39,754 nucleotides of DNA from Acidobacteriota bacterium (GTDB lineage Bacteria; Acidobacteriota; Terriglobia; Terriglobales; Acidobacteriaceae): positions 1 to 39,754 of the forward strand of contig JAJYVF010000039.1 in assembly GCA_021792135.1 (NCBI GenBank), read 5' to 3'. Shown in pieces: positions 1-39,754 of the stretch. Positions within the stretch are counted from its first letter, which is position 1, and every line of letters starts with the position of its first letter. The position numbers were made by a program, and so were the translations under genes. Below the pieces are notes generated by a model. It worked only from the letters and a program-made list of their open reading frames with translations. It did not search any database and was not told where the DNA came from.

Positions 1-148
1 CCGCCCTTCTTCGGCTCCAACTACGCTTCGACAACGCAGTTATGCCATGAAAAGACGGCCTTTCCAATCACTTTTCTCGATCCCACTCACCGCTCTCGAC
101 AACTTGCCTGTGAGAAATGCGGGTTAGATAAGCGACCCATGATTGCCA
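1..148. other. Window edge, no recognisable gene
   Basis: This stretch follows the stop codon of the last hyf-like gene (minus strand). A forward frame is open from base 1 to about base 260 and encodes a short Cys-containing peptide, but I recognise no family in it and it runs on as antisense of the hyfI-like gene. It could be the tail of a gene that starts outside the window or chance. No terminator hairpin for the operon was seen here. Confidence 0.3.
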
Positions 149-685
149 TCAGATACGTGATGGCTGACCGTCGACGGGAGGACGAGTGCCCAGCCCCGAA
201 CCGGCAACGAGCAGAATTCCTTCCAGGACCGCAGCCGGCGCAGGGGGGCATCCCGGAATGGTGAGGTCGACGGGAAGAATCTCGGCCACGCTGCCGCGGC
301 TGGCATAACTTTTGCCGAAGATGCCGCCGCAGGCCGCGCAGTCACCGACGGCGATGACGCGTTTGGGATCGGGTATGGCGTCCCAGGTGCGCCGCAACGC
401 TTCCTTCATATTCACCGAGACCGGGCCGGTGACCAGCAGCAAATCGGCATGGCGGGGGCTGGCGACGAATCTGATCCCCATCCCTTCGAGGTTGTAATAC
501 GGATTGTTCAGAGCGTGCAGTTCGAGTTCGCAGCCATTGCAGGACCCGGCGTCGACCTGGCGGATGCAGAGCGTGCGCCCGAGGATGCGGTAGATGCTGC
601 GATGCATCTGCTCGGTTCGCGGGGCCTCGGCTGGTTTTTCGGTCAGGATTCCGGTGCGCACCATGCGCGAGAGAACGTCGAACAT
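149..685 (-). CDS. hyfI: HyfI/NuoB-like Fe-S small subunit of an Ehr (hydrogenase-4-related) complex
   Basis: This 178-residue protein is the small, iron-sulfur subunit of a group-4-hydrogenase/complex-I-like membrane complex. It resembles HycG, HyfI and NuoB, which carry the proximal [4Fe-4S] cluster (N2 in complex I) next to the large subunit on the cytoplasmic side. The cluster ligands are visible: C49 and C52 in CNGCELELHALNNPYYN, C116 in VGDCAACGG and C146 in IPGCPPAP. An amphipathic N-terminal region of about 35 residues precedes the fold. The ATG at 685 follows the large-subunit stop by 7 bp, and the GAGG ribosome-binding sequence overlaps that stop. It is the last gene of the operon in the window. 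The Fe-S site is intact although the partner large subunit has lost the NiFe ligands, so electron transfer is likely but hydrogen chemistry is not. Confidence 0.88.
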   Translation of the reverse strand: MFDVLSRMVRTGILTEKPAEAPRTEQMHRSIYRILGRTLCIRQVDAGSCNGCELELHALNNPYYNLEGMGIRFVASPRHADLLLVTGPVSVNMKEALRRTWDAIPDPKRVIAVGDCAACGGIFGKSYASRGSVAEILPVDLTIPGCPPAPAAVLEGILLVAGSGLGTRPPVDGQPSRI

Positions 686-692
686 GGTTACC

Positions 693-2246
693 TCAGCCGT
701 CCTGTCCGCTGTAGGACAGGTTGAAGGATTTATTAATCAGCGGAAAGTCGGGAACGATGTTTCCGAGGATCGCATGCTCGAGCAGAGGCCAGTTCTGCAC
801 GGAAGGATCGTGGGTGTGGCAGGAGCGAATCGTGCCGTTCGCTCCCGTTTCCACGGCAATCATGACGGGGCCGCGCCATCCTTCGATCAGCCCGAGGCCG
901 ATGCGATTCGGGGCCCAGCGCAGAACCTCGGTGCACACGGGGCCGTGTGAGAGGCCCTGCAGCAGAGAGCGGCACAGGCGCAGGGATTCGAGGATCTCGT
1001 CGAAGCGCACCTGCACGCGCGCTGCAACATCGCCGGTGGTGCCGGTGACCATACGGGGCTGCAGTGCGTCGTAGGGCGGCCAGGGATGATCGACGCGGAG
1101 GTCGCAGGGGATGCCGGAGGCGCGCGCGGCCATGCCGAGGGCGCCGCGTTGCTCGGCGCAGTCCCTGGCGAGGCGGCCCGCGCCGCGAAAGCGGTCCTGC
1201 ACGCCCGCGTGCTCGTCATAGATCGCGCGCATCGCGCGCGTTCCTTCATCGAGGAGCGGGTAGAGAGCAGCCAGACGCCCGACCGCATGCTGCGGCAGGT
1301 TCTGGGCGACACCGCCCGGAACGATGTAGTCCATGAGGTAGCGCGCTCCGAAGACTTCGCAATTGGCGCGCAGAAGATGTTCCTTCATCCGGGAAAACTG
1401 GGTCAGGCCGAAGGCAAACCCCGCATCGTTTCCGAGTGCGCCGAGGTCGCCCAGATGGTTTGCGAGACGCTCGTGTTCGAGCGCGAGTGCGCGCAACTGA
1501 GTCGCGCGTGGGGGGCATGCGGTTTGGGTCAGGAACTCCTGGGCGGCGCACCAGGCCCAGGAGAAGGCGACCGCGGAGTCGCCGGAGAGGCGTGCTGCAA
1601 GGCGGTGACCGTCCTCCTGGCGCATCGTCTGGAAGAGTTTTGCGACGCCCTTGTGGGTGTAGCCGAGGCGCTCTTCGAGGCGCAGGACTTTTTCGCCGAC
1701 GACGGAGAAGCGAAAGTGCCCCGGCTCAATGATGCCGGCGTGCACCGGGCCGACGGCGATCTCGTGGACGCCGTCGCCTTCCACCGGCACAAAGGGATAC
1801 GGCTCGGGGTCCGCGGCATCCTGCTTCGTGGCGTCGAAATCGCGCCGCAGGGGAAAGACGTTTTCCGGCCAGCCGCTGTGGCGGAGCCATCCGCGCGTGT
1901 CTGCACCGTTGGCTCGGACTCCGAGCAGGTCATAGACGGCCCTCTGTAGGCGCGATGCTGCAGGAAAAAGCTCAGCCAGGCTGGGGTAGGAGGGATCCTC
2001 TGCATCGGCGATGCGCTGCTCGGCGACCACCACGCCTTCCCACGTGAGCCACGCTGCACGGATACAGAAGGAGGCATCGCGATCGCGGTCGTCGGTGCCC
2101 CAAAGCGTCAACAGACGGGAGCCGGCCGCGCGCATTTTCTCCGCCAGCCGCAGCCAGGCATCCCCGTGCGCCTCGCATCGAATCGCCGGCACATTGGATG
2201 GCAGCGGAGTCGCGGCGAGATCGAAGATCGTGGATTGCATCGGCAT
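693..2246 (-). CDS. hyfG: HyfG/HycE-like large subunit without NiFe ligands (NuoC-NuoD fusion type)
   Basis: This 517-residue protein fuses a NuoC (30 kDa)-like N-terminal domain to a NuoD (49 kDa)/[NiFe]-hydrogenase large-subunit domain, as in HycE and HyfG. The NuoC-like signature AVYDLLGV...GWPENVFPLRRDF is near residues 95-140. The Nuo-like GHFRFSVVGEKVLRLEERLGYTHKGV follows. The two metal-binding CxxC pairs of NiFe enzymes are absent. The N-terminal motif position reads RLSGDSAVAFSWAWC, and the C-terminus reads FPLINKSFNLSYSGQDG, where hydrogenases have DPCxxC. This pattern is known for Ehr complexes and NuoD, not for hydrogenases. The chosen start, ATG at 2246, overlaps the upstream stop (TGATG). 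The frame stays open much further upstream, but that stretch is antisense-like and overlaps the hyfF-like gene. The substrate is unknown; a quinone or another carrier is an inference. Confidence 0.88.
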   Translation of the reverse strand: MPMQSTIFDLAATPLPSNVPAIRCEAHGDAWLRLAEKMRAAGSRLLTLWGTDDRDRDASFCIRAAWLTWEGVVVAEQRIADAEDPSYPSLAELFPAASRLQRAVYDLLGVRANGADTRGWLRHSGWPENVFPLRRDFDATKQDAADPEPYPFVPVEGDGVHEIAVGPVHAGIIEPGHFRFSVVGEKVLRLEERLGYTHKGVAKLFQTMRQEDGHRLAARLSGDSAVAFSWAWCAAQEFLTQTACPPRATQLRALALEHERLANHLGDLGALGNDAGFAFGLTQFSRMKEHLLRANCEVFGARYLMDYIVPGGVAQNLPQHAVGRLAALYPLLDEGTRAMRAIYDEHAGVQDRFRGAGRLARDCAEQRGALGMAARASGIPCDLRVDHPWPPYDALQPRMVTGTTGDVAARVQVRFDEILESLRLCRSLLQGLSHGPVCTEVLRWAPNRIGLGLIEGWRGPVMIAVETGANGTIRSCHTHDPSVQNWPLLEHAILGNIVPDFPLINKSFNLSYSGQDG

Positions 2247-3697
2247 CACCCAATCAGGCGCGCGGCGGCGCGATACCATTCGGCGAGTACGGGAGGTATG
2301 TAGAGCCCCAGGGCCAGCACCATGGCGAGATGGATAAAAACCGGAACGAGGGCGGGCGATTGCGGCAGACGGCGGGCCTCGGTGTGTCCGAAAACCATGG
2401 GCTGCACCTTGCTGAAGATGGCGGCAAAGGCTACGCCAAAAGCGACCAGGAGAAACGGCGTCGTCCAGGGATGTTCGCGCATGGCGGTCGTGAGGATGAG
2501 GAATTCGCTGGCGAAGACGCCGAAGGGGGGCATGCCGAGGATGGCGATCGATCCGAGCATCAGGCCCCAGCCGATGGTGGGACTGACGCCGAGCAGGCCG
2601 CTGATGTCGTCCATGCGCTGCGTGCCGGCGGTCTGCGAAGCGTGGCCCGCGGTGAAGAAGATGGAGGATTTGGTCAGCGAGTGGACGGTCATATGCAGCA
2701 GGCCGGCGAAGTTGGCGACGGGACCGCCAAGCCCGAAGGCAAAGGTCATGATGCCCATGTGCTCGATGGAGGAGTAGCCGAAGAGACGCTTGATGTCGCG
2801 TTGCCTCCAGAGGAAGAACGCCGCAACGACGGCGGAGAGCAGCCCGAAGGTCATCAGCATGCGGCCCGGCAGGGCCGGTCCGATGGAGCCTTCGACAAGC
2901 ACCTTGCAGCGGATAACCGCGTAGAGGGCGACGTTCAGCAGGAGGCCGGAGAGCACGGCCGAAACAGGCGTGGGACCTTCCGCGTGCGCGTCCGGGAGCC
3001 AGTTGTGCAGCGGCGCCAGGCCCACCTTGGTGCCGTAACCGATCAGCAGGAAGACAAAGGCGAGGCCGAGCACGCGGGGTTCGAGGTGGGCTTTGACCGC
3101 GTTGAGGTGGGTCCAGAGGAGGGCTGTCATACCCTCGCGGCCGAGTCTCTGCTCGGCGGCAAAATAGAGCAGGATGGTTCCGAACAGCGCTTGTGCGATG
3201 CCCACGCCACAGAGGATGAAATACTTCCACGCCGCTTCGAGGCTGGCCCTGGTGCGGTAGAGCGAAACCAGCAGTACGGTCGAAAGCGTTGCCGCCTCCA
3301 TCGCCACCCACAGCAGGCCCATGTTGTTCGTTAACAGAGCCAGCAGCATGGCACCCATGAAGAGCTGAAACATGCTGTGGTAGAGGCGCAGGCGGAGGGG
3401 ATTGAGGCGGCCGTGGTGCTGCTCGATTCTCATGTACGGCCGCGAGAAGATCGCGGTGGTGAGGCCGACGAACGCGGTGAGAGCGACGAGGAAGACGTTG
3501 AAGGGATCCACGAAGAACTGGTCGTGACCGACCAGCAGCGAACCGTGGCGGATGACCCGCAGGACCAGGAACGCGGCCGCGACGAGCGTTGCGAGACTGA
3601 CAGCGACATTCAGCTCGGCGGCGAAGCGGCGCGCGCCGAGCAGGGCCAGCAGCAGGGTGCCGGCGAGGGGTAATCCGAGAACGAGCAGCAGTTCCAC
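2246..3697 (-). CDS. hyfF: HyfF/NuoN-M-like proton-antiporter membrane subunit
   Basis: This 483-residue protein is a multi-pass membrane protein of the Mrp/NuoL-M-N antiporter family, most like HyfF. Such subunits form the ion-translocating arm of complex I and group 4 hydrogenases. Family motifs include the acidic helix NMGLLWVAMEAATLSTVLLVSLYR (about residue 110), the Lys helix GYGTKVGLAPLHNWLPDAHAEGPTPVSAVLSG (about 225-255), DIKRLFGYSSIEHMG, and the HxxxK helix TVHSLTKSSIFFTAGH. The carboxylate, lysine and histidine residues needed for proton transfer are therefore present. The GTG start at 3697 sits one base after the hyfE-like stop, with GGGAGGAG just upstream. The stop overlaps the next gene by one base. 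An ATG start further upstream in the same frame would overlap the hyfE-like gene by 125 bp and encodes a non-membrane Ser-rich stretch, so I rejected it. Confidence 0.9.
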   Translation of the reverse strand: MELLLVLGLPLAGTLLLALLGARRFAAELNVAVSLATLVAAAFLVLRVIRHGSLLVGHDQFFVDPFNVFLVALTAFVGLTTAIFSRPYMRIEQHHGRLNPLRLRLYHSMFQLFMGAMLLALLTNNMGLLWVAMEAATLSTVLLVSLYRTRASLEAAWKYFILCGVGIAQALFGTILLYFAAEQRLGREGMTALLWTHLNAVKAHLEPRVLGLAFVFLLIGYGTKVGLAPLHNWLPDAHAEGPTPVSAVLSGLLLNVALYAVIRCKVLVEGSIGPALPGRMLMTFGLLSAVVAAFFLWRQRDIKRLFGYSSIEHMGIMTFAFGLGGPVANFAGLLHMTVHSLTKSSIFFTAGHASQTAGTQRMDDISGLLGVSPTIGWGLMLGSIAILGMPPFGVFASEFLILTTAMREHPWTTPFLLVAFGVAFAAIFSKVQPMVFGHTEARRLPQSPALVPVFIHLAMVLALGLYIPPVLAEWYRAAARLIG

Positions 3698-3698
3698 C

Positions 3699-4364
3699 TC
3701 ACTCCTCCCGGAGCGATTCCAGATGGTGCAGGTCGAGGCTGTCGAACTGTTCGCGAATCTGGAAGAAGAAGATGCCGAGGATGAAGACGGCCACCAGCAG
3801 GTCGAGGGCGATACCCAGCTCAATGACCATGGGCATGCCGTATGTGGCGCTGGTGGCGGCGAAGAAGAGGCCGTTCTCCATGGCGAGAAAGCCGATAACC
3901 TGGGTGATGGCCTTGCGGCGCGTGATCATCATGAGGAAGGCCAGGAGAATGACAGCCAGGGCGATGCCGATGGTGTGGCGGGTGATGGTGGTGGCCATCA
4001 TGCTAATGGGCTGCGCCAGGCCGAAGGCGAAGATCACCAGCACCAGGCCGACGAGCATGGTGACGGGAATGTTGACGAGCGGTTCGCTGTCCCACTGCGC
4101 GCCGAGCTTCTGAATCAGTCGGTGCAGAATCCAGGGCAGCGCCATGACCTTGAGGAGCAGTGTGAGCGCCGCGGAGTACCACAGCTCGGTGAGGCCGGCA
4201 TCCCAGGCAACCAGCGAGGTCGAGAGAAAGAGGATCGCGCCCTGCCAGGCGAAGAGGGTGATCAGGCGCTGCGTTCGCCGGCGCGACAGCATGGCAAAGG
4301 AGATCAGCAGCAGCCCGGAAGCGAGGAGTTTCAGCAATTGTGCAAGCAGCTGTGACTTAAGCAT
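3699..4364 (-). CDS. hyfE: HyfE/NuoK-like membrane subunit
   Basis: This 221-residue integral membrane protein resembles hydrogenase-4 component E (HyfE), which combines a NuoK-like core with extra helices. About seven hydrophobic segments are visible. The glutamates in QVIGFLAMENGLFFAATSATYGMPMVIELGIALDLLVAVFILGIFFFQI match the MENG and ELG motifs of HyfE and NuoK, thought to lie in the proton path. It starts at ATG 4364, overlapping the end of the hyfC-like gene by 8 bp, and is followed after one base by the hyfF-like GTG. Translational coupling is therefore likely. The C-terminal tail is cytoplasmic-looking and acidic. Confidence 0.85.
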   Translation of the reverse strand: MLKSQLLAQLLKLLASGLLLISFAMLSRRRTQRLITLFAWQGAILFLSTSLVAWDAGLTELWYSAALTLLLKVMALPWILHRLIQKLGAQWDSEPLVNIPVTMLVGLVLVIFAFGLAQPISMMATTITRHTIGIALAVILLAFLMMITRRKAITQVIGFLAMENGLFFAATSATYGMPMVIELGIALDLLVAVFILGIFFFQIREQFDSLDLHHLESLREE

Positions 4365-5322
4365 GGGCGCTCGTCCCCAGAAGCAGGTGAGCCAGCAGGC
4401 CGAGGACGGCCAGCAGGAAGGCGATGGCAAGATATTCAGGCGCGCGGAAGAGGCGGAGCTTCGCGGAAAGCGATTCGATGAGCGCGAGACCGATTCCAGC
4501 CAGGACCAGCTTGCCAGCCAGCGCGGCGACAGCGATTAACATGGCGGCGCCGCCGTCGGCTCCATGGATGGCGATGCCCCAGGGGAGGAAGAGGGCGAAT
4601 CCGATGCATGCGTAGTTGAAGAGCTTGAGGCTGGAGGCCCACTCGACGAGAGCGAGGTGACGAGCGGAGTATTCGAGCAGCATCGCCTCATGAATCATCG
4701 TCAGCTCGAGGTGGGTGGCCGGGTTGTCGATGGGGATGCGGGCATTCTCCGCGAGGAGCACCATGAGGAACGCGATGGCCGCGAAGATCACGCTTGGATC
4801 GACAACCGAATGATGCGTCGCATAGCCGTCCACCAGGCTGGGCAGAGCCGTGCTGCCGAAGAGCAGGAAAGCATTGAAGAGGACCATAAGGAGGGCAGGC
4901 TCGGCCAGAAAGCCAATCATCATCTCGCGGCGGGCGCCCATCGATCCGAAGGCGGTGCCGATATCCATAGCTGCGAGCGACAGGAAGACGCGTGCCGTGG
5001 CGAAGAGTCCGATCAGGGCGATCGCATCGGCGGCCCGCGCAAAGGGAAGATCCGTGGCAATGGACGGGATGATCGCTGCAGCCAAAACCATCGTTCCGAA
5101 CAAAACATAAGGGGTCGAGCGAAAGAGGGGCGATGCATCGGTGGCGAGTGCAGCATCTTTGTGAAAGAGCTTGCGCAGCACGCGGTACGGCTGCAGCAGC
5201 GGCGGAGCCGTGCGATTCTGCAGCCAGGCCCGGCATTGCGCGATCCAGCCGACGAAGAGCGGAGCGATGCCGATGGCGAGCACGACTTCGCTGAGTTGTC
5301 GCAGCAGCGAGATCGTCCTCAT
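4357..5322 (-). CDS. hyfC: HyfC/HycD/NuoH-like membrane subunit
   Basis: This 321-residue membrane protein is homologous to NuoH, HycD and HyfC. It connects the peripheral electron-transfer arm to the antiporter subunits and, in complex I, helps form the quinone cavity. The diagnostic sequence LAENARIPIDNPATHLELTMIHEAMLLEYSAR is present near residues 200-235, as is LQPYRVLRKLFHKD near the N-terminus. Eight or so transmembrane helices are evident. The start is the ATG at 5322, which overlaps the hyfB-like stop as ATGA. The same frame stays open to 6168, but that extension is Arg/Ala-rich antisense of hyfB and is not credible. Confidence 0.9.
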   Translation of the reverse strand: MRTISLLRQLSEVVLAIGIAPLFVGWIAQCRAWLQNRTAPPLLQPYRVLRKLFHKDAALATDASPLFRSTPYVLFGTMVLAAAIIPSIATDLPFARAADAIALIGLFATARVFLSLAAMDIGTAFGSMGARREMMIGFLAEPALLMVLFNAFLLFGSTALPSLVDGYATHHSVVDPSVIFAAIAFLMVLLAENARIPIDNPATHLELTMIHEAMLLEYSARHLALVEWASSLKLFNYACIGFALFLPWGIAIHGADGGAAMLIAVAALAGKLVLAGIGLALIESLSAKLRLFRAPEYLAIAFLLAVLGLLAHLLLGTSAHA

Positions 5323-7334
5323 AGCACGAACACCAAAAGCACCAGCAGAGTGATGAAACTGTAGAGCAGGTAGACGGAGAGCCGGCCGCCCTGGAGGATG
5401 CTGATTCCGTCCGCGATGCGCTGCACGCTGCGCGCGACAGGCTGATAGATCGTCCGCCAGAAGCGGTCCTCGACGTGGATGCGATAGCGCGGCGCGACGT
5501 CGTCGGGCGCGGGCAAGTCGCGCTCCATGCGAAAGAATGCGCCGAACATGTGACGAATGGGCTGACCGAAGCCTTCGGCGGTGTCCTGCATGCGCGCGGT
5601 CTGCCAGGGATAGCCGCAGTCCCAGGGCGCCGTGCGGCGCGTGCGTCCGTGGGCAATGAGGCGCACGAGGACGAAGGTGATGCCGAAGACGCCGACAATT
5701 CCAGCGAGGAAAATGAGACCGCTGTAGGAAGCCTGCTCCGGCGCCACGGGCGCGATGCGCCAGAGGGAGACGGCGGGTGCGACGGTCTTGCCCAGCAGTT
5801 GTCCGGTAACGGGGCCGGCGACGCGCAGCGCGAGCTGGGGCAGAACGCCAAGGAGAATGCAGCCGGCGGCCAGCCATCCCAGACCGAGCCGCTCGAGCTT
5901 GTTCGCATCGTGCGCATGGGAGAGATTGGCCTCCCGCGGCTGTCCGAGAAAAATGATCCCGTAGAACTTCACCATCACGTAGGCCGCCAGCGCCACGGTC
6001 AGGGCCAGCGCGGCTGCGCCCAGCGGCACCAGCATATTGACGAACGCGTGCGGCAGCTGTGGCGTGAAGAGAAAGGACTGCAGCAGGAGCCACTCGGAGA
6101 CGAATCCGTTGAGCGGCGGCAGGCCGGCAATGGCGAGGGTTCCAACCAGAGCCAGAACCGCGACCCATGGCATCCGGCGGATGAGTCCGCCGAGCTTTCC
6201 CAGACTGCGCTGTTGCGTCGCGTGCAGAACCGACCCGGTGGCCAGAAAGAGCAGACTCTTAAAGAGCGCATGATTCAGCGCATGCAGAAGCGCGGCGGTA
6301 AGGGCCAGTGCTGCAAACAACGGCATGTGGCTCGCAGCGAAAAGAATCGAGAGGCCGATGGCGGCGAAGATCAGTCCGATGTTTTCGATCGAGGAGTAAG
6401 CAAGGAGCCGCTTCATGTCGGTCTGGACTGCGGCGAAGATCGCCCCGAAAAGGGCCGAGAAGAGGCCGAGCGCCAGCATCGCGGCACCCCACTGCCAGAA
6501 CTGCACGTGGAGCAGATCGAAGCTGGTCCGCAGCATGCCGTAGATGGCGGTCTTGAGCATGAGCCCGCTCATCATGGCGGAGACGGGCGACGGCGCAGCG
6601 GGGTGTGCCTCCGGCAGCCACACATGCAGCGGCACGAGTCCGGCCTTGGCTCCGAAGCCGAGCAGCGCGAGCGTAAAGGCGGTGGTGGCCCAAAAGGGCG
6701 TCAGCGATGCGCCGCGCATGGCGGCGAAGGTGAACTGCCAGCTGCCCCCCTGCAGCACGCCGAAGGTGAGCAGGATACAGAGGGCTCCCACGTGGGCCAT
6801 CAGCAGATACAGGAAGCCGGCACGACGAATTTCGGGAATGCGGTGCTGGGAGGTGACCAGGAAATAGGAACTCAGGGCCATCGTCTCCCAGGCCACCATG
6901 AAGAGATAGGCGTCGTCGGCCAGGATGACCACGGCCATGCTGGCGAGAAAGACATGATACTGCAGGCCATGCAGCGCGGGAGCCGATCCCTCGCCGACAC
7001 GGAAATAGCCCGCGGAGAAGATGGAGATTCCTGCGCCCGCGGCGCCGAGCAGCAGCAGGAAGAAAGCAGAGAGTGGATCGAGGCGGAGATGAAAAGGAAG
7101 ATCGGGCAGCCCGAGGGGCAAAATCATCGTCTGCGGCGTGGGACCGGCGATCAGATCGATTCCGGCCTGCATGGCGACGGCGGCGCTGACGATGGCGCCG
7201 AGGGGAAAGAGGATGTGCGCAACGAGATGCAGGCTGTGGGGTCGCAGTAAGCCGACGGGCGCAAGAACTACCCAGGCGGCTATGAGGACTACCAGGAACT
7301 GCAGGGCGTGTTCCGGACGGGTGGTTGCCGTCAT
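5319..7334 (-). CDS. hyfB: HyfB/NuoL-like proton-antiporter membrane subunit
   Basis: This roughly 671-residue protein is the large antiporter-like membrane subunit, closest to HyfB and HycC. Motifs in order are MVAWETMALSSYFLV (acidic helix, about 130), LLGFGAKAGLVPLHVWLPEAHPAAPSPVSAMMSG (Lys helix, about 225-255), DMKRLLAYSSIENIG, and LHALNHALFKSLLFLATGSVLHATQQR (His/Lys helix). The C-terminal HyfB block WDCGYPWQTARMQDTAEGFGQPIRHMF is also present. It ends in a hydrophobic helix. I chose the ATG at 7334. A TTG at 7355 with a better ribosome-binding sequence (GAGGGA) is an equally possible start, adding seven residues. It lies about 130 bp downstream of the ArsR-type gene and is the first structural gene of the complex. 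Confidence 0.9.
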   Translation of the reverse strand: MTATTRPEHALQFLVVLIAAWVVLAPVGLLRPHSLHLVAHILFPLGAIVSAAVAMQAGIDLIAGPTPQTMILPLGLPDLPFHLRLDPLSAFFLLLLGAAGAGISIFSAGYFRVGEGSAPALHGLQYHVFLASMAVVILADDAYLFMVAWETMALSSYFLVTSQHRIPEIRRAGFLYLLMAHVGALCILLTFGVLQGGSWQFTFAAMRGASLTPFWATTAFTLALLGFGAKAGLVPLHVWLPEAHPAAPSPVSAMMSGLMLKTAIYGMLRTSFDLLHVQFWQWGAAMLALGLFSALFGAIFAAVQTDMKRLLAYSSIENIGLIFAAIGLSILFAASHMPLFAALALTAALLHALNHALFKSLLFLATGSVLHATQQRSLGKLGGLIRRMPWVAVLALVGTLAIAGLPPLNGFVSEWLLLQSFLFTPQLPHAFVNMLVPLGAAALALTVALAAYVMVKFYGIIFLGQPREANLSHAHDANKLERLGLGWLAAGCILLGVLPQLALRVAGPVTGQLLGKTVAPAVSLWRIAPVAPEQASYSGLIFLAGIVGVFGITFVLVRLIAHGRTRRTAPWDCGYPWQTARMQDTAEGFGQPIRHMFGAFFRMERDLPAPDDVAPRYRIHVEDRFWRTIYQPVARSVQRIADGISILQGGRLSVYLLYSFITLLVLLVFVL

Positions 7335-7461
7335 CCAGCCGAGGACGTAACTCAACGGTGTCCCTCGAATGCGGGAGCCGATGCTACACGGGGCGCCATT
7401 GCGCTCTTCGGAACCGTGGTCCAGTCCCGAACCGGAGCCACATTCACAACCGGCGCGCAGC

Positions 7462-7806
7462 TCACTGGCCGTTCTCCGCCGGGGTCTTCCCAATCTGATC
7501 CAGCATTTCGAGCGACTCCTGCAGATGCTTCTGGAAATAGCGGCGCATCAGCGCGAGCATGTCGAGAATCAGGGGATCGCGAACCGAATAGAAGACCTGG
7601 TTGCCGGCTTTCCGGTTGATCACGATCTGACGGGCACGCAGCACCGCGAGATGCTGCGAAACGTTCGTCTGCTCCATCGCGAGCTTTTCAATGATCTCGC
7701 CGGCTGACAGTTCCCTGTTTGTCAGAACTTCCAGAATGGCGATCCGGGTGGGATTGGCCAGGGCCTGGAAGATGTCGGCTTTGAAGCGTCGCAGAGAATC
7801 CGGCAC
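7462..7806 (-). CDS. ArsR/SmtB-family transcriptional regulator
   Basis: This 114-residue winged-helix protein belongs to the ArsR family. The core FKADIFQALANPTRIAILEVLTNRELSAGEIIEKLAMEQTNVSQHLAVLRARQIVINRKAGNQVFYSVRDPLILDML shows helix 3, the recognition helix (QTNVSQHLAVLR) and the wing (RKAGNQVFYSV). The metal motif ELCVCDL of ArsR/SmtB is replaced by ELSAGEI, and the core has no cysteine, so classical metal sensing at that site is unlikely. I prefer the GTG at 7806, preceded by a GGGGGG-type ribosome-binding run. An ATG at 7851 would add 15 residues, including the only Cys. It is the first gene of the hyf-like operon, about 130 bp ahead and in the same direction, and probably regulates it. 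Confidence 0.85.
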   Translation of the reverse strand: MPDSLRRFKADIFQALANPTRIAILEVLTNRELSAGEIIEKLAMEQTNVSQHLAVLRARQIVINRKAGNQVFYSVRDPLILDMLALMRRYFQKHLQESLEMLDQIGKTPAENGQ

Positions 7807-7827
7807 GATCCGCCCCCCCAGTGAACA

Positions 7828-7900
7828 GAATATTCGATTATTCGCATTCATGGAAGATCTTATTGTTTTAAGCGTTAACCATCTGAATTATTTACGCTTA
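7828..7900. promoter_or_regulatory. AT-rich operator-like region ahead of the arsR-hyf operon
   Basis: This AT-rich island lies just upstream of the ArsR-type gene. It holds a perfect 8-bp palindrome GAATATTC at 7828-7835, two direct copies of TATTCG at 7831-7836 and 7839-7844, and an inverted repeat TAAGCGT (7869-7875) / ACGCTTA (7894-7900) with an 18-bp spacer. ArsR regulators bind AT-rich dyads at their own promoter, so this is the likely autoregulatory operator. No convincing -35/-10 pair could be assigned. Confidence 0.4.
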
Positions 7901-8005
7901 TCGGAAGACCGAATGGCGATGCAGGGGAGATGCAAGAGAGTCTGCGCATTCACTGTTGTCCGGCGTCACGTACCAGGGCTCGGTGCGCTGCTCCCCGGAC
8001 GGAGT

Positions 8006-8629
8006 TCATTCAGGAATCATTCCGATTTCGTCTCCCAATTCATGGAAGTGAAGCTGATACGCTCTCGTGGCGCGCTCCGTCAACCTCGCCTCCTCGACCA
8101 GGCGATGCTTGTCGAGATTGGGGGCGCCGATAGTCTGGTCAATGGCGTTCAGGTGACGCTGAATTCGATCGCGCAGCTGGTCGAGCTGCCGCATGCGCTG
8201 CTGCGCATTCTTTCGCTGTTGCTGGCTGAGCCCCTGATAAAGTTCTGCTCGATACTGTTCCAGGCTGCGAAAGTGCTCGCGAATCTGATTCTGGTTTCGG
8301 CTCACTGTTTCCGTGTTGATGGAAGGTGCCGCAGTGGCCTCTGCCATATCGCGGCTTCGGTCCCGGAGTTTCTCGAGGCTCTGGTTGCAGATCCTGTACT
8401 GACTTCGCTGCTGATCTGTCACCTGGGTGCGCGACCGCTGCATCTGCGTCTGTCGCGTGCGCGAAGGCGTACCCTGGCCACGCGGCACGCTCTGACCCGT
8501 CCGCTGACCGGCAGCCGGCCTTTGCTGGCCGACGGCATTGCCCGTTCCGCGGGCACCAGCCTCCGCGATGAGGAACCCTGCGGCCAAACTCAGAGTGAGC
8601 AAAAGTGAAAGATGTCGATTCGATTTCAT
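8006..8629 (-). CDS. Secreted Gln/Arg-rich helical protein, function unknown
   Basis: This 207-residue protein has a signal peptide (MKSNRHLSLLLTLSLAAGFLIAEAGA). A low-complexity Gly/Gln/Arg-rich linker follows to about residue 75. The rest is a charged helical region to the end, rich in Gln and Arg (for example RSLEQYRAELYQGLSQQQRKNAQQRMRQLDQLRDRIQRHLNAIDQ), that looks like an antiparallel coiled coil. A single Cys sits near residue 80. The ATG at 8629 has a strong ribosome-binding site (AAAGGAG, 8 bp away). I do not recognise a named family. It is divergent from the next small secreted protein, with which it shares a 345-bp promoter gap. A periplasmic or envelope-associated role is likely from the signal peptide only. 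Confidence 0.7.
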   Translation of the reverse strand: MKSNRHLSLLLTLSLAAGFLIAEAGARGTGNAVGQQRPAAGQRTGQSVPRGQGTPSRTRQTQMQRSRTQVTDQQRSQYRICNQSLEKLRDRSRDMAEATAAPSINTETVSRNQNQIREHFRSLEQYRAELYQGLSQQQRKNAQQRMRQLDQLRDRIQRHLNAIDQTIGAPNLDKHRLVEEARLTERATRAYQLHFHELGDEIGMIPE

Positions 8630-8974
8630 GGCGGACTCCTTTCAGTAGCCACCCGCTTGCGGTGTCTCCCGAAACCCTGGTGATTAGACCGAGAGCCGAG
8701 CGGCGAAGATCCGGTTCGCCGCAGGAATCGGTCCGCCGTTTGACCACGCGAAAATAGCTGCCTGCGTACGCCAGGAAGCTCAAAAGCTGGGACGACGCAG
8801 ATGCGCACCAGCATTTCAACCTGCCTCTTGCATGCAGGGCGCATATGCCAGTGCCGGTTGTCGGCGCAATGAAGAATTTGATCCGGCGGAAATGCCAGCG
8901 ATTCCGGGGAATTCAGTGGCACGAAGGGTGCAGAAGAACTTCCGCCGGTACGGAAATTCGGCAAAGGAGGAAAT
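8630..8974. other. Divergent intergenic region with a spaced inverted repeat
   Basis: This 345-bp gap separates two divergently transcribed genes for small secreted proteins and must hold both promoters. I could not assign convincing -35/-10 elements. A 9-bp inverted repeat CCGGCGGAA (8883-8891) / TTCCGCCGG (8940-8948) lies in the leader of the rightward gene and could form a stem in the mRNA. No additional reading frame here is credible. Confidence 0.35.
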
Positions 8975-9547
8975 ATGAAGCTGGTGAAGCGGGGCTATTT
9001 TCTGAAAGTGCTTCCGAGGGGAGCAGCCGTTGTTCTCGCACTGCTCGGCGGAACGTGGCTGATGGCTCAGTCTTTGGATTCGGCGCGAATCAATGACCTG
9101 CTGCAACAGGCTAAAAATCGCGCAGTACAGGCAAATCATGATGCTGAACTGATTGAGAGCTACACAAGGTCGCAGACCAGCTGGCACGCTCATTCACTGC
9201 AGCTGAACTCGATGAAGGATCATATCAATAACATAGGCAAGACCTTGTCCGAGATGGATGCCGCGCGTGCGGAAGGCTCTGCCTGGCAGCAGGAAGCAAT
9301 TCGTGATATCGAGCCGTTGCTTCGCAGCATGGCAGATCATATGACCACAATGATCACGCACCTGAACGAACATCAGGACCAGGTTCACATGCCGACTTAT
9401 GTGGATTACACCAAAGCGAATCGGGAGCTATCTGACAAATTGCTGGCCACGCTGGAAGACTATGTCGGCTATGCACAGGCGAAGGCAAAAGCTGACGATC
9501 TGGAGAAGAAACTCGATCTGCCCGCGTCGACCTCGGGTGAGCAGTAG
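8975..9547 (+). CDS. Small secreted helical protein, function unknown
   Basis: This 190-residue protein starts with a signal peptide (MKLVKRGYFLKVLPRGAAVVLALLGGTWLMAQS). The rest is almost entirely helical, with heptad-like runs (NDLLQQAKNRAVQANHDAELIESYTRSQ; MKDHINNIGKTLSEMD) and no cysteine in the mature part. It contains His- and Met-containing helices (LLRSMADHMTTMITHLNEHQDQVHMPTY). The ATG at 8975 has an excellent ribosome-binding site (AAAGGAGG, 5 bp away). I recognise no named family. The exported helical form resembles that of the divergent neighbour, which suggests a common envelope setting but not a shared function. Confidence 0.75.
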   Translation: MKLVKRGYFLKVLPRGAAVVLALLGGTWLMAQSLDSARINDLLQQAKNRAVQANHDAELIESYTRSQTSWHAHSLQLNSMKDHINNIGKTLSEMDAARAEGSAWQQEAIRDIEPLLRSMADHMTTMITHLNEHQDQVHMPTYVDYTKANRELSDKLLATLEDYVGYAQAKAKADDLEKKLDLPASTSGEQ

Positions 9548-9790
9548 GGAGCAGGGGAAGCCGAAAGACGCCATAACTTGAAGCCGCGATTTAGAGAGGG
9601 GTGTAAGAGATCTGAACAGAGCGTCCAGATCCCTGGACATGCCGGGGTTCTTCCTCGCTCATGGGGCGATCGGCCGGAACCTGCTTGAGCGGGCCAGGCG
9701 ATTGAGCCGCGAGCCCGCTGCTGCCGCACGACGACGATCACGGGCCACGCATGGGCATGAGTCACGCCCTCATTACGATGCTGTGCAACC
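9548..9790. other. Intergenic region without recognisable gene
   Basis: Nothing recognisable lies between the small secreted protein gene and the SDR remnant. Several short frames exist in both directions, but they lack ribosome-binding sites and family resemblance. Confidence 0.4.
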
Positions 9791-10090
9791 ACATCAGAGT
9801 GCTGATGTAGGTTCTGCCATTGTTCCGGAACTCATCGGCGCGCAGGCCATCAGGTGCTCGGCCTCGCCTGCAGCGCGGCGGGCGCCCAGGTACATTGAGG
9901 GTGATCTCGAAGACCCGGGAAGCCTCGCGCAGCGGAGCAGCTGCTGCGGATGCAGTCATCCACACCGCCTTCAACCATGACTTCTCGAAGTACGTGGCGA
10001 ACTGCGAAGCTGATCGGCAGGCCATCGTGGCTTTGGGCTCCGTCCGTGCCGGTTCGGAGAGGTTCCTGGTCGTCACCTCCGGAACCGGGA
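9791..10090 (+). pseudogene. Frameshifted, truncated NAD-dependent epimerase/dehydratase (SDR) remnant
   Basis: Pieces of an atypical short-chain dehydrogenase/epimerase can be read on the plus strand in different frames. IRVL and an interrupted start near 9791-9810 lead to SAIVPELIGAQAI...YIEGDLEDPGSLAQRS in the frame of 9639. A frame change near 9930-9945 then gives SGAAAADAVIHTAFNHDFSKYVANCEADRQAIVALGSVRAGSERFLVVTSGTG in the frame of 9820. In intact relatives these blocks are colinear: a Rossmann start, GDLED, VIHTAFNHDFSKF, the DRRAIEALG helix and VTSGTG. Here the glycine-rich NAD motif is broken by a stop (TAG near 9808) and everything after VTSGTG, about two thirds of the protein, is missing. 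The remnant abuts the 3' end of the GH95-like gene, so a deletion probably joined them. Confidence 0.7.
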
Positions 10091-10139
10091 GTCATCATCA
10101 GGGGAGGCGGGGTTTCCCGCTTCCTCTGATATCCCTTTC

Positions 10140-12533
10140 CTATCTGAAGATCCCGATCGTGCGGGTGCCGAGGGATTTCGGGACCGTCGCTGCGGTACCG
10201 GAGACCGGGGCAAACGGCAGCACAGCGGATCGGGATGTGACCGGACGAACCAGAAATGCGGCGCCCGGGCGCCCTCTGATCTCCAGGACGGAATTGGCAT
10301 TCGCGGGGACCACGACTCCTGAGGTGTGCGCATCCACAACCTCGACCTGCTGATGCGGCCATGGATTGCGGAGGCGAAGGGTTCGAGCCGAACCTGTCTC
10401 GATCCCCAAGGTGACGATCTTGCCTGCACGGATCTGCAGATCGACTTTGGATCGATGTGGAATGAAGACCGTGGCATCGGCGCTCCAGTCGGAGGGCCAG
10501 GCAGGAGCGATGCGAACAACATCGTCGGTCTCCTGTACCAGCGCGCTCTGAAGAGCATCGGCAAGAACTCCGATTTGCTCGACGTAAAATTCGGGGCCGG
10601 CAAAGCTCGCGAGGCCTGACGGATAGGACTGATAGCGCTGGGTCAGCGCCATTTCGGTGGACTGGAATTCATCTGCCAGAGCGAGATAAGCGGCCTGCAC
10701 CGGATCCTCACTCCAGTCGTTCTGCGTCTTATTGGGGCGGTGCAGGAAGGTGCGTACGCCGAGAGCGGACAGCGGTCCGTCTTCGCCGATCAGTTCATAG
10801 GGCCAGACCGGTTCAAGGCCGATGTTCTCGGTGTTGTGCGATGGAGCGGCCGGGTCGTGGCTGGGAATCAGAATCGTGTCGGAAGTTTCCGCATGCGGAT
10901 CGGCAAGAACCGTGGGGGCCGAGAGCCTCACGACAGGAAAAGACTGCACCATGGGAACAGCGCTCTTCACCTTATCGAGCAGCGGGTCCGCGCTGTTCAG
11001 CACGGCGGCCGCCTGGAGCAGGGCGGGAAAGAGGGTGCGCATGGCGGCGATGTCGGTGGTGGGATCGTGTACGTCCCACTCGGTTTCATGGGCATTCGAG
11101 GGAAAGGTATGCAGGCGGCCATCTTTGCCGCGTGTGGAGTAGGCGAGCAGGAATCGCGCCGATTCCAGCATGACCGGGAAATTCTTTCTGAGGAAGGCAA
11201 GGTCGTCGGTGTAGAGGTACTGTCTCCAGATCCACAAGGAGACCTCGGCGCCGGTCGAGAGCGTGCGCGCATTGTAGTAAGGATGGAAGTCTTCGCCGCA
11301 GTCGATCGCGGGCGGGGCCCAGCTCTCATTTTCATAGCCGTAGCCATTGAAGCGCATGGTTTCCGGAACGCAGGCCCCGGGACGATGCATGTGCTGCTTT
11401 GTCCAGGCGAGGATCTGATCGAGATTGCTGCGGTAGAGGTTGAAGTAGGAATCATTCAGAGCGAAGTCGCCGGCGCCGAGATTGGCGCTGACCTGCATGC
11501 GGAGATTCCAGTGCCAGTAGGCTGACGGCCCCCACTGATGGTGATCGCGGAACGCAGAGAAGAGATCCCCGATGCCGGCCTGGCCGCCGGGCAGAGGTCC
11601 GCGATTCTCGGCGGCTGCCGTGAAGAGGTCGATCGCGCGCAGGTTTTCGAAGTACTGGGCCGCGTGATCCGGCGAGGAGAGTCTCATCAGTCCGGTCTGA
11701 GCCCAGAAATTGTGCCACCATGCGCGGTGCTCGTCGGACGAAAGCTTCTCTGCCGCATGGATCAGCCGCGAAGCCGTTGCGGCCGCATCTCCGCCATGCC
11801 ATTCGGGACAGGTGAGGATCAGACGGAAGCTGCCGTCGGGATGCGGCCGGAAGGTGACCTTCACGGAAAGCGGTCCATCCTGCTCAGCAGCGACGCCGAC
11901 AGCATCAGCGCTGATTGCAGCCAGCGAGCCGAAGGTCCGGCCGCTCGCTCCGGCCTCCTGATCGTCCAGCCAGGTCTCTGCGAGGATGCCGAGGGAGCCC
12001 TTTGTCAGCACGCTCGGCTTGCGTGGATCCCAGAGGCGAAGCTCCGCGGTCTGCGGCTGCTTGGGATCGGCACCCGTGACACTCAGGATGACGGCATCGC
12101 GGGCTTCAGTGACGTAGGTGGTTGCGGTCATGCCGCCGCCCTGCTCCTGAAACTCGCCGTCGTAGAGATCGAGGCGGCCGGCGTAGTCGGCGGCGTGTGT
12201 GAGCCGCGCCAGGCCAGGTACGACAAACTGCCCGGGAGAGAGCCGACGCGGGAAGGTATCGCCACGATTGAGCTGGGCGGTGTAGCCGTCTGCAGCCCAC
12301 ACAGCCAGCCCCAGACGGCCATTGCCCAGCGGCATGGCCGTGCTGGCAGCCTCGTCCGGCTTCTGGAGCACGATGTCAGAGCGCTCGACTACACCCTGAG
12401 TGTCGACATGATAGACACCGGCGCGCCAGGCTGTGGTCTCGCGAACCTGCCGTGCGTCCGCGGGGCTGCTGAAGAAGCTGGAGAGGACCAGGACCAGCAG
12501 GAGAGAAATCGGGAAACGCCAGAGTTCCATCAC
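10140..12533 (-). CDS. Secreted GH95-like glycoside hydrolase (putative alpha-L-fucosidase family)
   Basis: This 797-residue protein has a signal peptide ending near ADA at residue 27. The N-terminal beta-sandwich shows MPLGNGRLGLAVWAADGYTAQLNRGDTF, the GH95-type LPLGNGRLG motif. An (alpha/alpha)6-barrel-like region follows, with WHWNLRMQVSANLGAGDF (where GH95 has the catalytic Asn pair), AEVSLWIWRQYLYTDDLAFLRKNFPVMLESARFLLAYS, and the acidic HETEWDVHDPTTDIAAMRTLFPALLQAA. The C-terminal beta domain, PAWPSDWSADATVFIPHRSKVDLQIRAGKIVTL, is typical of GH95 ends. The second Asn of the family motif is not obvious, so substrate and even family assignment are uncertain; a DUF5703-type relative is the alternative. 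It starts at GTG 12533 or ATG 12530, 60 bp after the SGNH gene in the same direction, and is likely co-transcribed with it. Confidence 0.68.
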   Translation of the reverse strand: MMELWRFPISLLLVLVLSSFFSSPADARQVRETTAWRAGVYHVDTQGVVERSDIVLQKPDEAASTAMPLGNGRLGLAVWAADGYTAQLNRGDTFPRRLSPGQFVVPGLARLTHAADYAGRLDLYDGEFQEQGGGMTATTYVTEARDAVILSVTGADPKQPQTAELRLWDPRKPSVLTKGSLGILAETWLDDQEAGASGRTFGSLAAISADAVGVAAEQDGPLSVKVTFRPHPDGSFRLILTCPEWHGGDAAATASRLIHAAEKLSSDEHRAWWHNFWAQTGLMRLSSPDHAAQYFENLRAIDLFTAAAENRGPLPGGQAGIGDLFSAFRDHHQWGPSAYWHWNLRMQVSANLGAGDFALNDSYFNLYRSNLDQILAWTKQHMHRPGACVPETMRFNGYGYENESWAPPAIDCGEDFHPYYNARTLSTGAEVSLWIWRQYLYTDDLAFLRKNFPVMLESARFLLAYSTRGKDGRLHTFPSNAHETEWDVHDPTTDIAAMRTLFPALLQAAAVLNSADPLLDKVKSAVPMVQSFPVVRLSAPTVLADPHAETSDTILIPSHDPAAPSHNTENIGLEPVWPYELIGEDGPLSALGVRTFLHRPNKTQNDWSEDPVQAAYLALADEFQSTEMALTQRYQSYPSGLASFAGPEFYVEQIGVLADALQSALVQETDDVVRIAPAWPSDWSADATVFIPHRSKVDLQIRAGKIVTLGIETGSARTLRLRNPWPHQQVEVVDAHTSGVVVPANANSVLEIRGRPGAAFLVRPVTSRSAVLPFAPVSGTAATVPKSLGTRTIGIFR

Positions 12534-12593
12534 GCGATAGTTACACAGGAAATCCTGCTCGCGCCAGGCAGGAGCATCGACTCGGGGGATGTC

Positions 12594-13310
12594 TCAGCCA
12601 TTCGGCCAGGCGGCGTAGGCGGTTCGGAGCCACGCCTGCATCATCAGCCAGTGTCCGGCATAGGTCGGGTGGACACCATCCCAGCTCCAGTGGTCGGCTG
12701 TCGCGCGCCTGCAGGCGGCGTCGAATACATCCTGGTACATGACCAGCGGCAGATGATATTTCGCTGCGAGCTTTTCGACGACTGCCTGACGCTTCCTGAC
12801 TTCAGCCAGTTCCGCCGCGTAGTTGGCTGCGTGTTTTCCGACCGGAAGGAGAAACGGTTCACCCAGGATGATCTTCACGTACGGCAGCGCAGAAAGGGTC
12901 TGCGCCAGCAACCGATCGTAGGTCGATTCATATTCCTCCACTGTCTCTCCGGGGGGACCGGCGAAGAAGGTGTCGTTGATGCCAACCAGGATGCTCAGCA
13001 GATTCGGTTTCAGGTCCAGCGTGTCGGTCTGCCAGCGCGCCTGCAAATTCACGACACGGTCTCCGCTGATGCCCCGGTTGATGAAATCCAGATTTCTCTG
13101 GGGAAATTCCGCGCCGGCTTTCGCGGCCAGGATGTAGGCATAGTCCTGACCCATGATGTGATTGAAATCGTGTCCGGTCCGCCACCGGCCGCCATCCGTG
13201 ATGGAATCGCCCTGAAAGACGATGACGTCGCCTGGATGGAAGAAGGGCATTGCGTCCTGTGCGAAACCTGGTACAGGAGCCAGGAGCAGAAGAGCCAGCA
13301 AGAGTTTCAT
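12594..13310 (-). CDS. Secreted SGNH/GDSL-family esterase
   Basis: This 238-residue exported hydrolase (signal peptide MKLLLALLLLAPVPGFA) shows all SGNH blocks. S36 is in VFQGDSITDGG (block I), G80 is in NRGISGDRV (block II), N112 is in LVGINDTF (block III), and the D211/H214 pair is in WDGVHPTYAGH (block V). Such enzymes commonly remove acetyl groups from plant polysaccharides, such as rhamnogalacturonan or xylan; here that is an inference from its position. The next gene, 60 bp downstream, is a GH95-like hydrolase, and an esterase plus a glycosidase acting on decorated side chains would make sense. The ATG at 13310 overlaps the stop of the truncated LacI-type frame (ATGA). Confidence 0.85.
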   Translation of the reverse strand: MKLLLALLLLAPVPGFAQDAMPFFHPGDVIVFQGDSITDGGRWRTGHDFNHIMGQDYAYILAAKAGAEFPQRNLDFINRGISGDRVVNLQARWQTDTLDLKPNLLSILVGINDTFFAGPPGETVEEYESTYDRLLAQTLSALPYVKIILGEPFLLPVGKHAANYAAELAEVRKRQAVVEKLAAKYHLPLVMYQDVFDAACRRATADHWSWDGVHPTYAGHWLMMQAWLRTAYAAWPNG

Positions 13311-13600
13311 TCCGGATCGTCCTCAGGATTGCGGGTCCAGGAAAAGCGAGTGTCGGTGCCACCTGCTTCACACCTGGTTAACTGACCACGCAGATCGGGA
13401 ACGACCAGGCCGATGTGGCACCTCCGTCCCGTGAGGAGACTACGTGCCATGCTGTTTGGCTGATAGTCGAGTTCCCTCACGCGCTGGAGAGCCTGCTCTC
13501 GAGCCTCGTCTGCAATATCGGGATGATTTCCGAGAATCCCCGAGATGGCGACGAGGGACAGGCCAGGGTCAGGCGCAATGGCCTTCATATGGACGGTCAT
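13307..13600 (-). pseudogene. Truncated LacI-family regulator (HTH domain only)
   Basis: The frame encodes about 97 residues. Residues 5-75 align with the N-terminus of LacI regulators: MKAIAPDPGLSLVAISGILGNHPDIADEAREQALQRVRELDYQPNSMARSLLTGRRCHIGLVVPDLRGQ. Acidobacterial relatives read MKDIARDLGxSxVTVSKVLRNHPDISEETRERVLKRVxELxYQPN. The whole sugar-binding domain is missing. The frame runs into an unrelated tail (TRCEAGGTDTRFSWTRNPEDDPE) and stops on the SGNH start codon. Several normally conserved recognition-helix residues are changed (VTVSKVL to VAISGIL). It has no clear ribosome-binding site. It is most likely a decayed local regulator of the SGNH/GH95 pair. A short DNA-binding protein that still works as a repressor fragment cannot be excluded. 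Confidence 0.7.
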
Positions 13601-14166
13601 ACGAGGCACTATACAAGGTGGATCACGTTCATGAGAAACGCCGCGGCGGACTGAGCAGGTGCTGAAACCAGGGATGGCTCTCTGCTGCGCCAGCAGCCGG
13701 CAACAAGGCGTTCGCCGAGACGGAGCCGCACTGATCGGCGCCTTTTCTCCCGGGCGCCATTTCGCATCGCCGTCATCGGATTGCGGGATCATCCAGCCCC
13801 ACATCGGCCGGAGGAAGTGTAACGAAGAGCGCTTATTCTGTCTGCCGAAACCTCAGCGGCGTGGCTGCAGAGCCAGGCAGTCATACGCTCAACTTCGAAG
13901 GTGTTGCGGTTCAGCGACCGAATGAGCGCATCGGACGCCGGATATAAGTACAAACATTTGGGCGTCCTTCGGGGCTTCGCAAATTGTGATCTCGATCACT
14001 GACACAGATCTCGATTGGTGACAGCCTCGGTGATGCGCACGGATCCGCCGAGGTCCTATATATCGCTCAGCGCGCCCAATGTCCAGATACCTCGGCCAGC
14101 CGGATGTTTGCTTCTCGGAGGCTCGGAAGGTGTTCCCTTACCGCACCGGAAAAGCGAGGCATCGCA
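13601..14166. other. Intergenic region with candidate promoter of the peroxiredoxin gene
   Basis: This 566-bp gap lies between the LacI remnant and the peroxiredoxin gene. The left half holds short frames without any family resemblance. The right half carries a Crp/Fnr-like palindrome (13985-14000), a degenerate neighbour with the same ATCTCGAT core (around 14008-14015) and an AT-rich TATATAT at 14057-14063 that could serve as a -10 element. A clear -35 element is not visible. Confidence 0.4.
13985..14000. promoter_or_regulatory. Crp/Fnr-type palindromic binding site
   Basis: The sequence TGTGATCTCGATCACT matches the Crp consensus TGTGA-N6-TCACA in nine of ten positions, and its inner part GTGATC-TC-GATCAC is an exact dyad. 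It lies about 180 bp before the peroxiredoxin start and roughly 65 bp before the candidate -10 element TATATAT. That placement would suit activation from upstream. Which Crp/Fnr-family protein would bind cannot be told from this window. Confidence 0.5.
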
Positions 14167-14820
14167 ATGGAAACTGCTCTTACACACACGAATCATTCCC
14201 TTCCCCGCCTGGGTCAGCCTGCTCCTGCTTTCGAGGCAGAAACCACTCACGGCACGCTGCGTCTTGAGGATTTCCACGGAAGTTGGCTAGTGCTCTTCTC
14301 TCATCCTGCCGACTTCACTCCTGTTTGCACAACCGAATTCGTGGCTTTCGCCGAACTGGCGCCCGAGTTGAAGAAGCGCGGAGTCGAACTCTGCGGGTTG
14401 AGCATCGACAGCACCTTCTCTCATATCGCCTGGGTGCGCAACATCGAACAGAACTTCGGCGTGAAAATTCCTTTCCCGGTCATCGCCGACCTCAATAAGG
14501 AAGTGGCCGCCCTTTACGGCATGATCATGCCTGGCGAAAGCAAAACCGAGACCAGCCGCTGTCTGTTTGTCATCGATCCAAACGGCATCCTGCGGGCCAT
14601 GATCTACTACCCGCTCAGCACCGGGCGCAACACGCAGGAAGTGCTCCGCCTGATTGACGCGCTCCAGTCGACCGACAAACACGGTATTGCGACGCCGGCG
14701 AACTGGAAGCCGGGGGACAAGGTCATCGTTCCGCCGCCGAAAACCACCGAAGATGCCGAACTGCGCATGAAGGCCGGCTTCGAGACCAAGGACTGGTATT
14801 TCTCCAGAAAGGCCGTCTGA
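14167..14820 (+). CDS. 1-Cys (Prx6-type) peroxiredoxin
   Basis: This 217-residue thiol peroxidase reduces hydrogen peroxide and organic hydroperoxides in the cytoplasm. The active-site motif is P47-A-D-F-T51-P-V-C54 (HPADFTPVCTTEF), with the catalytic Arg at R131 (ETSRCLFVIDP). A Prx6-type C-terminal extension, NWKPGDKVIVPPPKTTEDAELRMKAGFETKDWYFSRKAV, is present. Archaeal and some bacterial relatives have a Cys in the DWYFC stretch that acts as resolving cysteine. Here it reads DWYFS, so a 1-Cys mechanism with an external thiol is likely. The ATG at 14167 is chosen over an upstream in-frame ATG (14104) because the family starts here and GCGAGG precedes it. It is the first of three co-directional genes with a winged-helix protein and an aquaporin. 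Confidence 0.9.
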   Translation: METALTHTNHSLPRLGQPAPAFEAETTHGTLRLEDFHGSWLVLFSHPADFTPVCTTEFVAFAELAPELKKRGVELCGLSIDSTFSHIAWVRNIEQNFGVKIPFPVIADLNKEVAALYGMIMPGESKTETSRCLFVIDPNGILRAMIYYPLSTGRNTQEVLRLIDALQSTDKHGIATPANWKPGDKVIVPPPKTTEDAELRMKAGFETKDWYFSRKAV

Positions 14821-14870
14821 CAGGGCATCGCGCGCGAAGTTTCCTGCTCCGCGAGAGAAGGAGGGTCGTC

Positions 14871-15107
14871 ATGGCCTGCGTCAACCCAGGCGGAGAGCTT
14901 ACGGAATCGGCCCGTCACATTCTGGCTGCAATGCGCGAACCTGTGCCGCTTTCCCAGGTGGCTGAGCGGACCGGTCTGCCACTCTACCGCATCCGGAGCG
15001 CGATGCGCGAACTCTCAGAAGCCGGATTCGCCGCCGAGTCCGCGGCAGGCTGGGAGACCACCAGCTCCGGACGCAGCGCGCTCGAGAGAGTGCTTACACG
15101 AGTCTGA
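14871..15107 (+). CDS. Small winged-helix DNA-binding-like protein
   Basis: This 78-residue protein looks like a minimal winged helix-turn-helix. A first helix (LTESARHILAAMRE) is followed by PVPLSQVAERTGLPLYRIRSAMRELSEAGFAAESAAGWETTSSGRSAL, which matches the pattern helix 2, recognition helix and wing of MarR- or DprA-C-terminal-like domains. A strong ribosome-binding site (AAGGAGG) precedes the ATG at 14871, so it is very likely translated. It lies 50 bp after the peroxiredoxin gene and 69 bp before the aquaporin gene, all in one direction. A local regulator of this trio is the natural guess. I do not recognise a named family. Confidence 0.7.
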   Translation: MACVNPGGELTESARHILAAMREPVPLSQVAERTGLPLYRIRSAMRELSEAGFAAESAAGWETTSSGRSALERVLTRV

Positions 15108-15176
15108 ACGCCGCGCTTTTGCGCGACTGCGTCAGCCTCCCCGGAGATTAACTCCGTCGAGACACAGGGGGATGTC

Positions 15177-15839
15177 ATGAAGAAGTACGTGATGGAATTC
15201 ATCGGAACGTTCTTCCTCGTCTTCACGATCGGAATGTCGACTCTTGCCGGCGGGGATGGTGTGATTCCGCCGCTGGCGATCGGCTCCATTCTCATGGTGA
15301 TGATCTATGCCGGAGGACACATCTCTGGCGGGCACTATAATCCGGCTGTGACGCTGGGCGTTTGGATCCGCGGCCAGTGCGAGAAGAAAGATGTTCTCCC
15401 CTATATGCTGTTCCAGGTTATGGGAGCCGTCATCGCAGCCGGAGTGGTTCTCTATCTGCTGCCGTCTGTCGAACCGCAACCGAGGAACCTCGCGCTCGTA
15501 CCGGAACTGGTCGCCGAGTTTCTCTTCACCTTCGCGCTGGTATTTGTCGTGCTGAATTCTGCTACGTCGAAGGACAACTCGGGTAATTCATTTTATGGAC
15601 TGGCGATTGGTTTCACCGTGCTTGCCGGAGCTTTCGCGGTCGGGGGAGTTGCATCCGCGGCATTCAATCCCGCCGTGGCCGTCGGTATCTCGATCATGGG
15701 CATGTCGGCGTGGAGCAAGATCTGGGTTTATCTGGTAGCGAACCTGCTCGGAGGGGCGGTTGCCGGCGCAGCGTTCAGGGGGCTTGCTCCCGAGGCTGCT
15801 CCTGCGCCCGCACCTCCCAGGCTGAGGACGAATTCGTAA
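15177..15839 (+). CDS. MIP/aquaporin-family channel with atypical second NPA motif
   Basis: This 220-residue inner-membrane channel of the major intrinsic protein family has six transmembrane helices. The two half-helix motifs are GGHISGGHYNPAVTLG (N55) and ASAAFNPAVAVG (N164). In canonical aquaporins the second motif continues NPARS, and that Arg forms the ar/R selectivity filter. Here the position is V167, which should widen the pore or make it less polar, so permeation of solutes other than water, perhaps hydrogen peroxide given the peroxiredoxin nearby, is possible. The C-terminal tail is Ala/Pro-rich. A GGGGGA sequence precedes the ATG at 15177. It is the third gene of the peroxiredoxin group. 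Confidence 0.88.
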   Translation: MKKYVMEFIGTFFLVFTIGMSTLAGGDGVIPPLAIGSILMVMIYAGGHISGGHYNPAVTLGVWIRGQCEKKDVLPYMLFQVMGAVIAAGVVLYLLPSVEPQPRNLALVPELVAEFLFTFALVFVVLNSATSKDNSGNSFYGLAIGFTVLAGAFAVGGVASAAFNPAVAVGISIMGMSAWSKIWVYLVANLLGGAVAGAAFRGLAPEAAPAPAPPRLRTNS

Positions 15840-16416
15840 GGGCCGTGGGTTTTTGAGGCAACGGTCGCTCGCCGCAGTGCGGTTCGCGGATACGCCCGTC
15901 AGGAGGAGTCGAGAGGAAGCCAGCGCCATTGTCAGGGGTGCAGGCTTCCTTGCAGGCCGGACTCTCCGCAACAGCCAGAGGACAGTCTTTTCGCGCTCTG
16001 CTGTCAATGGCTCCGGGCCGGTACCGCCGCACTGCAGGCCGGGCGTATTATCTGCGGAGCACTTCTTCCCGGCCCTGGCCGCTCTTCTGCAGTCCGCAGA
16101 TGTTCGGCCCACGGATCTGGCACGTTACCGGCGAGACATCGCGTCGCATGCATCTCTGTAATTTTTTCGTATCCTCCGCCCCCGTTTGTCCCGCCAGGGA
16201 AGACACTGGGACTAAGAGCCTGTGGCAGAAGCCGGAAGTTCGCAAAATGCGCCCGTCAGGGGCTAAGGCCGCCTTGATTTTGCGGCGTATATGGCGCGAC
16301 GGAAGCCGTGCCCCTTCAAGACACAGCTTTGCCACAGGTGCTAAGCATTCCCCGTCCACCGCGGCATTGCCTTCTGCCGCATGTGCGCGCCGAGTGCTCT
16401 GCCGGAGGAATGTTCA
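15840..16416. other. Intergenic region with possible structured leader
   Basis: No credible gene lies in this 577-bp gap. Its right part, upstream of the radical SAM gene, contains a 9-bp inverted repeat CCTGTGGCA (16219-16227) / TGCCACAGG (16330-16338) that could close a roughly 120-nt structured leader. The core motifs of the cobalamin riboswitch (B12 box) were looked for and not found. No terminator with a clear T-run follows the aquaporin gene. Confidence 0.35.
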
Positions 16417-17904
16417 ATGAACGCGCTGCTGGTCTACCCCCAATGCCCCGACAGCTACTGGAGCTTTCGCCACGCACTCAGTTTTCAGGGCAAAAGAGCC
16501 GCTCAGCCGCCGCTGGGACTGCTCACGGTCGCGGCTCTGCTGCCTGCTTCGTGGGACCGACGCCTCGTAGATACGAACGTCGAGCCACTGAAGGAAGCGG
16601 ACCTCGTATGGGCTGACGTGGTCCTGCTCAGCGGAATGCTCATCCAGCGCGACCCTCTGCTTTCCATCGTCCGACGCTGTCGTGCACGCGGAGTGCGCAC
16701 CGTCGTCGGCGGCCCGATCAGCAGCTCGCTTACGCCAGATGAGCTGGAGGCCGACCACATCGTGATTGGCGAGGCGGAGGGTCTTGTAGCCGCTCTCGCG
16801 CGGGACATCGAGCGCGGAGTTGCCCAGCCCGTCTATTGCGCGGCTGAGCGCCCGTCCATGGAACAGAGCCCGCTGCCCGATCTCAGCCTCGTACGCATGA
16901 AGCGCTACGGAACCATGACCGTGCAGTACTCGCGCGGCTGCCCCTTCAACTGCGAATTCTGCAACATCGTCGAAATCTACGGCCGCCGTCCCAGGACCAA
17001 AGCGGTCGCCCAGGTTCTGGCTGAGCTCGATCAGCTTTGCGCCGCAGGCTGGCGCGGCCCCGTCTTCATCGTTGATGACAACTTCATCGGCAATAAGGTG
17101 CGGGTTCGCGAACTGCTGTCTGCGCTCATCGAGTGGCAAAGAGAGCATCAGTATCTGTTCCGCTTCATCACGGAAGCCTCGCTGAACCTCGCCGATGATG
17201 AGGAACTTCTTCACGCTATGCGGGACGCCGGCTTTGCTTCCGTCTTCCTCGGCATTGAGACTCCCAGCGAAGCCAGCCTGGCCGCTGCAAACAAGCTCCA
17301 GAACACACGGCGTGACATGCTTGCGAGTATTGCCAGGATTCAGAGTTTTGGGATGGAGGTCATGGGGGGGTTCATCCTCGGCTTCGACACCGACAGCGAG
17401 GACGTCTTCGAACGACTCGTTCAGTTCATTCAGAAGAGCGCCATTCCTATCGCCATGGTGGGACTGCTGCAGGCGATTCCCAACACGCGCTTGTTTCAGC
17501 GCTTGTCCCGCGAGGGTCGCGTTCTCGATACCGGGGGCGGAAATAACACGAGCTGTGAACTCAACTTCCGCCCGCACATGAATGCCGATCGTCTGATCGA
17601 GGGCTATCGCTTCGTGCTCCGCCGGATTTACTCCGGCGATGCCTACTTTGAGCGCGTGCGGGAGTATCTTAGCCGCTGCCGGCCCCATTACGGAGCACAC
17701 TTCAGCCTTGCGAACGTCCGCGCCCTCTTCTTCTCTCTTATGCGTCAGGGAGTGATCGGTAAGGCAAGGCTCAGTTACTGGAAGTTCCTCCTGGCGGCCC
17801 TCACGCGATATCGCGACTGTTTCGGCGCGGCCATGACGATGGCCGTAATGGGATATCACTTTCAGGTCGTCACCGAGCAGATTGTTTCAGCGGAACCATC
17901 CTGA
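16417..17904 (+). CDS. B12-binding-domain radical SAM protein, DUF4070 type (HpnP-like)
   Basis: This 495-residue protein starts with a cobalamin-binding-like Rossmann domain (MNALLVYPQCPDSYWSFRHAL...PPLGLLTVAALLP). A radical SAM barrel follows, with the cluster motif C175-x3-C179-x2-C182 (RGCPFNCEFCNIVEIYGRRPRTK). A DUF4070-type C-terminus starts near residue 360. This arrangement and the N-terminal sequence match the family of hopanoid C-2 methylase HpnP and relatives; such enzymes methylate unactivated carbons. No other hopanoid gene is in the window, so substrate is unknown and HpnP identity is not proven. The ATG at 16417 has GGAGGA 6 bp upstream. An in-frame ATG at 16381 lacks this and is less likely. 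It appears to be a single-gene unit. Confidence 0.8.
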   Translation: MNALLVYPQCPDSYWSFRHALSFQGKRAAQPPLGLLTVAALLPASWDRRLVDTNVEPLKEADLVWADVVLLSGMLIQRDPLLSIVRRCRARGVRTVVGGPISSSLTPDELEADHIVIGEAEGLVAALARDIERGVAQPVYCAAERPSMEQSPLPDLSLVRMKRYGTMTVQYSRGCPFNCEFCNIVEIYGRRPRTKAVAQVLAELDQLCAAGWRGPVFIVDDNFIGNKVRVRELLSALIEWQREHQYLFRFITEASLNLADDEELLHAMRDAGFASVFLGIETPSEASLAAANKLQNTRRDMLASIARIQSFGMEVMGGFILGFDTDSEDVFERLVQFIQKSAIPIAMVGLLQAIPNTRLFQRLSREGRVLDTGGGNNTSCELNFRPHMNADRLIEGYRFVLRRIYSGDAYFERVREYLSRCRPHYGAHFSLANVRALFFSLMRQGVIGKARLSYWKFLLAALTRYRDCFGAAMTMAVMGYHFQVVTEQIVSAEPS

Positions 17905-18484
17905 GGAAAAACTGGCCTGCACGGGTTGCGTTATCGGCACCCGTTGGTTCGCGGATTCTCCGCCAGCCGCATTGCAGGCTCCTGTGCTGCGGTACCCGAA
18001 TCGCATACTCCACTCGACAACCGCAAGAAAGTACCTCGCCAGAGGAAAATGAGCGCCCGAAACCAGGGGAGCGATGGAGAGGTAGTGTCTCCGGGCAGCC
18101 CTGTGCCACACTGGCCGATCTCGATCACATCTGGGCTGCATGGCCGATCCACCGATATCAGACCGGATCGAAGGTCGAGAGCAGTGTGATCGCACGCACA
18201 ACCAGCAGGCAGACAGCCTGTTGCGAAGGCACTGCAGGTCCAGACTGCCCCGAGGAAGCGACCGTGCAGTGATGGCTCCGGATTAACTTCATTTTGATTC
18301 GGCATTTACCCGATCTTCACAGAATCTCGCGCTCGGGCGGATACGATTTTCATTGGGCAGTCAAGACTTCGGGGCCGGCAGGATCCTGACCTCCCGATGC
18401 TGCGATGGTTTTCCCCGTTCGGTTAAACAGACCATCCGTTCCCCATCCCCGATTCTTCAGAAATTCAAAAATGGAGAGACCTAC
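17905..18484. other. Intergenic region upstream of a TonB-dependent receptor gene
   Basis: No gene is recognised in this 580-bp gap. It must contain the receptor promoter. TTGATT at 18294-18299 is a possible -35 element without a clear -10 partner. The sequence GATCTCGATCACA near 18118-18130 repeats the core of the Crp/Fnr-like site found at 13985-14000, but only one half-site is well kept. Confidence 0.35.
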
Positions 18485-21166
18485 GTGAGGCGAGCTCTGG
18501 TTATAACATGTGTTGCGGTTGTGGGCTGCATGATGACAGCTCTCACTGTTTGCAGTGCCCAGAACGTAACCGGGATTCACGGAAAGGTGGTTGATGTCGC
18601 CGGAGCCGCAATTCCTGACGCGGCTGTTTCTCTGACGGATCTGACAACCACCAAAACCGTGCACGCGACGACAGGCGCCGACGGCCAGTTTGTCTTCAGC
18701 GACGTGCGCTCCCACCCACAGCTCGTCGTTATCGAGAAGTCAGGATTCGAGTCGTTTACGCAGCGGATCACGCCGACGAGTCACGCCACAGCGACCATCA
18801 ATGCAGTTCTGAAGGTTGCCGCCTTGTCACAAAGCGTGGTTGTCCGCGGAACCGTGAACCCCGAGGCCAAACCCGTGCCCAGCCGTGAGGATGTAATGGC
18901 GACAGCGGGCACGGAGCGCGTGCTGGACCGCAAGCAGATCGAGGCCGCGGGACCGGTGGCGGGCGGCGCGCAGATGGTGTCATTCACGCCGGGCGCGAAC
19001 GTCGTGGGCTATGGAGAAACGGGCGCAACGAAATACACCATCATGCTGAACGGCATCCAGCAGGGATGGGCCGGCGAAGCAACCAGCTTCATCGCGCCGG
19101 GCTCGCTGGGCATTACCTATGATGGCGTTCCTGTCGTCGATGCAGCCACCGGCTTGTGGCAGTCGGCGACCATGCCACAGAACCTCATCATCCAGAACCT
19201 GGCGGTGACCTATGGACCGGGCCAGCCGGTGAACCGCTGGTATACCAACGTGGGCGGACAGGTGGAGTACACCCCGGTGCAGCCCACGGAGGGTCGCCAT
19301 CTGAGCGTTGAGGGGACCCAGGGCCCCTATGGCCAGCAGGACTTCGCTCTCGTCGGCAACACCGGCGAGTTCAATGGATGGTCCACAGTTGTGGGCGGCG
19401 GACTGGGGCGCGGCAACGATTTCCGTCAGGGGCCGGACGGATTCGGCAATCCTGCGAAGAACGGCTCCGTCTTCGGCAAGACGCTGAAGACCTTCTCGGC
19501 GGGCAGCTTCGCCTTCGCAGCTTTCTATTCGAAGGCGGGCGGCTATCGCGCCACGGTAATTCCCACGACAGATATCGGCCTGGTGGAACCCGGCACCGGG
19601 ACGCACTTCAGCCAGGGGACCAGCGGCTACTACAGCGTCATGCCTTATGCCGACTACAACAAATACGACACCAATGAAATGTTCATGGGTTACGCACGGC
19701 AACGTCTGTTTATGGGACCAAAGACCACGCTGATGAACACAACGTGGTACACGCATATCCGCCGTTTCCACCGGCGCAACAGCGACGCTCTCAGTCTGGG
19801 CGATCAGCAGAATGAGTGGAATAACCCGCACAGTGACATGTTCGGCGATGAAGTGGGAATGACCGAAGTGCTTCCCTATAACACGGTGGATTTCGGCGGC
19901 TATCTGCTGCACGAGGTTTATAACACGCGGAACATCTTCTATAACCCCGCCGACGGGGGCAGCGGCTCCCAGCAGATCGTGGGCATAGGATCGAAATACC
20001 GCTCCGGCTACTTCCAGCAGGATGACGTTTCGTTCTACGCGCAGGACGATTTCCACCCGATCCCGCAAATCCACGTCATTCCCGGTGTACGCGTGGTTGG
20101 ATTTTCCACCGGTTACAGCGATCAGGCGTCACGTGATTTCAGGTTGGCTCCTGGCGTGATTCCTTCCACCCACTGCGCTCTGAATCCGGTGGGAACCGAT
20201 CCCGACCTCAATCTTTACGGGACGCCGAACGCAACGGATCAGGGCTCGATCTGCGGAGCGCATGAAAGCCGCTCAGCCATTGAACCCTCGATCGATGTTT
20301 CCGTTATGCCCCGCACGTGGCTGACCCTCTATGGCGGCTATGACACTACCTATCGCTCGCCCGCGTTCGGGGGAGGGGGCGGCCTGTTTCAGAAGGTGAA
20401 TCCGGCTTACTACATCCTGGCGAAAGGCACCTACACGCAGGGAGGTGTGAAGGTGCATTTTGTCAATGCCCCGGGGCTCGGCAACTTCATTGCCGGCGTC
20501 AATTATTTTCATCTCGGCTACACCAATCAGGAGATTGACGTGGAAACGGCTGCCGGTGTGGAAGAGACCAGCGGCGGGAACTCCGCCAATCACGGCGTGG
20601 ATCTCTTCTTCGACGCGGATCCGAAGAGCAATATTCATTTCTTCCTGAACTTCGCGGGAGAAGCTTCCGCCTTTACAACCTATGTCACGGGTGGCCCCGT
20701 CGATCAGTGCGGCAAGACTTCCAATCCCGCCGGCATCGCCGCCGGGTGCGCTTACTACAACAACCTTCCCGTGTCCTATGTGCCGGATATGACCCTGAAT
20801 ACGGGGATCTATTATGGGATTCAGCACAACAATCACGAACTGCTCGAGCCGCGCTTCTGGATCGAAGCCACCGGCTCGCAGAACCTCTGGTCGAACAACA
20901 CCGGTGCGCCCACTACACAGAAAATGGCAGCGTACACCACAGCCAATGCGTCCCTTGTAGCGCCATTCAGCTTCGAGAAGCAGTCCTTCAATCTGCAGCT
21001 CGATGCCATGAACATCGCCAACTCGAAGTACAACGAGTATGAGTACATCTCCAGCGGCGGTTACTTCCAGCCGCTTTTTCCCGGCAACAACTATCCTACG
21101 GGGTACATTAATGCATACCCGGGAGCTCCGCTCGCGGTCTATGGCACGATCTCATATCAGTTCTGA
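18485..21166 (+). CDS. TonB-dependent outer-membrane receptor with carboxypeptidase-regulatory-like domain
   Basis: This 893-residue protein has a signal peptide (RRALVITCVAVVGCMMTALTVCSAQ). A beta-sandwich domain follows at about residues 27-110 (VTGIHGKVVDVAGAAIPDAAVSLTDLTTTKTVHATTGADGQFVFSDV), then a plug domain (ERVLDRKQIEAAGPVAGGAQMVSFTPGANVVGYGETGATKYTIMLNGIQ). The long barrel ends in the aromatic terminus TISYQF. Such receptors import ligands across the outer membrane with TonB-ExbBD energy. The GTG at 18485 has GGAGAG 6 bp upstream. The in-frame ATG at 18353 would put the signal peptide 44 residues inside, so it is rejected. It converges on a secreted alpha-mannosidase gene, which suggests an oligosaccharide ligand, though the ligand is not shown by the sequence. 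It differs clearly from the second receptor at 25550. Confidence 0.85.
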   Translation: MRRALVITCVAVVGCMMTALTVCSAQNVTGIHGKVVDVAGAAIPDAAVSLTDLTTTKTVHATTGADGQFVFSDVRSHPQLVVIEKSGFESFTQRITPTSHATATINAVLKVAALSQSVVVRGTVNPEAKPVPSREDVMATAGTERVLDRKQIEAAGPVAGGAQMVSFTPGANVVGYGETGATKYTIMLNGIQQGWAGEATSFIAPGSLGITYDGVPVVDAATGLWQSATMPQNLIIQNLAVTYGPGQPVNRWYTNVGGQVEYTPVQPTEGRHLSVEGTQGPYGQQDFALVGNTGEFNGWSTVVGGGLGRGNDFRQGPDGFGNPAKNGSVFGKTLKTFSAGSFAFAAFYSKAGGYRATVIPTTDIGLVEPGTGTHFSQGTSGYYSVMPYADYNKYDTNEMFMGYARQRLFMGPKTTLMNTTWYTHIRRFHRRNSDALSLGDQQNEWNNPHSDMFGDEVGMTEVLPYNTVDFGGYLLHEVYNTRNIFYNPADGGSGSQQIVGIGSKYRSGYFQQDDVSFYAQDDFHPIPQIHVIPGVRVVGFSTGYSDQASRDFRLAPGVIPSTHCALNPVGTDPDLNLYGTPNATDQGSICGAHESRSAIEPSIDVSVMPRTWLTLYGGYDTTYRSPAFGGGGGLFQKVNPAYYILAKGTYTQGGVKVHFVNAPGLGNFIAGVNYFHLGYTNQEIDVETAAGVEETSGGNSANHGVDLFFDADPKSNIHFFLNFAGEASAFTTYVTGGPVDQCGKTSNPAGIAAGCAYYNNLPVSYVPDMTLNTGIYYGIQHNNHELLEPRFWIEATGSQNLWSNNTGAPTTQKMAAYTTANASLVAPFSFEKQSFNLQLDAMNIANSKYNEYEYISSGGYFQPLFPGNNYPTGYINAYPGAPLAVYGTISYQF

Positions 21167-21234
21167 TCGTGGCGGCTGGTGATCGGGGCTGCGGGATCAG
21201 GGCCAGACGCAGGGGAACGCGAATCACAACGTAA

Positions 21235-21260
21235 GAGAGGAAGCCTTCGGGCTTCCTCTC
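21235..21260. terminator. Bidirectional terminator hairpin between convergent genes
   Basis: A perfect 11-bp stem, GAGAGGAAGCC (21235-21245) with GGCTTCCTCTC (21250-21260), encloses a TTCG tetraloop. It lies between the stop of the receptor gene (21166) and the stop of the convergent alpha-mannosidase gene (21287), so it can serve both. The T-runs are weak on both sides (CTGATTTCTTCT on the plus strand). Confidence 0.85.
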
Positions 21261-21286
21261 CTGATTTCTTCTGGGGTGATCAACAG

Positions 21287-24200
21287 TTATGGCTGCGAGA
21301 CCGGTCCGGGTTCGGAGCGGCCCAGCGTGTCATACAGCGGCTGAACGGGAGTGATCGACGGGTCCTGATCGGCGACGGACATTGCCAGGATGCGGATCTT
21401 ATCGTTATTCGGCAGGGTAATGCTCCTGGCGCCGCGGGGCAGATCGATCGGATAGGCGAATAGGTAGGAATAAGAGTAGGCCACATTCTTACCCGCGGCA
21501 TCGTGGTGATGCGAGCAGTACCAGGCGAGAGCCGCGCGCTTGATGTAACCAGGCCGGATACCGGTCATCACCGCGTAGTCATCCATCTCGGTGTGCGCCG
21601 GGCGCCCGGGACGCGCAGGTACGGTTATTTCCTTCGCCTGCCACTGGCGATCATCCCACTGGCCGATGAAGCCGCCCCAGTCTTCGATCGTCAGAGTGTG
21701 TTCCTGGTCGCCGACTTTGAAGGCAGCATCCTGATCTCCGTCAGCGGAGGCAGCGAGCACATAAATGCGGTTGTAGTTGCCGCGAGGCAGAGAGATCGTC
21801 TGGCCGGCAGGGACGAGCGCGTTGGCCGCGCCTGTGCTGGCGGGAGCCAGCTGAAACTCCACTCCATTAAAGGCAATTCGGGAAGGCAGCATCTCCGCGG
21901 GCAGGGCATTGCCTTTACCGTCGAACCCTCCGGTGACCGGAGCGCCGTCGTTGCTCGCTGTCGCGAGGTCATAGTGCAGGGATACCGGGACGGAGTGGGC
22001 TGCCGTGACCCGCGCGGGAGCCGGACCGAGCGTGAGGGCAAAAGTGCGCGGCTGATAGGCGGTAAAGGACGTGACCAGCGCGCCGTCGACCACCTTTGCC
22101 GGTCCCAGCGGCTGCTCCTGACCGTTAACTTCGCGAGCCGACTGGATGGGACCCGCGAAGGAGATGCGCACATTGGGCTCGGGCTTGCCGTCCATTTCCA
22201 CGAGGCGCAGAACCACCTCGTTGCTCATTTCGGCGCGCTTCAGAGCCATGATGCGGACCTTCGGGCTGCTGACCCGAATCAGGGAAAACTCGCGCCCGAG
22301 CGTGCCCGGATGTTTCGCGGACTGGAAGGCAACGAGGGGATCGTTCAGTCGCAGCGCCTGCCAGGCGGTGTCCCCATCCTGCCAGTCATCGGCGTGCCCG
22401 GCGAAGCCGTAGATGAATTCGTGATGTCCGAGGTCCTGCGTGGCCTGATCGGGATAGCCGCCGCGGACGCCAGGAGTGCGGATGAGCGTGAGGCGGATCG
22501 TGTTGTCATTGGGCTTGTCGGAGCCGTTCTTGCAGTCCGTGAGAATCGTGGAGCCCCAGGTCCCTCGGGCGTCGGTCACGTCGATCCACTGGTGGGACAG
22601 GACCTCGAATTTTTTTGGCTGAGCGCTGGGGCGCTGAATGGTCCCGATGCCGAGATTGTAAGTGGCCATGCGATTGGCAGCGGTCAGGGGAAAGACAGCC
22701 TTCAGATTGGATTCCCGTGTGTTCCAGTCGATGGCATTACCGATTTCCACCCGCCGGCCCGCATCGCCGGCAGAGAGCATGATGGTCTGCACGAATTTCG
22801 ATCCATCGGTGGTGCGAGTGACCTCCAGCGCAACCCGGGCGGGTCCGTCCTCGACGATGCGGATTGCAGCCGGCCCGTGGACGTAGTCTTTGGGAGGAGC
22901 CTGCTCCTGATCCCAGTCCATGTTCCACGCTGGCCACTGTTCAGGATTGTCGTAGGAGATGGCGAGACGCATCGGCGCGGAGAGCAACTCCTTCCCAAGT
23001 TGTTTGTCGAAGATGCTTGCGATATCGCCATCGCTGTTCAGCTGCACGCGATAGTAGCGGTTCTCCAGGGAGTTCTGGGTGACGTGGAGCGAAGATTCCT
23101 CAGCGCCGCCGCCGCCGCCAGGTCTGACGCTGTAGACCGCGTAGCCTACCGAAGGCGCCTTCGCCAGGAACAACACCTTGCCCGCAGACAATTGTGCCGG
23201 CACTTCGCGCCCATCGGGGCCGGTGACCGAGACCTGTTCCGGAGCATTGCCCGGAAACCTCACATCGGCCTCGACCACATCTTCACGGGCAATATTCAGC
23301 GGGTTATAGACGACAACCGGAATACCTTCCGCCTCCGTGTCCAGTGCGGATGAAACCGCCTCGGTCGCGCTGCGCAGCACATCGGCGAACTGGTTCATGG
23401 CGATGGTGTCATCGTTCCATGCGAATTCGTATGCCCGGGGCGTGGCCGTACCAGCGGCGAGGTCGTGAAACTGTCCTCCCATCACCAGCATCCACGCATC
23501 GTTCATCCGATCGAGGGGATAGGTTCGTCCGCCCAGCCACGATGCTGCAACCGAGGCTTTCTCCGCGGAGTCGGCCAGCACCTCCTCCTTGCGCAGCCAC
23601 CGCTTCTGGTACGCCTGCGATGTCAGGGATCCCGCCGAGTGGTTGGTCAGTTCCATTTCTCCGGTGTACTCGGGGAGATGCGTCTCCTCTGCCGGGGTAA
23701 TGTCCTTGAACAGCTGGTCCGCGGTGGCGGAGACGACGTTGACCGGTCCGGCACCAACCGGAACTTCCGGCCAGTTCGGGTGAGCTTCCCGGCGAAACTC
23801 AATGTAGCCAGCAGGCGGCATACTGGCCTCTCCTTTGGTGACGATCGCCTCCAGGCGCTTCACCGAGCCTTCATCCGGAGCCCCGCCAATGTCCCCGGTG
23901 CCGTAATAGTGATAGTCGGTATAGACGCCGGTAATTTTGCCGTTGTTTTCCACTCGGGCGGCCCAGTCTCCCTGATAACGGTCCATCTCCTGGTCCTGGC
24001 GGGCTTTGCTCAGGCCATCGATCTCATTGCGCAGCGCCACGTATTCCTGAACGTCCTGCTGCTGCAGTTCCTGGCCGTTCCTCATCGCCTGGCGCAGGCG
24101 GGTTTCCAGTTGCTGGAGCTTCTGCTGCGCGTCGGTAAGAGCAGCATCCGGAGGCGCGGCGGGCAGCGGCTTGCTGAGATCGGTATAGATGCCGCCGGAA

Positions 24201-24880
24201 TAGCTGCCCGGGTTGAGGGCCGCCACCACGCTCTCTCCATCGGGGCCAACCCAGACACCCACGTTGAAGGGGGTGCCTTCAGGAGTCTTTTCCAGGGAGT
24301 CCGGTCCGCCCTGATCCGCGGACGAACCCCACGTCAGTTTCTGCGTGGAAAAGCCCTTTACACCGGAATGAGCCAGGATGGTAGGCAGGGAAGCAGGAAA
24401 GCCGAAGCAGTCGGGAAGCATGTATTCGGCGCTGTATTTGCCGAAGTTCGCGCGGAACCAGTCGTTGCCGTAGAGGATCTGGCGGATGAGCGACTCGGCG
24501 CTGGGAGCATTCACGTCGCCTTCCTCGGCGGAGGATCCTGCGGGATACCACTGGCCGGAGGCCACGTACTGTTTCACCTTTGCAAAATCGGCGGGGTAAT
24601 ACTCCTTCATCAGGCGGTAGCGATTGGCGCCGCTGAAGTTGAAGATATAGTGTGGATACTTTGCGAAAAGCGCGAAGTTATCCTCCATCGTATTACGAAG
24701 GTATTCATCGATCACCTGGGGATACTCCCAGCGCCATTCGGTATCCAGGTGGGCATAGCCGACGACATAGAGGGTAGGCTGTTTCGTCAGATCGGGCGGC
24801 TGGGAGTTTTGCGCCCCGGCTGCGCTGAAGCAACCAATCAGGGTGCAGACGGCTGATGATAGCAGGATCTTTCGCAACAT
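21287..24880 (-). CDS. Secreted GH38 alpha-mannosidase
   Basis: This 1197-residue exported glycosidase (signal peptide MLRKILLSSAVCTLIGCFSAAGA) belongs to GH38, zinc-dependent retaining alpha-mannosidases. The N-terminal catalytic domain carries the zinc motif in YVVGYAHLDTEWRWEYP (about residues 41-57), the nucleophile Asp in YMLPDCFGFPASLP (about 155-168), and a further zinc His in WMLVMGGQFHDLAAGT (about 470). A helical insert rich in Gln (LTDAQQKLQQLETRLRQAMRNGQELQQQDVQEY) lies near residues 250-285. Beta-sandwich domains follow, and the last 250 residues form extra beta modules. The ATG at 24880 has GGAGAG 7 bp upstream; the frame extends only a few codons beyond. It faces a divergent TonB-dependent receptor gene and shares with it a pair of LacI-type operators, so mannoside-responsive control is likely. 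Confidence 0.92.
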   Translation of the reverse strand: MLRKILLSSAVCTLIGCFSAAGAQNSQPPDLTKQPTLYVVGYAHLDTEWRWEYPQVIDEYLRNTMEDNFALFAKYPHYIFNFSGANRYRLMKEYYPADFAKVKQYVASGQWYPAGSSAEEGDVNAPSAESLIRQILYGNDWFRANFGKYSAEYMLPDCFGFPASLPTILAHSGVKGFSTQKLTWGSSADQGGPDSLEKTPEGTPFNVGVWVGPDGESVVAALNPGSYSGGIYTDLSKPLPAAPPDAALTDAQQKLQQLETRLRQAMRNGQELQQQDVQEYVALRNEIDGLSKARQDQEMDRYQGDWAARVENNGKITGVYTDYHYYGTGDIGGAPDEGSVKRLEAIVTKGEASMPPAGYIEFRREAHPNWPEVPVGAGPVNVVSATADQLFKDITPAEETHLPEYTGEMELTNHSAGSLTSQAYQKRWLRKEEVLADSAEKASVAASWLGGRTYPLDRMNDAWMLVMGGQFHDLAAGTATPRAYEFAWNDDTIAMNQFADVLRSATEAVSSALDTEAEGIPVVVYNPLNIAREDVVEADVRFPGNAPEQVSVTGPDGREVPAQLSAGKVLFLAKAPSVGYAVYSVRPGGGGGAEESSLHVTQNSLENRYYRVQLNSDGDIASIFDKQLGKELLSAPMRLAISYDNPEQWPAWNMDWDQEQAPPKDYVHGPAAIRIVEDGPARVALEVTRTTDGSKFVQTIMLSAGDAGRRVEIGNAIDWNTRESNLKAVFPLTAANRMATYNLGIGTIQRPSAQPKKFEVLSHQWIDVTDARGTWGSTILTDCKNGSDKPNDNTIRLTLIRTPGVRGGYPDQATQDLGHHEFIYGFAGHADDWQDGDTAWQALRLNDPLVAFQSAKHPGTLGREFSLIRVSSPKVRIMALKRAEMSNEVVLRLVEMDGKPEPNVRISFAGPIQSAREVNGQEQPLGPAKVVDGALVTSFTAYQPRTFALTLGPAPARVTAAHSVPVSLHYDLATASNDGAPVTGGFDGKGNALPAEMLPSRIAFNGVEFQLAPASTGAANALVPAGQTISLPRGNYNRIYVLAASADGDQDAAFKVGDQEHTLTIEDWGGFIGQWDDRQWQAKEITVPARPGRPAHTEMDDYAVMTGIRPGYIKRAALAWYCSHHHDAAGKNVAYSYSYLFAYPIDLPRGARSITLPNNDKIRILAMSVADQDPSITPVQPLYDTLGRSEPGPVSQP

Positions 24881-25012
24881 GGCAGGGCTCTCCAAAGAAA
24901 GGGTTTAGCTGGTGTGGCTGGCCCGCGTGCAGCGATTCGCGGGCTCGGTTCGCGGCAAAGCGGCGGTTCGGGACAGCGGCTGGAACCCCGGAGGATGGGC
25001 GGCTCTCGGCGC

Positions 25013-25032
25013 CGATGGTATCGTTTCCATCG
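25013..25032. promoter_or_regulatory. LacI-family operator, copy 1
   Basis: CGATGGTATCGTTTCCATCG is an imperfect palindrome with a central CG, as expected for LacI-family operators. The outer six bases on each side are exact inverse complements. On the minus strand it contains TGGAAACGATACCATCGG, identical over 18 bp to copy 2. It lies just downstream of the predicted start point of the leftward promoter for the alpha-mannosidase gene, a repressing position. Confidence 0.75.
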
Positions 25033-25044
25033 CAAGCGACAAAG

Positions 25045-25072
25045 CTTATCCTTCCCCGGACTTAGTTGTCAA
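25045..25072 (-). promoter_or_regulatory. Predicted leftward promoter of the alpha-mannosidase gene
   Basis: Reading the minus strand, TTGACA (25072-25067) is followed after 16 bp by GATAAG (25050-25045). The -35 element is exact and the -10 element matches four of six bases. The predicted start point, near 25038, is next to operator copy 1. Confidence 0.55.
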
Positions 25073-25306
25073 GAAGAGAGTGGCCTCGGCAGTGGGCTGC
25101 CTGGCCCGCTACCCTGGTTTTCCTGACTGAGTTACCGAGCCCTTGTCAAGGGAAGTACAGGTTGTCCTCTCTGCACGGCCGAGAGTACCTGCCGAGAAAG
25201 CCAGCAGGGGCCATCGCGGGAACAGGTGATTACGCGGCAAAGAGGATCCGGGCGCAGACAGCGCATGCGTCATCGAGGCCGGAAATCGTGCCGCTCAAAA
25301 ATTTTG

Positions 25307-25335
25307 TTGACAAGCGATTATTCACCCCCTATAGT
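25307..25335 (+). promoter_or_regulatory. Predicted rightward promoter of the second receptor gene
   Basis: TTGACA (25307-25312) is followed after exactly 17 bp by TATAGT (25330-25335), a near-consensus sigma-70-type promoter. The predicted start point, near 25342, is next to operator copy 2, so a bound repressor would block transcription initiation. Confidence 0.75.
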
Positions 25336-25345
25336 TCTGCCTGCC

Positions 25346-25363
25346 TGGAAACGATACCATCGG
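25346..25363. promoter_or_regulatory. LacI-family operator, copy 2
   Basis: TGGAAACGATACCATCGG is identical over 18 bp to the minus-strand reading of copy 1, about 330 bp away. The pair is therefore inverted, and each copy has the same orientation relative to the promoter it follows. The core TGGAAACGATACCA is a LacI-type half-symmetric site with a central CG. Confidence 0.75.
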
Positions 25364-25549
25364 GCCTCCGTAGTTTGCAGTAATTCCAGGGAAACCAGTC
25401 ACAAAACCGAACGGCTTCATCCTTACCAGCAGTGGCAAAGAGGAGAGGCTCGTACGGCATAACAACAGTCCAGGCCGCGTCCAACGGGGCGCCGGTCTGC
25501 AGCCGTAGCAGTGTATAGAGGCAGTGGCATTTTCACAGGAGAGCAAGCA

Positions 25550-28500
25550 ATGACATCTCGATTCGCCCCGCATCACCGCGTGTGGGCGCGGGTGGCGTTA
25601 CGCGCGTGTTTCGGCGCGTTCGTCCTCGCATTTCTGGCATTGACTCCCCGAACACTTTTGGCCCAGGCCGTCGCCGGAATCACCGGCACGGTCACGGACT
25701 CTTCCGGAGCGGTTCTGCCGGGGGCGCATGTCACCATCACCAACGAAGGCACCGGCGTGGTCAGCAAGACGGACACCAGCAGCGCCGGAACCTATTCGGT
25801 TACCGGGCTCAACCCGGGCAGCTATACAGTGACCGTGGAATCCAGCGGCTTCCGTAGTTTCTCGGTGAAAGGGGTTCTCGTCGAAGTCAGCAAGACGGAC
25901 ACGATCAATGCCGCGCTGACGCCGGGAGCCAGCACCCAGACGGTCCAGGTGACTGCCAGCCCGGTGGCGCTGAATACCACCCAGCCGCAGATCTCCACCA
26001 CCATGGAGCCGGCCGTGGTCGCGTCGCTGCCTGTGGAAGTCTCCGGCCGCGGACGCCAGGTCGACACGCTGCAGTTTCTCTCGCCGGGGGTAACCGGGAG
26101 TACCTTCTCGCACCGCGTGGACGGTGGCGTCGACTTCGAGCAGGAGATCGTCTACAACGGCATTCCGGCTCCGCAGCCGGAAACCCAGGGCTATACCACG
26201 AATTTCAATCCGCCCTTCGAACTGGTCCAGGAGCTGGCCACGGAGCGCACGACTTTTGCTGCGCAGTTCGGCCTGGGCCAGGGCGCGCTCAGCTATCAGA
26301 CGGCCTCTGGCACCAACCACTTCCACGGCGACCTCTTCGAGATCAACCGTAACAGCATGTTTGACTCGGTTGGCTTCTTCAACGGGCCGGCATGGGGCGG
26401 CCGGAATTCTCCGCCCACCGACCACGAGAACAACTACGGCTTCACCATCGGCGGGCCGGTGATCATTCCCAAACTTTACAACGGCCGCGACCGCACCTTC
26501 TTCCACTACAGCCAGGAGTGGTACAAGGAGGTGACATTAGACACCGCCTTCTCCACCGTTCCGACGGCCCAGCAGAGGACAGGCGACTTCAGCGACTTCG
26601 TCAACGGAGCCACCGGTCAGCTCATCCCTATCTATGTTCCGACGGGATTCCACTGCAACAATCTGACGCCCGGACAGCAGTTTCCCGGGAACGTTATCCC
26701 ATCGAACTGCATCAGTCCGATCTCGGCACAATACGCGCAGAACCTCCCGAACCCGGACCATGTCGGCAGCGGAATCGGAGGACTGGACAGCAACAAGAGC
26801 TACGTCAACATTCCAACGCCAACCATTCAGCATGTCTGGGGCTTCACCGTCGATCAGACTCTGACTCCAACCCAGATGATCCACTACACCGAATGGCGGA
26901 ACAGCTTTTCGGACTACACCTTCGACAACGCGCCTTTTGTTTTTGCACCGAACCCGCTGAACAGTCAGAAGTACGAGCCGGCGCTGGGTAGTGTCTGGCT
27001 GCTCAACTACAGCAACACCATCACCCCCAAGCTGGTGATGACGGCCGGCTTTGGGTGGATCGGCGAACTCAACAACCAGTTCAACCAGACGCGCTACAGT
27101 TTCCCCGCGATCTCCGGCGGTATCATTCCTCCCAACATCACCTTCGACGGTCAGCATGCGCCGACCAGCTGGGGCACGAGCGGTTCATGGCTGCAGTCCA
27201 TCAACCGCAAGCTGGGCATTGCAATCGTGAACAACTTCCTCTGGACCAAGGGCCGGAATACCTTCAACATCGGCCAGGAGTTCCGGCGCAGCTACCAGGA
27301 CGACAACGAGGAACAGACCGAGGGTGGCCACTTCGCCTTCAGCCAAAAAGAGACCTCCGTACAGAACCCCAGCGATCCCAACTTCGGCAACTACGGCAGT
27401 TCTTTTGCCAGCTTCCTGCTCGGCATTCCGGATTCGGCGAACCGGAGCAACTCGCAGGAGCTGCGTCTGCGCAACCTGGATTATTCGCCTTATATCCAGG
27501 ACGACATCAAGGTGACGCCCAAGCTCACGCTCAACCTCGGGCTCCGCTGGGACATCATGGTCCCATTCACGGAGAACAACAACCTGATCGTCTTCTTCGA
27601 TCCGACGATCCCCAACCCCGCTGCCAGTGGCCTCAACGGTGCGGTGACCAAGTTCGGCAACTGCACGGGCTGTGCCGGGTATACCCGGGCCGCCATCCAC
27701 TGGGGGCACGTCGGCCCGCGGCTGGGCTTTGCCTACATGCTGAACAACAAGACCGTCGTGCAGGGCGGCTTCAGCATCGCCTTCCTCGATGGCGGCGCGT
27801 ATGAGTACGGGACCAACAAGGTGGCCGTCAACTACGGCAACCTGCTCACCGGCGCCTTCTCGCAGCCATCGAGGGGCACCAACGTTTCCTCGTACGGAAG
27901 CTGGGATTCGCGCCTGATGCCCAACCCCACGGCGACTCCCTTCAGCCCCGGTCTGGGTGTGGGCGGCGTGCAGGTGGATGCCTTCAGCAAAAACGATGGC
28001 TACGCCCCCTATAGCCAGCAGTGGAGCCTCAACGTGCAGCGGCAGCTGCCCTATGAAATGTTCGCGACTCTGGCCTGGGTGGGGGCCAAGGATGTTCATC
28101 TTCCCAGCCAGCTCAACTCCTTCAACCAGAGCTACCCGAGCTCCCTTGCGCTGCAGGGCAAGCTTGGGCTGAGCTTCGCGGATGGCTCGGCGCAGGCTGC
28201 CGGGTTCCAACTCCCCTACGCGAACTTTGTGAACCAGTTCGGCGGGTCGGCGACCGTGGCCCAGGCACTAGTTCCCTTCCCGCAGTATGGATACATCTTC
28301 AACAACTTCGAGGGCTCCGGCTCCGACCTCTACGACAGCATGCAGTTGCAGCTGGAGAAGCGGTTCACCAACGGTTTCTCCTTCCTTGCCGGCTACACCC
28401 TCGCTTCGGAATACAACAACACTTCCAGCGGATTCACGAGCTTCATCGGGAATGCGCTGAACAGGTACAACCAGAAACTGGAGTGGGCGCCGACCAGCGG

Positions 28501-29089
28501 CTCACCTCCGCAAACGTTCAAAATCAGCGGAACCTACGAGCTGCCGATCGGTCCGGGCAAGGCTATCTTCAACAACCGCGGCCTGACCGGGCAGGTTCTC
28601 GGCGGCTGGCAGATTGGCTGGATTGTCGATGAAGAAGCGGGCACGCCGGACGGCGGCCTGAGCGAAAACCTGTCGTTCCCATGGCTGAATGCCAATAACA
28701 ACCGTCCGGACCGCACCTCCGCAGCCCTGAGCACTGCGTCGTACAGCAATGCCAACGGCTACTTCACCGGCAAGTCCCACGTGGCGCAGATCTGGCAACA
28801 GGACGCATTCTCGCAGACCGCTCCATACGCGCTGGGAAATGCCTACCGCACCTACGGTCCGATGAAGGACACTCCCTTCTACAACGAAGACGCGAACGTG
28901 AGGAAGCACTTCTTCCTCGGGGAACGCTTCCAGGGGATTCTGCAGTTCGACTACTTCAACGTCCTCAACCGAACTATTTTCTCGAATCCTGACAACAACT
29001 TCAGCGACGGCACCTTTGGCCAGGTCATCGGCCAGGGTTCACAAATCAGCAACCGGCAGGGACAGGTTCAGTTCCGATTGGAATTCTGA
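25550..29089 (+). CDS. Large TonB-dependent receptor with carboxypeptidase-regulatory-like domain (Oar-like)
   Basis: This 1179-residue outer-membrane protein has a long signal peptide ending near LLAQA (about residue 39). A carboxypeptidase-regulatory-like beta-sandwich follows at about residues 43-135 (AGITGTVTDSSGAVLPGAHVTITNEGTGVVSKTDTSSAGTYSVTGLNPGSYTVTVESSGF). A plug region comes next (QTVQVTASPVALNTTQPQISTTMEPAVVASLPVEVSGRGRQVDTLQFLSPGV), then a large barrel ending in FRLEF. This is the type of receptor greatly expanded in Acidobacteriota; ligands are mostly unknown. The ATG at 25550 has AGGAGAG upstream. A LacI-type operator and promoter shared in design with the divergent alpha-mannosidase gene point to a saccharide ligand, possibly a mannoside. 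It is followed by two hairpins and then the TPR/CRTAC1/cytochrome operon. Confidence 0.88.
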   Translation: MTSRFAPHHRVWARVALRACFGAFVLAFLALTPRTLLAQAVAGITGTVTDSSGAVLPGAHVTITNEGTGVVSKTDTSSAGTYSVTGLNPGSYTVTVESSGFRSFSVKGVLVEVSKTDTINAALTPGASTQTVQVTASPVALNTTQPQISTTMEPAVVASLPVEVSGRGRQVDTLQFLSPGVTGSTFSHRVDGGVDFEQEIVYNGIPAPQPETQGYTTNFNPPFELVQELATERTTFAAQFGLGQGALSYQTASGTNHFHGDLFEINRNSMFDSVGFFNGPAWGGRNSPPTDHENNYGFTIGGPVIIPKLYNGRDRTFFHYSQEWYKEVTLDTAFSTVPTAQQRTGDFSDFVNGATGQLIPIYVPTGFHCNNLTPGQQFPGNVIPSNCISPISAQYAQNLPNPDHVGSGIGGLDSNKSYVNIPTPTIQHVWGFTVDQTLTPTQMIHYTEWRNSFSDYTFDNAPFVFAPNPLNSQKYEPALGSVWLLNYSNTITPKLVMTAGFGWIGELNNQFNQTRYSFPAISGGIIPPNITFDGQHAPTSWGTSGSWLQSINRKLGIAIVNNFLWTKGRNTFNIGQEFRRSYQDDNEEQTEGGHFAFSQKETSVQNPSDPNFGNYGSSFASFLLGIPDSANRSNSQELRLRNLDYSPYIQDDIKVTPKLTLNLGLRWDIMVPFTENNNLIVFFDPTIPNPAASGLNGAVTKFGNCTGCAGYTRAAIHWGHVGPRLGFAYMLNNKTVVQGGFSIAFLDGGAYEYGTNKVAVNYGNLLTGAFSQPSRGTNVSSYGSWDSRLMPNPTATPFSPGLGVGGVQVDAFSKNDGYAPYSQQWSLNVQRQLPYEMFATLAWVGAKDVHLPSQLNSFNQSYPSSLALQGKLGLSFADGSAQAAGFQLPYANFVNQFGGSATVAQALVPFPQYGYIFNNFEGSGSDLYDSMQLQLEKRFTNGFSFLAGYTLASEYNNTSSGFTSFIGNALNRYNQKLEWAPTSGSPPQTFKISGTYELPIGPGKAIFNNRGLTGQVLGGWQIGWIVDEEAGTPDGGLSENLSFPWLNANNNRPDRTSAALSTASYSNANGYFTGKSHVAQIWQQDAFSQTAPYALGNAYRTYGPMKDTPFYNEDANVRKHFFLGERFQGILQFDYFNVLNRTIFSNPDNNFSDGTFGQVIGQGSQISNRQGQVQFRLEF

Positions 29090-29094
29090 ACCAT

Positions 29095-29123
29095 GCGGCG
29101 AGGGTTTGCCCTCGCCGCGTTTT
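29095..29123 (+). terminator. Rho-independent terminator after the receptor gene
   Basis: A 10-bp GC-rich stem, GCGGCGAGGG (29095-29104) with CCCTCGCCGC (29109-29118), encloses a TTTG loop and is followed by GTTTT. It begins 5 bp after the receptor stop codon and is the best intrinsic terminator in the window. Confidence 0.85.
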
Positions 29124-29132
29124 CCCTTCAAC

Positions 29133-29160
29133 CGGCGGCGCATCCGCAAATGCGCCGCCG
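29133..29160. repeat. Second GC-rich hairpin in tandem
   Basis: CGGCGGCGCAT (29133-29143) pairs perfectly with ATGCGCCGCCG (29150-29160) around a CCGCAA loop. It lies 10 bp after the first terminator and has no T-run on the plus strand. It could be a processing or stability element, or a roadblock terminator. Confidence 0.6.
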
Positions 29161-29188
29161 CGGTATTTCGGGCTGTGCAAAGGGGCCC

Positions 29189-29194
29189 TATAAT
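29189..29194 (+). promoter_or_regulatory. Consensus -10 element ahead of the TPR/CRTAC1 operon
   Basis: An exact TATAAT lies only 8 bp before the ATG at 29203. The -35 position (TTTCGG, 29166-29171, 17-bp spacing) is poor. If used, transcription would start near 29201, giving an almost leaderless mRNA for that ATG or a leader of about 23 nt for the GTG at 29224. Confidence 0.5.
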
Positions 29195-29202
29195 ACGGTT
29201 TC

Positions 29203-30393
29203 ATGAAGATGGAGATGTTCTTCGTGTACCGCTTCCCTGGAAGCTTCGCGTGCGGCGTGTTGATCCTGCTGGCCCTTGCGGCTCCGCTCACCGCGCAGTC
29301 TTCCGGGAATGAAGTGACTCCCGCGGTACAGCAGCTTTACGAGGAGGCAAGGGCGGCCGAGCAGCAGGGCGACGCTGCCACGGCGATCGCAAAATACCGC
29401 GAGATGATTCGCCTGGCGCCTCGCCTGGCGCCGGCCTATAACAACCTGGGCATGCTCTACTTCAATGGGCGGGACTATACCAGCGCCGCCTCGGTTCTGG
29501 AGCGGGGGCTGCGTGTGAATCCGAATATGCCCACGGCGGCGGCGCTGCTGGGGCTGAGTTATTCCGAGCTGGGGCAAAATCAGAGAGCGGAACCGCTGCT
29601 GGAGCGCGCGGCGCGGGCCAATCCCTCTGACGCGAATGTGCAGCTGGGTCTGGCCCATGTGCTTTTGAACCTTGGCCGGCCTGAGGAAGCGACCCAGTGC
29701 CTGAACGAGTACCTGAAGGAAAACCCCAGGGACCAGCAGGCGTTGTATCTGCTCGGCAAGACCTATCTGCAGTTATCGGAGGCGGCCCTGGGGAAGATCA
29801 ACCAGATCGATCCCAATTCTTATGTGGCTCACGAGGTTGCCGGGGAGATCGATGAGAGCATGCATAACTACGATGGCGCTCTGCTGGAATTCAAGAAGGC
29901 GGTCGATCTTGCTCCGCAGCAGCCGGGGACCCATCTGCGCCTGGCGAATATCTATTGGGTGATGGGTAAATGGAATTCCGCCCAGGCGGAGTTTCGTCAG
30001 GAGCTGACGATCAACCCCAATGACTGTATTGCGCGGTGGAAGCTGGCCAACTCGATGCTGGAGGTGAACGGCTCGAGCGACGAAGCTCTGGACGATCTGA
30101 ACAAGTCGATCGCCGCGTGCCCGAATCTGATGCAGGCGCATGTGGACCGCGCGCGGGCTCTGATCAAGCTGAGCCGGCAGAATGACGCGCTGCCGGACCT
30201 GCTGCTTGCGGAAAAGAACAGCCCGGACGAGCCTTCGATCCATTTCTATCTGGCATCGGTCTACCGGGCCCAGGGTCACGCCGAACAGGCTAAAGAGGAA
30301 CTGCACCGATACGGAGAGCTGCAGCGGCAGGCCAGCGCGGCCGTAGCCCAGCAAGCCAATGAAGAGATCACGGCCAAGAGCGCGGCGCATTAA
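29203..30393 (+). CDS. Secreted TPR-repeat protein
   Basis: This 396-residue protein has an N-terminal signal peptide (VYRFPGSFACGVLILLALAAPLTAQ) followed by about nine tetratricopeptide repeats (for example AIAKYREMIRLAPRLAPAYNNLGMLYFNGRDYTSAASVLERGLRVNP). It is probably periplasmic and acts as a protein-binding scaffold. One repeat is shortened near LSEAALGKINQIDPNSY. The ATG at 29203 lies only 8 bp after a TATAAT sequence. The in-frame GTG at 29224 has GGAG 9 bp upstream and begins exactly at the signal peptide, so it may be the true start. The gene overlaps the CRTAC1 gene by 35 bp and heads a four-gene operon. Confidence 0.85.
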   Translation: MKMEMFFVYRFPGSFACGVLILLALAAPLTAQSSGNEVTPAVQQLYEEARAAEQQGDAATAIAKYREMIRLAPRLAPAYNNLGMLYFNGRDYTSAASVLERGLRVNPNMPTAAALLGLSYSELGQNQRAEPLLERAARANPSDANVQLGLAHVLLNLGRPEEATQCLNEYLKENPRDQQALYLLGKTYLQLSEAALGKINQIDPNSYVAHEVAGEIDESMHNYDGALLEFKKAVDLAPQQPGTHLRLANIYWVMGKWNSAQAEFRQELTINPNDCIARWKLANSMLEVNGSSDEALDDLNKSIAACPNLMQAHVDRARALIKLSRQNDALPDLLLAEKNSPDEPSIHFYLASVYRAQGHAEQAKEELHRYGELQRQASAAVAQQANEEITAKSAAH

Positions 30394-32236
30394 GCCGCTG
30401 GCGTGGTGGGCCGTGGGTCTGGCGTGTGCCGGCGGGCTCGCTTGCGCGCTGGCACAGATCGAACAGGGCGCGTCATCGCAGGGAGGCATGAGCACCGCGG
30501 GGGTTTTCGCGCCGGTGCACGATGCGCAGAACCGCCCGATTACGGCGGGTGGATTTGCCTCCACGGGGCCGGTGGTCTTCAGGGACGTCTCCCGGGAATC
30601 GGGGCTGGCGACGTGGCGCTACTCCGGAGGAACGCCGGAGAAAGCAACGATTGTCGAGTCGCTGGGAGGCGGCGTGGCGCTGCTGGACTACAACAACGAC
30701 GGCTGGCTCGATATCTATCTGGTGAACGGCATGACCTATGATGCGATGGCAGGCAAAGCCCAGCCTCCGCATGCGGCGCTGTTTCGCAATAACCACGATG
30801 GAACATTCACCAATGTGGCGGCACAGGCAGGCGTCACCAATGACCGCTGGGGAGTGGGTGTTGCGGTCGGCGATTTCGACAACGATGGCTGGCCGGATCT
30901 GTACGTCACCAATGTGGCGGGCGGAAACCGGTTGTATCACAACAATCACGACGGCACCTTTACGGATGTAGCAGAGAAGGCAGGCGTCGCCCTGGGAGAC
31001 TGGTCGACCGGGCCGACATTTGGAGACTACGACGGCGACGGGCTGCTGGATCTGTTTGTGCCGGGATATACGGCGTACGATTTCCGGAATCCGCCGAAAG
31101 CCGGGTCGAACCAGGTGGTTTCGAACAACTGCCGTTTTCGCGGGGTGAGCGTCTTCTGCGGGCCTCGCGGGCTGCGCGGGGAGCACGATCATCTCTTTCA
31201 CAACAACGGCAACGGAACGTTCACCGATGTGAGCCGCAAGGCCGGCGTGGACGATCCGGCCGGCTACTACGGGCTCACGGCGTTGTTTGCGGATCTCGAA
31301 GGGAATGGCAGGCCGGACCTGCTGGTGGCGAACGATTCGACTCCTAACTATCTCTATCGAAACAAAGGCGACGGGACATTCGAGGACCTGAGCTTCGAAT
31401 CCGGCTATGCGGTGAATAAGGACGGGCGGCCGACGGCGACGATGGGGATTGCGGTTGGAGATTATCTGAACAAGGGATCCCTGGATATTGTCAGCACCGA
31501 TTTCTCGGATGATTACGATGTTCTCTACCGGAATGACGGGCCGCTGTCGTTCAGCGACGTGAGCTTTGAGGCCGGGATCGCCCCGCCGACCATCCCCTTT
31601 CTGGGCTGGGGCGTTGGCTTCATCGATTTCGACAATGACGGCTGGAAAGACCTGTTTATAGCCAATGGGCATGTTTACCCGCAGGTGGATCAGCATGACT
31701 GGGGAACGAGCTTTGCCCAGCGGCCCTTGCTGTTTCGGAACACGCGGGACGGGAAGTTTGCGCTCATGCCCGCAGTCGAAGGTTCGGGGCTGGCGCGGCT
31801 CCTGACCGCACGCGGCGCAGCTTTCGGCGACCTGTTCAATGACGGCAAAATCGATGTGGTGATCAATAATCTGGATGAACCGCCTGCACTGCTGCGCAAT
31901 GTGGATCCCGATCGACACCACTGGGTGGAATTTCGTCTGGTCGGAAATGGGAAGGGCCCGCGCGATGCCGTGGGGGCTTCGCTTTTCCTGTCGGCCGGCG
32001 GCACCACGCAGCGCGGCGATGTGCTGAGCGGGGGCAGCTTCGCCTCCTCCAGCGACCCGCGTGTGCACTTTGGACTGGGAGATACCAATTCGATCGACGG
32101 GCTGGAGATTCGCTGGCCCGGTGGCGCGATGGAGAAGGTCGCGGTTCCAGCTCCGGGCTGTATCTATACGATCGAACAGGGCCACGGAATCACGGGCCGC
32201 ATGTGCCCGAACGGATCCGGCAGAGAGGCGCGATAG
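30359..32236 (+). CDS. CRTAC1-family protein (FG-GAP/VCBS propeller with ASPIC/UnbV domain)
   Basis: This 625-residue exported protein has a signal anchor or signal peptide (WWAVGLACAGGLACALAQ). A seven-bladed beta-propeller of FG-GAP/VCBS repeats follows, with calcium-binding-like loops: DYNNDGWLDIYLVNG, VGDFDNDGWPDLYVTN, FGDYDGDGLLDLFVPG, ADLEGNGRPDLLVAND and IDFDNDGWKDLFIANG. It ends in an ASPIC/UnbV domain (HHWVEFRLVGNGKGPRDAVGASLFLSAGGTTQRGDVLSGGSFASSSDPRVHFGLGDTNSIDGLEIRWPGGAMEKV). Such proteins are extracytoplasmic and of unclear function. The ATG at 30359 lies inside the end of the TPR gene, so the two are probably coupled. The stop is 9 bp before the multihaem cytochrome gene. Confidence 0.88.
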   Translation: MKRSRPRARRIKPLAWWAVGLACAGGLACALAQIEQGASSQGGMSTAGVFAPVHDAQNRPITAGGFASTGPVVFRDVSRESGLATWRYSGGTPEKATIVESLGGGVALLDYNNDGWLDIYLVNGMTYDAMAGKAQPPHAALFRNNHDGTFTNVAAQAGVTNDRWGVGVAVGDFDNDGWPDLYVTNVAGGNRLYHNNHDGTFTDVAEKAGVALGDWSTGPTFGDYDGDGLLDLFVPGYTAYDFRNPPKAGSNQVVSNNCRFRGVSVFCGPRGLRGEHDHLFHNNGNGTFTDVSRKAGVDDPAGYYGLTALFADLEGNGRPDLLVANDSTPNYLYRNKGDGTFEDLSFESGYAVNKDGRPTATMGIAVGDYLNKGSLDIVSTDFSDDYDVLYRNDGPLSFSDVSFEAGIAPPTIPFLGWGVGFIDFDNDGWKDLFIANGHVYPQVDQHDWGTSFAQRPLLFRNTRDGKFALMPAVEGSGLARLLTARGAAFGDLFNDGKIDVVINNLDEPPALLRNVDPDRHHWVEFRLVGNGKGPRDAVGASLFLSAGGTTQRGDVLSGGSFASSSDPRVHFGLGDTNSIDGLEIRWPGGAMEKVAVPAPGCIYTIEQGHGITGRMCPNGSGREAR

Positions 32237-32245
32237 GCAGATCCC

Positions 32246-33877
32246 ATGCGAATTTTCTCCTCGATTCTGCTTCTGCTGACGGTACACGCAGCCGCTCGTC
32301 TGGCGACCCCTGTCCGCGTGGCTGATGCGCCCTGCGAAAAATGCCATCGGGCGATTTATCGCAGCTATCTTCTGACGCCCATGGCCAACGCCAGCGGGCT
32401 GGCTGAGGAACGTTTCATTCCCGGCAAGTTCGAACACAGGGCGTCGGGGGTTGAATACACAATTTCCGAGTCAGGGGGCACACCGGTCCTCTCGTACCGC
32501 GATCTTCGTGACCCCAGCGTATCGGGTCACTGGCCTCTGACGTATTTCCTCGGTTCCGGGCACCTTGGAACGACCTGGCTGTATTCGCTGAATCACTATC
32601 TTTTCGAATCGCCGGTTGCATGGTATGCGGCTTCGGGCGGATACGACATGAAGCCGGGTCTGGAAGAAGCAACGGAGATGCTGCCCTCTCTTCCGATGGA
32701 GAGCGGATGCCTGCGGTGTCATATGAGCGCGGTGCAACCGACCGATGCCGACACCATGAATCGCTACAGCAGCCTGCCCTTTCTCCATGCCGGCATTACC
32801 TGCGAGGCTTGCCACGGCGACACAACGCAGCATGTGCTGTCCGGGGGCAAAGCGCCGGTCGTCAACCCGGCCCGGCTCGATCCGGAACGCCGGGATTCGG
32901 TCTGCATCAGCTGCCATCTGGAGGGCGACGTCAGCGTGGAGCGCGCAGGCCATTCGGTCCTGGACTATCGCCCGGGCGAGTCGATTTCTGAATACCTGGC
33001 ATACTATGTGTATGCGAAAAGCAATCCGCTGGCGCGCGGCGTGAGCGAGGTGGAGCAGCTAAGCCAGAGCACATGCAAGCGCATGAGCGGGGATAAGATG
33101 TCCTGTACAAGCTGTCATGATCCGCATTACAGGCCAGCCCCACAGCAGCGCGCGGCGTTCTACCGTGCGAAGTGTCTGACCTGTCATACAGCACCCGGCT
33201 TCGCGGAATCGCACCATCCTGAGAATCCGGACTGCACCAGCTGCCATATGCCGCACGCCGGAGCGCAGAACATCCCCCATGTTGCATGGACCGATCACCG
33301 GATTCTCCGCCAGCCCGATCTCACGCCAACGGACACGGCGCCGGAGCCGGAACGTCAGCTGGTGCCCATCTTCTCTCCCGGAGCAACTTCACGTGACCTG
33401 GGTATGGCGTACTATAAGGCTGTTCTGGAGGGGAACCGTGCCGTCGAACCCCAGGCATGGTCGCTGCTCCGGTCCGAGCAGCAGGAGATCGTCAACGACA
33501 GGACGGCTCTGGATGCCCTGGGAATCCTGAGCGCCGAACGGGGAGACGATCAGACCGCGGAGTCCAGCTTCCGGCGAGTGCTCACTCTTGATCCCGCCGA
33601 TCTCACTGCACTTCCCAATATGGCAACCCTGCTGGCGAGGCAGGGAGAGATCCCGCAGGCTGTGCTTCTGCTGCGCCGGGCCTTTGCGCGGAATCAGGAC
33701 ATCGGCGGTCTCGCGATGAATCTTGCACGGGCGGAATGCATGACCGGCGATATCACCGGAGCGCAATCCACGCTGCAGAAAGCTCTGGTTTACAACGCCG
33801 GTGTCGGGAAGATGCGGCGGTTGCTGGATCAGGCAGGTGAGTGCGGCACATCGGGGCAGAAGGTGGGGAAGCCATGA
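32246..33877 (+). CDS. Seven-haem c-type cytochrome with C-terminal TPR domain
   Basis: This 543-residue exported protein (signal peptide MRIFSSILLLLTVHAAA) has seven CxxCH haem-attachment motifs: C30EKCH, C155LRCH, C186EACH, C220ISCH, C287TSCH, C310LTCH and C330TSCH. Their spacing resembles cytochrome c554/NapC-NrfB-like multihaem proteins with an extra 120-residue insert between haems 1 and 2. Residues from about 380 to 535 are TPR repeats (TALDALGILSAERGDDQTAESSFRRVLTLDPADLTALPNMATLLARQGEIPQAVLLLRRAF). A cytochrome tethered to a TPR scaffold suggests a periplasmic electron carrier that docks on a partner. No oxidoreductase catalytic motif was recognised. The next gene overlaps its stop as ATGA. 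Confidence 0.92.
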   Translation: MRIFSSILLLLTVHAAARLATPVRVADAPCEKCHRAIYRSYLLTPMANASGLAEERFIPGKFEHRASGVEYTISESGGTPVLSYRDLRDPSVSGHWPLTYFLGSGHLGTTWLYSLNHYLFESPVAWYAASGGYDMKPGLEEATEMLPSLPMESGCLRCHMSAVQPTDADTMNRYSSLPFLHAGITCEACHGDTTQHVLSGGKAPVVNPARLDPERRDSVCISCHLEGDVSVERAGHSVLDYRPGESISEYLAYYVYAKSNPLARGVSEVEQLSQSTCKRMSGDKMSCTSCHDPHYRPAPQQRAAFYRAKCLTCHTAPGFAESHHPENPDCTSCHMPHAGAQNIPHVAWTDHRILRQPDLTPTDTAPEPERQLVPIFSPGATSRDLGMAYYKAVLEGNRAVEPQAWSLLRSEQQEIVNDRTALDALGILSAERGDDQTAESSFRRVLTLDPADLTALPNMATLLARQGEIPQAVLLLRRAFARNQDIGGLAMNLARAECMTGDITGAQSTLQKALVYNAGVGKMRRLLDQAGECGTSGQKVGKP

Positions 33878-34818
33878 GGATATCGGCTATTGCCGCTCGT
33901 GGAATCCTGATCCTGGGGGCGGTTCTTTTCGTTCCCCTCGCGGTCTGCCAACAGAAATCAGGGGATCTGGAGCGAGCTCGCAGCCTCGCGATCGCGGGAA
34001 AACTGGCGGAAGCAGAAGCCATTCTCCATGGCGCGATCCAGCAGGATCCCTCCTCCGCGGACGCCCACTTCCTTCTCGGCTACATATTGTTCCGCGAAGA
34101 GAAGCCGCGAGATTCGCTGGCGGAATATACGGCTGGCGCACGCGCGCGCCGCCCAGGGGCTGACGATTTCAGAGTCATCGCGTCCGATTACGTGCTGTTG
34201 GGCGATTACGCTGATGCTGCGAAATGGTTTACCGAGGTAACCGCGGAGAAGCCGGACGATGCAAATGCCTGGTATTTGCTGGGCCGGGCACAATATAACG
34301 AGGATCATTTCTCGAGCGCCGTGAGCAGCTATCAGCACGCGCTGGCTCTTCAACCGCGCTTCATCGAGGCAGAGAACAATCTCGGACTGGCCTGGCAGGG
34401 CTTGAACGACACGAACCATGCGATGACGGCGTTTCAGACGGCTGTTGACTGGCAGCAGGACCATCCTGTGGATGCTCAGCCCTACCTGAATCTGGGCAGT
34501 CTGCTGACGGATCAGAATCATGCGGACAAGGCACTGCCATATTTGCAGCAGGCCGCTGCTCTGGCCCCGAAGAACCCAAAGGTTCACGAAAGTCTCGGCC
34601 GCGCCTACGAGGCCCAAAATCAACTGGGCCAGGCCCAGCGCGAGCTGGAAGAGGCTTCTGCACTGGCCCCCGGCGTTTCAGGACTCCACTTCAAACTGGG
34701 CCGTATCTATCAGCGCGAAGGTCTCCGCCAGGAGGCGCAGCAGCAGTTCGCGATCTGTGCCCGACTCAACAGCACGCATTCTTCAAAGGAGACGCCGAAC
34801 CCGTTTACCCCTGACTGA
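33874..34818 (+). CDS. Secreted TPR-repeat protein
   Basis: This 314-residue protein has a signal peptide (MRISAIAARGILILGAVLFVPLAVCQQ) with a Cys at the cleavage region (VC-QQ), so a lipoprotein is possible though the lipobox is imperfect. About eight TPR units follow (for example AEAILHGAIQQDPSSADAHFLLGYILFREEKPRDSLAEYTAG and HAMTAFQTAVDWQQDHPVDAQPYLNLGSLL). The ATG at 33874 overlaps the cytochrome stop (ATGA), so translation is coupled. It is the last gene of the operon; no strong terminator follows. Confidence 0.85.
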   Translation: MRISAIAARGILILGAVLFVPLAVCQQKSGDLERARSLAIAGKLAEAEAILHGAIQQDPSSADAHFLLGYILFREEKPRDSLAEYTAGARARRPGADDFRVIASDYVLLGDYADAAKWFTEVTAEKPDDANAWYLLGRAQYNEDHFSSAVSSYQHALALQPRFIEAENNLGLAWQGLNDTNHAMTAFQTAVDWQQDHPVDAQPYLNLGSLLTDQNHADKALPYLQQAAALAPKNPKVHESLGRAYEAQNQLGQAQRELEEASALAPGVSGLHFKLGRIYQREGLRQEAQQQFAICARLNSTHSSKETPNPFTPD

Positions 34819-35241
34819 TCTTGGATGATTTCGAATGTGTCCCAGGGGGCTGCGGGACAGGTCGTGCCCCAGGATCTCCGGCAGACCTTGCGACATCCGC
34901 ACAGGAACCCTGGTCTTGCGCGGGAGGCGTCGTCATGCCTGACTGACTATCTGTGGTCGAACAGCGGTATGCAGCCTAAGCCAATGGGAGATGCTCTGCG
35001 ACCGGTCCGGTCGGGGCTTGCGCCCCCTTTCCCGAGGTTTTGGCACTGTGCCTGCCGAACGTGAGCAGAAGTGACATCTGTCTGTATCACGAAACCGGGT
35101 TACCGCACGGCAGATGCGGTTTCCGAGCGCTGCGGATGGCTGAGTAAATATTGTCGAATAAGTGAAATACTGTGTTGTAAGCTGCGGCGCGGTGCCATAA
35201 ATTGAATGAACCGGACTTTTTACTGTCTCGTATAGCTCAAA
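34819..35241. other. Intergenic region upstream of a LacI-type regulator gene
   Basis: No gene is recognised in this 423-bp gap. The part just before the regulator is AT-rich. GAAACCGGGTTAC, near 35090-35102, is a degenerate LacI-type dyad centred on CCGG and could be an autoregulatory site. A clear terminator for the upstream operon was not found. Confidence 0.3.
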
Positions 35242-36288
35242 ATGGTGAAGAAACGTCAGCGCCCAACACTCAGCGAAGTAGCTGCAAAAGCCCGGGTCGG
35301 AACGACAACCGTTTCGCGGGTGATCAACGGGGGACATCGTGTCGACCCGAAGACCCTGGCCCGGGTTCTTCGTGTCATCGAGACGCTCGGCTATACGCCG
35401 AACCAGGCAGCGCGCATTCTCAAGGGCGACCGTACCAGGACGATTGGCCTTTTGATTCCCAGCATTGCCGATCCTTTCTTTTCAAGCTGTGCGGAGGCGG
35501 CCCAGGCCATCGCCCGCTCCCATGATTCGCTGCTCATTGTGACTACAACTCACAACGATCCGAAGATTGAGATTGAAAGTGTGGACGTGCTGATGCGGCA
35601 CCGGTCCGACGGACTGATCATTGCACCCGCCGATTCGGAAAGCCAGACATTGCGTGGAGCGCTTCATCGGGCCGCCGTGCCCGTGGTGGCGCTTGATCGG
35701 CCATTCTCAGGTTCGTCGATTCCCGCGGTGGTTGCCGATAACTATGCCGGTGCGAAAATGGCGACGCAGCACTTAATCGATCACGGCTACAAGCGAATTG
35801 TCTGCATGACCGGGGAACCGAATCTTTATACGATTAGTGAGCGGATGCGCGGGTATCGCAAGACCGTCGAAGCTGCTAAGCTTCCATGCCTTCTGGATAC
35901 CTCGATCCAGGATTACAAGTCGGCCGAGCACGCAGTCGAGAGCATGCTGGCGCAGCCCCATCCGCCCGACGCAATCTTTACTCTCAAGAACAGCACCACG
36001 ATCTTTGCCTTCGAAGCGCTGCAGAAGCTCAACATTCCCATCCCCGCTTCGGTTGCCCTGCTCGGCTACGACGATTTCGAACTGGCGGCGGCTGTTCGTC
36101 CCTCCATCAGTGTCATCCAGCAGCCGATTGCCGAGATCGGGCGCATTGCGGCCGAACTGCTGTTCGACGCGCTGCTCAGGCCAACCAGGGGCGAGAGCGT
36201 TGCCGAACACGCGATCGGGCAACAGATTCAGCTCGAGACGCACCTGATCCGGCGTAGTTCCTGCGGGTGTCCTCCCTCCGCGTCATGA
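35242..36288 (+). CDS. LacI-family transcriptional regulator
   Basis: This 348-residue regulator is complete. The N-terminal HTH is TLSEVAAKARVGTTTVSRVINGGHRVDPKTLARVLRVIETLGYTPNQAARILKGDRTRTIGLLIPSI (residues 9-75). A periplasmic-binding-protein-like sensor domain follows to about residue 335, with the typical LLGYDDFELAAAVRPSISVIQQPIAEIGRIAAELL. Such proteins sense sugars and repress or activate catabolic genes. It follows the TPR/CRTAC1/cytochrome operon in the same direction and converges on a Tat-exported hydrolase gene. It is the only intact LacI-type regulator in the window and thus a candidate for binding the paired operators at 25013 and 25346; this is inference only. The start at 35242 lacks a strong ribosome-binding site. 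Confidence 0.92.
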   Translation: MVKKRQRPTLSEVAAKARVGTTTVSRVINGGHRVDPKTLARVLRVIETLGYTPNQAARILKGDRTRTIGLLIPSIADPFFSSCAEAAQAIARSHDSLLIVTTTHNDPKIEIESVDVLMRHRSDGLIIAPADSESQTLRGALHRAAVPVVALDRPFSGSSIPAVVADNYAGAKMATQHLIDHGYKRIVCMTGEPNLYTISERMRGYRKTVEAAKLPCLLDTSIQDYKSAEHAVESMLAQPHPPDAIFTLKNSTTIFAFEALQKLNIPIPASVALLGYDDFELAAAVRPSISVIQQPIAEIGRIAAELLFDALLRPTRGESVAEHAIGQQIQLETHLIRRSSCGCPPSAS

Positions 36289-36386
36289 AGGGATGCGTTG
36301 TCATGTCCGGGGCCGCCTCGAAAGTGGGGGGCTGCCCTCCCGCCAGGCCGCCAGCGTCCATCCGTGCGTGGATGCGGCTGGGTTCG

Positions 36387-36418
36387 CTGGTCCGGACCAG
36401 GGGAGGGCAGATCTGCCC
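36387..36418. repeat. Two adjacent perfect 14-bp palindromes between convergent genes
   Basis: CTGGTCCGGACCAG (36387-36400) and GGGCAGATCTGCCC (36405-36418) are each exact palindromes, separated by four bases, just after the 3' end of the convergent hydrolase gene (36428). Each could form a short hairpin on either strand. T-runs are absent, so termination by them is uncertain. Confidence 0.6.
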
Positions 36419-36427
36419 GGAAGCATC

Positions 36428-38938
36428 CTATTGCATCGCCTTCGTCGTGGAATCGAAGATCAGCCAGACCTCCGCCACCTGGCAACCCCGGCCATTGCTG
36501 CCCATTCCCGCCGCGCGCGTCCAGGTAAGTGTCAGTTCGCCCCGGGCCGTCGCCTCCGGTGGAATCGCAAATTCCTGGGGTGCCGGCGGCCAGGCCCGCA
36601 GGATGAGCGGATGTATCTCCACCGAGTCATTCGCCACAAGGCGAAGCCTGATCTGCGGCGCATCACCCGAGTAGACCACACGCAGTTTATACCCCCTCTT
36701 CTTATTCAGGCCCGAGTAGCGCATCTGCAGGGGAGTATCGTACAGAGCTTCTGCCCAGTGCTTCCACGCCTGTGGTGCCCGATCCTGCAGTCGATCGGGA
36801 TAATCGCACCCAATCAGCGGCGTGTGACGAAACTCCGGATCGGGCGCTCTCTCCTCGGGTATCACCAGGTGAGGCCGGTTCCGGGTATCTCCCAACTCAT
36901 CGTAATAGCCCCCGGGTCCCGGATCCGCGCGGAAGAGCAGATCGTGGATGGCTGCAATCTGCTTCATCGGATCGCTCTCCTTCCGGATCTCCAGAATCCT
37001 GCGGCGCATCCACAGGACATCGCTCACGGGCGTATCCAGGGTATCCAGATTGGCGGCACGTTCCACTGCCTCGGCATCATAGCGCTCCACCGCGAGCTGC
37101 ATGCGAATGCTCTGGAACAGGACCCCGGCGAGATTCTTCACCCGGGCACGCAGGCGACCGCTGGCTGGCTCCAGGAGGGTTTCTTCCAGCACGCGCTGCG
37201 ATTCGGCCAGCAGCAGATCCGGTCGCAAGCCGTTCGGAGGCAGCGTTGCCGGCTCTTCTCCAATCCCCAGGGCCACACCACTCCAGCCGATTTCCAGGGT
37301 GCGGCCAAGGATATCGCGAGCACGTACGACGTGGGCGGTCTCATCCAGCAAACGCTCGCGCACAAATGCATCGTAGTATGCCCGATACAGCGCCTGCTGG
37401 AATCTCCAGTTCTCCCTCACGGCCGGCGAGCAATTCCGCTCCATGTCTGCAAACCGCTCCAGCGTGACTTCCACGCCTGCATTCGTGAGCAGCGGGCCCT
37501 CCCAGTTCCTTTCCAGATCCAGAAGCCCCTGCGCGAAGCCTTCCTGCTGCTCCCTGCCCACGAAGTAGTGCGCAAAATCGCGCAGCACATCCTGAATCGG
37601 CTGCTGTGAGTCCCATGCCAGGGAGCTCCAGACAAACTTGTTGACATCGTCATTGCACCCTTCCGAATAGGAGATGAACCCGATCGTTCCGGGCATCACA
37701 TCGCGCAGGATGGCTGCCTCCCCGCGTGGCCGCGGATTGATGACTTCACGCCCCTCGGTGAGCTGAAAGGCCAAATCCCAGTCCGGGACCGGATACTGGC
37801 ACTGGAGACTGTGCGTGATGTCGGGATAGCAACGGATCGGATAACGCCGCGGCAGGGCCTCACGAAGCTCCTTCACCGAGAGTCGTGACATCGGCGCGAA
37901 GACCACACCATCCAGCCAGGACATGGTATGGGGCTCACGTGCAATCTCGAGAAACTCCTGCATCCACTCGCGGCTGAAGCCCTGCGGAGATACCCACATC
38001 TGCGCCTGGGGATGATAGCGGCGGAGACTCGTCTTCTGTTTCTCGAGCAGCGGCAGCAGATACTTCGGTTCGGTGTGCCCCGGATCGCCTCCCGGAACAA
38101 ATACAGCGTCGATGCGCGGCAGCGCTTCGAAGGTGCGAGCCCATTCCTGCACAGCCTTCTCCACCGTTGCCGGATCTGCGTAGCTGCCGTCCATCGCCGG
38201 GTACCAGATCCACACATCCGGCCCGTAATCATCGGCAATCCGGGACATTTCTGCCATCATTTGCCGGGGCGGCAGCAGGAAATGCGGGCTGTCAGGTAGA
38301 TCGTCAGTATGCGGTGGCAGCAGTTCGACTGCATTCGTGCCATACATCGCGAGGTCGCGGATGTACTGATCCCACATCTGCACAGACCAGGCATCATAGG
38401 AATTGGTCTTCGGCCGATATCCCAGCTGATGCCCTCGCAGGCGATATTCGGGATGGCTGACCAGGTTCAGTGGCGCATCCGGCAGCCGCGCTTCCTGCCG
38501 GCCGAAGTCGATCATCCGCAGCAGTTTTCCTGTTCCGTACAGCAGACCCCGCTGATCCGCCCCCACTACCGCGATCCACTGTCCATCTCCGTCGTCCCCG
38601 GTCCGCAGCAGAAACCCTTCCGGCGGCAGATTGCGGACTCCTGACAGAGAAATGCGGCGGCCGAATTCGCCGGCACTCTTTCTCGTTCCCAGGTACACCG
38701 TGACCGGCAATGAGCCCGGCGCGGCAGTGGGCTCATGATCCTGAACAGCCCACCGGATTCCACATCGCTTCTCTACCTCCTCAAGGAGGACCTGGGCTAT
38801 CTTCTGTCCCCGGTCTGTCTTTCGTGGAACTACGATCTGCGCCTTTTGCAGGTCGATGTCACCCCCGCTTTGAGCCAGCACCCATCCAGGCGTGCAGACC
38901 GTGGCTGCTGCAAGTCGAAGAAAATTTCTGCGCCTCAT
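36428..38938 (-). CDS. Tat-exported glycoside hydrolase, GH67/GH20-like (alpha-glucuronidase or hexosaminidase type)
   Basis: This 836-residue protein begins with a Tat-like signal (MRRRNFLRLAAATVCTPGWVLAQ). An N-terminal domain of about 120 residues (IVVPRKTDRGQKIAQVLLEEVEKRCGIRW...GSLPVTVYLG) matches the accessory alpha/beta domain shared by GH20 and GH67. A TIM-barrel region follows from about residue 165 (YRLRGHQLGYRPKTNSYDAWSVQMWDQYIRDLAMYGTNAVELLPP), with acidic stretches DDYGPDVWIWYPAMDGSY and FVPGGDPGHTEPKYLLPLLEK. A helical region and a C-terminal beta domain (LRLVANDSVEIHPLILRAWPPAPQEF) close the protein. Exact family and substrate are unsure. The ATG at 38938 has AGGAG about 12 bp upstream. 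It converges on the LacI-type gene. Confidence 0.68.
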   Translation of the reverse strand: MRRRNFLRLAAATVCTPGWVLAQSGGDIDLQKAQIVVPRKTDRGQKIAQVLLEEVEKRCGIRWAVQDHEPTAAPGSLPVTVYLGTRKSAGEFGRRISLSGVRNLPPEGFLLRTGDDGDGQWIAVVGADQRGLLYGTGKLLRMIDFGRQEARLPDAPLNLVSHPEYRLRGHQLGYRPKTNSYDAWSVQMWDQYIRDLAMYGTNAVELLPPHTDDLPDSPHFLLPPRQMMAEMSRIADDYGPDVWIWYPAMDGSYADPATVEKAVQEWARTFEALPRIDAVFVPGGDPGHTEPKYLLPLLEKQKTSLRRYHPQAQMWVSPQGFSREWMQEFLEIAREPHTMSWLDGVVFAPMSRLSVKELREALPRRYPIRCYPDITHSLQCQYPVPDWDLAFQLTEGREVINPRPRGEAAILRDVMPGTIGFISYSEGCNDDVNKFVWSSLAWDSQQPIQDVLRDFAHYFVGREQQEGFAQGLLDLERNWEGPLLTNAGVEVTLERFADMERNCSPAVRENWRFQQALYRAYYDAFVRERLLDETAHVVRARDILGRTLEIGWSGVALGIGEEPATLPPNGLRPDLLLAESQRVLEETLLEPASGRLRARVKNLAGVLFQSIRMQLAVERYDAEAVERAANLDTLDTPVSDVLWMRRRILEIRKESDPMKQIAAIHDLLFRADPGPGGYYDELGDTRNRPHLVIPEERAPDPEFRHTPLIGCDYPDRLQDRAPQAWKHWAEALYDTPLQMRYSGLNKKRGYKLRVVYSGDAPQIRLRLVANDSVEIHPLILRAWPPAPQEFAIPPEATARGELTLTWTRAAGMGSNGRGCQVAEVWLIFDSTTKAMQ

Positions 38939-39111
38939 CCTGTCTTTCAGCTCCTCGTCCTGGACAGATCATCGGCTCGCCATCCGCTTACCAGTGGACC
39001 ACACCGCGCCGCCATCGCAGCACCCGGCGCTTTCACAGGGGTTACTCGCCTGGTTCAGGCGGCCCTTTTCGAGCATCGCGCCCCGCGGAATCTTCGAGGC
39101 CCTGGGAGTCG

Positions 39112-39618
39112 TCAGTGGATGGTGACGTTTCCGCAGCAACGTTTGTATTTCTTGCCGGAGCCGCAATAACAGGGGTCATTACGACCGATCTTGATCCGTT
39201 GCTCGCGCGCTCCGGTCTGTTCCGGCCGCGGCTCACGGGTACGGTGACCAGAAAAGTAGTTGTAGAACCATGGCGCCGCCACAGACAAGCCCGCAAGGAC
39301 CTGCTTTCGCAGTTCCGGGTCTGGTGGAGCCTCCCATGAACGCAATTCCGGATCGGGATCGTTCTCATGGACCAGAGCCAGAACCGGCAACAGGACGGCA
39401 AACTTCTCCTTGTCCTCAAAGATCTCATTCCATCCTTCGCGGCAGAGGTTGATTCCACGCAGAAAGCCCTTCGCCCAGCGGTTGCCCCGCGGGATTTCCT
39501 CGCCTTCTTCAGCCTCAAACCAGGGCAGGAAGATCCCGTCCGCGGAAGCCAGCGCTTGTGCGACGAAGTTCCAATGACGCATGGCGAGGCTCAGAAACTC
39601 CTCCAGGTCGCCCCGCAT
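39112..39618 (-). CDS. UPF0149/YecA-like protein with SEC-C zinc motif, probably 5'-truncated
   Basis: This frame of 168 residues carries a UPF0149-type helical core ([65 protein letters not shown]) and ends with a SEC-C motif, [20 protein letters not shown], a zinc-binding tail found on SecA and many small proteins. Family members normally have another 30-60 residues at the N-terminus (the LDGxLTA region), which are missing here. Upstream codons remain open for about 14 residues and then run into sequence that resembles an insertion-sequence end, with an in-frame stop near 39660. The start given (ATG 39618) has no ribosome-binding site. The gene is therefore probably broken by insertion, unless this is a short variant. 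Confidence 0.7.
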
Positions 39619-39634
39619 GGCAAACGGGTGATTT

Positions 39635-39754
39635 TGTCTACTCCATCTGGCCCCTTTTGATCATCTGAACTGGCCCCACCCTTTCTATGGTTGTTGTCAT
39701 TCCGTGCAGGCCGTAACGGAAGGAGCCCGCAGGGCGACTGGAGTTATGGCCTGC
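39635..39754. mobile_element. Probable insertion-sequence end (IS21-like terminal repeats), runs off the window
   Basis: Starting at TGTCTACTCC (39635) the sequence shows two spaced copies of CTGGCCCC (39647-39654 and 39670-39677) with CATCTG repeated around TTTTGAT. Multiple short direct repeats inside a TGT-type terminus are typical of IS21-family ends. Farther in, GCAGGCCGTAAC and GTTATGGCCTGC (39754 end) form an imperfect 12-bp inverted repeat. The element seems to interrupt the UPF0149 gene. No transposase is in the window, so the family call is tentative. Confidence 0.45.

Follow-up and report, generated by a model that had tools for sequence, protein, structure and literature searches.

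What might four exported proteins, one binding seven haems and another folded as a CRTAC1-type propeller, do together behind a TonB-dependent receptor? The question is raised by a compact gene set on contig JAJYVF010000039.1 of an Acidobacteriaceae genome (assembly GCA_021792135.1); the whole stretch of DNA analysed, 39,754 nucleotides, is referred to here as the window. We tentatively propose that the cassette adds a redox step, possibly catalysed by the cytochrome, to the use of mannose-rich glycans, a reading that is plausible if still short of probable.

All four open reading frames (ORFs) are present as the earlier note on this DNA had described them, the last spanning 33841-34818 (Table 1). 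Their coordinates confirm the reported spacings of -35, +9 and -4 bp, the last of which holds if TPR_B starts at the ATG at 33874; a start at the GTG at 33841 would instead give an overlap of 37 bp with the cytochrome gene. The interaction modules claimed for the set were recovered by Pfam, which assigned, in gene order, TPR; FG-GAP_3 and UnbV_ASPIC; Cytochrome_C554-type and related c-type domains followed by TPR; and TPR. Exactly seven CXXCH motifs were counted in the third gene, in agreement with the seven c-type haems proposed. The N-termini of all four proteins are hydrophobic and Sec-signal-like as judged by eye, and a four-gene operon of exported proteins is supported.

Table 1. Positions of the cassette genes, signals, cytochrome motifs and context genes in the window.
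Feature	Position	Strand	Basis or remark
GH38 alpha-mannosidase, divergent to receptor (context)	21287..24895	-	
TonB-dependent receptor, OMP_b-brl_4 + CarboxypepD_reg (Pfam)	25511..29089	+	first cassette member
Intrinsic-terminator-like hairpin, 12 pairs, with T-run, 3' of receptor gene	29093..29120	+	
Second strong GC hairpin, without T-run (fold)	29132..29162	+	
TATAAT, 8 nt 5' of TPR_A ATG; leaderless-type promoter element	29189..29194	+	
TPR_A, exported TPR protein, 396 aa	29203..30393	+	Pfam
CRTAC1-family FG-GAP propeller with UnbV_ASPIC, 625 aa	30359..32236	+	Pfam, fold match
Seven-haem cytochrome with C-terminal TPR domain, 543 aa	32246..33877	+	Pfam, alignment, model
CXXCH 1, from residue 30	32333..32347	+	
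Beta-sheet domain between haem 1 and haem 2, residues 60-135 (model)	32423..32650	+	
CXXCH 2, from residue 155	32708..32722	+	
CXXCH 3, from residue 186, then invariant H196	32801..32815	+	
CXXCH 4, from residue 220	32903..32917	+	
C277, cysteine outside haem motifs, 117/117 homologues	33074..33076	+	
CXXCH 5, from residue 287, then PH294	33104..33118	+	
CXXCH 6, from residue 310	33173..33187	+	
CXXCH 7, from residue 330, then M335, H345, H351	33233..33247	+	
TPR helices, residues 382-532 of cytochrome (Pfam, model)	33389..33841	+	
TPR_B, exported TPR protein, 314 aa from ATG; ORF opens at GTG 33841	33874..34818	+	
LacI-family regulator behind operon (context)	35242..36288	+	Pfam
Weak GH67N / GH20b-type N-terminal match, probable glycosidase (context)	36428..38938	-	

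The four genes had been regarded as possibly independent of the receptor in front of them, from which terminators would separate them. The boundary stands, being marked by a hairpin and a promoter-like element; the receptor, however, is not incidental, as an orthologue (57-69% identity) is present in all six loci compared, and it belongs to the conserved set. Terminator-like sites were not more frequent in the region than in shuffled sequence (13 observed against a shuffle mean of 11.5). A GC hairpin, mostly with a T-rich tail, was found in all seven orthologous receptor-TPR_A gaps folded, these folds carrying no shuffle control. The arrangement TATAAT-N8-ATG precedes TPR_A in five of eight cassette loci (window, L042, L044, L052 and L053) and is absent from the other three (L045, L046 and L049); the receptor-TPR pairs of L047, L050 and L085 lack it as well, and the looser pattern TATAAT-N7-9-ATG has 43 matches in 1754 kb on both strands. 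Given the TATAAT eight nucleotides from the ATG in these five loci and the hairpins behind the receptor, the four genes are probably transcribed apart from the receptor, from a leaderless-type promoter of their own. The receptor itself may start at the GTG at 25511 or at an ATG slightly 3' of it.

The earlier note had suggested searching relatives for the gene order. The order receptor-TPR_A-CRTAC1-cytochrome-TPR_B is kept in five loci (window, L042, L045, L046 and L049), belonging to five genomes of four genera (g1, g40, g70 with two genomes, and g18), and is thus not unconserved. The four relatives are 63-69% identical to the window in the receptor, 62-65% in TPR_A, 71-76% in CRTAC1, 57-63% in the cytochrome and 54-56% in TPR_B; over six loci, TPR_A orthologues are 58-65% and TPR_B orthologues 53-56% identical. 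Orthologues of five proteins in the same order, at 53-76% identity, rule out chance ORFs. ORFs were called mechanically and chosen greedily, so that small, overlapping or divergent neighbours may be missed, and neighbours were labelled with profiles grown from the window's proteins and applied to the fetched loci.

The five-gene order is conserved, yet not obligatory, since other members of the same cytochrome clade are without the full set (e.g. L048, L050, L051, L054-L057 and L059) or rearranged. L044, L052 and L053 have the order receptor-TPR-cytochrome-TPR, with no CRTAC1 between TPR and cytochrome; their CRTAC1 lies upstream of the receptor and falls outside the window-type clade. In L047 the cytochrome gene is on the opposite strand. 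The locus L043 begins at a contig end that falls inside the set.

Cassettes such as those of L044, L052 and L053 would also suit a binding or uptake complex of TonB receptor, TPR proteins and CRTAC1, SusCD-like, in which the cytochrome is a passenger or structural part and uptake includes no redox step. TonB receptor and/or TPR genes likewise lie beside cytochrome-less CRTAC1 genes at several loci of the window's own genome (e.g. L167, L171 and L173). This explanation is nevertheless unlikely, as the cytochrome and its flanking TPR genes remain together even where CRTAC1 has moved, and the CRTAC1 and cytochrome genes overlap by four bases in four genomes.

The cytochrome was aligned with 117 homologues, selected for at least seven CXXCH and more than 400 aa, so that the number of motifs is partly a matter of choice; all 117 place CXXCH in the same seven alignment columns. 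Invariant residues outside the haem motifs include H196, C277, H294, M335 and H351, while H345 is present in 112 of the homologues and position 46 is Met in 106, His in 10 and Lys in one. Conserved candidates for the distal ligands of seven haems are only M/H46 (116/117), H196, H294, H345, H351 and C277, M335 having been omitted since it adjoins a haem-binding His. Unless C277 ligates too, these conserved His and Met residues are too few to supply a sixth ligand to all seven haems, so that one haem or more may be open and possibly catalytic. The selenoprotein MccSep was rejected as a guide to C277: it matched weakly and in the haem-1 region only (E 0.18), was absent for the C277 region among the best 60 of 85 matches, and no publication was found under this name.

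For the cytochrome, AlphaFold2 given a hand-picked alignment of 73 sequences yielded a model (pLDDT 92.8, pTM 0.90) in which a beta domain lies between haem 1 and haem 2 and the chain ends in a TPR tail. Its best full-length fold match is OcwA (E 8e-7), which is weak (TM 0.38-0.42, rmsd 22) and is followed by TPR proteins. With the sequence profile, the nearest solved sequences were 6r2q chain A (7.8e-18), which we take to be MtrA and which the database copy labels cystathionine beta-synthase, OcwA (1.7e-17), cytochrome 'cf', c554 (1.6e-11) and MccA (4.7e-8). The protein is a c554-like four-haem core with three further haems and a TPR tail. It shares with c554, OcwA, MccA and NrfA/HAO profile similarity over the haem 1-4 core, together with the motifs CXXCHxPH and CXXCHMP, and differs from them in having seven haems (not four, five, eight or nine), an invariant C277, and TPR helix pairs in place of the C-terminal bundle of three long helices present in NrfA, HAO, MccA and OcwA. 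CX15CH, like CXXCK, is a special catalytic haem motif; neither occurs here, all seven motifs being CXXCH. The stretch between haems 1 and 2 comprises 120 residues, compared with about 105 in OcwA, 155 in MccA and 44 in c554 (profile alignments), and the beta domain that fills it may correspond to that of OcwA and MccA. In the accessible text of PMC6703420, OcwA is said to consist of a c554 scaffold with a pentahaem part fused behind it; its haems 2 and 5 are open, it shares a beta-sheet domain with MccA only, and CXXCK and P460 are named as special catalytic haem features.

The likeness to OcwA bears on the electron-transfer assembly proposed in the earlier note, of which one part holds: a seven-haem protein is encoded with interaction modules in one operon. 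Its extension to extracellular respiration is not supported, with no porin-cytochrome partner in the cassette and with glycoside hydrolases, a glycan phosphorylase and LacI regulators recurring nearby. An extracellular electron-transfer conduit or terminal reductase would account for a multihaem, exported protein; OcwA, its closest match in fold over the full length, is described in the available part of PMC6703420 as a terminal reductase at the cell surface, and 6r2q chain A is among the nearest sequences. We consider it very unlikely: no MtrB-type porin or second cytochrome was found among the scanned proteins of the cassette and window, and this, together with the glycan surroundings, makes a mineral-respiring conduit less likely than a glycan module. 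The cassette resembles porin-cytochrome conduits (MtrCAB, and the verrucomicrobial porin-MHC in the accessible part of PMC5615132) in having a multihaem gene near an outer-membrane barrel gene; unlike in those, the barrel is a TonB receptor and the haem protein has seven haems and a TPR tail.

Relatives of the cytochrome were found in at least 81 of 200 genomes of the bacterium's family (E <= 1e-10, up to ten candidates scored per genome) and at least 115 of 297 genomes of its phylum (E <= 1e-15, up to six candidates per genome). Those named, among 80 of the 418 relatives, come from Acidobacteriota, Planctomycetota, Bacteroidota, Rhodothermota, Ignavibacteriota, Calditrichota, Fidelibacterota and Myxococcota. 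The cytochrome family is without an NCBIfam model of its own, the best matches lying far below the cut-offs (GSU2203, 66.9 of 325 bits; DmsE, 52.4 of 192.2), and 38 and 36 of the 38 members tested match these two models weakly. Membership of the MtrA/DmsE/GSU2203 decahaems was rejected in view of these scores and of seven rather than ten haems, as was a phage origin, given no PHROGs match. SAM hydroxide adenosyltransferase, YceG, ACCA and SBP_bac_10 were dismissed as constant partners, not being constant among the neighbours. Genes with a c-type haem assembly domain are present in the genome (PF01578, three matches).

So wide a spread would suit an enzyme like c554, OcwA or MccA that works on its own, reducing or oxidising a small molecule (nitrite, hydroxylamine, sulfite or similar), and that lies only incidentally beside TonB and CRTAC1 loci in Acidobacteriaceae. 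The cytochrome is related to OcwA, c554, MccA and NrfA, OcwA reduces nitrite and hydroxylamine (accessible text of PMC6703420), and the 20 neighbour proteins scanned were mixed. In the cytochrome tree, built from the 114 of the 117 aligned homologues with exactly seven CXXCH, 82 of the 114 rows lack a CRTAC1 gene within 2.5 kb in the stretches covered; CRTAC1 is next to or near the cytochrome in 0/33 rows of the Bacteroidota-holding clade and 5/16 of the planctomycete clade, so that CRTAC1 and glycans are not necessarily part of the cytochrome's core function. As most other lineages gave no CRTAC1 match, the cytochrome may perform a general chemistry that this cassette has recruited. The stand-alone explanation is still unlikely, given that the CRTAC1 linkage is repeated in separate clades and phyla and found for every seven-haem TPR gene of the own genome.

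This linkage was measured around 119 cytochrome genes: 33 of them have a CRTAC1 gene no more than 2.5 kb away and five have one at 5-7.5 kb, which, corrected for flank, corresponds to 28% versus about 9% (the latter over ~53 gene-equivalents with enough flank); 19 CRTAC1 genes directly adjoin the cytochrome gene on the same strand. Over the same genes and distances, TonB receptors numbered 36 versus 5 and TPR genes 40 versus 13. In the own genome, all three seven-haem TPR genes have CRTAC1 within 2.5 kb, one pair being convergent (rough p 1e-4, based on one genome's densities and neighbourhoods picked after viewing). A fourth, weak match in this genome, C41 (E 4.8e-6), lies outside this count.

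In a tree of 60 CRTAC1 proteins of at least 480 aa, the cytochrome-linked members fall into several clades (window type, C58 type, L058/L087, L121/L148 and four Planctomycetota proteins), and the window-type CRTAC1s and their cytochrome partners group alike in both trees. Three paralogues without cytochrome in the own genome (L162, L165 and L169) are 62-64% identical to the window's CRTAC1, which is therefore no special kind. CRTAC1-type propellers are expanded in this genome, with about 28 loci. Ten proteins beside its other CRTAC1 loci were mixed: they include peptidase S15, sensor kinase, arabinofuranosidase-type and glutaminase-A-type proteins, a squalene-hopene cyclase, a GMC oxidoreductase and a propeller with peroxidase-type protein, and three were without match.

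The CRTAC1 product itself has five FG-GAP_3 stretches and UnbV_ASPIC, all over Pfam cut-offs, as well as five matches to a DxDxDG-type calcium-loop pattern. Its model (pLDDT 83.9, from 20 sequences) matches murine CRTAC1 best (9etn, E 1.7e-29; TM 0.66/0.74 over 587 alignment columns), and domains and fold together place it in the CRTAC1 family; unlike the murine protein it is bacterial and operon-borne, and the two share 19% identity. Next come weaker matches to GlcNAc-binding fungal lectins and aldos-2-ulose dehydratase, those to lectins reaching only TM 0.33-0.36 of the query, and proteins of like fold need not bind alike. No tested function of bacterial CRTAC1-type propellers was found in the accessible parts of the literature consulted.

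Glycan genes were screened around the loci with 11 query proteins. GH38 lies near the cytochrome or operon in five of the 21 rows of the window's cytochrome clade (window, where it sits 7.3 kb from the cytochrome, L048, L052, L055 and L059), with a rough p of 6e-5 based on one genome's densities and neighbourhoods picked after viewing; the other 16 loci have no GH38 in the stretches covered. The own genome has five GH38 genes. Its sole GH130 gene lies 77 bp behind the cytochrome paralogue C58, and GH130 is within 3 kb of cytochrome paralogues in five genomes (C58, L071, L075, L076 and L079), while L046 and L058 have GH95 at a distance of about 3 kb. LacI matches were obtained in 7 of 121 loci (window, L048, L052, L058, L087, L111 and L114), of which five belong to the clade of 21. 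CAZyme genes may be frequent around acidobacterial TonB loci in general; the control for this consists of GH38 and GH130 counts in one genome. The co-occurrence with a saccharide dehydrogenase that had been envisaged was not seen, no sugar dehydrogenase being present in the cassette. No LPMO_10 was found in the genome, and a role of the cytochrome as electron donor to an LPMO was rejected for this reason.

Glycan use is favoured by the five-gene order in five genomes of four genera (54-76% identity), by the recurrent CRTAC1 link (33/119, 3/3 in the own genome, several CRTAC1 clades), and by GH38 in 5/21 rows, GH130 near paralogues, LacI in 7/121 loci and lectin-like CRTAC1 fold matches. It is weakened by the 16/21 clade loci without GH38, the lack of a sugar dehydrogenase in the cassette and of LPMO_10, the weak OcwA and lectin matches, and the mixed neighbours of other CRTAC1 loci. 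The module would be TonB-dependent, probably under LacI control, and directed at mannose-rich glycans resembling N-glycans or fungal walls. The TonB receptor would import a glycan fragment, the CRTAC1 propeller might bind or present the glycan, TPR_A and TPR_B could act as a scaffold of the presumed complex, and the seven-haem protein would carry out a redox step, possibly at an open-site haem, in or beside the periplasm. A broader version is doubtful: that seven-haem TPR cytochromes form a new class of periplasmic oxidoreductases within the c554/OcwA/MccA lineage, in which the invariant S275-x-C277 takes the place of the known catalytic motifs in shaping the haem pocket, and that the one in this cassette acts on a glycan-derived substrate brought by the TonB receptor and the lectin-like CRTAC1, as a redox branch of polysaccharide utilisation.

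The domain families of the cassette are known already. No description of the set was seen in the titles and abstract openings listed from the open-licence literature, two of these listings covering 20 of 1,469 and 20 of 28 papers, or in the accessible parts of PMC3174227, PMC12758564, PMC3909097, PMC5615132, PMC13188914 and PMC6703420. A conserved five-gene cassette with clear boundaries offers a small testable unit for bacterial CRTAC1 function, and could reveal whether soil Acidobacteriota draw on haem redox chemistry when they use glycans.

Among known systems, the cassette resembles Sus-type polysaccharide utilisation loci in its SusC-like TonB receptor with a carboxypeptidase-like domain and in the glycoside hydrolase and regulator nearby, the hydrolase being present in the window (GH38) and in only part of the related loci; unlike these, it combines TPR proteins, CRTAC1 and a cytochrome, and SusD was not among the Pfam matches of the proteins scanned around it. 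In 2025, HZS-alpha- and beta-gamma-like genes were reported to flank CRTAC1 genes in Planctomycetota and a few others, some of the beta-gamma-like proteins having c554 domains (accessible text of PMC12758564). Both settings place a CRTAC1 gene beside haem-protein genes, whereas the partners here are a seven-haem TPR protein, TPR genes and a TonB receptor; Pfam detected no HZS-alpha and no propeller with peroxidase-type protein in the cassette. Haem proteins beside CRTAC1 are thus a recurrent association, seen here across two phyla and, in the part of PMC12758564 available, in HZS-like clusters.

In the genome that carries the window, the CRTAC1 family is strongly expanded, with about 28 CRTAC1/FG-GAP_3 gene loci in its 5.1 Mb, counted from a genome search. 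One of these loci (C47; L164:1-8600), in which a TonB receptor, a GMC oxidoreductase, a protein with five CXXCH motifs, CRTAC1 and a TPR protein are encoded in a single run, is a further CRTAC1 locus with a predicted haem redox chain. At another (C61; L171:1763-5574), the CRTAC1 gene is followed by a gene for a YNCE-propeller and CCP_MauG protein with three CXXCH motifs, a pair resembling the hydrazine synthase beta-gamma-like/CRTAC1 pairs described in PMC12758564.

Among relatives, in three genomes (L060, L061, L072) a paralogous seven-haem TPR gene is immediately preceded by a SAM hydroxide adenosyltransferase gene. In two Bacteroidota (L132:9721-10764 and L146:9967-11013) a YceG-family gene lies immediately 3′ of the seven-haem gene. 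The family member at L133:7842-9785, on a contig titled Candidatus Kuenenia stuttgartiensis, adjoins a WD40 protein, and in three Acidobacteriota (L121, L148, L153) a divergent eight-CXXCH relative adjoins or stands near the seven-haem gene. In relative L053 the cytochrome gene is split across two frames (L053:6924-8552).

Within the window, the element at TPR_A, the first gene of the four-gene operon, is probably a promoter of the leaderless type. The minus-strand proteins look like a hydrogenase-4/complex-I-like membrane complex, judging by their domains.

Additional features of the window
Feature	Position	Strand	Basis
TATAAT-N8-ATG at TPR_A start	29189-29205	+	Spacing identical in 5/8 cassette loci
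Complex1_49kDa + 30kDa and NADHdh domain proteins	693-6168	-	Domain matches
Radical SAM protein, B12-binding + DUF4070 domains	16381-17904		Domain matches
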